Translations under genes and position numbers: made by a program
Shown: one piece after another, positions 1 through 50,890 of the stretch
Layout: each line of letters begins with the position of its first letter
How positions within the stretch are numbered: position 1 is the stretch's first letter
From: a virus
IMG/VR virus record: IMGVR_UViG_3300037584_001746
Coordinates: 1 to 50,890 of that record
Length of the DNA stretch: 50,890 nucleotides
Strand: one strand, 5' to 3'
The notes under the pieces: model-generated
Database searches by the model: none
The model's input: the letters and a program-made list of their open reading frames with translations, nothing else
What the model was told of the DNA's origin: nothing

Positions 1-98
1 CTCTGAGTGCAACAGGCACTTACTTTGTGACATATTATGTAACTGCGGCTAGCGGGAATAATACAATTCTCATCGGTGCTACGGCTATCTTAACTTAG
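1..98 (+). CDS. 3' end of a tail-fibre-region protein (partial)
   Basis: Only the last 31 codons are present, read from base 3 to the TAG at 96-98. The C-terminal pattern (a Tyr/Val strand, Ala-Ser-Gly, then Ile-Leu-Ile-Gly-Ala) resembles the end of the 210-residue protein at 47669-48301, which also directly precedes a LamG adhesin. I therefore infer a paralogue of that gene. The beginning lies outside the window, so the function rests on this resemblance and on its position. Confidence 0.6.
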   Translation, partial: LSATGTYFVTYYVTAASGNNTILIGATAILT

Positions 99-107
99 GG
101 TTTAATT

Positions 108-3100
108 ATGAGCATAATTCAAGCAGCAGGTTCGGGTGAAGTAAGCACAGGCTTTTACAAGCTACTACTTGACCAGTCGTTAAAGTTCGATGATGGCAAG
201 AATACTTATTTAACCAGAACCCCTGCGTCTGCTGGCAATAGAAAAACATTTACATACAGCAGTTGGGTAAAGCGGGGAAAAATAAGTGCAGATAATCCTA
301 CTTGGGGTATAACGGCTGGCACATTAAATAACAGTTCTAATGTCAGAACAGAAATGCGGTTTAGTTCTACCGATACAGTTGGTATTGGCTTTAATACTGG
401 CAGTTGGTATGAGAGTTATACTAACGCTAAGTTTCGAGATACATCTGCGTGGTATCATTTTGTTGTAGCTGTTGACATGACGCAAAGCACTGCGTCTGAT
501 AGACTTAAATTCTATGTAAACGGCGAATTGCAAACTTTTAGTTCTTATTCGGTTCCGAACCAAAATACAGACCTACCTATTAACACTACTTTGCAACACG
601 CAATTGGTGAATATGTTGCAGGAGAAAGTTCTGCTTCATATCAGTTTGATGGCTACTTAGCTGAGATTAACTTCATTGATGGTACAGCCCTGACAGCCGA
701 CAGCTTTGGCGAGACTAAGAACGGCATCTGGATACCAAAAGATACTAGCGGCTTAACCTTTGGAACCAATGGTTTTCACCTGACTTTCAAGGATGATGTT
801 GTTTCTGAGGGTTTTAATGCTGTGACCTACAGGGGAAACAATGGAAGTGGGACAACAGGTCAAAGCATATCCGGTCTGGGTTTTGAGCCAGCTCTCATAT
901 GGATCGGCAATCGAACAAACGCATCCACCAACTTTGTTATGTTTGATTATGCTAGAGGCAATCAAGAATGGTTGGAAACATCTTCAACTGATGCGGGTCA
1001 AGATAGCGGAACTTATGGTGTGCAGACCCACGATGCTGATGGTTGGACGATGGGCGGTGGCAGTGATGTTAACGCAAATGGTGAACCGCATGTTGCATGG
1101 TGTTGGGAGGCTGGTGGAGAACCAACAGCTACTAACAGTGCTGGTGCAGGGGCAACCCCAACCGCAGGGTCAGTTAAAATAGATGGCAGCAATCTTGGGT
1201 CAGCATTGGCTGGTACAATACCAGCAACTAGGCTGTCGGCAAATACATCCAAAGGTTTTAGTGTGCTTACTTACACAGGCACAGGTTCTGTAGGAACTGT
1301 TGCACATGGTTTAGGTGCGACACCAAAATGGATGCTGATTAAAAACAGAGACACTGCAACTTGGTTTACTGTTTATCATACTTCGCTTGGTGCAACTAAA
1401 TATATTAGATTAAATTCTAATGTAGGTGAACAGACTAATTCTAATGTTTTTAATAATACAGAGCCAACATCAACTGTTTTTACAGTAGCAACAGTTAATG
1501 ATGTAAATGCTAGTGGAGACGATTATGTGGCATATGTTTGGTCAGAAGTATCTGGCTATTCTAAATTTGGCAGCTTCACAGGAAATGGTGGTTCACAAGC
1601 CATTGATGTAGGGTTTGAGCCAGCTTTTGTTTTGCTAAAACGAACTAACTCTAGTTCTTGGGGGCTTTTTGATAACACTCGCCAGCCAGCCAATACTGGA
1701 CTGCAATCTGTTTCTCCAAATATTGCTAATGGCACAGAAACTACCAACGCAAACATGGTGTTCAGCGGTAACACCTTTAACGATAATGGTTACTATTCAG
1801 ATAGTGGTCAGACCATTTTATATATGGCTTTTGCCGATACACGGGACGCTGCGTTTTTTAAAGATGTTTCAAGCAACGGCAATCACTTTACACCAGTTAA
1901 TTTAGATTATCGGGATAGTGTTCCTGATACGCCTACCAATAACTTTTGTACTTTTAATCAAGCCGCAATTGATAGCTCAGTTGGAGTAACACTTTCAGAG
2001 GGCAATTTAGGTGTCAACCCTGATTCTTCTGGTGGGTTTGAGGGTGCTGTAGCATCTTTCACACTACCAAGAACAGGTAAATGGTATTGGGAATATCGCA
2101 CTGGTCAAGGTGGGAGTAGTATATACGGCAGACCTTCAATTATTACAGTAGACGAATACATGACCCAAACTAGCAATTCTGGTGAAGTTACAGGCGGCAG
2201 TGTAGCTTCAAATCCCAATGGGGTTTTGTTTACTGCAAACGATGGTGGTAAACGCACAAATAATAATGACAGCTCTCATGGAAGTGCAGTATCAGCAGGG
2301 GACATTATCGGCAATGCGTATAATGCAGACACAGGACAATGGTTTATATATATAAACAATAGTATTCAAGCGTCAGGCGCAGCAATTAGTGAAAGCATAA
2401 AAGGAAATCTTGCTGGAAAAGATGTTTATATTCTGCATGAAAGATACAACGGCAATGGCGTTGATATGTATAACTTTGGGCAAGATAGTTCATTCTCAGG
2501 CGCAAAAATTCCGCAAGGCAATGGGGCTGATGGAGAGGATTTTTTCTATGCCCCACCAACAGGGTTCAAGTCATTACAGCTTTCTAATTTACCCACGCCA
2601 GCGATAGCAGACCCAACAGCTCATTTTGATATAGTTACATACACTGGCACAGGGTCAACAAACTCTATAGGTGGCTTGTCATTTCAACCAGATTGGGTCT
2701 GGGGCAAGAGGAGAGACACTACTGGAAACCATTGGTTGAATGATGCAGTGAGGGGAGCCACTAAAGGTCTACATAGTGACTCAACAAATAATCAGTACAC
2801 TGATGCGACCGTCATGAATGCTTTTACCTCTGATGGTTTTACTGTGGTTTCTCACGCAATCTCAAACGCAAGCAGTGGAACTTATGTCGCATGGAATTGG
2901 AAAGCTGGCAGCACGACACCATCACAAACCTACACAGTTAAGGTCGTTTCAGATAGCGGTAACAAATACAGATTTGATGATTTCGGCACAAGCGCAGTAA
3001 CATTAGATTTGCAAGAGGGCGGCACATATACGTTTGACCAATCAGACAGTTCCAACAGTGGGCATCCATTCAGGTTTAGCACCACAAGTGATGGAACGCA

Positions 3101-3953
3101 TGGTAGCGGCTCAGAATACACAACAGGGGTCACAACCAATGGAACCGCAGGGCAAGCAGGGGCGTACACAAGGATAACAGTCGCATCTGGTGCGCCAACC
3201 CTTTATTATTATTGCGCTGTACACAGTGGCATGGGCGGACAGGCAAACACCAATTCGACCTTTGGCTCAACCAATCTTAAAGGGACAATACAATCAACCG
3301 TATCAGCCAACACATCGGCTGGGGTTTCGATTATTTCTTACACTGGGACAGGGTCTGCCGCAACGATAGGGCATCAGTTAAACTCTGCCCCGTCTATGGT
3401 AATTATAAAAAACAGGGACGCTACTGATGCGTGGCGTATATATCACGCTTCTGTAAGCACAAGTAATAACAAATATTTAGTTTTTGGAACTAATGCACTT
3501 ATCTCAGGGGGTTCCGATAAATGGAATGGACAGCCCACAAGTACAGTGTTTGGTGTTGCTGGTGACGGAAGTGTAAATCGTAGCAATGAAAAGTATATTA
3601 TGTATGCGTTTCACTCAGTTGAATCATTTTCTAAGGTCGGCTCATACGTTGGAAATGGAAATGCAAATGGGCCGTTTGTACCGCTAAATTTTCGTGCCTC
3701 TTGGATTATGATTAAGAACACCACTGGCACAGGTGGGTGGGAAATGCACGATAATAAAAGAATTGGTTTTAATCCCGCTGATGAGAGTTTAGATGCAAAC
3801 ACCTCGGCGGCAGAAGCAACAGGTAATGATTTGGATATTTTATCTAATGGATTTAAAATCAGAAATACTTATGGAACATCAAACACCAATGGCAGCACTT
3901 ATGTCTACCTCGCCTTTGCCGAATCCCCATTTAAGACAACATCAGCTAGATAG
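108..3953 (+). CDS. Large modular tail adhesin: LamG, SPRY-like and cupredoxin-like domains
   Basis: 1281 residues. An N-terminal LamG/concanavalin-A-like module lies at about residues 20-230 (SLKFDDG, a WVKRG strand, then a WYHFVVAVD strand). Repeated beta-rich units follow with the pattern G-F-x-P-x-hydrophobic-K-R and ending in YVAW or YMAF, at roughly 235-340, 385-600, 850-930 and 1090-1281. A B30.2/SPRY-like module sits near 625-790 (GKWYWEY, then a GQWFIYINN strand). A cupredoxin-like domain spans about 940-1050 with His986, Cys1036, His1039 and Met1042 as candidate type-1 copper ligands. The likely role is host-surface binding by the virion. It is a paralogue of the gene starting at 48308 with the modules in a different order. 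ATG follows TTTAATT with only a weak ribosome binding site. Confidence 0.8.
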   Translation: MSIIQAAGSGEVSTGFYKLLLDQSLKFDDGKNTYLTRTPASAGNRKTFTYSSWVKRGKISADNPTWGITAGTLNNSSNVRTEMRFSSTDTVGIGFNTGSWYESYTNAKFRDTSAWYHFVVAVDMTQSTASDRLKFYVNGELQTFSSYSVPNQNTDLPINTTLQHAIGEYVAGESSASYQFDGYLAEINFIDGTALTADSFGETKNGIWIPKDTSGLTFGTNGFHLTFKDDVVSEGFNAVTYRGNNGSGTTGQSISGLGFEPALIWIGNRTNASTNFVMFDYARGNQEWLETSSTDAGQDSGTYGVQTHDADGWTMGGGSDVNANGEPHVAWCWEAGGEPTATNSAGAGATPTAGSVKIDGSNLGSALAGTIPATRLSANTSKGFSVLTYTGTGSVGTVAHGLGATPKWMLIKNRDTATWFTVYHTSLGATKYIRLNSNVGEQTNSNVFNNTEPTSTVFTVATVNDVNASGDDYVAYVWSEVSGYSKFGSFTGNGGSQAIDVGFEPAFVLLKRTNSSSWGLFDNTRQPANTGLQSVSPNIANGTETTNANMVFSGNTFNDNGYYSDSGQTILYMAFADTRDAAFFKDVSSNGNHFTPVNLDYRDSVPDTPTNNFCTFNQAAIDSSVGVTLSEGNLGVNPDSSGGFEGAVASFTLPRTGKWYWEYRTGQGGSSIYGRPSIITVDEYMTQTSNSGEVTGGSVASNPNGVLFTANDGGKRTNNNDSSHGSAVSAGDIIGNAYNADTGQWFIYINNSIQASGAAISESIKGNLAGKDVYILHERYNGNGVDMYNFGQDSSFSGAKIPQGNGADGEDFFYAPPTGFKSLQLSNLPTPAIADPTAHFDIVTYTGTGSTNSIGGLSFQPDWVWGKRRDTTGNHWLNDAVRGATKGLHSDSTNNQYTDATVMNAFTSDGFTVVSHAISNASSGTYVAWNWKAGSTTPSQTYTVKVVSDSGNKYRFDDFGTSAVTLDLQEGGTYTFDQSDSSNSGHPFRFSTTSDGTHGSGSEYTTGVTTNGTAGQAGAYTRITVASGAPTLYYYCAVHSGMGGQANTNSTFGSTNLKGTIQSTVSANTSAGVSIISYTGTGSAATIGHQLNSAPSMVIIKNRDATDAWRIYHASVSTSNNKYLVFGTNALISGGSDKWNGQPTSTVFGVAGDGSVNRSNEKYIMYAFHSVESFSKVGSYVGNGNANGPFVPLNFRASWIMIKNTTGTGGWEMHDNKRIGFNPADESLDANTSAAEATGNDLDILSNGFKIRNTYGTSNTNGSTYVYLAFAESPFKTTSAR
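2279..2405. repeat. 127-bp exact direct repeat, copy 1
   Basis: Every base matches 50764-50890, the last 127 bases of the window. The base just before differs (A here, T there). It lies inside the SPRY-like module, and similarity with more mismatches extends upstream to about 1965. The other copy ends exactly at the window end, which suggests an assembly limit. Confidence 0.95.
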
Positions 3954-3962
3954 GAGGCCAAA

Positions 3963-4517
3963 ATGCCTTGGACATATAATGGTAAAATAATCAGGGCTGG
4001 TCAGTCGTTTACTGATAGTAATAGTGTCGCCCATCCATCAAACTGGTTTACAGCTTGGTCAGATGATTACAAAAAATCTGTTGGCATGGTGTGGCAAGCA
4101 GAGCCAGAATCTTTTGACTCAAGGTTTTATTGGGATGTTGATACGCCAAAAAAACTTGATGATGTAGCAGAGGTAGATAGTGATGGGGAAAAGGTTTTAG
4201 ACGAAAAAGGCAGCCAGATAATTACGCTTGGCCTAAAAAGCGTTTGGAAAAATACCATTAAAGCGCAAGCCAAAGGTTTGTTAGAGCCAACTGATTGGAT
4301 GGTAATACGTTTGCAAGAGGATAGTAGTAAAGCCCTAGCGTCTAAATACTCAACCTATAGGGCGGCGGTTAGAACAGCCAGCGCGACAATAGAAGGCAAA
4401 ATAGATGGGGCTGGAGATCTGACAGCTTTTATGGCATTATTCAATACACCAACAGATAGCGATGGCAAAGTGACAGGCAAAGCCCCAATATCTGATTGGC
4501 CTGATGAGGTGGAGTAA
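3963..4517 (+). CDS. Tail-fibre-associated protein, possible fibre assembly protein
   Basis: 184 residues, strong ribosome binding site AGGAGG 6 bases before ATG. The second half has a pattern seen in many small phage fibre-assembly-like proteins: P-T-D-W, then R and YRAAVR, then a C-terminal W-P-D-E. The 85-residue protein at 6622 repeats this C-terminal pattern and likewise sits directly before a fibre gene of the same type. I infer a chaperone or attachment role for the downstream fibre at 4519, which starts one base after this stop codon. No catalytic motif is visible. Confidence 0.55.
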   Translation: MPWTYNGKIIRAGQSFTDSNSVAHPSNWFTAWSDDYKKSVGMVWQAEPESFDSRFYWDVDTPKKLDDVAEVDSDGEKVLDEKGSQIITLGLKSVWKNTIKAQAKGLLEPTDWMVIRLQEDSSKALASKYSTYRAAVRTASATIEGKIDGAGDLTAFMALFNTPTDSDGKVTGKAPISDWPDEVE

Positions 4518-4518
4518 T

Positions 4519-5547
4519 ATGGCACTATCTGTAATCAAAGGCGGCGGCGTACATAATTTTTTAATAAATCCAGATATGCAAGTTGCACAGCGCGGCACTT
4601 CTATTGCAATGGCGCATGATGGCACTACTTCAAGTTATTTAATTGATAGATTTCAGTTCTCTATGGGTGGGGTTCATGAACAGCTTGATGGAACTTATGC
4701 ACAGGTTGATGAACACCCCTTAAACAATGGAAAGTCCTTAAAATGGACAACTGGCACAGCAGAAAGCTCATATGATGCAGATGAGTACTTTTATCTTACG
4801 CAAAAAATTGAAGCAAAAAACCTACAACAGCTTCAATGGGGACTATCTAATGCTAAATCAATCACACTTTCATTCTATGTTAAGTCATCTATAACTGGGA
4901 CATTTGCTGTTGGATTATACAAAGAGGATAATACTGCAAGAATTATTAACAAGACATATGTTATTTCCTCTGCAAATACTTGGGAAAAAAAGGCCATAAC
5001 ATTTCCCGCTGACACCGCTGGCGGGGGGGTTGCTAATGATACTGGCATTGGGGTGTATTTAAGTTGGCACTTAGCCGCTGGTTCAAATGCCACAGGTGGA
5101 GGGTCTAATGGTGATTGGAAAACGTACAGTGGTTTATCTGATTGGGCAGACGGACAGGGAACAAATGCTGTTGCAACGACTGCTAGTGCAACATGGCAAA
5201 TGGCGCAATGTCAGCTTGAAACAGGAGATTCAGCATCAGATTTTGAGCATGAAGACTTTGGAACTACGTTAGCCAAGTGTCAGCGGTATTTTATCAGGTC
5301 ATCTATTGATGGTGAACGTTTCCAAATATCAACACAATATAATTCAACCAACCATTGGGCAGCTTTTTATTTTCCTGTTAGCATGAGAGCCGCCCCTGCA
5401 CTTTCTAAGTGGTATTTCAGTACCTCTCCCAACACAACGCATATAGATAGAAGTGGTATTTCTTGGCAATGGACCTCTGCTACTACATTTGCACAAACAT
5501 ATATAAGTGACTCCAATTATCACGGTTGGCTAAACGCGGAGCTTTGA
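4519..5547 (+). CDS. Tail fibre/carbohydrate-binding-like protein, copy A
   Basis: 342 residues from the ATG at 4519, preceded by GGTGGAG that overlaps the end of the previous gene. An upstream in-frame ATG at 4504 has no ribosome binding site. It begins with a LINPDMQVAQRG segment followed by a jelly-roll-like region (TLSFYVKSS, then ANTWEKKAI) and a conserved HEDFGTTLAKCQRYF segment near residue 250, followed by a shorter variable C-terminus. This organisation is common in marine phage fibre proteins. The protein at 6879 is a paralogue with the same landmarks. The likely role is receptor or glycan binding. The exact ligand is unknown. Confidence 0.7.
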   Translation: MALSVIKGGGVHNFLINPDMQVAQRGTSIAMAHDGTTSSYLIDRFQFSMGGVHEQLDGTYAQVDEHPLNNGKSLKWTTGTAESSYDADEYFYLTQKIEAKNLQQLQWGLSNAKSITLSFYVKSSITGTFAVGLYKEDNTARIINKTYVISSANTWEKKAITFPADTAGGGVANDTGIGVYLSWHLAAGSNATGGGSNGDWKTYSGLSDWADGQGTNAVATTASATWQMAQCQLETGDSASDFEHEDFGTTLAKCQRYFIRSSIDGERFQISTQYNSTNHWAAFYFPVSMRAAPALSKWYFSTSPNTTHIDRSGISWQWTSATTFAQTYISDSNYHGWLNAEL

Positions 5548-5549
5548 AA

Positions 5550-5741
5550 ATGGAAATAGTTAATGCACAGTACAAAAAAAGATTAAATATTGACGGAACG
5601 CCAACGGGAGATAATTCGGTTGTGCAAGCCACCGTTGACGGTGAAGAAATGACCATCCCGATTGACCCAAACAACACACACTACGCAGAAATATTACGCC
5701 AAGTAGCGGCTGGCACACTTACAATAAAGGATGCTGATTGA
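5550..5741 (+). CDS. Small fibre-region protein, copy A
   Basis: 63 residues, ATG at 5550 with GGAG upstream, starting 3 bases after the fibre stop. The sequence has an N-terminal NAQY segment, a Val-Asp-Gly-Glu turn, the motif PIDPNNTHYAEILRQVAAG, and an acidic end. The protein at 7922 has the same motif and also follows a fibre gene. Small proteins of this type recur beside marine phage fibres, but I know of no established function. Confidence 0.65.
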   Translation: MEIVNAQYKKRLNIDGTPTGDNSVVQATVDGEEMTIPIDPNNTHYAEILRQVAAGTLTIKDAD

Positions 5742-6607
5742 TGCCGTATTTAGGAAGAGGCTCACAAAAGGCTATCAGGCAAAGGTTTATATTTACCCAA
5801 TCCAGTGCAGGGGCAACCTCTATATCTGGCGCGGATGATAGCAATGCCACATTAAGGTTTGATGATGGTGAATATGTGGATGTTATTTTGAATGGTATCA
5901 CGCTTGCCAAAACAGAATACAACACCCTAACAGCTAATACAATCAGCGGTCTAGCCGCCCTTTCGTCTGGCGATGTTTTGCAAGTCACTGTTTACGATAT
6001 GTTTAATGTAGCTGATTCAGTTAGGGCATCAACAGGTGGTACATTTACTGGCGGCATCACAGTGAATGGTGCTGTCACAGCCTCTAGTACGCTTTCCGTT
6101 ACTGGCGCATTAACAGCCACCGCTGGTGCATCTTCAAACGCTATAAGTTTGCAATCTGCTAATTTCAAAATGACTGATTTAACAACTAATGCGTTTTATC
6201 GAACTGGAACTTTTACCCCTACCTTTAACCCTTTCACAGTCGGAAATGGCTCAGTGTTTGGAAATTATATTCGTATAGGCGATTTAGTTCACTACAATTT
6301 TGGGTTTGCATTTGGCAGTTCATCTAGCATTGGTGGTGACATATATAATATTTCTGGATTGCCGTTTGCTATAGGTGAAAATATTAGTGGCAGTACAGAT
6401 TCTTATGTTCCTTTCCCTTTTATTTGTTGGGATAACGGAGCGCAATGGCGGCAAGGCATCGGTCAAGGGTTAGAAGGAGCTACATATATTGTATACCCAT
6501 CAATCACGGCTGTAGCAAACAGCTATATAAGTGCATCAAATCCGTTTACATGGGCAACTGGTGATAGCTTGACATTTACTGGAACCTACACCACCAGTGA
6601 TGCATAA
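5741..6607 (+). CDS. Tail-fibre-region protein with MPYLG N-terminus
   Basis: 288 residues, TGATG overlap with the previous gene (ATG at 5741). The N-terminal 90 residues (MPYLGRG start, then FRFDDGEYVDVILNG) match in layout the start of the 210-residue protein at 47669. A GGITVNGAVTASSTL collagen-like/beta stretch follows at about 100-140, as in fibre shafts, then a variable beta-rich C-terminus. I infer a fibre or fibre adaptor. The N-terminal part would be the conserved virion attachment part. Confidence 0.6.
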   Translation: MPYLGRGSQKAIRQRFIFTQSSAGATSISGADDSNATLRFDDGEYVDVILNGITLAKTEYNTLTANTISGLAALSSGDVLQVTVYDMFNVADSVRASTGGTFTGGITVNGAVTASSTLSVTGALTATAGASSNAISLQSANFKMTDLTTNAFYRTGTFTPTFNPFTVGNGSVFGNYIRIGDLVHYNFGFAFGSSSSIGGDIYNISGLPFAIGENISGSTDSYVPFPFICWDNGAQWRQGIGQGLEGATYIVYPSITAVANSYISASNPFTWATGDSLTFTGTYTTSDA

Positions 6608-6621
6608 CTTAGAGGTTTGAT

Positions 6622-6879
6622 ATGGCAAATTATAAAAACATAGAAGTGCGGTCGCCAAAGGGACTTTTAGGTGGCAATGGCGCAGACTTAGAGCTTGATA
6701 TAACAAAAACAAGTGAGGCAATTCTTTCAGCTTCAGATTGGACACAGATACCAAATAGCGGATTGACTGATGATTGTGTTACAGCTTTTAACACATATCG
6801 TGCGAGCATACGCACCATCCGCAAAACTGATCCAGCCAATCCAACTTGGCCTGATGCACCTACAGAGGAGTGGAGCTAA
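6622..6879 (+). CDS. Short tail-fibre-associated protein
   Basis: 85 residues, AGAGG ribosome binding site. It shares with the 184-residue protein at 3963 the C-terminal pattern W-T-Q, then YRASIRTIR, then a TWPDAPTEEW end, and lacks that protein's N-terminal half. It directly precedes the second fibre gene and overlaps its start as TAATG. It is probably a fibre assembly or attachment factor reduced to its core. Confidence 0.5.
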   Translation: MANYKNIEVRSPKGLLGGNGADLELDITKTSEAILSASDWTQIPNSGLTDDCVTAFNTYRASIRTIRKTDPANPTWPDAPTEEWS

Positions 6880-7919
6880 TGGGCATCACAAGAGACATGG
6901 CAGACATGCGCGGCAAAGGCGGCGGCGCAAAAAATCTCATAATTAATGGGTCGATGGTTGTCTCGCAAAGAGCCACCTCGTCTACAGGTATTACAACGGC
7001 TGGTTATTACACAGTAGATAGACAACAAACAGAAATTAACAATGCTGGTACATGGACAATGACACAATCAGATGATGTTCCTGATGGTGAAGGGTTTGCT
7101 AAAAGTTTTAAGTATGACTGCACTACAGCGGACACTTCTTTAGGAACAAGTCATTATTTTATTCACAGATATAGTATTGAAGGACAAGACTTACAGGAGT
7201 TAATGTACGGAACTTCATTTGCAAAACCAGTAACAATATCGTTTTTTGTAAAATCCAACAAAACTGGAACATACGTTTGTGAACTTCAGCAATTAGCAAC
7301 GGATGGCAGTTACCCTAGAAGTGGGAAAGCATTTACAATTAATTCAGCTGACACTTGGGAAAAGAAAATAATCACAATAAATGGTAATACCGCAAAGCTT
7401 ATCCCAGATTCTAATGCTCGTGGTATGGATATTATGATTTGGATGGCGGCTGGAACTGATTTTACAAGTGGTACATTCAATGCGGGTAATTCTTGGACTA
7501 CAACAGCTAATGAAAGGGCTGGTGCGCTAACAGTTAATATAGCAGATAATACCGCTAATGAAATTTTATTTACGGGACTTCAAATGGAAATCGGAACTTC
7601 AGCTTCTTCATTTCAGCACGAGGACTTCGGAACTACGTTAGAGAAATGCAAAAGGTACTGCTATGTTGCACCTCAACATCTTGGTTATACTACTGGGACT
7701 AACAGTGCAACGCTTGCGCCAAGCGGCACAATACAATTTTCTCCCAATATGAGAGCAGCCCCAACTTGCACAGGAACGTACACTCCGCAAAGTGGAAGTG
7801 CAGGGACATTTGCTGTAGCAAGTGTAAACTATAGTTATGTTCACGTTTATAACAGTTCGTCTAATTGGAATGTTGTCGCTATTGTTGTAAGTGATTTTAA
7901 AGCGGATGCGGAGATTTAA
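6879..7919 (+). CDS. Tail fibre/carbohydrate-binding-like protein, copy B
   Basis: 346 residues from the ATG at 6879, with GAGGAGTGGAG upstream; an in-frame GTG at 6870 is less likely. It has the same plan as the protein at 4519: NLIINGSMVVSQR start, TISFFVKSN strand, ADTWEKKII strand, and HEDFGTTLEKCKRYCY near residue 250. The segments between landmarks and the C-terminal part differ strongly from copy A. That fits duplicated fibres diverging in binding specificity, which is an inference. Confidence 0.7.
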   Translation: MGITRDMADMRGKGGGAKNLIINGSMVVSQRATSSTGITTAGYYTVDRQQTEINNAGTWTMTQSDDVPDGEGFAKSFKYDCTTADTSLGTSHYFIHRYSIEGQDLQELMYGTSFAKPVTISFFVKSNKTGTYVCELQQLATDGSYPRSGKAFTINSADTWEKKIITINGNTAKLIPDSNARGMDIMIWMAAGTDFTSGTFNAGNSWTTTANERAGALTVNIADNTANEILFTGLQMEIGTSASSFQHEDFGTTLEKCKRYCYVAPQHLGYTTGTNSATLAPSGTIQFSPNMRAAPTCTGTYTPQSGSAGTFAVASVNYSYVHVYNSSSNWNVVAIVVSDFKADAEI

Positions 7920-7921
7920 AA

Positions 7922-8128
7922 ATGGATATTAGTAACGCAAAATATTTTCAAGGAATTAACATTGATAAAGATAGTGGTGCTGTATCTGCTGACGGAGTTA
8001 ATCAAGGAGTTGTAGCTACCATTGATGGCGTGACCATGCACGTTCCGCTAGACCCATCTAACACACACTATGCCGAAATCCAGAAGCAAATAGCGGCTGG
8101 CGAATTAACCATTGCAGATGCGGATTAG
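7922..8128 (+). CDS. Small fibre-region protein, copy B
   Basis: 68 residues, GGAG upstream of ATG, 2 bases after the fibre stop. It contains PLDPSNTHYAEIQKQIAAG, which makes it a clear paralogue of the protein at 5550, with the same N-terminal NAKY segment and an acidic C-terminus. Its function is unknown. It closes the second fibre cassette before the connector genes. Confidence 0.65.
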   Translation: MDISNAKYFQGINIDKDSGAVSADGVNQGVVATIDGVTMHVPLDPSNTHYAEIQKQIAAGELTIADAD

Positions 8129-8137
8129 GAGATTGAC

Positions 8138-8809
8138 ATGAGTGGCTTAACGATTACAACCGCCCCAGCTAATGAGCCGCTTGACGCCGCTGAAACCATA
8201 TCATATTTACGGCTGGATTCTGGTGTGGACACCACGCTGGTAGATAATCTTATTAAAGCGGCAAGGTTCTGGTGTGAGGATTACATCAATAGAACGCTTC
8301 TTACCACAACATTTACACTATCGCTTGATGCTATTGGTGAGGTTGATGTGCCTTTGAAAGAAGGTTTCCACACAGGATACTTTGAGACGCCAAGGGTAAA
8401 TTATATTGAGTTACCACGATCCCCAGTGCAGTCAGTAACCAGCATCAAATCTTTTGCAGATGACAACACTGCAACGACACTTGCTACATCAAATTATTTT
8501 GTTGATACGGTAAGAGAACCAGCGCGGGTTGTTTTAAGAGACGGCGGCACATGGCCTACTGATTTAAGGAATGCGAATGGCATTGAGGTTTTGTATATCG
8601 CGGGGTATGGCGATTCAAGATCGACAATTCCAGAGCCTATTCGTGTGGCAATGTTGGAATATGTATCATTTTTATATGAACACAGGGGCGATGATGAGGG
8701 CAGAGCGTTGAACCCGCCAATGATGATACAGTCATTGTTACAGCCATATGTGATTATGCGATATGGTGTTTCGCCGTATAATGGAGGAATGGCTGTTGGC
8801 TATAGGTAA
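8138..8809 (+). CDS. Head-tail connector protein (gp6-like)
   Basis: 223 residues, AGGAG ribosome binding site. The N-terminal part is helical with LDAAETISYLRLD and then a DNLIKAARFWCEDYINR helix, typical of the phage gp6-like/YqbG connector family that forms a ring under the portal. The following part is rich in beta structure and ends in an ALLEYV-type helix (VAMLEYVSFLYEHRGD). It is a little longer than minimal gp6 proteins. The next three genes are also connector and tail completion genes, supporting the call. Confidence 0.75.
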   Translation: MSGLTITTAPANEPLDAAETISYLRLDSGVDTTLVDNLIKAARFWCEDYINRTLLTTTFTLSLDAIGEVDVPLKEGFHTGYFETPRVNYIELPRSPVQSVTSIKSFADDNTATTLATSNYFVDTVREPARVVLRDGGTWPTDLRNANGIEVLYIAGYGDSRSTIPEPIRVAMLEYVSFLYEHRGDDEGRALNPPMMIQSLLQPYVIMRYGVSPYNGGMAVGYR

Positions 8810-9143
8810 GATGCAACATTCTTTAGCTTTGCAAAGCAAGGCAGCAAACGCAGATGGGGGCGGCGGCTCATCTGGTGCGTTCTCCACCTTTGCAACCACA
8901 TTTGGTCGTATCGAGGCGCAAGGCGGGGGTGAAAGGTTTTTTGGTGATCAGAATGAAGCCAGAACCACGCATAAGATAACAATTAGGCACAGACGTAACC
9001 TTACTGTCGCACACAGAATTTTGTATAGCTTCACGGTTGATGGCACAACTTACAACCGCACATTCAATATCAACAGAATTACCAATGTTGGAGAGCGTGA
9101 CAAATACCTTGAAATTTTGTGTGAGGAAGGCGTTGCAACCTAA
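8781..9143 (+). CDS. Head-tail joining/adaptor protein (SPP1 gp16-like)
   Basis: 120 residues from ATG 8781, which overlaps the previous gene by 29 bases. The family's usual start, a few residues before a G-x-[LM]-x-H segment (here IGKMQHSLALQ), favours this start; ATG 8811 is the alternative. The fold signature is a beta barrel with WATF-like FATTFGRIEAQ, a FFGDQNEARTTHKITIRHR strand pair and a C-terminal YLEILCEE strand. Proteins of this family stop DNA leakage and join the head to the tail. Confidence 0.7.
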   Translation: MEEWLLAIGKMQHSLALQSKAANADGGGGSSGAFSTFATTFGRIEAQGGGERFFGDQNEARTTHKITIRHRRNLTVAHRILYSFTVDGTTYNRTFNINRITNVGERDKYLEILCEEGVAT

Positions 9144-9574
9144 TGGCTAGTATAAGAAGCAGAATTATACGAAAGCCCCGTCAGCAAGCCGTTATGAGCG
9201 ATTACGAGGGGGATATAAAGGCATTAATAGGAAGGGCGGCTAATCTGGTGCGAAATACAGCCGTTCAATCTATAAATCAGGGTTCTAAATCTGGTGTTAC
9301 TTATGAGAAATATAATCCGCGCAGAACACATAAGTCATCAAGTGCGGGGCAACCGCCAGCAACAGACACAGGGTTTCTTGTTCAAAATATTATCATTGTG
9401 ATGGATATTGCGGATAAGGGGTTATCTGCAAACGTAGAAAGCAGGGCAAATTATTCAACATTTCTTGAGTTTGGCACACGGAATATGGGGGCTAGGCCGT
9501 TTATGCAACCAGCCCTAGAAGAAAATAGAGCTAAGATAAGAAGGTTAGCAAAACAGATTATAAGGGCTAAATAA
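9143..9574 (+). CDS. HK97 gp10-like tail-joining protein
   Basis: 143 residues, TAATG overlap. Central features of the HK97 gp10/tail terminator-adjacent family are visible: basic N-terminus, NLVRNTAVQSINQGSKSG helix, the P-R-R-T-H-K-S-S-x-G-Q-P-P-A-T-D-T-G segment, and FLEFGTRNMGARPFMQPA near the C-terminus. The family acts in tail completion and joining. Position between the adaptor and the DUF3168 protein is the standard order. Confidence 0.8.
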   Translation: MASIRSRIIRKPRQQAVMSDYEGDIKALIGRAANLVRNTAVQSINQGSKSGVTYEKYNPRRTHKSSSAGQPPATDTGFLVQNIIIVMDIADKGLSANVESRANYSTFLEFGTRNMGARPFMQPALEENRAKIRRLAKQIIRAK

Positions 9575-9984
9575 TGTCGATCCATAGCTTTGAGCTTCAA
9601 AAATCAGTGTTTTCAGCGTTGAACGGCGGCAGTATTACAGATGCTTCTGGCTCTGCTATCACTGGTGTTTTTGATGATGTGCCAACAGATACAGCATATC
9701 CATACATCAGAATTGGTGAAGAAACCATTTCTGATAATTCAAGCAAAGATAAAGATATTTTTGAACATACGTTGACAATACATATCTGGTCGCAATATCG
9801 TGGCAATCGTGATATAAAAGATATTATGAAACAGGTGCATGATTTATTACATGATAGCTCATTATCTGTTTCGGGAGCTTCTATGGTGAATATGAGACAG
9901 GAGTTTCATACGACCCTAACAGAAGGTGATGGAATAACACGGCATGGGGTCATGCGATTTCGTGCTGTTGTGTCAGACAGTTAA
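9574..9984 (+). CDS. Tail terminator/completion protein (DUF3168)
   Basis: 136 residues, TAATG overlap. It begins with a helix followed by G-V-F-D-D-V-P-T-D-T-A-Y-P-Y-I-R-I-G-E, the hallmark of DUF3168/gp17-like tail completion proteins. A HTLTIHIWSQYRG strand and a central helix follow. The family caps the tail tube before it joins the head. Confidence 0.8.
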   Translation: MSIHSFELQKSVFSALNGGSITDASGSAITGVFDDVPTDTAYPYIRIGEETISDNSSKDKDIFEHTLTIHIWSQYRGNRDIKDIMKQVHDLLHDSSLSVSGASMVNMRQEFHTTLTEGDGITRHGVMRFRAVVSDS

Positions 9985-9998
9985 AAGGAGATTAAGAC

Positions 9999-10412
9999 AT
10001 GGCGGCACAAAAGGGTTCAGCCCTATTAATGAAAATCGGTGACGGTTCAAGCCCAGAGGCCTTTACAACAATCGGTGGTATGCGTTCGACCTCATTGACC
10101 ATGAATGATGAGATGGTTGATGTAACAAATAAAGATTCATCAAGAGCAAGAACCTTGTTGGCTCAAGGTGGCGTTACATCAATTACTGTGTCAGGCAGTG
10201 GGGTTTTTACGGATAGCGCATCAGAAACCACCCTCAAGGGAAAGTTTGATGTATCAGCGTTAACAAACTATCAATTTCTTGTTCCTGATTTTGGTACATT
10301 CACAGGGAATTTTCAGTTAACAACTCTGGAATATGGCGGAGAGTTTAACGGTGAAGTGACTTATAGCTTTACCTTTGAAAGCTCTGGCGCGATTACATTC
10401 GCAACGGTCTAA
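9999..10412 (+). CDS. Major tail tube protein (TP901-1-like)
   Basis: 137 residues, AAGGAG ribosome binding site 9 bases before ATG. The pattern GSALLMKIGDG, then FTTIGGMRSTSLTMNDEMVDVTNKDS, then VTSITVSGSGVF and a C-terminal YSFTFESSG strand is typical of phage major tail proteins of the TP901-1 type. Subunits stack into the tail tube. It sits directly before the chaperone and tape measure genes, as expected. Confidence 0.85.
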   Translation: MAAQKGSALLMKIGDGSSPEAFTTIGGMRSTSLTMNDEMVDVTNKDSSRARTLLAQGGVTSITVSGSGVFTDSASETTLKGKFDVSALTNYQFLVPDFGTFTGNFQLTTLEYGGEFNGEVTYSFTFESSGAITFATV

Positions 10413-10416
10413 TAGT

Positions 10417-10710
10417 ATGAGTTGGGAATCAGTAGATATTGAAGTTGGTGGCAAAAGCTACTCAGGACACGTTATGTCTGATGGTGAACAAACCATCTTC
10501 AATATTCCCCCTTCCTCTGAATTAGAGGTGGGCGGGAAATTCAAATGCGGTGGCAAATCATTTACCGCCGTTATTGTCCACGATGTCGCTCAGAGGGGCG
10601 AGGAATTATTAGTTGAAACCAAGGAGGTTTATGGTGGCGGTCAATCCAAAAAGAGGGGAACTCCAGATAGTTCTGGGGGAGACGAAATATCAGGGGAGAG
10701 TGACGCTTGA
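10417..10710 (+). CDS. Small unknown protein between tail tube and tail chaperone
   Basis: 97 residues from ATG 10417, 4 bases after the previous stop; no clear ribosome binding site. Two strand-turn repeats, VDIEVGGKSYSG and LEVGGKFKCGGKSF, suggest a small beta barrel, and the tail is low-complexity with Ser, Gly, Asp. It overlaps the next gene by 80 bases. I do not recognise the family. The position suggests a minor tail or assembly function. Confidence 0.5.
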   Translation: MSWESVDIEVGGKSYSGHVMSDGEQTIFNIPPSSELEVGGKFKCGGKSFTAVIVHDVAQRGEELLVETKEVYGGGQSKKRGTPDSSGGDEISGESDA

Positions 10711-10984
10711 TGTCGTAATGCGTATTGAAAGACAGATGGGCAGAGGCATAGTAAAAATTGCTCAAGCCATGTCTAATGCAGACATTAGCGTATCTGATAT
10801 TTTAACCATCCTTACGCCAGTTATAAGGGCTGGGGGTAATGATGTGAAAGAAAAAGATTTGCATTCCGTTATTTGGGAAGCGGGGTTGACTGAAGGCATA
10901 AGGGTTTGTGGTGAAGTTATAGCCATTGCCCTTGGTCACGAGGACGATGAGGGAAACGTGGAGGGGGCGGCTCAACTTCTGTAG
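10631..10984 (+). CDS. Tail assembly chaperone, short form (GTA gp10/TAC_11-like)
   Basis: 117 residues. The ATG at 10631 is chosen because GGAGG lies 4 bases upstream. It starts with NPKRGELQIVLGETKYQG, then a LDVVMRIERQMGRGIVKIAQ helix and IVTP-like LTILTPVIRAGG, all features of the alphaproteobacterial GTA and phage tail chaperone family (Phage_TAC_11). It stops at 10982-10984. A G-run at 10963-10967 near the end may cause a -1 frameshift to make a longer form, as in lambda G/GT. Confidence 0.75.
   Translation: MVAVNPKRGELQIVLGETKYQGRVTLDVVMRIERQMGRGIVKIAQAMSNADISVSDILTILTPVIRAGGNDVKEKDLHSVIWEAGLTEGIRVCGEVIAIALGHEDDEGNVEGAAQLL
10963..10969 (+). promoter_or_regulatory. Probable -1 ribosomal frameshift site
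   Basis: The zero frame reads GAG-GGG-GCG across a run of five G. A one-base slip back lets the GGG codon re-pair perfectly and continues as GGC-GGC-TCA in the -1 frame. That frame has been open only since a TGA at 10948-10950, so no ATG and little room exist for separate initiation before its conserved part. The mechanism is inferred from the lambda G-GT and GTA precedents. Confidence 0.55.
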
Positions 10985-11178
10985 AAGAACTACCATGGGA
11001 ATCATGGATGGAATTAGCCCTTGGAAAAATGGGGATGAGGCCAGACGATTTTTGGAATATGGGATTCCCTGAGTTTTATGCGGCTGTAGAAGGATTTGCA
11101 GAGTTTCATTCTGGTGGTAAACCGCCTCCACTAAAAAAGAATGAGCTTGAAGAACTGATGGAGTTATATCCAGACTAA
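10966..11178 (+). CDS. Frameshift extension of the tail assembly chaperone
   Basis: 70 codons in the -1 frame ending at TAA 11176-11178. The segment has VEELPWESWMELALGKMG, then MRPDDFWNMGFPEFYAAVEG, like the small second chaperone gene of gene transfer agents. Joined at the G-run, the full product would be about 182 residues. The first internal ATG in this frame (11017) would remove part of the conserved segment. The stop overlaps the tape measure start, placing it exactly where the T part of a G/GT pair belongs. Confidence 0.65.
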   Translation, partial: GGSTSVEELPWESWMELALGKMGMRPDDFWNMGFPEFYAAVEGFAEFHSGGKPPPLKKNELEELMELYPD

Positions 11179-13484
11179 TGGCGGCAACAACAGTAGATAC
11201 ACTTCTTGTTAAAATTGAGGCTGATCTCAGTAGTCTAAAGAGACAGCTTGCTCAATCTCAAGCGGCAACCCAGAGAACTGCTGGTAGGATGCAGGGTGCC
11301 TTCCGTAAAATGGAAGCATCTGTTGGTCTGCTTGTCGCTAGGTTTGGTAATTTAAGAACAGGAATATTGGCTGTTGGCGCAGTAATCGCTACAGGTTTGG
11401 GAATGGGCATTGCTAGAACAAATGCTCAGTTTCAAGACCTTGAGGTGACTTTATCTACAGTCTTTGGTGGCATGGAAGAAGGCCAAGCCGCCATGGAATT
11501 TATTCAAATATTCGCACAACGCACCCCATTTGATATTCAAACGCTTTCTAAGGCATTTATTCAGTTGGGTGGCGCGGGAATAAAGCCAACTGAAGAACTG
11601 CTTACGACCTTTGGTGATGCCGCCGCCGCTACAACAAACAGGGTCGCTTCATTTGAGGCTATGGTCAGGATTGCGACAAGAGCAGTGGGCGGTGGCCTTG
11701 GACTTGAAGAACTGGAGCAATTAGTCAATCAAGGCATACCAGTTTACAAGATATTACAACGTGAAATAAATGTTTCTCGTCAAGAAATATCTGAATTAGG
11801 CCAGACCGCTGAAGGCGCGGCAAAAATTATGGAAGGCTTGCAGAGAGGTCTGCAAAAAGATTTTGGCGGTGGCATGGCAAAGGCCGCACATAATTTATCC
11901 GTAATGATGTCCAATCTTGGAATTGCCGCAACTAATCTTACACTCGCGCTTGGTGAGGGCATTGGCGGTGTAGGGCTTACTGTAGCCTTTACATTCTTAG
12001 CTGAAACATTGACGCAGTTTGCCGTTATTTTAAAGCCTGTTGTCCATCTTTTGGGGGTGGTGTTGGCTGGCGCGGTGGCGGCTGTTGTTTTGCCATTTAG
12101 ACTTTTATCAGAAGCCATTTTGTTGGTTGCAAGAGGTTTGGTGGAGTTAGGCAAATTTGTAGGACAATTTGAAGGGTTTGAATTTATTGCAGATGCCGCC
12201 AATTCTTTAAATGCAAGCCTTGATGACCTTGCGGCCAAAATGAATAAAAACATCAAGGGGTTAAAAGACACAGGCAAAAGCAGTGAAGAAGCAGATAAAA
12301 AAATAGTCACTTTAAAAGGCGATATCCAGCACCTCAAAGACCAGTTAGCTAATATGCCAGAGGTTTATCTCAAAGCTAATGAGATGACCAGAGGCTTTAA
12401 CGATATGAATGCGGAACAGCTTCAAATAATAACGGACTTGATAGCTGAACATGACAAGCTGACAAAACAACTTGATGCAAAAACCAAAGCAACTACGGAC
12501 GCAACGAAAAAGGACGACGACTTAAAAAAGATTGTTAGTGACCTTACGTTTGAAAATGAGCAAATGGTCAAAGCCAATCTAGGGGTTTCTGAGTCAACGT
12601 TACAATATCAAGAAATTTTGCGAGCATTTGGCGGCGACTTAGGTGAGCATACGACTAAAATTAAAACCCTAATTAGAGAGCAACATGAGATAAGAAAAGC
12701 ACAAGAGAAAAGTGAAAAGGCGCAAGAGGAATACAATGAGAGGATAGAGGAAGGCACACAGCTTGCCGCCGCTTACATACCGCAACAACAAATTTTAGAA
12801 GAAAATCTACGCAAAATAGAAGATGCTTTTTATGCTGGTGAGATAGCGCAAGACGCTTTTAATGCGGCATCTGCGGACATAGATATGCAGATAAAGAGAC
12901 TTAACCCAGAATTTAGAAGATTGCATGATGCGGCCTTAAAAGCCGCAGATGGTGTTTCAAATGCTCTGGCAGACGCCTTTGTAAACGGCAAATTTTCACT
13001 TCAAAGCCTTGGTGATGTGTTCAAGCAAGTTATAAAACAAATGATAGCAGATGCTATTAAGGCTCAAATTATCAAACATATCCTTGGGCCAATATTTGGG
13101 GCAATGGGCATACCCATGGCTGGGGGAGGCGGGGCTGTTGGCTCTGGCTCGACCGCTAATACATTTGTGTCTGCATCAGACAGTTTTGCGTCAGGCGGCA
13201 GAATATCAAGGAGGGCAACTGGTGGTCCAGTGATGGTTGGTGAGCGTGGTCCAGAACTATTCATTCCACACAGCGCAGGGGTTATTAGGAACAACCATGA
13301 CACAATGAATATGATGGGCGGCGCAACACAGCCAGTTGTCAATCAAACCATCAATATTGATGCTGGAGTTTCTCAGACAGTTAGGGCAGAGGTGATAAGC
13401 ATGATGCCAAGAATAAAACAGGAAACCATTGCCGCTATGATGGATGGTAAGCGTAGAGGCACTTCAATTTCAAAGGTATTTTAG
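11178..13484 (+). CDS. Tail tape measure protein
   Basis: 768 residues, TAATG overlap. It begins with a coiled coil (SLKRQLAQSQAATQRTAGRM), then a hydrophobic AVGAVIATGLG segment near 70 and a FTEVGAA-like region at 80-220 with QLVNQGIPVYKIL. A long hydrophobic stretch lies at about 265-320, and coiled coils at 365-560. The C-terminus has the common GGGGAVGSGS and FASGGRISRRATGGPVMVGE motifs found in tape measure proteins. It sets tail length and leads DNA injection. The length fits a medium siphovirus tail. Confidence 0.9.
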   Translation: MAATTVDTLLVKIEADLSSLKRQLAQSQAATQRTAGRMQGAFRKMEASVGLLVARFGNLRTGILAVGAVIATGLGMGIARTNAQFQDLEVTLSTVFGGMEEGQAAMEFIQIFAQRTPFDIQTLSKAFIQLGGAGIKPTEELLTTFGDAAAATTNRVASFEAMVRIATRAVGGGLGLEELEQLVNQGIPVYKILQREINVSRQEISELGQTAEGAAKIMEGLQRGLQKDFGGGMAKAAHNLSVMMSNLGIAATNLTLALGEGIGGVGLTVAFTFLAETLTQFAVILKPVVHLLGVVLAGAVAAVVLPFRLLSEAILLVARGLVELGKFVGQFEGFEFIADAANSLNASLDDLAAKMNKNIKGLKDTGKSSEEADKKIVTLKGDIQHLKDQLANMPEVYLKANEMTRGFNDMNAEQLQIITDLIAEHDKLTKQLDAKTKATTDATKKDDDLKKIVSDLTFENEQMVKANLGVSESTLQYQEILRAFGGDLGEHTTKIKTLIREQHEIRKAQEKSEKAQEEYNERIEEGTQLAAAYIPQQQILEENLRKIEDAFYAGEIAQDAFNAASADIDMQIKRLNPEFRRLHDAALKAADGVSNALADAFVNGKFSLQSLGDVFKQVIKQMIADAIKAQIIKHILGPIFGAMGIPMAGGGGAVGSGSTANTFVSASDSFASGGRISRRATGGPVMVGERGPELFIPHSAGVIRNNHDTMNMMGGATQPVVNQTINIDAGVSQTVRAEVISMMPRIKQETIAAMMDGKRRGTSISKVF

Positions 13485-14111
13485 ATGTCAGCCCCAACTT
13501 ATCCATTAACACTGCCAGCAGCACCCGCTTTTGCGAAAGCCAAGTGGTCGCTAAAACGTGTTACAGCCGTATCTGAATCACCATTCACAGGCCAGCAACA
13601 GGTTTTTGATTATGGATATGCGTTATGGCAGGCCGTTCTTACATTGCCGCCCATGATGCGATCTGATGCGGCAAACTGGGAAGCGTTTATGATGAAGTTG
13701 CATGGACGCAAGGGCACTTTTTTGTTAGGTGACCCAGATGCAAAAGCAATTCAAGGCGGAGCAAATACATCTGCTACACTCAATGCAAACATAGCAGTCG
13801 GTGATTTTGTTGTGCCAATAAATACCAATAACGCAAACATGACTAATGTATTTAAGGCTGGCGATTATATCCAAATTGGGTCAGCGGCGGCGGCAAAACT
13901 CTACATGATTGTGGATAATGCAACATCAAATGGGTCTGGCGTTGCCAGTGTTAACGTAGAGCCAGCGATAAAAACAGCGGCATCAAGCGGGGCATCCGTA
14001 GATTTCACAGCCGCCCAAGGTGTGTTTAGAATGGACAGTGCTGATCTTGGCTGGGATACAAATGAGGTTTCAAGATATGGCATCACGTTCTCTTGTACGG
14101 AGGCATTGTGA
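13485..14111 (+). CDS. Minor/distal tail protein
   Basis: 208 residues, starting on the base after the tape measure stop. The first part has SPFTGQQQVFDYGYALWQAVLTLPPM and then WEAFMMKLHGRKGTFLLGDPDA, a pattern widespread in phage minor tail proteins downstream of tape measure genes. A middle insert follows, and the end has a GRMDS-like FRMDSADLGWDT strand. It probably forms the ring at the tail tip (Dit-like). This is based on pattern and position, not on structure. Confidence 0.6.
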   Translation: MSAPTYPLTLPAAPAFAKAKWSLKRVTAVSESPFTGQQQVFDYGYALWQAVLTLPPMMRSDAANWEAFMMKLHGRKGTFLLGDPDAKAIQGGANTSATLNANIAVGDFVVPINTNNANMTNVFKAGDYIQIGSAAAAKLYMIVDNATSNGSGVASVNVEPAIKTAASSGASVDFTAAQGVFRMDSADLGWDTNEVSRYGITFSCTEAL

Positions 14112-14344
14112 TGGAAGATGTAACGATAGCTAACGTGCTGTGGTTTATTGCTACATTGTTGGTTGGCTTTTTTATAAAAACCATGTGGGAAAGAATCAGT
14201 CTTTTAAATAGGCGTGTGGATAATTGGTCAACGGTCATGCCAGAGACGTATGTGAGGCGGGATGACTACAGAGATGACATCCGCGACATCAAAGAAATGC
14301 TGGGCAAAATTTTTGACAGATTAGAGATGAAGGCAGACAAATGA
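14111..14344 (+). CDS. Small membrane-anchored protein of the lysis region
   Basis: 77 residues from ATG 14111 (TGATG overlap). One N-terminal transmembrane segment (ANVLWFIATLLVGFFIKTMW) is followed by a charged helical tail with many Asp, Arg and Lys. Such N-in anchored helical proteins beside the lysozyme may be holins or inner-membrane spanins. It overlaps the lysozyme start by 4 bases, so the two are probably co-translated. The lysis role is inferred from position. Confidence 0.5.
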   Translation: MEDVTIANVLWFIATLLVGFFIKTMWERISLLNRRVDNWSTVMPETYVRRDDYRDDIRDIKEMLGKIFDRLEMKADK

Positions 14345-14769
14345 ACAAAAACAGATTTATTTCGCAAATTCGCTTCCATGAGGGTGTGGAGAGTAAGGTC
14401 TATAAAGACCATCTGGGAATAGAGACTATCGGGGTAGGTAGAAACCTGAAAGACCGTGGCTTATCAGAAGATGAGATTGATTACCTTTTGACCAATGACA
14501 TCACCATAATTGAGAACGAGCTTGATAAGGCGTTCCCTTGGTGGAGAGATTTAGATGAGGTGCGTCAACGTGCGTTAGCTGATTTGGCTTTCAATATGGG
14601 AATCCCTAGATTGCATGGCTTTGTTAAAATGCTTGGGGGATTACAGCGTAGGGATTACCACGCCGCCGCAGAGGAGTTGCTTGATTCCAAGTATGCAAAA
14701 CAGGTTGGCGCAAGATCAGAGCGTGTCGCTGGCATGATAAGAACAGGTGAGGACAGTAGTGATTTTTAA
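14341..14769 (+). CDS. T4-type lysozyme/endolysin (GH24)
   Basis: 142 residues, ATGA overlap. Glu14, Asp23 and Thr29 match the spacing of the T4 lysozyme catalytic triad Glu11-Asp20-Thr26 (segment FHEGVESKVYKDHLGIETIG). The C-terminal lobe has the usual LADLAFNMG and then RSERVAGMIRTGE pattern. There is no signal peptide, so it needs a holin to reach the cell wall. It cuts the glycan strand of peptidoglycan at the end of infection. Confidence 0.9.
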   Translation: MNKNRFISQIRFHEGVESKVYKDHLGIETIGVGRNLKDRGLSEDEIDYLLTNDITIIENELDKAFPWWRDLDEVRQRALADLAFNMGIPRLHGFVKMLGGLQRRDYHAAAEELLDSKYAKQVGARSERVAGMIRTGEDSSDF

Positions 14770-14975
14770 TGCAGACAGTGTTCGTTCTTCTCATTTTTTT
14801 AGGGGGGTCATTGCAAAGTGGTAATACTTTTTTTGCCGATATTGATAGGTGTCTGTATTTCGCAAATCGGATTATGTCTAATCCCCCAAATCCTAAAGGC
14901 GAGAGAGGTGCGGTATACAAGGCCATTTGCGAGATTAGAAAAGTAAACCCAGAGCAGGTAATGGTTCATAGGTGA
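14769..14975 (+). CDS. Small probably exported protein
   Basis: 68 residues, TAATG overlap with the lysozyme. The N-terminus (MQTVFVLLIFLGGSLQSG) looks like a signal peptide or a short anchor. The mature part has two Cys (in DRCLYF and AICEIRK), possibly a disulfide. The position after an endolysin would fit an outer spanin-like or periplasmic helper, but no lipobox is present. Unknown family. Confidence 0.5.
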   Translation: MQTVFVLLIFLGGSLQSGNTFFADIDRCLYFANRIMSNPPNPKGERGAVYKAICEIRKVNPEQVMVHR

Positions 14976-14978
14976 TTT

Positions 14979-15365
14979 ATGTATGAATATAAAATCAAAG
15001 AAGTGGTCAAGGTTGTTGATGGAGATACCATCGACATAATTATTGATTTGGGTTTTGACCTCACCAAAAAAGAACGTGTGCGTTTAGCTGGTATTGACAC
15101 ACCAGAAAGCAGAACCAAAGACTTAGAAGAAAAAGAGCTTGGCTTAGAAGCAAAAGAATTTCTGGAACGCCGTGTGGCAGACTGTAACAATCTTTGGGTA
15201 TCGACAGAGAAAGACGGCAAATATGGTCGGATGCTTGGAAATATCTGGTGCGGAGTAATAAACATTAATGAGGAAATGGTCAGCCGTGGATATGCGTGGG
15301 AATATGATGGCGGCAAAAAAGAAAAAAACCTAGATGACCTTAGAACGATTAGAGGGATTATATAA
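14979..15365 (+). CDS. Staphylococcal-nuclease-like (thermonuclease) protein
   Basis: 128 residues, AGGTG ribosome binding site. It has the SNase fold motifs VVDGDT (Asp16), RVRLAGIDTPE (Arg35, Asp40, Glu43) and KYGRML (Arg84), matching the staphylococcal nuclease active-site residues Asp21, Arg35, Asp40, Glu43 and Arg87. No clear signal peptide is visible. Family members cut DNA or RNA in a calcium-dependent way. In a phage this may degrade host nucleic acid late in infection, which is an inference. Confidence 0.85.
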   Translation: MYEYKIKEVVKVVDGDTIDIIIDLGFDLTKKERVRLAGIDTPESRTKDLEEKELGLEAKEFLERRVADCNNLWVSTEKDGKYGRMLGNIWCGVININEEMVSRGYAWEYDGGKKEKNLDDLRTIRGII

Positions 15366-15368
15366 GAA

Positions 15369-15611
15369 ATGTTTAATGTCCACCATACGGTTGAGGTGGC
15401 TTATATTCTTGTAATAACAATGTGGGGTCATACAGGAGTTGAATGGCAGTATATTGGCAATCAAATCGCTTTACAGCAAGAAATGACAGAGGAGCAATGT
15501 CTTTATCTGATAGCTGAAGATATGTGGAAAGCAACTTATGAAAATGAATTTTATCAGGTAAGGGCGCATTGTTTCCCCTCAAGTTGTTCTGGGAAGGAAA
15601 GTTGTGACTGA
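15369..15611 (+). CDS. Small cysteine-containing unknown protein
   Basis: 80 residues, 3 bases after the nuclease stop. The N-terminus is moderately hydrophobic (VEVAYILVITMWG), perhaps a signal or anchor. The rest has Cys residues in EEQCLYL and a C-terminal HCFPSSCSGKESC cluster. Unknown family; part of the run of small membrane or exported proteins after the lysozyme. Confidence 0.45.
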   Translation: MFNVHHTVEVAYILVITMWGHTGVEWQYIGNQIALQQEMTEEQCLYLIAEDMWKATYENEFYQVRAHCFPSSCSGKESCD

Positions 15612-15816
15612 AGAAAAGAAAAAGCCTGTATCTGTTAACGTGGGAGAGAATAGCTTTGAGCTTGTTTTGCGGATACTTGGCAATGAGTTCGTAGCTATCA
15701 AAATAGGGTCTACCAATTTTAGCGGGAAACTAATCGCTGGTGGTATTTTGTTATTGTTTTTCACGTTTATGCTTATGGAGGTATTTGGTCTTTCACGGAT
15801 TATGGGCGTTGAGTGA
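15604..15816 (+). CDS. Small single-pass membrane protein
   Basis: 70 residues, GTG start at 15604 supported by AGGAAAG upstream; it overlaps the previous gene by 8 bases. A cytoplasmic-type charged N-terminal half is followed by one transmembrane helix (LIAGGILLLFFTFMLMEVFG). Its function is unknown. Confidence 0.55.
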   Translation: MTEEKKKPVSVNVGENSFELVLRILGNEFVAIKIGSTNFSGKLIAGGILLLFFTFMLMEVFGLSRIMGVE

Positions 15817-16220
15817 TGGCTACAAAGTTAAGTGAAAACACTGAACTGGCAATGCCTATACGAAATCTTATTGCATTGCTAATTGCGGCAACAGTCGGAA
15901 CATGGGCTTATTTTGGTGTCATTGAACGCCTAAATACAATAGAGAATAAAATCCTTTTGATGGAAACAGATTTAGGAATGAACACGGAGTTTCGCATTAA
16001 GTGGCCTAGAGGCGAGATGGGAAGTCTGCCAGCCGATAGCGAGCAATTTATGCTGATTGAGCATCTAAGTGACCAGCTTGCAAAACTGCAAGAACAGATA
16101 GACGAGGGTCGTGCTCCACATGATCAACAGCAAAAACTGACTTTAGATTTTTTTGAAAAACGGCTGACGAATATAGAAGGGCAAATTGAGAAATTAAGGA
16201 ACGGACAACGTGGTAACTGA
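15816..16220 (+). CDS. Membrane-anchored coiled-coil protein
   Basis: 134 residues from ATG 15816, which overlaps the previous TGA. One N-terminal transmembrane helix (IRNLIALLIAATVGTWAYFG) is followed by a coiled coil and by the segment LPADSEQFMLIEHLSDQLAKL, then another helix rich in Glu, Gln and Lys. Proteins of this layout recur in marine phages. It might be an envelope protein involved in lysis or in DNA entry. No enzyme motif is visible. Confidence 0.6.
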   Translation: MATKLSENTELAMPIRNLIALLIAATVGTWAYFGVIERLNTIENKILLMETDLGMNTEFRIKWPRGEMGSLPADSEQFMLIEHLSDQLAKLQEQIDEGRAPHDQQQKLTLDFFEKRLTNIEGQIEKLRNGQRGN

Positions 16221-16428
16221 AACAATCGCATTGATACTATATATGGGCGGTGATGTTGCAGAGCATACAGCGTTTGAAAAAATATCTAAATGCCTCAAAA
16301 CCAAACGAAAAATAGAAAGAAATTTATATAAGAAATCAACGGCGGTTAGATATTCTTGTGAGAACAAAACTGTTGTTATTGAGAAAAACGCTGATGGAAC
16401 AAATTACATCGTGAGGATAGTGGAATGA
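16210..16428 (+). CDS. Small unknown protein
   Basis: 72 residues, GTG start at 16210 with AAGGA upstream; overlaps the previous gene by 11 bases and the holin start by 4. It is basic in the middle (KCLKTKRKIERNLYKK) with a beta-rich C-terminus (KTVVIEKNADGTNYIVRIVE). No family is recognised. Confidence 0.5.
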   Translation: MVTETIALILYMGGDVAEHTAFEKISKCLKTKRKIERNLYKKSTAVRYSCENKTVVIEKNADGTNYIVRIVE

Positions 16429-16802
16429 TACAAGCTCTAATTGGACCAATAGCGAATCTTGCTGGGTCATGGATGGAATCAAAGGTTGAGCAAACAAAGG
16501 CCAAGGGTGCGGTTGCTAAAGCAAAAGCAGAAGCAGAAGCAGAGGTAATGAAGGTCGCCGCCACCCATGAGGCAGGGTGGGAAAAGATTATGGCTCAAGC
16601 ATCTGATAACTCATGGAAAGACGAAGCGTGGACAATTCTCTTTATTGTCATAATTGCTATGTGCTTTATTCCGTTTACACAACCGTATGTTGAAGAAGGT
16701 TTTGCGGCTCTTTCTCGTACACCAGAGTGGTTTCAGTGGGCTATGTACGCTTCAATCGGTGCGAGCTTCGGAATACGCGGGATAAAAGGGTTCAAAAAGT
16801 AA
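16425..16802 (+). CDS. Holin of the GTA 3TM family
   Basis: 125 residues, ATGA overlap. The Ala/Glu/Lys-rich helix at 25-55 followed by WEKIMAQASDNSWKDEAW and hydrophobic segments at about 70-90 and 100-120 (WTILFIVIIAMCF, then ASIGASFGIRG) matches the 3TM holin family known from gene transfer agents and alphaproteobacterial phages. It would form membrane lesions that release the endolysin at 14341. Confidence 0.8.
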   Translation: MIQALIGPIANLAGSWMESKVEQTKAKGAVAKAKAEAEAEVMKVAATHEAGWEKIMAQASDNSWKDEAWTILFIVIIAMCFIPFTQPYVEEGFAALSRTPEWFQWAMYASIGASFGIRGIKGFKK

Positions 16803-17068
16803 TGTCTGGGAAGAAAAGCCGTACAGGTCTATCAAATGTCCAGAATGTTCGGCTTGGCGGTCTTATCGCCATTTTAAGCGGCAGAGAGCCTTATGACTTT
16901 ATTTTAGGTGGGTTGATAAGCGAAGGTTTCGTAAACCGCTCTGGTGGGGCTTTAAACATCACGGAAAAGGGTATGCGTGAAAAAGATAGGCTTGTTACTT
17001 TGGCTGGCTTGATGGTGGAAAAAGAGCATTTACCGAAAGGGATCGCCAGATACCCAGCAAACCAATGA
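16802..17068 (+). CDS. Small unknown protein at the end of the lysis operon
   Basis: 88 residues from ATG 16802, a TAATG overlap with the holin. Features are a basic N-terminus and a winged-helix-like stretch (LISEGFVNRSGGALNITEKG) that resembles a short HTH domain. Its 3' end overlaps the convergent oxygenase gene by 39 bases. Its function is unknown. Confidence 0.5.
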   Translation: MSGKKSRTGLSNVQNVRLGGLIAILSGREPYDFILGGLISEGFVNRSGGALNITEKGMREKDRLVTLAGLMVEKEHLPKGIARYPANQ

Positions 17069-17605
17069 CCACCTTATACCCTTTGTCACTGGTGTTACAC
17101 GATGAGGCATGAAAGCGGGGAAGCAAACAGCCATTCCCCTATCAGGCGTTATCAAGGTTTCGCCAGTAGAGAAAAAACCCATATCACCGCCCTCATAACC
17201 ATCATTTAAAATTATAGATATGCTTATCTTGCGTGTTGAGTGGTCTCCGTGTCCAATATCAGTGTGCCAATCATATCCCCTAGATGGTGCATGATATTTC
17301 AATAATTGTGGTCGTTCAACAAGCCCTGACAAATTCAATTGAAATTGATCATTGGCGGTTATAGCGGCAGTGCAGATTAAGGCATCAACCCATTGGTTGT
17401 TTTCATGTATCACCCAAATATCAGTATCGCGTGTTTTAATATCTACAACATTTGAATTATCTGTTTGGATTCGACCAGTTTTGTGAGGGTTTTGTGAATC
17501 TTTGTGTAGATTGATTATCTTGTCACAGTCATCTTGTGAAAGCTGAAAAGCAGACATAACGCCCAATTCTCGCTCTGCCGCTTTGGGTGGTATCGCCATG
17601 CTCAT
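17030..17605 (-). CDS. 2OG-Fe(II) oxygenase (prolyl-4-hydroxylase/PKHD type)
   Basis: 191 residues, AGGAGT upstream of the ATG at 17605. The double-stranded beta-helix metal triad His114-x-Asp116 ... His168 and the 2-oxoglutarate-binding Arg178 are visible (HTDIGHGDH, then GMAVCFPAFMPHRVTPVTKGIRWS). The family hydroxylates proteins or small molecules with oxygen and 2-oxoglutarate, and cyanophages and other marine phages often carry relatives. Its substrate is unknown. It is the last gene of a leftward group and overlaps the rightward gene at 16802 tail-to-tail. A role in base modification with the gene at 31530 is possible but weak. Confidence 0.85.
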   Translation of the reverse strand: MSMAIPPKAAERELGVMSAFQLSQDDCDKIINLHKDSQNPHKTGRIQTDNSNVVDIKTRDTDIWVIHENNQWVDALICTAAITANDQFQLNLSGLVERPQLLKYHAPSRGYDWHTDIGHGDHSTRKISISIILNDGYEGGDMGFFSTGETLITPDRGMAVCFPAFMPHRVTPVTKGIRWSLVCWVSGDPFR

Positions 17606-17606
17606 T

Positions 17607-17786
17607 TTATACTCCTATCAACTGTTGTACTGTGAAGCAATGTCCTTCTTTTTGCCATATACTTGTATCTATACTGACGCAACCAAGTACAGCGTTTATT
17701 ATAATCCATTCAAAAAACAAGATAGCAAAGAAACATAATACTAAGATACTGAAAATTTTAATTGGTTTTATTAGGTAAATAGCCAT
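17607..17786 (-). CDS. Small membrane protein upstream of the oxygenase
   Basis: 59 residues, strong CGGAGG ribosome binding site. One transmembrane helix at about residues 10-32 (ILVLCFFAILFFEWIII), then a short tail with two Cys. The stop lies 2 bases before the oxygenase start, so the two are likely co-translated. The function is unknown. Confidence 0.55.
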   Translation of the reverse strand: MAIYLIKPIKIFSILVLCFFAILFFEWIIINAVLGCVSIDTSIWQKEGHCFTVQQLIGV

Positions 17787-17800
17787 TATAACCTCCGTTA

Positions 17801-17971
17801 TTAATGATACGTTCCAACGGCAAAAGGGTCAAATTGCAGTTCAACAATCTTGACGTTATCTATCTCTAAAGATTTTTTGTGCCAGTGATCTAGTACTTTT
17901 TTTGCGGCCTCTTTGTGTTCCGTTTTACACACAAACACCGCCTCATTTTTATAGTAAACAGCGATATACAT
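17801..17971 (-). CDS. Small unknown protein
   Basis: 56 residues, ACGGAGA ribosome binding site 6 bases before ATG. It begins MYIAVYYKNEAVFVCK, then a Lys-rich helix and an EIDNVKIVELQFDPF strand, which suggests a small alpha/beta fold. It lies just downstream of the terminator at 17988 and before the membrane protein at 17607. I do not recognise the family. Confidence 0.5.
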   Translation of the reverse strand: MYIAVYYKNEAVFVCKTEHKEAAKKVLDHWHKKSLEIDNVKIVELQFDPFAVGTYH

Positions 17972-17987
17972 TTGAATCTCCGTGAAT

Positions 17988-18012
17988 AAAAAAGAGGGGC
18001 AAAATGCCCCTC
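17988..18012 (-). terminator. Rho-independent terminator after the DUF932 gene
   Basis: On the minus strand, GAGGGGC and GCCCCTC form a 7-bp stem with an ATTTT loop, followed by six T. It lies 6 bases after the stop of the gene at 18019 and separates it from the small genes further on. Confidence 0.85.
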
Positions 18013-18018
18013 AGTATA

Positions 18019-18894
18019 TCATGCCGCAATAAGCTTGGTGTTTTCCCAACTTGGCTTTGCCAATACTTCGCTTATCATTGAATCTCTTGCCTTAGATGTA
18101 TTATGTGGCTTTAAAGTATCTTCTGTATGTGATGCCCAATATGTCATGGCGTTATATAAAGCCCATTTGTTTTTGCCCAATTTATTAGAATCATCATCCC
18201 AAAGCCTCATCAATGTATTAAGGCGAGACTCATTCCATCTAATTGTAGATGTTTTGCTCTTTACATTGCAAAGGGTGGCTTTAAAAAAATCCTCAGCCAT
18301 CTGTCTAGATACAGGTGTTTTCATCCACTCTTGCCACATTTCTTTTTTCTTAAAGAAGGCATCAACACCAGCAGTTATTTTAGATGCGGAAGCTTCTACC
18401 GATATGCCCTTTGTATGTTTAGAAATTGTTTCGGCTATTGTATCTGTATCGGCGCAACCATTTTTACACCATAGACGAAACCCTCTGGCTGATTGCTGAA
18501 ACGACCAAGAGCCATCGTATGAATTGTAAAATAGAACCTGAAACCTCACATAATCGCCAACATCTGGCTCAATGACCAAATCATTAAACAAGATACTACC
18601 TCGCATTTTTGCGCCATCTTCTAAAACATCAATTTTACAATCCATGTCTTTAGATACCTTTGCGTCTGCGACAGCATCCAGTATACTGTTCACCACATCG
18701 TCATGCTTTATGGCGGTATATTTAGACCCATGCACACCTAAGACCTTATTGGTGTCCGTTCTAACGATAGCCCTAGACATCTGTGGTGGAACCTCGACAT
18801 CTGGTTTGTTTTCTGTTTCAGAAACCGCCCATAGATTATAGGTGTCAACTGGAAAGTCCCATTCATTTTTCAAAATATTGATATTGCCGTCCAT
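18019..18894 (-). CDS. DUF932 phage/plasmid protein
   Basis: 291 residues from the ATG at 18894, which has AAGGAG 6 bases upstream; an ATG at 18900 touches that site directly and is less likely. The pattern RAIVRTDTNKVLGVHGSKY, then DVLEDGAKMRGSI and GFRLWCKNGC fits the DUF932/TIGR03299 family. The family is common in phages and plasmids, and its role is not established. It is the last gene of the leftward operon that starts near 19492, before the terminator at 17988. Confidence 0.8.
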   Translation of the reverse strand: MDGNINILKNEWDFPVDTYNLWAVSETENKPDVEVPPQMSRAIVRTDTNKVLGVHGSKYTAIKHDDVVNSILDAVADAKVSKDMDCKIDVLEDGAKMRGSILFNDLVIEPDVGDYVRFQVLFYNSYDGSWSFQQSARGFRLWCKNGCADTDTIAETISKHTKGISVEASASKITAGVDAFFKKKEMWQEWMKTPVSRQMAEDFFKATLCNVKSKTSTIRWNESRLNTLMRLWDDDSNKLGKNKWALYNAMTYWASHTEDTLKPHNTSKARDSMISEVLAKPSWENTKLIAA

Positions 18895-18918
18895 TTTCAT
18901 CTCCTTATGGTCGCCTGA

Positions 18919-19104
18919 TTAAACGTCATTCATTTGAATGGCGCGTCTTAAAACTCTGTTTCTTTCTGATTGTGATAGTTCAGAAATTACATTGAGAACC
19001 TTGATTGCATATCTACGCTCATGTTGAGCAGTAAATGTCTTGGTTCTTGGTTTTTTCAGCCCTAGCTTTTTTAGGGTTTCTGAATCAAGTTCTTCTATAT
19101 TCAT
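18919..19104 (-). CDS. Small basic unknown protein
   Basis: 61 residues, with ACGGAGGCGACC directly before ATG. It is helical and very basic (KKLGLKKPRTKTFTAQHERRY, then SQSERNRVLRRA), perhaps nucleic-acid binding. It belongs to the operon of the genes at 19134 and 18019. Confidence 0.5.
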   Translation of the reverse strand: MNIEELDSETLKKLGLKKPRTKTFTAQHERRYAIKVLNVISELSQSERNRVLRRAIQMNDV

Positions 19105-19133
19105 GGTCGCCTCCGTAAATAGAGACTGAGGGC

Positions 19134-19427
19134 TTATGCCCCCAGCCTTTCAAAACCAATAGGTTTAACAACAAAACATTGACCAATATCTGTGCGAATA
19201 ACATCGCCAACAGAAACGCTGTGCATTTTTTGGTGTCTGGTGATTTGTGATTCTAGTCCGATATTGCTAATCTCAAAAACCTCATCAAGGTTTGATGCCT
19301 CAATATCTGCAACAACTTCGTAATTTGCAAGAAAGTGAATTGGGCATAAATCGCCCATTATTCTGGCGTCAAGATTTTCTTTAGCCAATTTATCGCCTTT
19401 GGTATTTTGAAGGATTTGATATTTCAT
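19134..19427 (-). CDS. Small protein with YodL-like C-terminus
   Basis: 97 residues from ATG 19427, chosen because CCACGGAG lies 7 bases upstream. The C-terminal part SVSVGDVIRTDIGQCFVVKPIGFERL resembles the short YodL-like domain found in phage and plasmid proteins, whose function is unknown. It is the first gene of the leftward operon under the promoter at 19462-19492. Confidence 0.55.
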   Translation of the reverse strand: MKYQILQNTKGDKLAKENLDARIMGDLCPIHFLANYEVVADIEASNLDEVFEISNIGLESQITRHQKMHSVSVGDVIRTDIGQCFVVKPIGFERLGA

Positions 19428-19461
19428 TTTTTTCTCCGTGGTTTGGTCTTTCAATATAGTT

Positions 19462-19492
19462 AGACTACTCTTTCTGTTTTCATATGTCAACA
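19462..19492 (-). promoter_or_regulatory. Leftward early promoter with palindromic operator, copy 1
   Basis: On the minus strand, TTGACA (plus 19485-19490) is followed after 17 bases by TAGTCT, a weak -10. The palindromic element TGTT-N2-CATATG-N2-AACA lies at 19475-19492 over the -35. An A-rich stretch lies upstream. The same element occurs at 20501, 26464 and 40034. Confidence 0.65.
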
Positions 19493-19513
19493 ATATTAGT
19501 TAAAAAATGTTAA

Positions 19514-19540
19514 ATAAAAAAAGAGAGCCGAAGCCCTCTT
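19514..19540 (-). terminator. Rho-independent terminator with UUCG loop
   Basis: On the minus strand AGAGGGC-TTCG-GCTCTCT (one G-T pair) is followed by a T-run of 7. It sits 4 bases after the stop of the lipoprotein gene and just before the promoter at 19492, insulating two leftward operons. Confidence 0.85.
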
Positions 19541-19543
19541 TCT

Positions 19544-19837
19544 CTATTGTCTTGCCAAATGATGCAGTATTGAAAGGTTGTTGTTAGAGCCAAAGTCATC
19601 AAGAACGCTATGACCTCTGCCAGCTAAACACCTTGCCACAGCCTTATGATTTGCGGGGAATATTGCATAGTCAATTTGCTTTGCTAATTCACGACATTCC
19701 ATCAAATCTCTTTGGAATAATTGCGCTTCATCTTGGGATGCCCTCAAGTCAACGACAGGGCTGTAACTACAAGAGGTTAAAAACCCAAGACAGAAAGAAG
19801 CAAACCAGAGAATTGTTAGAAATCGAAAAATATTCAT
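19544..19837 (-). CDS. Small lipoprotein
   Basis: 97 residues, ATGA overlap with the gene at 19834. The signal peptide ends in a lipobox, FLTSC (Cys23), after a hydrophobic stretch (TILWFASFCLGF). The mature part has the pattern DLMECRELAKQ ... AVARCLAGRGHSVLD with two Cys, common in small phage and bacterial envelope lipoproteins. It lies in an operon of regulators rather than in the lysis region, so superinfection exclusion or an envelope-modifying role is conceivable. It could also be a spanin-like protein. Confidence 0.7.
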   Translation of the reverse strand: MNIFRFLTILWFASFCLGFLTSCSYSPVVDLRASQDEAQLFQRDLMECRELAKQIDYAIFPANHKAVARCLAGRGHSVLDDFGSNNNLSILHHLARQ

Positions 19838-20058
19838 TGTCTTGCCCTCTCCATCTTATCAATGAATGTCTTGGCTTGCTCCATGGTCATCCATCTATAG
19901 GGCGTATGTTCTCCGCATATCATTACATCAAGTGGATCAACCCTATTTATGAAGCGGTGGGTTGCCTTGCGAATTCCTTCTTCATCCTCATGTTCAATCT
20001 CTGGCTTGTATATATAGCCTTTATGTGAATATTCGGGTGCATTATGCCAATTAATCAT
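19834..20058 (-). CDS. Small unknown protein of the regulator operon
   Basis: 74 residues, ACGGAGACC before ATG, overlapping the XRE gene by 8 bases. It has an acidic EIEHEDEEGIRKATHRF stretch, then a HTPYRWMTMEQAKTFIDKM helix. No family is recognised. Confidence 0.5.
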   Translation of the reverse strand: MINWHNAPEYSHKGYIYKPEIEHEDEEGIRKATHRFINRVDPLDVMICGEHTPYRWMTMEQAKTFIDKMERARQ

Positions 20059-20263
20059 TTTGGTCTCCGTTGGTTTTTATCTTTGGAGTGAATTGAGCGG
20101 ACATTGCCAATATTAATTTTTCAATCCGTGGGTTTATTATTCGCCTACCATTTTCAAAATTAGAAATCGTAGACCTATCCTCATACCCGAGAAGTAAAGC
20201 CAGATCGTTCTGGCTCAGCCCCATATTAGATCGGATATTACGAAATTCGTTAGGTGTCATCAT
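20051..20263 (-). CDS. XRE/Cro-type helix-turn-helix regulator
   Basis: 70 residues, TAATG overlap with the gene upstream. A full HTH_3 domain is visible at residues 4-55: FRNIRSNMGLSQNDLALLLG, then STISNFENGRRIINP. The size equals a bare DNA-binding domain with no dimerisation or cleavage domain, as in Cro-like repressors. It lies in the operon of the operator-promoter at 20490-20518, so it is one candidate for binding the repeated palindrome. The other is the protein at 23512. Confidence 0.8.
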   Translation of the reverse strand: MMTPNEFRNIRSNMGLSQNDLALLLGYEDRSTISNFENGRRIINPRIEKLILAMSAQFTPKIKTNGDQND

Positions 20264-20457
20264 TAGGTTATACCTTCCTCGTCATAAATTTTTTGACGAT
20301 CATAAATTATATTTTCAACCAGTCCGATAAATTTACTGAGGGTAACGGTTTCGTCCCAAGATAAACCCATGAGTTGTGTTTGCACGTTTTCTGGCTCTGG
20401 ATTCATCACAATATTTGAAACAGCATTTTGTAGTTTTTCGGTTGTCCATTTGGTCAT
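20263..20457 (-). CDS. Small unknown helical protein
   Basis: 64 residues, ACGGAGGCC ribosome binding site. It is helical, with ENVQTQLMGLSWDETVTLSK and an acidic-basic tail. First gene of the operon 20457-19544 under the promoter at 20490-20518. The function is unknown. Confidence 0.5.
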   Translation of the reverse strand: MTKWTTEKLQNAVSNIVMNPEPENVQTQLMGLSWDETVTLSKFIGLVENIIYDRQKIYDEEGIT

Positions 20458-20489
20458 TTTAGGCCTCCGTTAGTTTCTATAGAAAACAA

Positions 20490-20518
20490 ACTATACACAA
20501 TGTTTTCTAATGTCAACA
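20490..20518 (-). promoter_or_regulatory. Leftward early promoter with operator, copy 2 (diverged)
   Basis: On the minus strand, TTGACA (plus 20511-20516) is followed after 15 bases by TATAGT. The operator at 20501-20518 keeps TGTT and AACA outer arms but has CATTAG instead of CATATG in the centre. It drives the gene at 20457 and, downstream, the XRE regulator. Confidence 0.55.
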
Positions 20519-20540
20519 TATGGAGCAAAAAAATAATTCT

Positions 20541-20564
20541 AAAAATGACCTCTCCGATGAGAGG
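20541..20564 (-). terminator. Rho-independent terminator after the AlpA-like gene
   Basis: On the minus strand CCTCTC-ATCG-GAGAGG forms a 6-bp stem followed by TCATTTTT. It lies about 20 bases after the stop at 20583 and before the next leftward promoter. Confidence 0.75.
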
Positions 20565-20582
20565 CCAAGTTAAGGGAGGAAA

Positions 20583-20816
20583 TCACAGTGTATCAGATTC
20601 GATCATGTTAGATAATCGTTTTGTTTCTTGTACGGCTTCCTCTTTCATTGTTTCTATGTGGTCATCTAAATCTTGGATATCCCAAACAATGCGCCTTTCG
20701 CTTATTCTAATGGGTTGTGGCAATTTATTTTGAGATACAAGTTTTGTAAATAAAGATGTTCCCATGCCTAGATACTCTGAGGCGGCTGTTTTGGTGATCA
20801 ATCGCTTTGCGTACAT
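20583..20816 (-). CDS. AlpA/excisionase-like DNA-binding protein
   Basis: 77 residues, ACGGAGG ribosome binding site. The N-terminal region KRLITKTAASEYLGMGTSLF ... RRIVWDIQDLDDHIE is the MerR-like winged-helix pattern of AlpA and excisionase proteins, including the W-x-hydrophobic-x-D-L-D segment. A charged helix follows. No integrase is visible in the window, so a regulatory rather than an excision role is more likely. It is the last gene of the long leftward recombination operon. Confidence 0.65.
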   Translation of the reverse strand: MYAKRLITKTAASEYLGMGTSLFTKLVSQNKLPQPIRISERRIVWDIQDLDDHIETMKEEAVQETKRLSNMIESDTL

Positions 20817-20830
20817 AATTTTTACCTCCG

Positions 20831-21154
20831 TTAAATTTTAATCGCTCTATGGTTCGCAGAAAAACTGCGCCAAGCCTCAATTTTGGCCTCTGCCGCGACC
20901 CTTAAAAATCTATTGTGTTCGTCTCGTTCAACGGCAATTTTTATTGCCTCAAGATGTTCAAGATATCGCGGATCAGAATAAGCCTCACGTTCTTGTGCGC
21001 CTATAGATAGGCCAGCGTGCTCCTTCATTATCATAGACTTCAGTGATTTTCTAAATTCGTCTAAATAAATTCTATTGGCTTTTGACTGCGCGGCATCTCT
21101 GGCACTGTCTCTTAGAAAATCAATCGCTTTTTCAACATCATTATCTGTGATCAT
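20831..21154 (-). CDS. Helical unknown protein
   Basis: 107 residues, AGGAGG ribosome binding site inside the end of the HNH gene. It is almost entirely helical and charged (DVEKAIDFLRDSARDAAQSK, then HLEAIKIAVERDEHNRFLR). Between an HNH nuclease and the AlpA-like gene; unknown function. Confidence 0.5.
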   Translation of the reverse strand: MITDNDVEKAIDFLRDSARDAAQSKANRIYLDEFRKSLKSMIMKEHAGLSIGAQEREAYSDPRYLEHLEAIKIAVERDEHNRFLRVAAEAKIEAWRSFSANHRAIKI

Positions 21155-21520
21155 TCATTCCTCCTCATCGTCATTATGAGGGCTTTGTTTCCAATATCTT
21201 TGGGCGGTTACCTTTCCGTAATCTGCAAATCCCATTGTTTCTTCAAAAAAAGCAAATTCATTGCCTCGCTTATGAAGCATTATGTGGTGTCGCTGACATA
21301 ACGGAATGAGGTTGCGGTCTGTTGCCTTTAGCCCCATCCCTCTTACACCGTCCCAAGGTTTCATAAGGTGATGCGCTTGCACCGACCCAAGACAGTCTCC
21401 AGAGGCCTGTAAACAGCATGGAAACGTGTGTATATAATCCATGTGTTTTTTATTTACGTAACGCTTTGGCTTAATGCGAGATTTTAACCTCATGCGTCCG
21501 AGTTTTTTTGTGTTTTTCAT
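21155..21520 (-). CDS. HNH-like nuclease (Ref/DUF968-type)
   Basis: 121 residues. A zinc-binding HNH-type layout is visible: CC near residue 35, Cys44, then AHHLMKPWD, the DRNLIPLC segment and QRHHIMLHKRG. This resembles the Ref/YajD/DUF968 recombination nucleases of phages. The N-terminus is very basic (KKLGRMRLKSRIKPKR), as expected for DNA binding. It sits in a recombination operon after an SSB-like gene. No strong ribosome binding site is visible. Confidence 0.75.
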   Translation of the reverse strand: MKNTKKLGRMRLKSRIKPKRYVNKKHMDYIHTFPCCLQASGDCLGSVQAHHLMKPWDGVRGMGLKATDRNLIPLCQRHHIMLHKRGNEFAFFEETMGFADYGKVTAQRYWKQSPHNDDEEE

Positions 21521-21522
21521 AA

Positions 21523-21927
21523 TTAAAACGGAATATCATCATCTAGGTCATCAACCTTCTTTTCTATCTGCTTCGTTTCGGGCTTATCTTCTTTTGGCTT
21601 GGCTGGGGCAACACTGACTCTGGTATATGGATTATTGTTTTTGTCCAGCCTCTTGTAACACCACATCATCAGCCTTTCTAAACCAACCATGATTTCGCCA
21701 GAAAGATTATAGCCATGCTTTTCTGTGATTTCTTTATTTACATAAAGACCGCCAGCTTTAACCCACCCCTCAAATATTTCTATTGAATTACCATCTTTGT
21801 CTTTAGATTGAGTTTTGGTAATCAACATTTCGTTTTTGAAACCTTCAATGTCAACATCTCCTTTTCTTACCACTTCGGTATTGGCGGCAGAAAAAAGATT
21901 GCCAGAATTTTCGTATTTGTTACTCAT
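21523..21927 (-). CDS. SSB-like single-stranded DNA-binding protein
   Basis: 134 residues from ATG 21927, chosen for AGGAGA 8 bases upstream; a longer reading from 21969 has no support. It has a central beta-rich part, then an acidic linker and a C-terminus of DDLDDDIPF, the acidic-Ile-Pro-Phe tip by which SSB proteins recruit partners. Its overall sequence is not a canonical OB fold by eye. The next gene upstream overlaps by 4 bases, and the annealing protein follows, supporting a recombination role. Confidence 0.65.
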   Translation of the reverse strand: MSNKYENSGNLFSAANTEVVRKGDVDIEGFKNEMLITKTQSKDKDGNSIEIFEGWVKAGGLYVNKEITEKHGYNLSGEIMVGLERLMMWCYKRLDKNNNPYTRVSVAPAKPKEDKPETKQIEKKVDDLDDDIPF

Positions 21928-22181
21928 ATGAGATTCTCCTGTCGTGGATCGTGGGTCAGGGGCTTCCATGTAATATCTACAAGCTGATATGAACCCCCAA
22001 ACTTAGATTGGTGATTTTGACCAGTGGGTTTTAATGCTTTCAATTCATCAACTGAAAGCTCCATGATTTGTTCTTTATGAAATAAACGCAAACCGCCTTT
22101 CTTAATTGCGGCTTGCACTTCATAATCACGCACCGAAACAAATCGCCCCTTCCAAAGTTTATTGACTTGCTTGGTTTTCAT
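21924..22181 (-). CDS. Small unknown protein of the recombination operon
   Basis: 85 residues, overlapping the annealing-protein gene by 23 bases and the SSB-like gene by 4. Basic N-terminus (KTKQVNKLWKGRFVSVRDYE), then AIKKGGLRLFHKEQIMEL. No family is recognised. The tight overlaps suggest a partner of the recombination proteins. Confidence 0.5.
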   Translation of the reverse strand: MKTKQVNKLWKGRFVSVRDYEVQAAIKKGGLRLFHKEQIMELSVDELKALKPTGQNHQSKFGGSYQLVDITWKPLTHDPRQENLI

Positions 22182-22647
22182 TTGTGATTTCCCTTGTCGT
22201 TATTTCTGGCTCTTTATAAGAACCTTCGTACATCTGCTTGCCTAAACCAAAAAGTGAAAGGCATTTAACCATACACCGCATTTTAGAATCACTGATATCT
22301 CTGGCATCGGGATTGGTTACTGCATCATGTTTGTAATTCGTTACCGCAAGCCACATATTTCTGCTAACGCCATTTATTGTTATTGTGCAATGAACGCTAC
22401 AACATTCATTAGGGTAATACATAACATCGTAGACTTTCCCACCACGATCGAATCGCTCAAATTCAATCTCGTAATCAGGGTAATGCTCTGCCAAAATTCT
22501 CAAGGCTACAGACCATTTCAGATAGAATAATTTTGTTACTTCTCCAGTTTGCCTATTTTTGGCTTCATTGAAAGAAACATCATTTGGATCAAATTCTATA
22601 TTAGAGAATGTTTCCCAAATTTGTTTATAAATTAATTGTTTAGTCAT
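22159..22647 (-). CDS. Phage single-strand annealing protein (DUF1071/Sak3-type)
   Basis: 162 residues from ATG 22647, with GGAGGCGACC directly upstream. It has the DUF1071 pattern: a YLKWSVALRILAEHYPDYEIEF region, SVHCTITINGVSRNMWLAV, then RDISDSKMRCMVKCLSLFGLG. This family anneals complementary single strands, together with an exonuclease, in phage recombination. The neighbouring exonuclease and SSB-like genes fit. The start overlaps the exonuclease stop by 8 bases. Confidence 0.75.
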   Translation of the reverse strand: MTKQLIYKQIWETFSNIEFDPNDVSFNEAKNRQTGEVTKLFYLKWSVALRILAEHYPDYEIEFERFDRGGKVYDVMYYPNECCSVHCTITINGVSRNMWLAVTNYKHDAVTNPDARDISDSKMRCMVKCLSLFGLGKQMYEGSYKEPEITTREITNENQASQ

Positions 22648-23404
22648 TGGTCGCCTCCATGCTCCAAAGGGTTTTTGCGATTTCTCGCTCGTTATCTGAC
22701 CATTTCCAATGGTCAAGATCGGGATATACAAGCTGACAACATTCAATGATATCGTTGCTGTAAGATAAAATTCTTTCTAAGGCTTTAGCCGCAATGGTGA
22801 ATTGATGTATGTGATAATTGACATTTTGTATTTCAAAACTGGTAACGCCTTTTTTAGATATGTAATCAATTACTGGCACTCTTTTTAATGCGTGTCCGTA
22901 AATTGATCCTTGTCTTGCGTGAGCGAATGATAATTTGCTAACAGCATTGCCTGTTTTCATATCACGAACCTTTTCACCCAATCTTAAATCGTAATAACCA
23001 ATTATTGGTACAGGTATGTCTGGCAACATAACCGTTACTTTGCCTTGTGCGGATTCGTATGGCTCTGATAATTCGGTATAATATTCTTTTGCAGATTTTA
23101 TGAACGCCTCAAGGTCGCCTCGTTCTTTTTTTAGCTTGGCTTCTGGCTGTTCATTTTTTGATTGTTTTGATTCGAGGTCAAATAAGCGTTGCGCTTCTGA
23201 TGTTAAATCGTCAAGTTTAAGGTCAGGGTTTTGCATCCATCTGGTTATGGTTTTATCAACCGCTGTTCCGCGCCATGCAGATGCGCCAACACCGCCATCT
23301 AATTTCCCAGCAATCTTCATTAAGCATCTGGCGGGTTGTTCTATGAACAGATTAATGGTGCTTGCAGATAAGTGCATAACATCATGGTTTTCAAAATGGT
23401 TCAT
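22640..23404 (-). CDS. PD-(D/E)XK exonuclease (RecB/Cas4-like)
   Basis: 254 residues, GGCGACC before ATG. The PD-(D/E)XK core is visible: a start with LSASTINLFIEQPARC, a central GYYDLRLG strand (Asp), then VRDMKTG (Asp-x-Lys) and the Gln-x3-Tyr helix ARQGSIYGHAL. This is the layout of the phage RecB-like and Cas4-like nucleases used with annealing proteins. It is the first gene of the leftward operon that ends near 20583. Confidence 0.85.
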   Translation of the reverse strand: MNHFENHDVMHLSASTINLFIEQPARCLMKIAGKLDGGVGASAWRGTAVDKTITRWMQNPDLKLDDLTSEAQRLFDLESKQSKNEQPEAKLKKERGDLEAFIKSAKEYYTELSEPYESAQGKVTVMLPDIPVPIIGYYDLRLGEKVRDMKTGNAVSKLSFAHARQGSIYGHALKRVPVIDYISKKGVTSFEIQNVNYHIHQFTIAAKALERILSYSNDIIECCQLVYPDLDHWKWSDNEREIAKTLWSMEATND

Positions 23405-23463
23405 GGTCGCCTCTAAAGTTATCTAATAATCGTTATAGTAATTAAATAACCTATAAAGTAAAC

Positions 23464-23474
23464 CCCAATTTGGG
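23464..23474. promoter_or_regulatory. Short inverted repeat between divergent genes
   Basis: CCCAA-T-TTGGG lies midway between the leftward exonuclease start (23404) and the rightward Cro-like gene (23512). It could be an operator for that regulator. It does not resemble the TGTT-N2-CATATG element. Evidence is limited to position and symmetry. Confidence 0.35.
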
Positions 23475-23511
23475 ATTAGACACAAAAATAAAATGCTGAT
23501 AACTTAAAAAA

Positions 23512-23724
23512 ATGTTATTGAAAGATTATTTATTGAAGCAAAATATAAAGGCAAAAGATTTTGCAAACCAGATTGGTTGCTCTTATGGCGGGGTTATGAA
23601 GTGGTTGTCTGGCGATAGATTTCCAAGGCCATTACATATTCATCATATTGAAAGAGAAACAAATGGTGCGGTCACGGCAAACGATTTCCAAAAACAAATA
23701 TCGAGCGATAAAAACAGTCGTTGA
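23512..23724 (+). CDS. Cro/YdaS-like helix-turn-helix regulator
   Basis: 70 residues. The N-terminal helix-turn-helix LKDYLLKQNIKAKDFANQIG, then SYGGVMKWLSGDRFPRP resembles Cro and YdaS proteins, followed by a short IERETNG segment typical of that family. No strong ribosome binding site: the upstream sequence is A/T-rich. It is divergent from the recombination operon and could regulate it. It overlaps the DUF1064 gene by 62 bases. Confidence 0.65.
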   Translation: MLLKDYLLKQNIKAKDFANQIGCSYGGVMKWLSGDRFPRPLHIHHIERETNGAVTANDFQKQISSDKNSR

Positions 23725-24007
23725 TGGTATTACCTTTCATTCTAAAAAAGAAGCAGAGCGTTATAAGATATTAGCGTTGCTCGAATCGCAAGGTAAAATT
23801 GATAATCTCAGATTACAGCCACGATTTCCGTTAATGGTCAATGGTGTAAAGATTGGTCATTACGTTGGTGATTTTATGTATTCATTGAACGGTAGGGAAA
23901 TTTTAGAAGATGTTAAAAGCAAAGTAACGAGAACGCCTGTCTATAAAATTAAGAAAAAGATTCTTGAAACCTATGACCCTCCTGTGGTCATCACAGAAAT
24001 TTCTTGA
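23663..24007 (+). CDS. DUF1064 phage protein (nuclease-like)
   Basis: 114 residues from ATG 23663, overlapping the Cro-like gene by 62 bases; ATG 23648 is an alternative. It has the DUF1064 pattern NKYRAIKTVVDGITFHSKKEAERY, then YVGDFMYSLNGREILEDVKS with Asp/Glu-x-Lys residues of a PD-(D/E)XK-like fold. The family is predicted to be nuclease-like (Holliday-junction resolvase-related), which is not proven here. Confidence 0.7.
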   Translation: MVRSRQTISKNKYRAIKTVVDGITFHSKKEAERYKILALLESQGKIDNLRLQPRFPLMVNGVKIGHYVGDFMYSLNGREILEDVKSKVTRTPVYKIKKKILETYDPPVVITEIS

Positions 24008-24013
24008 TATAAT
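23985..24013 (+). promoter_or_regulatory. Candidate rightward promoter
   Basis: TGGTCA (23985-23990), 17 bases, then a perfect TATAAT (24008-24013). It overlaps the end of the DUF1064 gene, 58 bases before the gene at 24071. Predicted from consensus match only. Confidence 0.45.
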
Positions 24014-24070
24014 CTGTTAGTCAAAAGACAAGTTACAGTCCATCGGGGCTACCAATAAAAAGGTAATCTG

Positions 24071-24556
24071 ATGGTTGTTGCTGAAGTGCTAACTGGAATT
24101 GCGCTTGTTCAAAAAAGTGTCGAGTTCATAAAATCAAATATATCAACAGCAAACGATATTCGTGACATTGCGAGTTCGATTGACGATCTGTTTGCTGGCG
24201 AAAAACAAACACAACAAGCTAGAAATAAAAAATCAAGTGGGTCAGGACTTGGTGACCAGTTTGGGGTTGATACAGTTGCAAAAGAGGTAATTGATGCGCG
24301 CCTTGCTCAAGAGAAATTGCAAGAGGTCGCAACGCTGGTTGATTTACGATTTGGTCATGGAACATGGAGTGGCATTGTGGCAGAAAGAGCAAAGAGAATT
24401 CAAGAGGCTAAAGAAGCCGCCGCCGCAGAACGTAGACGAATAATAAAAGAGGCTAGAGAGTTTGAAGAAAATATGAAACAGTGTGCAATCGTTGCATTTG
24501 TAATTATTGCGGCAATCGGTCTTTTTGTTGGATTATTTATGGTGATTTTAAAATGA
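24071..24556 (+). CDS. Membrane-anchored helical protein
   Basis: 161 residues, AAGG upstream. Long helical region with a positively charged coiled coil at about 90-130 (RAKRIQEAKEAAAAERRRII), then one strong C-terminal transmembrane helix (AIVAFVIIAAIGLFVGLFMVIL). Tail-anchored arrangement. Similar proteins occur in marine phages next to EF-hand membrane proteins. Function unknown. Confidence 0.6.
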   Translation: MVVAEVLTGIALVQKSVEFIKSNISTANDIRDIASSIDDLFAGEKQTQQARNKKSSGSGLGDQFGVDTVAKEVIDARLAQEKLQEVATLVDLRFGHGTWSGIVAERAKRIQEAKEAAAAERRRIIKEAREFEENMKQCAIVAFVIIAAIGLFVGLFMVILK

Positions 24557-24891
24557 CACAGAAAAAATTACAGCGTGGCTCCCGCTATGAACAACATGAT
24601 CTTGATGGTGACGGCATTGTGACTGATGATGAAATCGCCAGAGAGGAGCGAATGATAAAATTAGAGAACGCAGACAAGATGCAAGACCAGCAACGGTTGA
24701 TCTGTTGGGTCAGCGTCATATCAAGTGCAGTCTGTATTTTATTGGTGGTTTCTCCCCTGATAGGAGACCAGAGAGTGCCTTTAGTTACATCATTGCTATC
24801 AACCTATGTCGTAGCAAACATGGGCATCGTGGCGGCTTTTATGGGGGCGACAGCCTTTACCAGAGTCAAAGAAAATGGAACGCACACCTAA
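24553..24891 (+). CDS. Membrane protein with EF-hand calcium-binding loop
   Basis: 112 residues from ATG 24553, ATGA overlap with the previous gene. One canonical EF-hand loop, DLDGDGIVTDDE, lies at about residues 16-27. Two transmembrane helices follow (WVSVISSAVCILLVV and a region near 75-100). It is probably co-expressed with the tail-anchored protein before it. Its role is unknown. Confidence 0.7.
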   Translation: MTQKKLQRGSRYEQHDLDGDGIVTDDEIAREERMIKLENADKMQDQQRLICWVSVISSAVCILLVVSPLIGDQRVPLVTSLLSTYVVANMGIVAAFMGATAFTRVKENGTHT

Positions 24892-25045
24892 AGAATGGCA
24901 GTCCTTGGTTTTTAATTTTAAGTTAAGAATTGCGGCTATCAAAGAGTTGATGGAATCAGAATATGGGGCGGTGGAAAACGAGAAAACGAAAATTGGAGAG
25001 GTGGGAAAAACCAACAACGCGAGTTCATCAAAACCATCAGTGTAA
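24875..25045 (+). CDS. Small unknown protein overlapping both neighbours
   Basis: 56 residues, ATG at 24875 inside the end of the EF-hand gene (17-base overlap). Starts MERTPKEWQSLVFNFKLRIAA, then a Glu/Lys-rich tail. It overlaps the zinc-ribbon gene at 24963 by 83 bases, so one of the two may be spurious. No family recognised. Confidence 0.4.
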   Translation: MERTPKEWQSLVFNFKLRIAAIKELMESEYGAVENEKTKIGEVGKTNNASSSKPSV

Positions 25046-25151
25046 GGTTTGCGGTTCTACCCTTGCTTGTTATTCGTTTGATAATGGTAAAACTTGGTAT
25101 TGTTCAGAACATAAAGAAATCGGAGAAGCCGCAAAGCCTCCCCGATTCTAA
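24963..25151 (+). CDS. Small zinc-ribbon protein
   Basis: 62 residues. A Cys-x2-Cys ... Cys-x2-His arrangement (CKVCGSTLACYSF ... WYCSEHKE) suggests one zinc ribbon, with a basic N-terminus. It ends 5 bases before the convergent zinc-ribbon gene on the other strand. No ribosome binding site is obvious, and it overlaps the gene at 24875. Confidence 0.5.
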   Translation: MGRWKTRKRKLERWEKPTTRVHQNHQCKVCGSTLACYSFDNGKTWYCSEHKEIGEAAKPPRF

Positions 25152-25156
25152 CCGCC

Positions 25157-25615
25157 TTATCTTACCACGGAGTTGGCGGTTTGTTCTTCTTCATCATCTG
25201 GCAAATATTTGCGTTGCCCGATTGGTGCAAAAATCCATTTTCCAGAATTATCTTTCGGATTTTCAGCATAACATTTATTGCAGTACCATTGACCTTCAGA
25301 ATATACAGCCAAGAACAATTCGCCTATAGTTTGAGGCGCACCACCACAGCATCTACATGGGTCGCCATGCCAAGTGTACCAATAATGGCTTCCTTGGTTT
25401 TCAGTGCCAATATGGTCTTTGAACCCATGAAGTATCATTGTTCGTGTTTTTGAAGAATGGTCTAGTTCTCGTCTGATTTGTGTGAATCTCTTGAAGTCTT
25501 TTTTTAATTCAGCATGAGTTTTGTTACAGCATAAACACCTATTCTGATGAACCTTTTTCCCATCTACAATTTTGAACCATTCACCCTTATGGTTATTAAG
25601 TGCCGTATTCATCAT
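25157..25615 (-). CDS. Unknown protein with cysteine pairs
   Basis: 152 residues, TGATG overlap with the gene upstream. Three Cys-x2-Cys-type pairs are visible (CLCC near 27, PCRCC near 86, WYCNKC near 112), suggesting two zinc ribbons. The C-terminus is acidic. Last gene of the leftward operon from 26416. No known family. Confidence 0.55.
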   Translation of the reverse strand: MMNTALNNHKGEWFKIVDGKKVHQNRCLCCNKTHAELKKDFKRFTQIRRELDHSSKTRTMILHGFKDHIGTENQGSHYWYTWHGDPCRCCGGAPQTIGELFLAVYSEGQWYCNKCYAENPKDNSGKWIFAPIGQRKYLPDDEEEQTANSVVR

Positions 25616-25956
25616 AAATCCCCCTCAAATCCAATGATTGAAGATTCTTCATTCATGAGTTCATATTGACTGAAGTCATGGCAGTTATCTAACATCAGTT
25701 TATCCGCATCTTGGTCATTCAAATATTCGTGTACATATTGATGATGCCAATTTTCTCCAGATTCATCAATTTGAGTGGTTACGTTGTCGTATTCGTCATA
25801 TACATTCCAAACCTTGAGGCCATCTACAATTTTGAAATCATGTTCTTGGTCTGAAACATAATCAGTCGCCCATGCTTTTAAGTGTGCCTCATCAATCGTG
25901 ACATTAATTTGGAATTTTTTGGTGTCGACCTTTTCAATGTTTACGGTAATGTCCAT
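25612..25956 (-). CDS. Acidic unknown protein
   Basis: 114 residues from ATG 25956, which overlaps the upstream stop by one base (TAATG). Strongly acidic, with an N-terminal strand pair (DITVNIEKV, FQINVTID) and many Asp and Tyr residues. Acidity and small size are seen in DNA mimics such as some anti-restriction proteins, but no homology is visible, so this is only a possibility. Confidence 0.5.
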   Translation of the reverse strand: MDITVNIEKVDTKKFQINVTIDEAHLKAWATDYVSDQEHDFKIVDGLKVWNVYDEYDNVTTQIDESGENWHHQYVHEYLNDQDADKLMLDNCHDFSQYELMNEESSIIGFEGDL

Positions 25957-26231
25957 TATACACACTCCCAAGCTTGCTCAAGCCAACGCTGTGCTGTTTC
26001 AAAGTCAGGTGCGCCAACCGCAAGTGTCGCATTGATGGCGGCTAGTTTTTCTGCTTTTTCTTGCCTTAAATCTTCTTCAAGGGTTATCTGCAAGCCCTGA
26101 ATGGCAGATGCGTAATCTTCAAAAGCCCAGCCCTCTGTATGGCGAGGTCTTACGCCATGAACATCTTTGAAGGTGTCGCTATATGCCTGTGCCATGTCTT
26201 CGGTGGTTGCGGCTCTAATAAAATCGGTCAT
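25956..26231 (-). CDS. Small helical unknown protein
   Basis: 91 residues, ACGGAGACC ribosome binding site. It is helical with an aromatic RPRHTEGWAFEDYASAI stretch, then EEDLRQEKAEKLAAINAT. It resembles small phage proteins of unknown function. Second gene of the operon from 26416. Confidence 0.5.
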   Translation of the reverse strand: MTDFIRAATTEDMAQAYSDTFKDVHGVRPRHTEGWAFEDYASAIQGLQITLEEDLRQEKAEKLAAINATLAVGAPDFETAQRWLEQAWECV

Positions 26232-26245
26232 TTTGGTCTCCGTGG

Positions 26246-26416
26246 TTATTTGATAATTTCAATTTGTGTAGGTTTAACAATTTTGGGTTTTTTGTTAGAA
26301 ATAGAAATTACAATTTCATCATGCTTCCATTTGTTAATATCATTCTTAGGAGTTATCTTAATCACCTTGCCAATGGTGTTTCTAACCCTAACAATGTTTC
26401 CGATTTGAATATTCAT
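26246..26416 (-). CDS. Small beta-rich unknown protein
   Basis: 56 residues from ATG 26416, with CCACGGAGAC 5 bases upstream. It starts NIQIGNIVRVRNTIGKVIKI, which looks like a small SH3/KOW-like barrel, then a Lys-rich end. First gene after the leftward promoter at 26452-26481. Confidence 0.55.
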   Translation of the reverse strand: MNIQIGNIVRVRNTIGKVIKITPKNDINKWKHDEIVISISNKKPKIVKPTQIEIIK

Positions 26417-26451
26417 TTTAGTCTCCGTGGTTTGGTTCAATCAATATATAT

Positions 26452-26481
26452 ATATTACCATAATGTTTTCATATGTCAACA
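26452..26481 (-). promoter_or_regulatory. Leftward early promoter with palindromic operator, copy 3
   Basis: On the minus strand, TTGACA (plus 26474-26479), 16 bases, then TAATAT (plus 26452-26457). The operator TGTT-N2-CATATG-N2-AACA lies at 26464-26481. A stretch of more than 25 bases is identical to the copy at 40022-40051. It drives the operon 26416-25157. Confidence 0.75.
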
Positions 26482-26504
26482 ATATATGTAAAAAAATATC
26501 ATTT

Positions 26505-26822
26505 TTAATTAGAAAAAATATGCGCTTCTAGTTCTTCGTCTGTCAGGTCATCAAAATCTGGTTCTATTTCTAAACTAGGCATTGGTTTTCTTGGCCTGAG
26601 TATTCTTTTACCATTGCGTGAAAATTTGTTTTTTATTGTGGTTTTTGGTTTTTTCTTAACGTTTTTTTCTACCGCTGGGTAAATAAAGACGCTTTCCATA
26701 GTAAAAAATTTTGTTTTGCAATCTAAACATTCCCGCCTTCTGGTTTTACCATCTGGCATATCTTTGGGTGTGTAAGCAGAAACCTTATGATTTCTTGATG
26801 AACAGGTTGGGCAATGCAACAT
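26505..26822 (-). CDS. Zinc-ribbon protein, NrdR-like N-terminus
   Basis: 105 residues. The N-terminal zinc ribbon has CPTC at residues 4-7 and a second Cys pair in CLDC at about 33-36 followed by KFFTMES, similar to the zinc ribbon of NrdR and Ogr-like transcription factors. A very basic middle and an acidic C-terminus follow. It lies upstream of the promoter at 26481 with no clear ribosome binding site. It may be a transcription regulator. Confidence 0.6.
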   Translation of the reverse strand: MLHCPTCSSRNHKVSAYTPKDMPDGKTRRRECLDCKTKFFTMESVFIYPAVEKNVKKKPKTTIKNKFSRNGKRILRPRKPMPSLEIEPDFDDLTDEELEAHIFSN

Positions 26823-26923
26823 ATTTTTATCTTAATAAGCCAAGCATCTTTCGGTCAATGGTTTACAGCAAAAGATTTGTAGATTACCTTGTGATTTAGG
26901 CGACCAACAATACGGAGGTATTT

Positions 26924-27550
26924 ATGAGTTTTGATGCGATGTCTTGGGCGGCAAAACAGTCCTGTAAAAATTCTCTTACGAAATTAGTTCTATTAATGCT
27001 CGCCAATTATTCAGACGAGAACAATTCTACATATCCAAGTTACAAACATCTTGCAAAATTATGTGAGTGTAATGAGCGTTCTATAATGAGGGCTATAAAG
27101 TCATTATATGATGATGGCCTTGTATCGGTTGAAAAAAGATTTACTGATACTGGAAAGCAGACAAGCAATAGATTTATTTTAAATATGAATAGGGGTGACA
27201 GAATCGACACTCAGAGGGTGACAAATAAGACACCCAATACTATTAGAGTTATACAAGAAGATAAAACAAAGAGGGGTGACAAATATGTTCCTGAGTTTTT
27301 AGAATGGTGGAACGCATATCCTCGTAATGATGGCTCAAAAGCCAAGGCATATGAAGTTTGGAAAAGGGTTGTAGATAAAGATATTGACGTAAGGGATTTA
27401 TTTTTAAAGACCTGTAGGTTCAAAAGAACAACCATTGGAAAAGATAAAAAATTTATACCTCATGCCACAACGTGGTTGAATCAAAAAAGATGGGAGACAG
27501 TGCAAGAGGAGCAATCTATAAGTAAAAATAAAAACCAATTAGCGGGGTGA
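26924..27550 (+). CDS. Replication initiator-like protein (winged HTH)
   Basis: 208 residues, ACGGAGG upstream. The N-terminal winged helix (LVLLMLANYSDENNSTYPSY, then LCECNERSIMRAIKSL) is typical of phage replication proteins such as lambda O-like and DnaD-like proteins. The C-terminal part ends in a region with FLEWWNAYPRND and AYEVWKRV, then HATTWLNQKRW, found in such replication proteins. It lies just before the primase-helicase gene, so it likely recognises the origin or loads the helicase. Confidence 0.7.
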   Translation: MSFDAMSWAAKQSCKNSLTKLVLLMLANYSDENNSTYPSYKHLAKLCECNERSIMRAIKSLYDDGLVSVEKRFTDTGKQTSNRFILNMNRGDRIDTQRVTNKTPNTIRVIQEDKTKRGDKYVPEFLEWWNAYPRNDGSKAKAYEVWKRVVDKDIDVRDLFLKTCRFKRTTIGKDKKFIPHATTWLNQKRWETVQEEQSISKNKNQLAG

Positions 27551-27554
27551 CCAA

Positions 27555-29327
27555 ATGCAAAAATTACTTGATAATAGAATACAATTACGCAACTGGAAAG
27601 TTGGCGATCACAAGACCACTTGTCCAGAATGTTCCCATACGAGAAAAAATAAAACAGACCAGTGCCTTTCGGTAACGATAGAGCCTGATGGTGGTGCGGT
27701 ATGGAAATGCCACCATTGCGAATGGTCTGGGGCTGTGGCTGGGGCTAACTATAAACCAGATGGGCAATATGTGAAGCCAGTAGAATATAAACGCCCCACG
27801 CCGCCAAAACAGGCTGATGCAGAAAGCCAGCCAATGATTGAATGGTTCAAAAGGCGCGGCATAAGCAAAGAAACTGTTGCAGCATTTCAGATTACTAGAA
27901 CAAGCAATTGGTTCGGGAATGGTGAAGAGGCCTGTTATGCGTTCCCCTATCACAAGGATGGGCAACTGGTTAACATAAAATATAGAACCAAGGATAAGAA
28001 GTTTAGACAGGAGAATGGGGCAGAGAGAACGCTGTTCAATATGGATGCTGTTAAAAAGTGGTGGGATGAAACAGGCTCAAAGACAGTAATTTTTGTTGAG
28101 GGTGAAATGGATGTGCTTTCTATGTGGGAAGCTGGTTTTATATATGCAGTTACATTGCCAGATGGCGCACCCAAGACTGCAAAATTTGATGAACATGATA
28201 AAAGATTTCAAGCATTGCAGAATTGTGAATGGTTGCATGAGGCGGAGAAGGTAATAATAGCCGTTGATGCAGATGAGGCGGGGCAAGCGTTGAAGCTGGA
28301 ATTGATACATCGGTTCGGTAAAGACCGTTGCTGGACAATAGAGTACCCAAATAATCACGACATACAATGCAAGGATGCGAATGAATGTTTAGTGGAGCAT
28401 GGAGCCGATGTGTTAAGGGAGATTATAGGATTGGCGGCTCCACACCCCATAGACGGATTATACACTGTTAAAGATTACGAAAAAGAGGTTTTCAATATTT
28501 ATGATGGCAATGTTCAAAAAGCCATATCTACTGGTTTTGCATCATTAGATGAAATTTATAAGGTCATGCCATCTACATTCGCCATTGTAACTGGCATCCC
28601 AAATCATGGGAAATCTAATTTTATAGATCAGCTTTCAGTAAATCTAGCCAAGAACCATGGTTGGAAATTCGCCATTTTTTCACCAGAACACAGTACAGCC
28701 AATCATATAAGGCGGTTGTCAGAAAAGGTGATGGCAAAGCCGTTTGATTTCGGACCAAACCCAAGAATGACAAAAGAAGAACTTACAGAGGCTATGTTAT
28801 TTTTAGATAATAGGTTTCATTTTATAGAAAGCGAAGATTCATTACCAACAATAGATTGGCTGTTAACAAAGGCTAAATCAGCGTGCCTTAGGCATGGCGT
28901 TAAAGGAATTATAATTGACCCATATAATGAAATTGACGCTACCAGAGATGGAAACAAAAGAGAGGATGAGCATATCCGTGATTTGGTAAGCAGATGCAAA
29001 CAGTTCTGTAGAACTCACGAGGTTGCCATGTGGATGGTTGCCCACCCCGCAAAAATGCAAAGAGGCTCAGATGGAGTGTACCCGCCCCCAAGTCTTTACG
29101 ATATATCAGGTTCAGCGCATTGGAATAATATGTGTGATGTGGGAATAGTGGTTCACAGAGACTTCGAGGCCGATCAGACGCGGGTTATTATCCGAAAAAT
29201 CAGGGAACAGGGGCTGTATGGTTCGATAGGCGAGGCGTTCTTTAGGTACAACCTTACGCGGCATATCTATGAGGCAGAGTTAATACAGCAAGAAGCAGTG
29301 AGCCATTTTGGAGATACAGATGTTTGA
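27555..29327 (+). CDS. Primase-helicase (T7 gp4-like)
   Basis: 590 residues. An N-terminal zinc-binding domain (Cys23, Cys26, Cys52, Cys55), then a Toprim primase core with VIFVEGEMDVL (about 176-186) and VIIAVDADEAG (about 233-243). A RecA-like DnaB-type helicase domain follows with the Walker A G-x4-GKS (TGIPNHGKSNF, about 348) and a Walker B region at about 452 (GIIIDPYNE). This is the T7 gp4 architecture: it unwinds the fork and makes primers. Starts 4 bases after the initiator stop. Confidence 0.9.
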   Translation: MQKLLDNRIQLRNWKVGDHKTTCPECSHTRKNKTDQCLSVTIEPDGGAVWKCHHCEWSGAVAGANYKPDGQYVKPVEYKRPTPPKQADAESQPMIEWFKRRGISKETVAAFQITRTSNWFGNGEEACYAFPYHKDGQLVNIKYRTKDKKFRQENGAERTLFNMDAVKKWWDETGSKTVIFVEGEMDVLSMWEAGFIYAVTLPDGAPKTAKFDEHDKRFQALQNCEWLHEAEKVIIAVDADEAGQALKLELIHRFGKDRCWTIEYPNNHDIQCKDANECLVEHGADVLREIIGLAAPHPIDGLYTVKDYEKEVFNIYDGNVQKAISTGFASLDEIYKVMPSTFAIVTGIPNHGKSNFIDQLSVNLAKNHGWKFAIFSPEHSTANHIRRLSEKVMAKPFDFGPNPRMTKEELTEAMLFLDNRFHFIESEDSLPTIDWLLTKAKSACLRHGVKGIIIDPYNEIDATRDGNKREDEHIRDLVSRCKQFCRTHEVAMWMVAHPAKMQRGSDGVYPPPSLYDISGSAHWNNMCDVGIVVHRDFEADQTRVIIRKIREQGLYGSIGEAFFRYNLTRHIYEAELIQQEAVSHFGDTDV

Positions 29328-30165
29328 TGGGTTTACGAAAGCGCCAGACATTCGGGGGCATGAGCGTATTGTTGAATGGTTTGAAGGCACAGACTCCGTT
29401 GAGGGTTTGCCAGAGAATTATGTGATCGCAACAGATACCTATTATGCTAATTACAAAACACACCGAAAAAAGGGTTCAAAAATAAACCAAAGCATCAATG
29501 AAGAATACATCCCAGTGGTTGGGGGCTTAATTGAAGCGAGCAAGGTTGGGCGTGATGAACCAGATGTGTTCTACAAAATGCTGGCAAAAAAGACAGACCA
29601 GTATTCAAGTTCATTTCACGGGAACACCCATGACATAGGTTGCACTATGTTGTTTGTACGGACAGACCAAAAGCAGTTGACCAAGCGTGTTTTCAAATTG
29701 AAATTGAGAGTGCAAGGTGAGGTATATGATCTGTTTCATTTTATGGGCAGGCATAAACCGTGGTCAGAAAATCTCACAAATGCCAAATTGTTTTTATCAA
29801 CATCAATGAAACTGCATTATGAGCCAGACCGTCAATTTAAATTGCTCAAAATTAGGCAGAAAGCACAGCGGGTATCAAAGAAACGATACGAGCATCATCA
29901 GGCTATAAAAAACCAAACGCCACGCTGGGCTGATAGGTTTAAAATCAATGCAATTTATATGGAAAGATCAAGGCGAAATAAACGAGACGGTAAGAACACT
30001 TGGCACGTTGACCATATTTTTCCACTTACCTATCGTAGCAAGTGCGGCATTGAAGGTTCTGGATTGCATATTCATCAGAACCTTAGAATTGTCTCAAGAC
30101 AATATAATCTAAAAAAATCAAATAAATTTGTTGTAGATGAGGCAGAAATAAATGAAAAACTCTAA
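29320..30165 (+). CDS. HNH endonuclease with extended N-terminal domain
   Basis: 281 residues from ATG 29320 with GGAG 6 bases upstream; overlaps the helicase stop by 8. The C-terminal HNH motif is visible: THWHVDHIFPL-type segment (DH), then HIHQNLRIVSRQYN and a Lys-rich end. The first about 200 residues are unassigned. HNH genes often sit next to replication genes in phages as homing endonucleases or as nucleases in replication, packaging or base-modification systems. The function of the N-terminal part is not clear. Confidence 0.7.
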   Translation: MFDGFTKAPDIRGHERIVEWFEGTDSVEGLPENYVIATDTYYANYKTHRKKGSKINQSINEEYIPVVGGLIEASKVGRDEPDVFYKMLAKKTDQYSSSFHGNTHDIGCTMLFVRTDQKQLTKRVFKLKLRVQGEVYDLFHFMGRHKPWSENLTNAKLFLSTSMKLHYEPDRQFKLLKIRQKAQRVSKKRYEHHQAIKNQTPRWADRFKINAIYMERSRRNKRDGKNTWHVDHIFPLTYRSKCGIEGSGLHIHQNLRIVSRQYNLKKSNKFVVDEAEINEKL

Positions 30166-30700
30166 TAGGCAGATAGATGATTTTTACCCTACACCGCCAG
30201 AGGCAACAAAGGCACTGTTAGATAGACAGGAATTTGAGCGAGATATTTGGGAGCCAGCGTGTGGGAATGGCGCAATAAGCAATGTTTTGGCGCAAAGAGG
30301 TCACAATGTGATAAGCACAGACCTTAATGATTTTGGATTTGGAAAAACAAATATTGATTTCCTCATGGAGCAAAAGGCTCTTGCATCAAATGTTATTACA
30401 AACCCACCATTTAAACTTGCGAACGAATTTGTACATAAGTGCATAGAATTGAAAATAGATAAATTTGCATTTTTACTTCGGTTGGCGTTTTTAGAAGGGC
30501 AGTCACGAAAATCTGAAATTTATGATGTTTTCCCGCCTTCTCATATACTTGTGTTTTCTAAAAGACTTACAATGTGGCGGGGAGATGAGGAAAAGCCAGA
30601 AAAATCTACAGGCACGACAGCGTATGCTTGGTTTATATGGTCAAAGATTATGAACGAGGGAATGTTATTACACAGACATACAAGGGTTGGTTGGATTTAA
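30152..30700 (+). CDS. DNA methyltransferase-like protein (adenine-specific type)
   Basis: 182 residues, 14-base overlap with the HNH gene. Motifs PTPPEATKALL, then a glycine-rich SAM site WEPACGNGAISNVLA and the catalytic-type TNPPF are visible. The layout resembles phage N6-adenine methyltransferase-like proteins, some of which appear to have lost activity. It may protect phage DNA from restriction. The downstream region holds a terminator at 30795. Confidence 0.75.
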   Translation: MKNSNRQIDDFYPTPPEATKALLDRQEFERDIWEPACGNGAISNVLAQRGHNVISTDLNDFGFGKTNIDFLMEQKALASNVITNPPFKLANEFVHKCIELKIDKFAFLLRLAFLEGQSRKSEIYDVFPPSHILVFSKRLTMWRGDEEKPEKSTGTTAYAWFIWSKIMNEGMLLHRHTRVGWI

Positions 30701-30702
30701 TA

Positions 30703-30780
30703 CTAGACAACACAATATATTGTGATAATATTTTCTTGCAATCGCATGATTGCCTCCGTGGTGAATGGTTTGGTCGCCTA
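30703..30780 (-). other. Isolated early-type leader with a 14-codon remnant ORF
   Basis: On the minus strand, GACCAAACCA, then CCACGGAGG and ATG (30747) match the leaders of the real early genes at 19427 and 26416, but the reading frame stops after 14 codons at 30703. No operator-promoter is visible upstream, where the terminator at 30795-30826 lies. It looks like the remains of a decayed leftward gene or an excised cassette. It could also be coincidence. Confidence 0.4.
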
Positions 30781-30794
30781 CACCAATGGTTTTT

Positions 30795-30826
30795 AGGGGA
30801 TTGGGCTTCGGCTCAGTCCCCTTTAT
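30795..30826 (+). terminator. Rho-independent terminator after the methyltransferase
   Basis: AGGGGATTGGGC and GCTCAGTCCCCT pair over 12 positions with two G-T pairs, around a TTCG loop, followed by TTTATTTTG. It ends the replication operon from 26924. Confidence 0.85.
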
Positions 30827-30889
30827 TTTGTTTATTTTTTATCGTATAGTTTTTATATCCCAATATGGGGAGCAACAAAAGGCTATCAC

Positions 30890-31537
30890 ATGAACATAGA
30901 AACCATACAGCTAGATCAGCTTACGCCATACCAAAAAAACCCCAGAAAAAACCCAAATGCAGAAAAGGTGGCGGCATCAATACAAGAGTATGGGTTTCAG
31001 CAACCCATCGTTGTAGATAAAAACCTTGTTATTGTTGTGGGTCACACGAGATATGCGGCATCTAAAATATTAGGTTTAAAAGAAGTGCCTGTGGTAGTTG
31101 CTGATTTAGACGAAAAGAAGGCTACAGCATACAGAATAGCCGATAATAGGCTCAATCAAGATACCGATTGGGAATATAAGTTCCTCACAGAAGAATTAAA
31201 CGACCTCATCAATGGTGATTTTGATTTAAGCAAATTAGGTTTTGAAGATGCGGAACTTGATAGCTTATTATCTATAGATGATGTTCAAGCGGATTGGTTT
31301 AAGCCAGAAGAGCATTGGAATGATATGCCATCATTCGACCATCAAGACCTGAAGCCTTACAGGACAGTCGTTATTCATGTGCGAAACTCTGATGATTTGG
31401 CGGACTTGTCGCAAAGAATAGGGCAAGATATCAAAGACAGTGAACAAGAAAAACGCAATGGCGTTCCAGTGACCTCTATGTGGCATCCAGTAAGAATAAA
31501 TGATGTATTAAAAGATAAGGGATACACAAGTGAATAA
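30890..31537 (+). CDS. ParB-like nuclease-domain protein
   Basis: 215 residues. The N-terminal ParB/Srx domain is visible: IQLDQLTPYQKNPRKNPNAE, then GFQQPIVVDKN and VVGHTRYAASK (the G-H-T-R motif), ending with AYRIADNRLNQ. The C-terminal half is not ParB-like, with an FDHQDLKPYRTVVIHVRN strand. Proteins of this type are often nucleases or cofactors of DNA modification in phages. It overlaps the glycosyltransferase start by 8 bases, suggesting joint function. Confidence 0.8.
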   Translation: MNIETIQLDQLTPYQKNPRKNPNAEKVAASIQEYGFQQPIVVDKNLVIVVGHTRYAASKILGLKEVPVVVADLDEKKATAYRIADNRLNQDTDWEYKFLTEELNDLINGDFDLSKLGFEDAELDSLLSIDDVQADWFKPEEHWNDMPSFDHQDLKPYRTVVIHVRNSDDLADLSQRIGQDIKDSEQEKRNGVPVTSMWHPVRINDVLKDKGYTSE

Positions 31538-32411
31538 TCCGCAATTTCCCTTATACATCCCATCAAAGGGAAGGGCAGATAGCAGATTAACTGCAAAGGC
31601 ACTAGATTCAATGCAGGTGCCATATCGCCTTGTGATAGAAGAACAAGAATACAAAGACTATTTAGAGCATGTAGATAAAGATAAGCTACTTATTTTAGAT
31701 AAAAAATTTCAAGATGAATACGATACCTGTGATGACCTTGGCGCAACTCGTAGCAAGGGACCAGGAGCCGCGCGAAACTTTATTTGGGAACATGCGATTT
31801 CTGAGGGGCACGCTTGGCATTGGGTGATGGACGACAACATCAAGTCGTTTCGCAGATGGAGAGATAACAAGCGCATCAAGTGCTATGATGGAACGCCATT
31901 CAAGGCTATGGAAGATTTTGTGCTTCGCTACAAGAATGTTGCTATGGCGGGTCCGAATTATATGTTCTTTGTTGTAGACAAGTGGGCAAAAGATTACGGA
32001 CCATTCACAGTCAACACCAGAATTTACTCATGCAATCTAATCCGTAATGATGTTCCTTTCAGATGGAGGGGCAGATATAACGAAGATACAGACCTATCGC
32101 TTCAGATGCTAAAGGCTAAATGGTGTACAATACAGTTCAATGCCTTTCTGCAAGAAAAAGCAAATACCCAAACTGTTAAGGGCGGTAATACACAAGAATT
32201 TTACGCCAAAGAGGGAACCGCGCCAAAATCTGCAATGCAAATGAGGCTTCACCCAGATGTAAGTAAAATGGTATGGCGATATGGTAGACCTCATCATCAT
32301 GTGAACTACAATAAATTCAAAAAAGAAAATCGGCTAATACTGAAAGATGATTACGTTGTAAAACAGGGAGTTAATGAATACGGAATGAAATTAAAAACCA
32401 TAAGGTCGTAA
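31530..32411 (+). CDS. TAGT-type glycosyltransferase, predicted DNA base glycosylation
   Basis: 293 residues, GTG start at 31530 with AAGGGA upstream. The N-terminus LYIPSKGRADSRLTAKAL, then VPYRLVIEEQEYKDYLE and the GAARNFIWEHA ... HWVMDDN segment fits the TET-associated glycosyltransferase (TAGT) family, with a D-D-N in place of the GT-A D-x-D motif. Further conserved segments are a NEDTDLSLQML helix and a C-terminal WRYGRPHHHVNYNKF. The family is predicted to add sugar to modified bases in phage DNA. No TET/JBP oxygenase gene is seen near it; the oxygenase at 17030 is of another type and far away. Confidence 0.75.
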   Translation: MNNPQFPLYIPSKGRADSRLTAKALDSMQVPYRLVIEEQEYKDYLEHVDKDKLLILDKKFQDEYDTCDDLGATRSKGPGAARNFIWEHAISEGHAWHWVMDDNIKSFRRWRDNKRIKCYDGTPFKAMEDFVLRYKNVAMAGPNYMFFVVDKWAKDYGPFTVNTRIYSCNLIRNDVPFRWRGRYNEDTDLSLQMLKAKWCTIQFNAFLQEKANTQTVKGGNTQEFYAKEGTAPKSAMQMRLHPDVSKMVWRYGRPHHHVNYNKFKKENRLILKDDYVVKQGVNEYGMKLKTIRS

Positions 32412-32445
32412 ATAATTTCCGTGGTATATTAAAAAGGGCAAAAAA

Positions 32446-32874
32446 ATGGCTAATAAAGTTGGTAGACCTAAGAAAAAAACAAATCAAGTTAAGGAAAAAA
32501 ACCCTGTTGGTCGACCCAAAATCGAAATCAACCTTGATGAGCTTGAAAGATTGAGTGCGTTGAATTGCACGATGCCAGAATTGGCGGCTTATTTTAGAGT
32601 GCCGTTAAGAACCCTTGAAGATAAATATACAAACGACCCAGAGATCAGGGCTACAATAAATCGTGGCAGAGAGGTCGGTAAGTTATCTGTAAGACGTAAA
32701 CAAATGCAGATTATGAACGATATGAATAGTACAGCCATGGCAATCTGGTTAGGCAAACAGCTACTTGGTCAAAGGGATAAGCATGATGTGATTACTGAAG
32801 ACAGGGGAGAAACAGCCTTAAATGAAGCCTTTTCTGTTGTTGCAGATTTGGTGAGGAGTAAAAAAAGTGACTGA
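32446..32874 (+). CDS. terS: Terminase small subunit
   Basis: 142 residues. It sits directly before TerL. A helix-turn-helix lies at residues 30-60 (LERLSALNCTMPELAAYF, then RVPLRTLEDKY), and QIMNDMNSTAMAIWLGKQLLGQRD is a pattern typical of small terminase subunits. The N-terminus carries two Gly-Arg-Pro AT-hook-like elements (VGRPKKK and VGRPKIE), which would help DNA binding. It recognises the packaging site. The gene symbol is by function only. Confidence 0.75.
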   Translation: MANKVGRPKKKTNQVKEKNPVGRPKIEINLDELERLSALNCTMPELAAYFRVPLRTLEDKYTNDPEIRATINRGREVGKLSVRRKQMQIMNDMNSTAMAIWLGKQLLGQRDKHDVITEDRGETALNEAFSVVADLVRSKKSD

Positions 32875-33148
32875 CCAAAATATGTTTGATTGGACATTAA
32901 GTTATCTCTCAAGCGTGGCGGGAGAATTTACCGCGTTATCAGATTCGGCTAATATATTTAGCTGGCAAGGTAGGGGAGAAAATTATTGGCTGAATCTAAT
33001 CAAAGACGATGATGGAGACCCTCATGTTATGATTTATGCTTGTGCTGACCCCAGTAATTTACTTTTCTCAGTTATCGGATATTGTGTCTATCACGATATA
33101 AATTTTGAAATTGATGATAGTTTGCCTAAAGCAAAGTACCAAGCATGA
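32867..33148 (+). CDS. Small unknown protein inside the packaging operon
   Basis: 93 residues, GTG start with GAGGAG upstream, overlapping TerS by 8 bases and TerL by 4. Aromatic and acidic composition (WTLSYLSSVAGEF, then DDDGDPHVMIYACA). No recognised family. The overlaps imply co-translation with the terminase subunits. Confidence 0.55.
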   Translation: MTDQNMFDWTLSYLSSVAGEFTALSDSANIFSWQGRGENYWLNLIKDDDGDPHVMIYACADPSNLLFSVIGYCVYHDINFEIDDSLPKAKYQA

Positions 33149-34455
33149 ATTTTCAAGTTGCAAAACAAGATAAACTGCAATATTTGCAAAAATTATCTAG
33201 TTCATTCGTTGATGAAGAAAGCCATGCCTTTAACAGCTTTGTAAAATGGGCAAAGTCAGCTCGACAAAAACAAATAGCACCTGATGGTAATTGGTCAATT
33301 TGGCTGATATTGGCTGGTCGCGGATGGGGTAAAACCAGAACAGGGGCAGAAGATATTTGTGCATTTGCGATGGCAAATTCAAACGTCAGGTGTGGTGTTG
33401 TTGCTCCAACAAGGGGAGATTTAAGGCGGGTCTGTTTTGAGGGACCGTCTGGATTATTAACTTGCATACCAAAAGAGTGTTTATGGCAAGGCGATGGGAA
33501 TGCGTACAATCGCTCTGCAATGGAAATAAGGTTATGGAATGGCTCTATCATTCAGGGCTATGCCGCAATAGAACCAGACCGCCTACGTGGTCCACAGTTT
33601 CATCGTATATGGGCAGATGAATTGGCGGCTTGGAGATATCCAGAGGCTTATGATCAAATGATGTTTGGTTTACGCCTTGGGGAAAAGCCGCAACTCATAA
33701 TTACCACAACACCAAGACCCACTAAAATAATAAGCAACCTTGTCAGTCGAAAACACAAAGATGTATACCTTACCAGTGGCAACACGTTTGAAAACCATGA
33801 GAATTTAGCGCAGTCTGCATTAGACCAGTTAAAAGAAAGATACGATGGAACTAGATTGGGCAGACAAGAGCTTTATGCAGAATTGCTTGAAGATATTGAA
33901 GGCGCATTATGGTCGTATAGGCGTTTAGATGAAACAAGAATAACAAAAGACGAAATGCCAGACTTAAATAGAATTGTTGTGGCTATTGATCCAGCCGTTA
34001 CAAACAATGAAGATTCAGACGAGACTGGTATAATTGTTGCTGGAAAGGCAAACAATCAAAGGTACTATGTAATCGACGATGTTTCTGGTAGGATGACTCC
34101 TGATGGCTGGGGTCGTACGGCTATAGAGATGTTTTATAAGTATCAAGCCGATAGGATTGTGGCAGAGGTTAATAATGGTGGCGATTTAGTAGAAAGGCTG
34201 TTAAGAAATATTGATCAGAACGTGCCTTATACCCCTGTTAGAGCGTCAAGAGGTAAGTTGGTGAGGGCAGAGCCAATAGCGGCTTTATATGAACAGAGCA
34301 GGGTTTCTCATGTTGGCGCGTTCAAGCAATTAGAAGAACAATTATGTTCGTTTTCGGCTGGGAGTAGTAAATCACCCGATAGACTTGATGCCTTAGTCTG
34401 GGCGTTGACAGAACTGAGCCAATCCAGTGGGACGGCTACTTGGAGAATTTCATAA
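33145..34455 (+). CDS. terL: Terminase large subunit
   Basis: 436 residues, ATGA overlap. The ATPase domain has a Walker A GRGWGKT at 58-64 and a Walker B IWADEL with Asp158-Glu159. The RNase H-like nuclease domain starts with VVAIDPA near residue 280 and continues with a VAEVNNGGD strand and a RLDALVWA end. The length and motifs resemble the terminase of GTAs and lambdoid-type siphophages. It pumps DNA into the head. Confidence 0.95.
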   Translation: MNFQVAKQDKLQYLQKLSSSFVDEESHAFNSFVKWAKSARQKQIAPDGNWSIWLILAGRGWGKTRTGAEDICAFAMANSNVRCGVVAPTRGDLRRVCFEGPSGLLTCIPKECLWQGDGNAYNRSAMEIRLWNGSIIQGYAAIEPDRLRGPQFHRIWADELAAWRYPEAYDQMMFGLRLGEKPQLIITTTPRPTKIISNLVSRKHKDVYLTSGNTFENHENLAQSALDQLKERYDGTRLGRQELYAELLEDIEGALWSYRRLDETRITKDEMPDLNRIVVAIDPAVTNNEDSDETGIIVAGKANNQRYYVIDDVSGRMTPDGWGRTAIEMFYKYQADRIVAEVNNGGDLVERLLRNIDQNVPYTPVRASRGKLVRAEPIAALYEQSRVSHVGAFKQLEEQLCSFSAGSSKSPDRLDALVWALTELSQSSGTATWRIS

Positions 34456-36848
34456 TGGCTGGCATCAAAGATTTTTTCAAATTTTTACAACGTGACACAA
34501 TAGAGATAAAAGAAGCTCCACAAGTTGTATTAAGCGTGAATAACGCTCACCATTATCGCAAAGATAATTATGAGGCTTACGCAGACGAAGGCTATAGGCA
34601 AAATGCTGTAGTGTATCGTTGCATTAACGAGATAGCCAATGGCGCGGCTTGCATCCCATTCAAGTTATTTCAGGGTGACGATGAATTAGATCAGCACCCA
34701 TTGCTGGCATTGTTGAAAAGGCCAAACCCATCACAAGCGGGTGTTGAGTATTTCCAAGCTGTATATTCGTATTTGTTGTTATCTGGAAATAATTACGCCA
34801 TTCGATCTGATGTAGGCGGTGAGGTGCGAGAACTTTATCTTTTGCGTCCAGATCGTGTGAGAGTGAAGCCATCCAAAACCTCAACCCCAGAAGCCTATGA
34901 GTATGTTCTTGGCGGCAAGGTGGTCAAAACATATGATGCAGACCCAATCACAGGGGAATCTGAAGTTAAGCATATGAAGCTGTATAATCCGTTAGATGAT
35001 TATTATGGGTTATCGCCTCTTATGGCGGCGGCAGTAGATATTGATAATCATAACGCCATCAATAAGCATAATATCAGCTTATTAAACAATGGCGCAAGAC
35101 CAAGCGGTGCTATCGTATTCAAGCCACAAAGTGACAGGGGCTTACCAATACAGTTATCGGATGGGCAACGCCAACAATTAAGGGATGATTTGAATGTCAA
35201 ATATACTGGCGCGGCTAATGCGGGAAAGCCGTTATTACTGGAAGGTGATTTTGATTGGCGTGAAATGGGTCTTACACCTAAAGACATGGATTTTCTGCAA
35301 CAGAGAAACATGGCGGCAAAGGATATCGCTCTTTGTTTTGGGGTGCCAAGTCAACTTATTGGCATACCAGACGCGCAGACGTATGCGAATGTCCAAGAAG
35401 CGCGGCTAGCTCTTTACGAGGAAACAATAATGCCGCTAGCCCGACGGGTGCAGTCTGATTTGAATGAATGGTTGGCTCCTGTATATGGTGAAGAAATACG
35501 AATAGAGTATGATTTTGAAGCAGTGCCAGCAATGGTTGAAAGAAGGCGGCGAATATACGAAAACGTCACTCAAGCAGTAAGAGAAGGGATTATTTCAAGG
35601 AATGAGGCAAGAGAGCGTTTAGGTCTTGAGCCAATACAGGGAGGTGATGATGTCTATATCGCGGCTAATCTTTTTCCTCTGGGAAGCACAGAAGCCGAAC
35701 CAACCCAAGGACAGGAGGCTGAACAGGATGCGGAAAAAGCTTACGGAATTATTGACGAAAGCAAAGCGAAAGTTGCAAAGGATGTATTTACAACTGAAAG
35801 TGAGGCTCAAGCTAGGGCTGAAGAAATAGGCTGTTTCGGTACTCACTTCCATGATACAGACAACGGCAAGGTGTATATGCCTTGCGCCAGTCATGCGGAC
35901 TACAGAAGGCTCACAGGCACAGATTTAACAACACCAAAGCAATCAAAAGAACGTGTAGCTCGTGATGTATTTACAACAGAAGACGAGGCCGCAGAAAGAG
36001 CTGAAGAAATTGGATGTTTTGGCACTCATTTTCACGATACCGATAACGGCAGGGTATTTATGCCATGTGCCAGCCATGCAGATTATAGACGTTTGGTTGG
36101 CGAAGATTTAGAAACTCCAAAGCAAGATGAGGAACTCGGTGATGATGCGAAGGCGGAATCAGATGTTGATACAACGCCAACTGACGCAATGGCGAAAGAG
36201 GCTGAACGCGGTCTTGCCATGCGCAAAGAGTTCAACCGAGGGGGAACAGAAGTCGGTGTCGCAAGAGCAGTCCAGCTTGTCTCCAAAGAAAGATTGTCGC
36301 CTAGAACGGTAAGGCGAATGCACAGTTTTTTTAGCCGCCATGAGGTAGATAAAAGAGCCGAAGGTTTCCGCCGAGGTGAAGAAGGTTATCCAAGCGCAGG
36401 GAAAATCGCTTGGCTGTTATGGGGTGGCGATGCTGGTCAAACATGGGCTAGGCGTACAGCCGCAAAGTTAGACAAAGAACGTGATGGTAAAAATGATATA
36501 TTAGAGGACATTCAGCCAATTGATAATCATTTTGAAGAAAAGGCTGTAAAAATAAGCGAATCTGTAAAAAAAGGGTTAGCAAAAAAAGTAAAAGAACATA
36601 ACGATAAGCATGGTGACAAAAAAGGTAAGCGCGTTACATTGCGTATGCTTTCTGCTGTATTCCGTAGAGGTGTTGGAGCATATAATACAAATCCATCATC
36701 TGTTAGACCAAGCGTCTCAAGTTCCGATCAATGGGCATATGCAAGGGTAAACGTATTTTTAGGGGCGGTGCGAACTGGTAGATTTAAGCGTGCCAAGTTT
36801 GATACTGACCTTTTACCGAAAGGTCACCCTCTCAGAACAGGCGATTGA
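34455..36848 (+). CDS. Portal protein fused to four C-terminal modules
   Basis: 797 residues from ATG 34455 (TAATG overlap with TerL; GGAG upstream). Residues 1-400 are an HK97-type portal (YRCINEIANGAACIPFKLFQ, LLKRPNPSQ, LLSGNNYAIR, MKLYNPLDDYYGLSPL, SQLIGIPDAQTYANV). Residues 441-497 and 498-558 are a tandem duplicated module with Cys-Phe-Gly-Thr-His-Phe-His and MPCASHADYRRL. Residues 575-673 are a module with GGTEVGVARA and GKIAWLLWGGDAG, and 694-797 another with KRVTLRMLSAVFRRGVGAYN. An ordinary HK97 portal has about 420 residues. The extra modules recur in other phage structural genes, but their role is unknown. Confidence 0.85.
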   Translation: MAGIKDFFKFLQRDTIEIKEAPQVVLSVNNAHHYRKDNYEAYADEGYRQNAVVYRCINEIANGAACIPFKLFQGDDELDQHPLLALLKRPNPSQAGVEYFQAVYSYLLLSGNNYAIRSDVGGEVRELYLLRPDRVRVKPSKTSTPEAYEYVLGGKVVKTYDADPITGESEVKHMKLYNPLDDYYGLSPLMAAAVDIDNHNAINKHNISLLNNGARPSGAIVFKPQSDRGLPIQLSDGQRQQLRDDLNVKYTGAANAGKPLLLEGDFDWREMGLTPKDMDFLQQRNMAAKDIALCFGVPSQLIGIPDAQTYANVQEARLALYEETIMPLARRVQSDLNEWLAPVYGEEIRIEYDFEAVPAMVERRRRIYENVTQAVREGIISRNEARERLGLEPIQGGDDVYIAANLFPLGSTEAEPTQGQEAEQDAEKAYGIIDESKAKVAKDVFTTESEAQARAEEIGCFGTHFHDTDNGKVYMPCASHADYRRLTGTDLTTPKQSKERVARDVFTTEDEAAERAEEIGCFGTHFHDTDNGRVFMPCASHADYRRLVGEDLETPKQDEELGDDAKAESDVDTTPTDAMAKEAERGLAMRKEFNRGGTEVGVARAVQLVSKERLSPRTVRRMHSFFSRHEVDKRAEGFRRGEEGYPSAGKIAWLLWGGDAGQTWARRTAAKLDKERDGKNDILEDIQPIDNHFEEKAVKISESVKKGLAKKVKEHNDKHGDKKGKRVTLRMLSAVFRRGVGAYNTNPSSVRPSVSSSDQWAYARVNVFLGAVRTGRFKRAKFDTDLLPKGHPLRTGD
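35773..36126 (+). repeat. Tandem duplicated domain inside the portal gene
   Basis: Two copies of about 57 codons each, near 35773-35940 and 35947-36126, with nearly the same protein (VFTTE, RAEEIGCFGTHFHDTDNG, then MPCASHADYRRL). The DNA of the copies differs mainly at third codon positions. Conserved Cys and His residues suggest metal binding or a disulfide. Confidence 0.85.
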
Positions 36849-38458
36849 TGACAAAATCGCAAAAATCACCCTCGTATACTGATGTGCCAGCACCCTTTAA
36901 AAGCGGTCAGGTAAAATCATACCCAAGCATTCAGAACAAAACCACACGAAGAAAGGTTAGTGCCAGAAAAGAATTTATAGAGCAGAACAGATTGCGCTTG
37001 GGGTTTGAACGTAAACTGCGTATGCAGATTCAAAATGTATTTCGTGATGCTGGTAAAAATGCTGAAAAAGAATTTGTTGAATCAGGTAGATTGATTGCGA
37101 CAGATAGAGATTTAGAAAAAGATACCAAGGCAGTATTAGACAGTCATTATAGGGCTGTCATTGAAGCATTTGGTTTACGAATTTTGCGTGATCAAAAACA
37201 AGAAAGTCAGTTTGAAAATATTATTAGAAATTATATACGAGACTTTGGAGCGATCAGAGTAGTGCAAATTAGCAATACTACCATGAACCAAATTAACAGG
37301 GTTGTTCAGCAAGGTTTACAAGAAGGTCTAGGGGTTGCTCAAATAGGCAAAAATATACGTGAATCTACAGACAGTCCTTTTAGTCGTTACAGAGCAAATA
37401 CAATAGCAAGAACAGAGACACATTCTGCCGCCAGCTATGGAAACCATGCCATAAATGCAAGCCTCAATATCCCAAATCAAATGAAACGATGGGTGGCTGT
37501 GGCAGATGCAAGGGCAAGAGCAACTCATGTTGCCGCCAATGGCACAGAAATCCCTCTTGATGAAGATTTCATCGTGGGCGGTGTCCCCATGGGATATACT
37601 GGTGACCCAAGAGGTGGCGCAGCTAATGTTATAAACTGTCGCTGTGTAACTCTTTATGTAAGCCCAGAAGATGAGGTATTCGTAGATGACAAGCCGCCAA
37701 CACAAGAGGTGAGGGGCAAGCTAGATATTGCAAGCACGCTATCTGTATCCTCGCCAAAGATACGACAACAGTATAATGAAAAGCTAAATGATAATCTGTC
37801 TGGTTTAGCATTGGCGGCAGCAATTAAATTGCCAAAGCCAAACACCATCAAGAAATCAAAAAGAGGCTTTTATCAGAGAGAGACTATGCTTATTTCCTCT
37901 GATTTAGAATCTAATACCTTAGAGCATGAATATGGGCATCATGTCGATTTTATAGCATCAAAGAAAATGCGGTACTTGTCGCAACAAGATAAGGGCTTCC
38001 AAAGGGCATTTATTGACGATGCCAAATCTTTAGGCTTGGCAGTCGAGGGAACGGATTTTGATGATATGTTAGGCTTTAGATTAGGCGCAGACACTAAGCC
38101 AAAACTTGAAACGCTTAGAGAGCGATTTTTAGAGAAGGTGGAAAAAACAAAAATATATAAAAGAGGCAGAAGAAAAGGTATGTCATTCCAGTATCAAGCG
38201 TGGTCACCGCGATACGATGGTGCAAATTCTATATCAGATATAATTGATGCGATGACCAAGGGTAGTTTCTTCACTGATTTTAGCGCGTGGGGTCATGGTA
38301 GAAATTATTATAAAAGGTCAGGGTCGTTTTATTACGAAACATTTGCTAATCTGTTTGCTATACACGGAAATAAAAAAGCAATGAATGAAGCGCGAAAGCT
38401 ATTCCCCAATTTGGTAAGAGAATTTGAAAGAATGTTGAAAGAGATAGCAGATGGATGA
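36848..38458 (+). CDS. MuF-like head protein fused to a zinc metallopeptidase domain
   Basis: 536 residues from ATG 36848. The N-terminal half is helical. A Mu gpF/SPP1 gp7-like head domain is visible at about 180-260: RANTIARTETHSAAS, then WVAVADARARATHVAANG and NVINCRCV. The C-terminal half has LEHEYGHHVDF with a His360-Glu361-x-x-His364 zincin motif and, at Glu497, a FYYETFANLFAIHG helix as likely third ligand. MuF proteins are minor head proteins near the portal. Such fusions to effector domains are known in phages. The peptidase target is unknown. Confidence 0.8.
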   Translation: MTKSQKSPSYTDVPAPFKSGQVKSYPSIQNKTTRRKVSARKEFIEQNRLRLGFERKLRMQIQNVFRDAGKNAEKEFVESGRLIATDRDLEKDTKAVLDSHYRAVIEAFGLRILRDQKQESQFENIIRNYIRDFGAIRVVQISNTTMNQINRVVQQGLQEGLGVAQIGKNIRESTDSPFSRYRANTIARTETHSAASYGNHAINASLNIPNQMKRWVAVADARARATHVAANGTEIPLDEDFIVGGVPMGYTGDPRGGAANVINCRCVTLYVSPEDEVFVDDKPPTQEVRGKLDIASTLSVSSPKIRQQYNEKLNDNLSGLALAAAIKLPKPNTIKKSKRGFYQRETMLISSDLESNTLEHEYGHHVDFIASKKMRYLSQQDKGFQRAFIDDAKSLGLAVEGTDFDDMLGFRLGADTKPKLETLRERFLEKVEKTKIYKRGRRKGMSFQYQAWSPRYDGANSISDIIDAMTKGSFFTDFSAWGHGRNYYKRSGSFYYETFANLFAIHGNKKAMNEARKLFPNLVREFERMLKEIADG

Positions 38459-38654
38459 TGCTGAACTAATGAGACGAATGCAATTGGCTGTGTCAACAGA
38501 CGATTGGTTAAGTTTATACAAAGAGGTCTTCAAAGAAGAACCCCAACTCTCTGGTGAGAACTGGGGTGATTTTCCAATTGAAAAAGTGATTGATGCCTTG
38601 GCGTTCAAAAGGCCTATCAGAGAAAAGCCTATGCCAGATTCAAGGGTTGCATAA
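38451..38654 (+). CDS. Small unknown protein after the MuF gene
   Basis: 67 residues, overlapping the MuF stop by 8 bases. Acidic and helical at the start (DDAELMRRMQLAVST), then WLSLYKEVFKEEP. No family recognised. Its position fits a minor head or immunity-like partner of the MuF peptidase, which is a guess. Confidence 0.5.
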   Translation: MDDAELMRRMQLAVSTDDWLSLYKEVFKEEPQLSGENWGDFPIEKVIDALAFKRPIREKPMPDSRVA

Positions 38655-38655
38655 T

Positions 38656-38832
38656 CTAGCCAAATTCTGGGTGAGATGGCGGCTCTGCCAATACAAAGCC
38701 CATTTCTGTCATTTTTTGCCTAATAGATATATCAATATCACTCATTGACCTCGCCCCTTCTCTGATTGATTCTTGATATGCCTTGTCGTAGGCGGCTTTT
38801 ACGACATCTTTATTTTGTTCTGTAAAATACAT
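38656..38832 (-). CDS. Small unknown protein, end of the inverted cassette
   Basis: 58 residues; GGGAGG lies 5 bases before ATG, inside the end of the gene upstream. It starts MYFTEQNKDVVKAAYDKAYQE and is helical. It converges with the gene at 38451, one base apart. Unknown function. Confidence 0.55.
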   Translation of the reverse strand: MYFTEQNKDVVKAAYDKAYQESIREGARSMSDIDISIRQKMTEMGFVLAEPPSHPEFG

Positions 38833-39342
38833 TTAATCCTCCCTAAATGGTCTTTGTGTTGCACCAGCATGGTCTTTGTCAAATACCTTGCGTCCGTTAT
38901 TCCAGCCGAACGGTATACCCACACCTTCTTCTGTTTCTCTATTCACAGGAATCCATAGATGGTATTGGTTAGCCATATCGTGTTCACGAAATCTGGCTGG
39001 GTATATCATCAATGCCTCAAACTCACTGCCCACCAGAGCATCTTTTATGTCCATAAGGTCACGATAATCCATAATTGGCTGTTTATCTCTGCGTTTTATG
39101 GATAGATGAATAACCTTGATTGATGGGTCTGGGGTCAATGCGCCATTTTTCTCACTGTCCCAATCAATAGCCACCTGATAAATGTCATTAACTCTGATGT
39201 CATCATTCTTGGCGGCATAATAGGAATTTATGAGTTGTTTGCGGGTTGGTCTTGGTTTGACCTTCTGCATTGCCTTCATCATATCAGCAAGCCAATCTTT
39301 CATCGGTGGCATATTTGGCTGAACTTTGTTAAACGGCTTCAT
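38833..39342 (-). CDS. Conserved unknown phage protein (DUF7694-like)
   Basis: 169 residues, AGGTAAGAG upstream. The C-terminal half has IHLSIKRRDKQPIMDYRDLM, then VGSEFEALMIYPARFREHD and ANQYHLWIPV, a set I associate with a conserved marine-phage family of unknown function. The N-terminal half is basic. Central gene of the inverted cassette in the head region. Confidence 0.6.
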   Translation of the reverse strand: MKPFNKVQPNMPPMKDWLADMMKAMQKVKPRPTRKQLINSYYAAKNDDIRVNDIYQVAIDWDSEKNGALTPDPSIKVIHLSIKRRDKQPIMDYRDLMDIKDALVGSEFEALMIYPARFREHDMANQYHLWIPVNRETEEGVGIPFGWNNGRKVFDKDHAGATQRPFRED

Positions 39343-39520
39343 CTCTTACCTCTTTTCGTACCTGATAAGAACCGCCATCTACATGGCTGATGTCTCCAGA
39401 GCCGCGTGAGATAGAGAATGTGGTGTATTCTTTAACAAAGCCAAGATATTCGTAGCCGTGATTATCGGCAAAATATCTGGCGCATCTTTCATTACGAAAT
39501 CTAAGTATTTGTTCGGTCAT
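39329..39520 (-). CDS. Small unknown protein
   Basis: 63 residues, CCACGGAGGCGACC directly before ATG, the same leader as early genes elsewhere. It is basic and beta-rich, with RFRNERCARYFADNHGYEYLG. Overlaps the next gene by 14 bases. No family recognised. Confidence 0.5.
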   Translation of the reverse strand: MTEQILRFRNERCARYFADNHGYEYLGFVKEYTTFSISRGSGDISHVDGGSYQVRKEVRDEAV

Positions 39521-39535
39521 GGTCGCCTCCGTGGT

Positions 39536-39625
39536 CTAAAGAAAAAATAAAATTGGCAAAGAGCAGAACATAGCCATGCCCATAATGCCGATTAAGATTT
39601 TCAAGATGATTGTAAATGTCTGCAT
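39536..39625 (-). CDS. Very small membrane protein
   Basis: 29 residues, perfect GGAGGT 6 bases before ATG. Nearly all hydrophobic (FTIILKILIGIMGMAMFCSL), one transmembrane helix. The strong ribosome binding site and the position between two early-type genes support it, but its size makes it uncertain. Confidence 0.45.
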   Translation of the reverse strand: MQTFTIILKILIGIMGMAMFCSLPILFFL

Positions 39626-39653
39626 TTTTACCTCCGCAGGGTGGGCGGGGCTG

Positions 39654-39983
39654 TTAAGCCGCCGCCTTTCTGATCTCGTTGAATGTATCAAAGCTGATTG
39701 CAATAGAAATCATGGGCAAAAAGCCTTTGCGCGGGTCTGTCATTGTGTCGTATTGGTCAGTGATCAAAGAACCTTTTTTAATCAGGCTTGAGATGACACC
39801 TCTGAAAATTTTAGGGTCAAGATCATTTTTTGAAAATATTGTACCGCATTGACCAGAGCCATCGGTTGTCAATTCGTATGTATCAATGTGTGGTGAGTTA
39901 TCATCATCTTCAGTATCCCATTGTGAGCCATGATTGTCGGCTAGGATGTTCAGAATTTTCATTTCGTTTTCTGTGTAAGTCAT
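39654..39983 (-). CDS. Unknown protein, first gene of the inverted cassette
   Basis: 109 residues, ACGGAGAGACC before ATG. A winged-helix-like pattern is possible (NEMKILNILADNHGSQWD, then FRGVISSLIKKGSLI). Acidic in the middle. First gene after the leftward promoter at 40022-40051. It may be a regulator, but this is not certain. Confidence 0.5.
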   Translation of the reverse strand: MTYTENEMKILNILADNHGSQWDTEDDDNSPHIDTYELTTDGSGQCGTIFSKNDLDPKIFRGVISSLIKKGSLITDQYDTMTDPRKGFLPMISIAISFDTFNEIRKAAA

Positions 39984-40021
39984 TGGTCTCTCCGTGGTTT
40001 AATTAATCATTCAATATAATC

Positions 40022-40051
40022 ATCCTACCATAATGTTTTCATATGTCAACA
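40022..40051 (-). promoter_or_regulatory. Leftward early promoter with palindromic operator, copy 4
   Basis: On the minus strand, TTGACA (plus 40044-40049), 16 bases, then TAGGAT (plus 40022-40027). The operator TGTT-N2-CATATG-N2-AACA lies at 40034-40051, with the surroundings nearly identical to copy 3. It drives the inverted cassette 39983-38656. An A/T-rich stretch upstream may be an UP element. Confidence 0.75.
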
Positions 40052-40097
40052 ATAAAATGTAAAATAATTGCAATAAATGTTAAAAGTCTGTAACTGT

Positions 40098-40126
40098 TGT
40101 CTATTGTCTTACTTGAGTGTATGATG
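40098..40126 (+). promoter_or_regulatory. Candidate rightward promoter of the capsid operon
   Basis: TTGTCT (40098-40103), 17 bases, TATGAT (40121-40126), 20 bases before the protease start. Divergent from the operator-promoter at 40022-40051. Consensus match only. Confidence 0.45.
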
Positions 40127-40146
40127 TACAAAAATAGGAGCGATGT

Positions 40147-41016
40147 ATGCCAATACCAAAGCCGACAAGCGGTGAGGCAGAATCGGATTTTATGGCAAGG
40201 TGCATGGATGATAGCACAATGCTTGCTGAATACTCACAGCGTGACCAGCGGGTTGCAGTCTGTCTGAGCAGTTACCGTGATGGTAAAAAGGAGACTGTGA
40301 TGGATGATGCCCCAGCATTTGAAGAATGTGATGAGGTCAAATTTCTTGAAACTGGATACATTGATTGCGAGGCTGACCTAGAGTTAAAAGCCTATGAAGA
40401 TGATGACGATGATAAAGACAAAGGTATGTTTGAAGGTTATGCGTCTGTATTCGGTAACAAAGATTTAGGAAATGATGTTGTCGTCAATGGGGCGTTTCGT
40501 AAATCACTAAGAGCCAAGGGTGCGCGGAAAATCAAAATGCTTTTCCAGCATGACACCAAAGAGCCAATCGGCGTTTACACACAAATCAAAGAAGATGGCA
40601 ACGGCTTATATGTCAAAGGCCAGCTTGCAATGAACACCCAAAAGGGCAAAGAGGTCTATGAGCTTATGAAAATGGGCGCAATAGATGGTTTGTCTGTGGG
40701 TTACAGGGTTGATGCCAAAGGGTACAGCTATGATGAGCGTGGCAAGAAGCGTATGCTCAGAGAGGTTGACCTTATGGAAATCAGTGCAGTTACCTTTCCA
40801 ATGAATCCAAAAGCTCGCGTAAGCGCAGTCAAGGCAGAGGATAGGTCGGTTCGGGATTGGGAGACTTTCCTTCGGGATGAAGGCGGGTTATCTCGTTCAG
40901 AATCAAAAGTGGCGGCAAATGCCGTTTCAAACGCTTTAGACCAGCGAGAGGTTGGCGATGAGCAAAAAGGGGTAATGGATTCCATTGCCAATTTAACCAA
41001 CATCCTAAAATCGTAA
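40147..41016 (+). CDS. Prohead protease with extra N-terminal domain
   Basis: 289 residues, AGGAG upstream. Residues 1-50 form a module with PKPTSGEAESDFMARCM, then RVAVCLSSY, found before proteases and portals in other phages. The HK97-family protease (S78) follows at about 85-230: EGYASVFGNKD, FQHDTKEPIG with the catalytic-type His, and GLSVGYR with the catalytic Ser. It cleaves the scaffold part of the capsid protein. The C-terminal part is helical. Confidence 0.9.
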   Translation: MPIPKPTSGEAESDFMARCMDDSTMLAEYSQRDQRVAVCLSSYRDGKKETVMDDAPAFEECDEVKFLETGYIDCEADLELKAYEDDDDDKDKGMFEGYASVFGNKDLGNDVVVNGAFRKSLRAKGARKIKMLFQHDTKEPIGVYTQIKEDGNGLYVKGQLAMNTQKGKEVYELMKMGAIDGLSVGYRVDAKGYSYDERGKKRMLREVDLMEISAVTFPMNPKARVSAVKAEDRSVRDWETFLRDEGGLSRSESKVAANAVSNALDQREVGDEQKGVMDSIANLTNILKS

Positions 41017-41027
41017 AGGGGCATGAC

Positions 41028-42245
41028 ATGAGTGATGATGTCAAAACCGCAGTCGATTCAATGGCAAAGGCTTTCGAGGAGTTCAAAGCCACCAATGATG
41101 AGCGACTTGCGGAAATCGAGAAGAAGGGTTCGTCCGACCCGCTGGTTGAAGAAAAGCTGAAAAATATTGAAGCTGACTTAGACCGCTTTGAGGACATTAA
41201 CCAAAAGCTGACTTTGGCTCAAGAAGAGCAAAAGGGGTTTGGTGAAAAGCTAGACAACATGGAAGCAATGCTGAAGCGGCCTGAGACTGGTCTGGAAGCA
41301 AAGGAAGTTGACCTGTCTGTCAAGGCTTTTGATAAGTTCTTGCGTAAAGGCCAAGACAAGATGGAGCCTGATGAGGTGAAAGCCCTTACTGTCAATAATG
41401 ACACAGGTGCAGGTTTCTTAGCTCCGCCAGAGTATGTGAATGAGCTTATCAAGACCATCACAGAAATCTCACCATTGCGTACAATCGCAAGGGTTCGTCA
41501 GACAAGCCAAAAGTCAATTCAGATGCCAAGCCGTACTGCAACATTCAGTGCATCATGGGTATCAGAAGTTGGCACCAAATCTGAAACAACTGGTTACACA
41601 ACACAGTTAGAGGAAATTCCAACCCATGAGCATTATGCTAGGGTAGATATCTCAAATCAGATGCTTGAAGATGCTGTGTTCAACCTTGAAGCAGAGATGC
41701 AAGAGGAGTTTGCCACACAGCTTGCCAAGAATGAAGGCACAGCCTTTGTTTCAGGTAGCTCTGTTGGTCAGCCTGAAGGATTGCTGACAAACGGTGACGT
41801 TGGGGAAACTGTCTCTGGTAACGCAAACACATTGCTTGCTGATGGCTTGATTGACCTTGTTCATGCGGTGAAAACACCATATGGCACAGGCGCATCATTC
41901 ATCTTCAACCGCACAACCTTGGCGGCAATTCGCAAGCTCAAGGATACTGCGGGTCAGTATGTGTTCCAAGCTGGTATGATGCTCACTGCTGGTGTGCCAA
42001 ATACCATTTTGGGTTATCCATATGTTGAAATGCCAGATATGCCTGATGTTTCAGCAAATGCGTTTCCTGTGATGTTTGGTGATTTCTCAAGAGGGTACAT
42101 GGTTGTTGATAGAACAAACCTTGCCATCTTGCGTGATCCATTCTCACAAGCAAACACAGGCAGTGTTCGTTATTATGCTCGTGCAAGAGTGGGTGGTCAG
42201 GTTATCTTGGCTGAAGCTCTGCGTAAGCAAAAAATCTCAACATAA
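41028..42245 (+). CDS. Major capsid protein (HK97 family)
   Basis: 405 residues. The first about 105 residues are an acidic coiled coil (scaffold/delta domain) removed by the protease. The mature part has FLAPPEYVNELIKTITEISPLRTIARV, then RVDISNQMLEDAVFNLEAEM, a GTAFVSG strand and C-terminal FSRGYMVVDRTNLAILRDP, all typical of HK97-fold capsid proteins. It forms the head shell. AAGGGG lies upstream of ATG. Confidence 0.95.
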   Translation: MSDDVKTAVDSMAKAFEEFKATNDERLAEIEKKGSSDPLVEEKLKNIEADLDRFEDINQKLTLAQEEQKGFGEKLDNMEAMLKRPETGLEAKEVDLSVKAFDKFLRKGQDKMEPDEVKALTVNNDTGAGFLAPPEYVNELIKTITEISPLRTIARVRQTSQKSIQMPSRTATFSASWVSEVGTKSETTGYTTQLEEIPTHEHYARVDISNQMLEDAVFNLEAEMQEEFATQLAKNEGTAFVSGSSVGQPEGLLTNGDVGETVSGNANTLLADGLIDLVHAVKTPYGTGASFIFNRTTLAAIRKLKDTAGQYVFQAGMMLTAGVPNTILGYPYVEMPDMPDVSANAFPVMFGDFSRGYMVVDRTNLAILRDPFSQANTGSVRYYARARVGGQVILAEALRKQKIST

Positions 42246-42257
42246 GGGAGAGTTGAT

Positions 42258-42734
42258 ATGAAAGACCTTTCAAATAGCATCTCAACAGCCCTCTCACACG
42301 CATCGGCTGTAACAACCGCTGCATCAAACGGCACAGGTGTTGACCTTCAAGGTTATGAAGGCGCAACTATTCTTGTGACTATTGGTGCAGAGGGTGACAC
42401 TCTGTCAGGTTCAGTCTTTTTTGAGATTGGGTTAGAGGAATCTGATGATAACTCAACATTCACAGATGTCGCACAAGCTGGCATTGTTGATGGCACTATT
42501 GCCGCTGACGGTGTTTTCTTGAAGATTGATGGAACTGGAACCGCTGGAACAGGTGGAAACCCAGATTCAACAGGCGCAACATACCGTGTTGGTTATGTCG
42601 GTGGAAAGCGGTACATCCGCACAACAATCGCCAAGACAGGCACACACTCTACTGGTACACCGTTGGGAACAACAGTTATCAAGAGTCATGCTCGTCATAC
42701 TGGCGATAATGCGTTCACCGCGCACAACGCTTAA
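42258..42734 (+). CDS. Probable head decoration or minor capsid protein
   Basis: 158 residues, GGGAGAG upstream. The first part has SNGTGVDLQGYEGATILVTIG, then DNSTFTDVAQA and YIRTTIAK, a beta-rich pattern common in phage proteins located right after the capsid gene. I infer a decoration role from the position. There is no decisive motif. Confidence 0.55.
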   Translation: MKDLSNSISTALSHASAVTTAASNGTGVDLQGYEGATILVTIGAEGDTLSGSVFFEIGLEESDDNSTFTDVAQAGIVDGTIAADGVFLKIDGTGTAGTGGNPDSTGATYRVGYVGGKRYIRTTIAKTGTHSTGTPLGTTVIKSHARHTGDNAFTAHNA

Positions 42735-42740
42735 AAAGAT

Positions 42741-42776
42741 GGGGGCAGGGTCTAGGTATCAACTAACCTTGCTCCC
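42741..42776 (+). other. Long-loop RNA hairpin after the decoration gene
   Basis: GGGGGCAGGG (42741-42750) pairs over ten positions, two of them G-T, with CCTTGCTCCC (42767-42776) around a 16-base loop. No T-run follows, so it is not a simple terminator. It may slow read-through or protect the capsid mRNA end. Confidence 0.4.
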
Positions 42777-42794
42777 TAACTTCTGGAGGGCTAG

Positions 42795-43106
42795 ATGGCT
42801 GTAAAAATGATTAGACAGGCGGTGGGAGTATCAAATCGTCTTGGGTCACAAACCAGAACCTATGAAGCTGGCGAGGAATTGGCAGCTAATGAAGATTGGG
42901 AAAAGGCTAGAAACGCTAATTTTTTAGAGCGTGGGCTTGCTGAAGAAACAAAAGTGGTAAAACCTACCGAGACAAAGGCAACCGCCCCTGAGAGGGCTAG
43001 AAAAGCTGATGGAACGCTAATGGGGGATGACCCTAACACTCCAGATGTCAATGAGGCATGGGAAGGTGGCGTGGCTCCAAAGAAAAAGGCAAAATCTAGC
43101 AAGTAA
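42795..43106 (+). CDS. Small head-region protein
   Basis: 103 residues, GGAGGG before ATG. A YEAGEELAANEDWEKARNANFLERGLAEE segment resembles small proteins found after capsid genes in marine phages. The C-terminal half is basic and low in complexity (Lys-rich end). The function is unknown. Confidence 0.5.
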   Translation: MAVKMIRQAVGVSNRLGSQTRTYEAGEELAANEDWEKARNANFLERGLAEETKVVKPTETKATAPERARKADGTLMGDDPNTPDVNEAWEGGVAPKKKAKSSK

Positions 43107-43120
43107 GCATTGGAGGCATT

Positions 43121-43678
43121 ATGAGCCGTGGCATAACCAATGCGTTAAACACAAAATTCACATCATCCAGCTTCAGGCCGTTTGTTGCCGTTGATCTTGA
43201 TTTTTCAGGCGGTAATGTAACGGTCTGGACAGGCTTGGGCAATATCACCTTTGCAAGCACAACCTTCGTTGGCACAGGCGAGGTTTTAGGAATATCCCCT
43301 GTCACAGAGAACGGCGCAGTTCAGGCAAATGGGCTGGTTGTCAGTTTCAACGGCCTTGATTCAACTTTGGTATCAACCGCCCTCACAGAAAGTTATCAAG
43401 GCAGAAGCGCGATTGTATATGTTGGCGTTTTGGATGACGATTACACAGTGGTCGCTGATCCGTATCAGTTGTTCAAAGGGCGCATGGACACTATGACCAT
43501 TTCTGATGATGGTGAGAACGCGAATATAAAGGTGGCGTGTGAATCGAGGCTCATTGAATTAAATAGAGCAAAAGTAAGACGTTACACGATGGTTGACCAG
43601 CAATCAGAGTTCGCTGGTGATAAGGGTTTGAATTTTATTTCAAGTCTGCAAGACAAATCAATTCGATGGAGCGCATAA
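43121..43678 (+). CDS. Tail hub-related protein
   Basis: 185 residues, TTGGAGG upstream. Beta-rich with FRPFVAVDLDFSGG, then a FNGLDSTLVSTALTES stretch and the segment FKGRMDTMTISDDGENANIKVACES near residue 120. The layout resembles the DUF2163-type baseplate hub proteins that act with a J-like tip protein. It lies 3 bases before the large tip gene. The assignment is by pattern and position. Confidence 0.5.
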   Translation: MSRGITNALNTKFTSSSFRPFVAVDLDFSGGNVTVWTGLGNITFASTTFVGTGEVLGISPVTENGAVQANGLVVSFNGLDSTLVSTALTESYQGRSAIVYVGVLDDDYTVVADPYQLFKGRMDTMTISDDGENANIKVACESRLIELNRAKVRRYTMVDQQSEFAGDKGLNFISSLQDKSIRWSA

Positions 43679-43681
43679 CAG

Positions 43682-46561
43682 ATGGGCTTCTTTAAGTCAT
43701 TTTTCAAAGCACTGACAAACCCAGCAACCTTGATCGCCGCTGTTACGATGGCGATTTTTGCCCCTGTTGCATTTGTTGGCGGTACGTTTCTAGCGTCAGT
43801 TGCGGTTTATGCCGCCGCTAATGCCGCATTATCAGCGTTATCACCAAAGCCGCAGATGCCAGATATGTCTGGTTATGGCGCATTCGTTGGAGAAGCAAGT
43901 AACAGAACCCAGATGATAAAACAACCAGCGCAACCGCGCAGGGTGGTCTATGGGCAAATAAGGGTATCAGGAGTTCTTAGTTACATAAACACAACCAATG
44001 ATGACAAAACCCTTCACATGATTATATCAATGGCTACGCATGAGATTGATAGTTTTGTTAATTTTCAAATAGATGGAGACGTAGTTGGTACGCAAAGAAT
44101 AGGAAGCAATGGTGAATCAGTTACCTCTCCATCAAGGTTTTTAGATGGAAGCACTAGGCTTGTAGAAATTAGGAAACATACTGGCGCGGATAATCAGATT
44201 GCAGATACTATTTTAACACAAAGGGTGTCAGAATGGACAACAGATCATAGGTTGCGTGGCATAGCATATATCTATGCTCAACTTGAGTTCAACCAAGATG
44301 CGTTTCCTCAGGGCTTGCCAAATATTTCAGCAACTATAAAAGGCGCAAAAGTTTTTGATCCTAGAGATAGCTCAACATCGTTTTCTGATAACGCCGCGCT
44401 TTGCATTAGGGATTTTCTAACCAACACCAGATATGGGCTAGGGTGTAGCGCAGGTGAAATAGACGACACATCATTTATTGCGGCGGCAAATACCTGTGAT
44501 GAGAATATAACCCTTGCGGCGGGTGGCCCAACAACTGGGACAGAAAAGCGATACACTTGCAACGGATCATTTGAAACCAACAAATCACCAAAGCAGATAT
44601 TAGAAGATATGCTTTCAAGCTGTGCGGGTATTCTTACCTATACGAATGGCAAATTTAGACTTTTAGTAGGAGAGTTTAGAAGCGCGTCTCTGAGTTTGGA
44701 TGAGAACGATTTTCATGGCCCTGTTACCATTGATGTTAAACAAAGCATGGGCGAAAGTTATAACACTGTTAAGGGTGTTTATTCTCCAGAGTCCAACGGA
44801 TATGTCCCTACTGACTATCCGCCTATAACATCAAGCACTTTCGTTACGGAGGACAATGGGGAAACCAGAATATTTGATTATGATTTGCCATTTACGACAA
44901 GCTCCGCAACGGCTCAAAGGCTTGCAAAAATAGCTTTGTTTAGAAACAGGCAACAGGTCGTTTTGCAGGGTCAGCTTTCAATGAAAGGCTTTAATCTAGC
45001 GATTGGGGATTCAGTTCAAGTTACATTTGACCGCTTTGGATTTACCAATAAAATATTTGAGGTTGCGGAATGGAATATTGCCGTGGTTGGCGGTCAAGAC
45101 CTTGGCGTTGATGTCACGCTCAGAGAAACAGCATCAGGCGTTTATGATTGGAACGCGGATGAGACATATTTCAATGAAGATAATTCCACTCTTCCAAATC
45201 CATTCACAATACCCGCCCCCAACTTGGTTACATCAGATTTTGTTCAGACCTTACAGCAGGGTGCGATAACCACACTTAGAGCAACGGTCACATCAACAAG
45301 CACATATGCAAATCAGTTTGAGGTTCAAGCCAAACTCACGACCGATACGCAATACATTTCAATGGGTACACAGGCGGCCAATATTTTTGATTTGGTTAAT
45401 GTGGCTTCTGGGGTTACGTTTGATGTAAGAGCAAGGGCAATAAGTAGCTTCGGCATCAGATCAGCATTTACAACAGTTCAACACACAATCACAGGCAAGG
45501 GAACGAGCCAGCCATCTAGTGTCAGTGATTTCACTCTGGATTATCTTGGCAGTAATGCGTTGCTTACATGGACACCAGTAACAGACCAAGATTTGAGCCA
45601 TTACGTTATTCGCCACCAGAACGTCACTAGCGGCGGTGACTTCTCAAGTGGTATTACCCTAGCTCAAAAGGTATCAAGGCCAGCTAATAGCGTTATAGTG
45701 CCAGCCCTAGAGGGTACTTATTTCTGTGTCGCGGTTGATAAGTATGGCAATAATTCGGCTACAGCCGCGCAGACCATTGGTATTATAGACCAATCACCCG
45801 TCTCAACTGGATTCAAGGTGGTTCAGACCAACACTCAAAGTCCTGATTTTAATGGCGTAAAAACAAATGTAATCAAGCCATCAGATGAGGATGTTCTGGT
45901 TCTGGAAACAACCATTTTGTTTGATAGCGGCACAGGCTTGTTTGATGATGCAGAAGGATTGTTTGACGGTGGTGTGGACGGTGTGGTTGCAACATCTGGG
46001 AACTATGATTTTGATAGTGTTGTAGATTTAACAACAAAACAAACCGCAAGAATCACATTTAACATTACGCAAACTCGTCGCCAATATGATGTTATAAAAC
46101 CTTCGTCACAAGGCACAACAGATTGTGAACTGTTGATTGCAACAACAGATGATGACCCCACAAGCCCATCTGCTTCCTTTACGGCATTTTCAAGAGTTGT
46201 GGCTGGTGATTATTCATGTAGAGGAATGAAGTTTAGATTGCGCTTAACTACAATAGATATTGATGACACCCCTGTTGTTTCAGCATTAAGTGTGAGCCTT
46301 TTGGTTGGGCCAAGGCAAGAATCACAAGGCAACGTATCAAGCGGAACGTCTGCTAGCGGCAAAACCATAACATTTGCTAATGGGTTTGCATCTATTGATG
46401 GTATAAGCATTGCGGGTCAAAATATGAACTCTGGAGAGTTTTATCAAATTACTAATAAAACCACATCAGGGTTTACAATTATATTCAAAGAATCAAATGG
46501 AAATGTTGTAGATAGAACATTTGATTTCACAGCTAACGGTCATGGCAAAATTTCGGTATAG
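43682..46561 (+). CDS. Tail tip/host specificity protein (lambda J-like)
   Basis: 959 residues. An N-terminal hydrophobic segment at about 10-55 (IAAVTMAIFAPVAFVGG) and then a phage-tail_3-like region with YGQIRVSGVLSYI and SPKQILEDMLSSCAGIL, typical of J-like tip proteins. A fibronectin III-like domain sits at about 610-700 (SVSDFTLDYLGSNALLTWTP). The C-terminal third is beta-rich and variable. It would cap the tail tip and bind the receptor or the fibres. It lies directly upstream of fibre genes. Confidence 0.75.
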   Translation: MGFFKSFFKALTNPATLIAAVTMAIFAPVAFVGGTFLASVAVYAAANAALSALSPKPQMPDMSGYGAFVGEASNRTQMIKQPAQPRRVVYGQIRVSGVLSYINTTNDDKTLHMIISMATHEIDSFVNFQIDGDVVGTQRIGSNGESVTSPSRFLDGSTRLVEIRKHTGADNQIADTILTQRVSEWTTDHRLRGIAYIYAQLEFNQDAFPQGLPNISATIKGAKVFDPRDSSTSFSDNAALCIRDFLTNTRYGLGCSAGEIDDTSFIAAANTCDENITLAAGGPTTGTEKRYTCNGSFETNKSPKQILEDMLSSCAGILTYTNGKFRLLVGEFRSASLSLDENDFHGPVTIDVKQSMGESYNTVKGVYSPESNGYVPTDYPPITSSTFVTEDNGETRIFDYDLPFTTSSATAQRLAKIALFRNRQQVVLQGQLSMKGFNLAIGDSVQVTFDRFGFTNKIFEVAEWNIAVVGGQDLGVDVTLRETASGVYDWNADETYFNEDNSTLPNPFTIPAPNLVTSDFVQTLQQGAITTLRATVTSTSTYANQFEVQAKLTTDTQYISMGTQAANIFDLVNVASGVTFDVRARAISSFGIRSAFTTVQHTITGKGTSQPSSVSDFTLDYLGSNALLTWTPVTDQDLSHYVIRHQNVTSGGDFSSGITLAQKVSRPANSVIVPALEGTYFCVAVDKYGNNSATAAQTIGIIDQSPVSTGFKVVQTNTQSPDFNGVKTNVIKPSDEDVLVLETTILFDSGTGLFDDAEGLFDGGVDGVVATSGNYDFDSVVDLTTKQTARITFNITQTRRQYDVIKPSSQGTTDCELLIATTDDDPTSPSASFTAFSRVVAGDYSCRGMKFRLRLTTIDIDDTPVVSALSVSLLVGPRQESQGNVSSGTSASGKTITFANGFASIDGISIAGQNMNSGEFYQITNKTTSGFTIIFKESNGNVVDRTFDFTANGHGKISV

Positions 46562-46570
46562 GAGAAACAA

Positions 46571-46855
46571 ATGGCACAACATGATTATAATATCGCAAAC
46601 CAGACATTCCCAGCAACCAGAACGGATATAAACAATGCTCTTTCGGCGGTTGCAACAAACAACTCTGGGTCATCCGCCCCATCAACTAACTTTGCTAATC
46701 AGTTGTTCTATGATACAACTAATGACAAGTTGAAGATCAGGGATTCCGCAAACGGTCAACATATTGATTTGTTTACCTTCAACCAAAGTACCAAAACAGT
46801 GACAGCCGTTGCTGGCGCAGAAGACCCGACAGCTATAGCCATAGCATTAGGCTAA
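46571..46855 (+). CDS. Small fibre-region protein
   Basis: 94 residues, AGGAGA upstream. It starts HDYNIANQTFPATRTDINNAL, then a FYDTTNDKLKIRDSANGQ segment, a common marine-phage tail fibre motif, and ends in an Ala/Ile-rich part. Short fibre or fibre tip component is likely. Confidence 0.6.
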   Translation: MAQHDYNIANQTFPATRTDINNALSAVATNNSGSSAPSTNFANQLFYDTTNDKLKIRDSANGQHIDLFTFNQSTKTVTAVAGAEDPTAIAIALG

Positions 46856-46867
46856 GAGGAGTAAAAA

Positions 46868-47332
46868 ATGGCAAATGATGGAATTGTAAGCGGTTCAGTC
46901 ACTGTTCTACCAGATGAGATTTCAAAAGCGTTCACCTTGACAATGACAGTCACACCCGCTGATGCCAGTGAAAAATGGTATTACAAAAAAACGGAAATAC
47001 AAACAACATCAGCAGATTTGATTGCTGGTAGTTTTATAAGTCAAACCGCAACAGACCAAGATACCGCGCCAGCCGCAGTAAGCACATCTGATCAGGTGAA
47101 ATTTTTGTTTATACAAAATGAAAGCACCGCAGATGGCATTATGATTTGCCTTGATGGTGGCACAGCCGCCCATGATCTTGTGGATGGTATATTTATTGGT
47201 CCTAGCCAAACGCTCACGATTAGATGCCCAAACACGACTGTGGGAAACCTTCATGCCATTTCAGCGGATGATGGTAGCGTTGGGGATGCGGCAGTAACAG
47301 CGGTGGTTTGTGCTTTAATACATGATGTCTAG
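46868..47332 (+). CDS. Tail fibre-region protein
   Basis: 154 residues, GAGGAG upstream. Beta-rich with KAFTLTMTVTPADASEKWYYKK and QVKFLFIQNESTADGIMI. It resembles small fibre or decoration proteins of marine phages. No motif fixes the role. Confidence 0.5.
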   Translation: MANDGIVSGSVTVLPDEISKAFTLTMTVTPADASEKWYYKKTEIQTTSADLIAGSFISQTATDQDTAPAAVSTSDQVKFLFIQNESTADGIMICLDGGTAAHDLVDGIFIGPSQTLTIRCPNTTVGNLHAISADDGSVGDAAVTAVVCALIHDV

Positions 47333-47342
47333 GGGGTAGCTC

Positions 47343-47669
47343 ATGGCAAACAATTTTGACAGGGCTATTCTTGATGGGACAAACCTAGCGGCAGACACCT
47401 TGCGGTCGCTGTATACTTGTCCGACAAGCGCGACAACAAAAACTGTTGGCATTGGTTTAATCTTTTCAAATGTTGGCTCATCACAAATACTGGTGAGCCT
47501 TTCTACCAACGGCGTAGAGACAATGAAAAATGTTCCAGTGCCATCAGGTTCATCACTTGAATATTTTGGCGGCAACAAAATAGTTATGAAAAGCGGTGAT
47601 ACCATATCGGTGAAAGCTGATACCGCCAACTCTCTCAATGTTTATTTCAGTTACATGGAGATAACCTAA
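47343..47669 (+). CDS. Small fibre-region protein
   Basis: 108 residues, AGGGGG upstream. LYTCPTSATTKTVGIGLIFSNVG and VPSGSSLEYFGGNKIVMKSGDTISVKAD suggest a beta-sandwich, similar in type to the previous gene. It overlaps the next gene as TAATG. Probably virion surface; function not established. Confidence 0.5.
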   Translation: MANNFDRAILDGTNLAADTLRSLYTCPTSATTKTVGIGLIFSNVGSSQILVSLSTNGVETMKNVPVPSGSSLEYFGGNKIVMKSGDTISVKADTANSLNVYFSYMEIT

Positions 47670-48301
47670 TGCCGTATCTGGGTAATGAGCCAGCCGTTGC
47701 GTACACAACCGTCAGTTATCAAGACCTAACAGGCGGTAGTGGAACCAGCTTTACGCTTGATCATCCAGTGGCAAATTCTAATGAGATAGAGGTTTTTGTA
47801 AATAACGTGAGGCAAGAGCCATCAGTCGCATATAATGCCATCGGCACATCAATGACAATGACAGGCAGTGTAACGGCCACAGATGATTTCTATGTGGTAT
47901 TCCAAGGCAAGGCTCAACAGACAATCGTGCCAGCTTTGGATTCAAACCTCAGTGTGGCAAGGCTGACGTTATCTAAATCAGTGCAAGGCACAACGCAGAC
48001 CGCATCAATAAGCGGTAGCACAACACTTGATTTCGATTCATTCCAAAATTTTGTGCTTACGTTTACGGACAACGTAACATTCGCAAATCCAACCACAGAG
48101 GCTATCGGCCAATCAGGGTTTCTTACAATCATACAAGATGGCACAGGTTCACGGACGCTTTCTTTAGGAACTGATTATGAAACTCCAGCATCAGGAGGCA
48201 TAACCCTTTCAACCGCCGCCAACGCTAGGGATTTGGTTCCATACGCTGTTTCAGCAACAGGAAGTATCTTGCTGGGTTCGCCATTGTTAGCTTTTGGGTG
48301 A
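47669..48301 (+). CDS. Tail-fibre-region protein with MPYLG N-terminus
   Basis: 210 residues, TAATG overlap. It begins MPYLGNEPAVAYTTVSYQDL, with a following VFVNNVRQEPS, like the protein at 5741. Its C-terminal VPYAVSATGSILLGSP resembles the partial protein at 1-98. It directly precedes a LamG adhesin, as does that partial gene, so the pair appears to be a duplicated unit. Probably links fibres to the tail. Confidence 0.6.
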   Translation: MPYLGNEPAVAYTTVSYQDLTGGSGTSFTLDHPVANSNEIEVFVNNVRQEPSVAYNAIGTSMTMTGSVTATDDFYVVFQGKAQQTIVPALDSNLSVARLTLSKSVQGTTQTASISGSTTLDFDSFQNFVLTFTDNVTFANPTTEAIGQSGFLTIIQDGTGSRTLSLGTDYETPASGGITLSTAANARDLVPYAVSATGSILLGSPLLAFG

Positions 48302-48307
48302 TAGATA

Positions 48308-50890
48308 ATGTCAGGCGCATACGGCTCAAGCCATTGGTTATACGATGCTGATGTATATCAGACAGGGCAAAGCCTGAAATTTAACGATGATGATAGTTCA
48401 TTTTTATCCAGAACCCCCACAACGGCTGGCAACAGGGATAAGTGGACTTGGAGTGCTTGGGTTAAACTTTCTACAATCCAATCGCAGTTTTTGTTTTCAG
48501 CTTATTCAGCTTCCAGTGATGCGGGGTTTTTCGGAATTGCGTTTATTTCAACAGGCGCGATAAGGGTGCAAGGTTGGAATACCGTTTATCGGCAAACTAA
48601 CGCTTTATTTAGGGATTCATCAGCGTGGTATAATATACTTTTGTCTGTAGATACCGCTAATGGAACGGCGGATGATAGAATAAAACTATTTGTTAACGGT
48701 TCACAAATCACATCATTCGCCACTAATAATTCCTACACACAAAATGATGATACTCAAATAAACAACACATCATTGCATTATATTGGTCGTTATCATAGTG
48801 GTGAGTATTTTGATGGCTACATGGCAGATGTACATTTCATTGATGGGCAAGCCCTTGACCCCACATCATTTATCAAAACAGAAAACAACCAGCTACAGCC
48901 TAAAGAGTATCTTGGAAGTTATGGCACAAACGGCTTCAGATTAAATTTTCAGGATGACATTATTTCTGAGGGATTCAATGTTGTTACCTACAAAGGCAAC
49001 GGTTCGTCGGATGGTCAAAGTATAAGCGGGTTAGGGCTGAGTCCTGATTTAGTCTGGCTAAAAGAACGTACAAGCACTTCCGCACAGATTTTAGTCAACA
49101 CACTCAGGGGTGCAAATATCACTCTTGAATCTAATAATAATAATGCTGAGTTTACACCAAGCAGTGTTGGCTTGGAGTCATTTGATCCTGATGGTTTTAC
49201 AATTGGTTCAGCTAATGGTGCGTATAACTCTGGATCAGATACTTATGTGGCGTGGTGTTGGGACGCTGGAAGCACTGATAGCAAAACTTACACTGTCAAA
49301 GTAGTTTCTGATGGGGGAAACAAATATAGGTTTGATGACTATGGAACATCTGCTGTTACGCTAGATTTAGCAGAGGGTGGCTCGTATGTATTTGATCAAT
49401 CAGATAGTTCAAATGATGGACACCCAATGAAGTTTTCCACAACGTCAAATGGCTCTCACGGTGGCGGCTCTACATATAGCACAGGCGTTACTTATGAGTT
49501 GGATGGCGTTACTAAAACAGAATCTGATTATGTATCCGAGTTTAACTCCGCTACAACAAGGCAGTTAAAGATTACAGTCGCGGCTTCTGCACCAACTCTT
49601 TATTACTGGTGTCATTATCACTCTGGCATGGGCGGTGCGATAAACACAAACGCCACAAAAGGTTCCAGTAATTTTGATGGAGCGATACAATCCGTTGTTA
49701 AGGCTAACACTACTAAGGGTTTTGCAATAGGTACTTTCACAAAGGGTTCTGGCACGCAGACAATTGGGCATGGGCTTGGGGCGGCTCCTGATTGGCTGGC
49801 GGTAAAGCGTACAAATGGAACAGGAAGTTGGTTCATTTATCATTCTGCAAATACTGCGAATCCTGAAACAGATTATTTGCGATTTAATAGCAGTAATGCT
49901 ACTGCTGATGATGCAACTGTATGGGGAGACACCGCGCCGACAAGCTCAGTGTTTAGTGTTTCAACTGCATTTAACTCTGGCGAAGAGTTGCTATTTTATG
50001 CGTGGACTGAGATTTCTTCTTACAGTAAATTTTCTTCATACACAGGAAATGGATCGGCATCTGGCCCTAGTGAAACCTTAGGATTTGCTCCCGCATACTT
50101 GATGATAAAGAGAACAGATAGTGGTAATAATTGGGTTATATTAGACACCACTAGAGACGCAGATGGGCAGCTTACAAAATTCTTAGCGGCTGATGCTAAC
50201 CAAGCGGAAAGTGATAGCGCACAAGTAAAAACACAAGTTGATGCTGATGGTTTCACAATTAAATCAGCATTTGATATTGTCAATGCAAACGGCGGCACAT
50301 ACATTTACATGGCTTTTGCTGACACCAGAGAAGCCGCATTTTTTAAAGATGTATCTGGAAACAATAACAATTTTACGCCAAATAATTTAGACTATCGTGA
50401 TAGCATGATAGATACGCCGTTGACTAATTTTTGTACTTTTAATCCAGCCGCAATTGATAGTTCAGTTGGAGTAACACTTTCAGAGGGCAATTTAGGTGTC
50501 AAACCTGATTCTTCTGGTGGGTTTGAGGGTGCTGTAGCATCTTTCACACTACCAAGAACAGGAAAATGGTATTGGGAATATCGCACTGGTCAAGGTGGGA
50601 GTAGTATATACGGCAGACCTTCAATTATTACAGCAGACGAATACATGACCCAAACTAGCAATTCTGGTGAAATCTCAGGCGGTAGTGCAGCTTCAAACCC
50701 TAATGGGGTTTTGTTTACTGCGAATGATGGCGGCAAACGCATAGGGGATTCGGATACTTCTTTTGGAAGTGCAGTATCAGCAGGGGACATTATCGGCAAT
50801 GCGTATAATGCAGACACAGGACAATGGTTTATATATATAAACAATAGTATTCAAGCGTCAGGCGCAGCAATTAGTGAAAGCATAAAAGGA
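48308..50890 (+). CDS. Large modular tail adhesin, second copy (3' end missing)
   Basis: 861 codons remain, and the frame is open to the window end. LamG module at about residues 20-200 (SLKFNDD, WSAWVKLS, SSAWYNILLSVD). A cupredoxin-like domain lies at about 325-450 with His372, Cys435, His438 and Met441 as candidate copper ligands. G-F-x-P-type beta units are at 225-320 and 470-690, and an SPRY-like module begins near 720, highly similar to residues 620-766 of the adhesin at 108. The cupredoxin precedes the SPRY module here and follows it there, so modules have been shuffled. Confidence 0.8.
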   Translation, partial: MSGAYGSSHWLYDADVYQTGQSLKFNDDDSSFLSRTPTTAGNRDKWTWSAWVKLSTIQSQFLFSAYSASSDAGFFGIAFISTGAIRVQGWNTVYRQTNALFRDSSAWYNILLSVDTANGTADDRIKLFVNGSQITSFATNNSYTQNDDTQINNTSLHYIGRYHSGEYFDGYMADVHFIDGQALDPTSFIKTENNQLQPKEYLGSYGTNGFRLNFQDDIISEGFNVVTYKGNGSSDGQSISGLGLSPDLVWLKERTSTSAQILVNTLRGANITLESNNNNAEFTPSSVGLESFDPDGFTIGSANGAYNSGSDTYVAWCWDAGSTDSKTYTVKVVSDGGNKYRFDDYGTSAVTLDLAEGGSYVFDQSDSSNDGHPMKFSTTSNGSHGGGSTYSTGVTYELDGVTKTESDYVSEFNSATTRQLKITVAASAPTLYYWCHYHSGMGGAINTNATKGSSNFDGAIQSVVKANTTKGFAIGTFTKGSGTQTIGHGLGAAPDWLAVKRTNGTGSWFIYHSANTANPETDYLRFNSSNATADDATVWGDTAPTSSVFSVSTAFNSGEELLFYAWTEISSYSKFSSYTGNGSASGPSETLGFAPAYLMIKRTDSGNNWVILDTTRDADGQLTKFLAADANQAESDSAQVKTQVDADGFTIKSAFDIVNANGGTYIYMAFADTREAAFFKDVSGNNNNFTPNNLDYRDSMIDTPLTNFCTFNPAAIDSSVGVTLSEGNLGVKPDSSGGFEGAVASFTLPRTGKWYWEYRTGQGGSSIYGRPSIITADEYMTQTSNSGEISGGSAASNPNGVLFTANDGGKRIGDSDTSFGSAVSAGDIIGNAYNADTGQWFIYINNSIQASGAAISESIKG
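50764..50890. repeat. 127-bp exact direct repeat, copy 2, at the window end
   Basis: Identical to 2279-2405 in every base and stops exactly at the last base of the window. Similarity continues upstream to about 50440 with scattered mismatches. The length 127 is a common assembler word size, so the contig probably broke here. Confidence 0.95.

Follow-up and report, generated by a model that had tools for sequence, protein, structure and literature searches.

A four-copy palindromic promoter element in an uncultured phage genome, very likely the operator of a small XRE repressor

Results

The window (the whole stretch of DNA analysed, 50,890 bases of IMG/VR record IMGVR_UViG_3300037584_001746) contains four leftward operons, each headed by a copy of an 18-bp imperfect palindrome that covers the −35 box and part of the spacer in a leftward promoter, some 60-70 bases from the gene start (Table 1). 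Three copies, TGTTGACATATGAAAACA, are identical over the 18 bp, and the second reads TGTTGACATTAGAAAACA. An earlier note on this DNA had placed the promoters at 19462, 20490, 26452 and 40022; the observation holds, but these coordinates mark the downstream ends of the −10 boxes. Those at 26452 and 40022 were recovered independently by a neutral promoter scan, and the 15-nt spacer of the copy-2 promoter is sub-optimal. Every copy stands at the head of a leftward operon, as the note had also claimed. The operons end in terminator-like hairpins. They appear to be transcribed separately, contain variable accessory genes and lie among genes that run rightward. The leftward recombination operon starts at an element-free divergent region, and some leftward genes therefore fall outside the set headed by the element.

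Table 1. Operators, promoters, operons and terminators in the window
Feature	Position	Strand	Remarks
Terminator-like hairpin	17994-18012	−	After copy-1 operon
Copy-1 operon	18019-19427	−	97 aa (no assigned function), 61 aa, DUF932 protein
Copy-1 −10 box TAGTCT	19462-19467	−	Spacer 17 nt from TTGACA
Operator copy 1 (TGTTGACATATGAAAACA)	19475-19492	−	Covers −35 TTGACA (19485-19490) and spacer
Terminator-like hairpin	19513-19548	−	After copy-2 operon, just upstream of copy 1
Copy-2 operon, remaining genes	19544-20058	−	74 aa (19834-20058), lipoprotein-like 97 aa (19544-19837)
XRE/HTH_3 protein, 70 aa	20051-20263	−	Copy-2 operon gene 2; proposed repressor and autorepressor
Copy-2 operon gene 1, 64 aa	20263-20457	−	No assigned function
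Possible degenerate second site (TGTTTTCTATAGAAAC)	20473-20488	−	Downstream of copy-2 −10 box; weak
Copy-2 −10 box TATAGT	20490-20495	−	Spacer 15 nt from TTGACA
Operator copy 2 (TGTTGACATTAGAAAACA)	20501-20518	−	Over −35 (20511-20516); heads XRE operon
Terminator-like hairpin	20546-20567	−	After recombination operon, just upstream of copy 2
Recombination operon	20583-23404	−	Exonuclease-like, Sak, AlpA-like; no element at start
Cro/YdaS-like HTH protein	23512-23724	+	DNA-binding family; not favoured as binder
Terminator-like hairpin	25117-25148	−	After copy-3 operon
Copy-3 operon	25157-26416	−	Four small genes, no assigned function
Copy-3 −10 box TAATAT	26452-26457	−	Spacer 16 nt from TTGACA
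Operator copy 3 (TGTTGACATATGAAAACA)	26464-26481	−	Over −35 (26474-26479)
Terminator-like hairpin	38540-38567	−	After copy-4 operon
Copy-4 operon	38833-39983	−	109, 63 and 169 aa (last with DUF7694); between rightward head genes
Copy-4 −10 box TAGGAT	40022-40027	−	Spacer 16 nt from TTGACA
Operator copy 4 (TGTTGACATATGAAAACA)	40034-40051	−	Over −35 (40044-40049)

To score the whole window, a symmetric weight matrix was built from related sites. The four copies reached 23.2-24.2 bits, the next best position in the window 7.8 bits, and the maxima in five order-1 Markov sequences ranged from 7.3 to 14.5 bits. The four sites thus stand far above the background of the window and of the Markov sequences, indicating exactly four copies that did not arise by chance, and the view that four TTGACA promoters share a palindrome over the −35 box is borne out. 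The form TGTTNNCATATGNNAACA gave three window sites, against none for the pattern read backwards. The possible degenerate second site in the copy-2 promoter falls below any threshold, with no score from the operator matrix; it is present in the closest relative (G004) and absent from other lineages.

Several further features were observed in the window. The ribosome-site signature ACCACGGAG occurs on the minus strand at 19434, 26238, 26423, 30754, 39527 and 39990; across 13 contigs it was found before 54 leftward start codons and before no rightward one, also preceding genes that are not first in their own operon, and it may point to a common leader or to an additional level of control. An NrdR-like zinc-ribbon protein with homologues in several relatives is encoded leftward at 26505-26822, just upstream of copy 3. 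Neighbouring genes at 30152-32411 encode DNA methyltransferase, ParB-like and glucosyl-HMC-transferase-like proteins, a set that suggests modified DNA. A direct repeat of 300 nt (87% identical) lies at 1821-2120 and 50306-50605, the window's final 30 bases are found again at 2376, and the contig may have been broken inside the repeat.

We gathered relatives with the primase (27555-29327), which gave 80 virus loci, and with the 18-mer itself, which gave 11. Searching related phages, as the earlier note had proposed, was productive: the pattern TGTTNNCNNNNGNNAACA had 68 matches in 31 of 50 related marine virus records, compared with 2 when read backwards; some of these records nearly duplicate one another, and when compared over 34 bases the distinct sites number 50, those of the window included. 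Long contigs carry three to five operator sites each. When relatives are oriented by the primase the operators point leftward, and a near-symmetric site in G043 is likewise readable as a leftward promoter. The sites recur at similar positions relative to the primase, for example at about −740 to −1090. No nucleotide similarity to isolated phages was found for 19100-27000.

The consensus across relatives is TGTTkAC-N4-GTmAACA. Its arms, TGTTkAC and GTmAACA, are conserved and its 4-bp centre (ATAT and ATTA in the window) varies, and the CATATG or CATTAG core originally proposed was therefore over-specified. The matrix sites were collected with the arm pattern, so that the invariance of the arms is partly by construction; a census of every TTGACA upstream of a called gene, in which the operator was not required, avoids this. 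With a second half-site defined as at least four of five matches to AAACA, it was present at 41 of 45 distinct leftward boxes and at none of 5 rightward boxes in the relatives. The statement that rightward genes lack the element thus holds beyond the window. Most sites have a −10 box at 16-18 nt after TTGACA; matches to TATAAT there averaged 4.08 of 6, compared with 2.98 (s.d. 0.13) in shuffled downstream sequence, and the spacer in relatives is mostly 17. In the one asymmetric pair between the arms, G is required by the −35 TTGACA and the opposite arm holds the symmetric partner of T, as would be expected if a palindromic operator had to accommodate a −35 box.

The copies within a genome resemble one another. 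Agreement at variable operator positions was 0.77 within and 0.56 between genomes, a difference reached in 0 of 5,000 permutations, in tests uncorrected for common descent among element-bearing relatives that all belong to one clade. The right arm is of the GAAAACA, GTAAACA or GCAAACA type, with all copies in any one genome shifting together. Sister lineages L047 and L048 have GGTTGAC-N4-GTCAA promoters, in L048 upstream of a diverged XRE gene; this variant would fit co-evolution of operator and XRE protein, two contigs being too few to go further. In the same scan, no clear element was found for the XRE genes of L054, L056 and L046, except for a one-mismatch variant in L046.

The second gene of the copy-2 operon encodes the candidate repressor. 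The 70-residue product matches Pfam HTH_3 (1.9e-08; 34.6 bits, curated cut-off 23), and a structure model built from ten sequences (pLDDT 87) shows a four-helix HTH fold (helices 4-13, 18-25, 30-37 and 45-58), placing it among XRE/HTH_3 DNA-binding proteins; helix 30-37 is the likely recognition helix in this model. The fold matches, headed by Aca2 of phage ZF40, the HigA2 antitoxin and C proteins, have the weak E-values usual for so small a fold. PDB sequence matches include C.BclI and C.AhdI, its best natural sequence relatives with a solved structure. Homologues are bare HTH proteins of 65-78 residues, and tblastn found none among isolated phages.

Linkage of this protein to the element is close. 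Among contigs reaching the locus, 16 of 16 have an XRE homologue downstream of the element and on the same strand (in G041 the elements nearest to it have one mismatch), and when the operons headed by the element were compared in 12 contigs, it alone among the families was present in every one of the 11 contigs extending to the locus. This conservation partly reflects common descent, because all element-bearing relatives form one clade. When new virus loci were chosen by TGTTGACANTRGTAAACA alone, the XRE gene lay downstream of the element in 7 of the 8 loci containing it; several other TGTTGACANTRGTAAACA matches lack a −10 box or ribosome site and are probably due to chance. The presence of the XRE gene downstream of the element, in the same direction, in every contig that reaches the locus points to autoregulation, and the suggestion that the protein controls itself through copy 2 has thereby gained support. 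One recognition-helix residue is N in proteins of the window type and H, R or L in the GTAAACA types; the suggestion that operator and recognition helix change together is confounded by phylogeny.

The cargo of these operons turns over rapidly, half of its families (34 of 68) being limited to one of the phage contigs compared. Named products in the window include the DUF932 and DUF7694 proteins and, further downstream, a 2OG-Fe(II) oxygenase; those in relatives include an amidoligase, a GGACT-like protein and a cell-wall hydrolase. Searches of Pfam and PHROGs with the element-headed genes of the window gave no match to an anti-CRISPR family, and most genes matched nothing. The amidoligase and GGACT-like pair lies under the element in G033, G017 and G011, in a leftward operon about 5-6.5 kb after the primase, and is a possible peptide-modifying cassette. 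The hydrolase sits in the XRE operon of some relatives, which calls for caution in describing all cargo as early; that part of the earlier note is unsupported.

Discussion

We consider it very likely that the element is the operator of a dimeric repressor encoded by the phage, with the 70-residue XRE protein as the foremost candidate. A dimer of this protein would bind TGTTkAC-N4-GTmAACA, covering the −35 box and first part of the spacer of four promoters of the host sigma70 type, and would exclude RNA polymerase from them. Sequence and comparison establish the sites, their place in the promoters and their orientation, the terminators, the conservation and the linkage to the XRE gene; we infer the binding, dimerisation and repression, as well as the early timing. 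On entry, all four leftward operons would fire at once from host sigma70 promoters; the XRE protein would then build up from the copy-2 operon, whose own promoter carries the operator, and this negative-feedback loop would shut all four operons together. Shutting copies 3 and 4, which lie among rightward genes, might also clear opposing transcription. A site centred near −28 and over the −35 box would suit repression better than activation, and we do not favour an activator. The proposal of a single phage repressor for several scattered leftward operons is supported by these comparative data.

The same operator-repressor core could serve a different purpose, with the XRE protein acting as an immunity repressor and keeping the leftward operons silent in a prophage carried, for instance, in plasmid-like form. 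Dispersed operators are typical of temperate phages such as P1, Cluster A mycobacteriophages and SPbeta (PMC8546580, PMC6550527, PMC10516654), and the phage has a ParB-like gene. We nevertheless regard lysogeny as unlikely, although the phage might be carried as a plasmid: the XRE protein is a bare HTH of 65-78 residues, and the replication, recombination and late rightward promoters lack the element. No tyrosine or serine recombinase of the kind that marks an integrating temperate phage was found in the window or its relatives (PF00589 in 0 of 20 records and PF00239 in 0 of 12, the relatives being partial contigs). A pattern search of 84,980 species genomes returned no capsid or primase relatives, so that neither a host nor a prophage state can be assigned. 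The capsid has its best relatives among phages of alphaproteobacteria, which gives no more than a hint of the host.

It is improbable that the operator is bound by another phage protein, with the XRE gene a bystander in its operon. The Cro/YdaS-like protein encoded at 23512, which had been put forward as a possible binder, and the AlpA-like protein encoded at 20583 both come from DNA-binding families, and the former lies at a divergent, switch-like locus. Against this, several contigs that carry the element and extend across these positions have no member of one or the other family: proteins like that at 23512 were not found in G002, G023, G024, G026, G030, G041 or G043, nor AlpA-like proteins in G023, G024 or G026, and the matrix scan gave no element in the divergent promoter region (23405-23511). 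This region, between the exonuclease-like and Cro-like genes, contains the palindrome CCCAATTTGGG at 23464-23474 and may be a separate switch. We also observed, in an element-headed operon of G033 (12315-12710 in primase orientation, locus L106), a 131-residue protein with a HEIGH metallopeptidase-like motif. Its operon adjoins the XRE operon, and the gene is also present in G031, G017, G011 and G041 and lacking from the window; the protein has no Pfam match and might act as an ImmA-like antirepressor.

Overlap with −35 boxes is common among host regulators, and the promoters resemble ordinary host sigma70 promoters; the phage might therefore have co-opted the operator of a host regulator, so that its operons track host physiology. 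This reading is very improbable given the linkage of the XRE gene to the element at nearly every place where it was found and the right arm that shifts in step across the copies of a genome, as for a co-evolving phage regulator, a pattern that different hosts could mimic. It is extremely improbable that a strong promoter with its leader (the ACCACGGAG ribosome site) was recently duplicated to give the four copies and that they have no regulator: copies 3 and 4 do have additional sequence in common (TTATGGTA, ATATTGA), as copies 1, 3 and 4 have the ACCACGGAG leader, but relatives retain both outer arms, even the downstream half-site, which is no promoter element, whereas the centre and the remaining spacer are variable.

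A single self-limiting switch, with the XRE protein as its favoured repressor, probably governs accessory genes that are scattered over the genome and change fast. The operator sequence alone marks co-regulated accessory operons in uncultured marine phages and comes paired with a candidate repressor, which makes the circuit testable with synthetic promoters in a laboratory strain. Cargo limited to single contigs is as expected of genes under local selection, for example for counter-defence. It is possible, although doubtful, that the set is a tailed-phage counterpart of the archaeal Aca8 regulon, a shut-off switch acting phage-wide on scattered operons, with fast-changing cargo enriched in counter-defence and host-takeover genes. 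If so, the operator could be used as a search handle to mine such genes in uncultured marine phages, as has been done with the archaeal Aca8 sequence (PMC11065993).

Comparison with known systems

Lambda-type CI and Cro systems are defined by a C-terminal peptidase or oligomerisation domain and by operators clustered at one divergent switch; here the protein is a bare HTH of 70 residues and the operators are dispersed, heading leftward operons. HigA and C proteins autoregulate their own operons. The restriction-modification C proteins C.BclI and C.AhdI are, like the XRE protein, bare XRE HTH proteins of similar size; C proteins regulate one locus, by activation and repression, and unlike them the XRE protein is not linked to a restriction-modification operon. 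A limited literature search found no report of a tailed phage in which an XRE protein controls an operator set of this kind.

Among phages with dispersed operators, P1 has 22 asymmetric C1 sites per genome, 17-mers that serve lysogeny (PMC8546580). As proposed for the window, a single repressor acts in P1 at many operators scattered over the genome and regulates itself, but the window has four copies of an 18-bp element with palindromic arms that has no sequence relation to the asymmetric 17-bp ATTGCTCTAATAAATTT of P1, and lysogeny genes were not found here. Cluster A mycobacteriophages have 20-30 sites, mostly away from promoters, that block elongation (PMC6550527); their stoperators likewise keep one orientation relative to transcription and co-vary in motif with the repressor of the genome. 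We rejected a stoperator function here, where the matrix gives four window sites, all at promoters and none elsewhere. In SPbeta, the repeated intergenic SPBRE, also first noticed by sequence analysis, is the site of the master repressor MrpR at several promoters; MrpR is tyrosine-recombinase-like, maintains lysogeny and recognizes a 15-bp motif (PMC10516654).

An Aca protein regulates the operon that encodes it, by way of an inverted repeat located in the core promoter (PMC9410906), and Aca2 is the best fold match of the XRE protein. As in these bacterial systems, a small HTH gene lies inside an operon with an inverted repeat in its core promoter, here the operon headed by copy 2 and its equivalent in all relatives reaching the locus. 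Aca proteins repress their own acr-aca operon (PMC9410906), whereas here each genome has the operator at four or five operons, and Pfam and PHROGs searches with the element-headed genes of the window identified no acr gene. The circuit may thus be thought of as an Aca-type autorepressor spread over several operons. Its closest analogue is the Aca8-type early regulon of the archaeal rudivirus SIRV2, where one virus-specific regulatory sequence, placed around a strong promoter, stands ahead of aca8 and of many early genes, and the HTH protein is thought to shut the genes off (PMC11065993). Both have a conserved promoter sequence before many small accessory genes and a small HTH gene. SIRV2 uses archaeal TATA/BRE promoters, a winged-HTH protein and mostly single genes shown to be early (PMC11065993); the window has sigma70 promoters, an XRE protein and multi-gene leftward operons with terminators.
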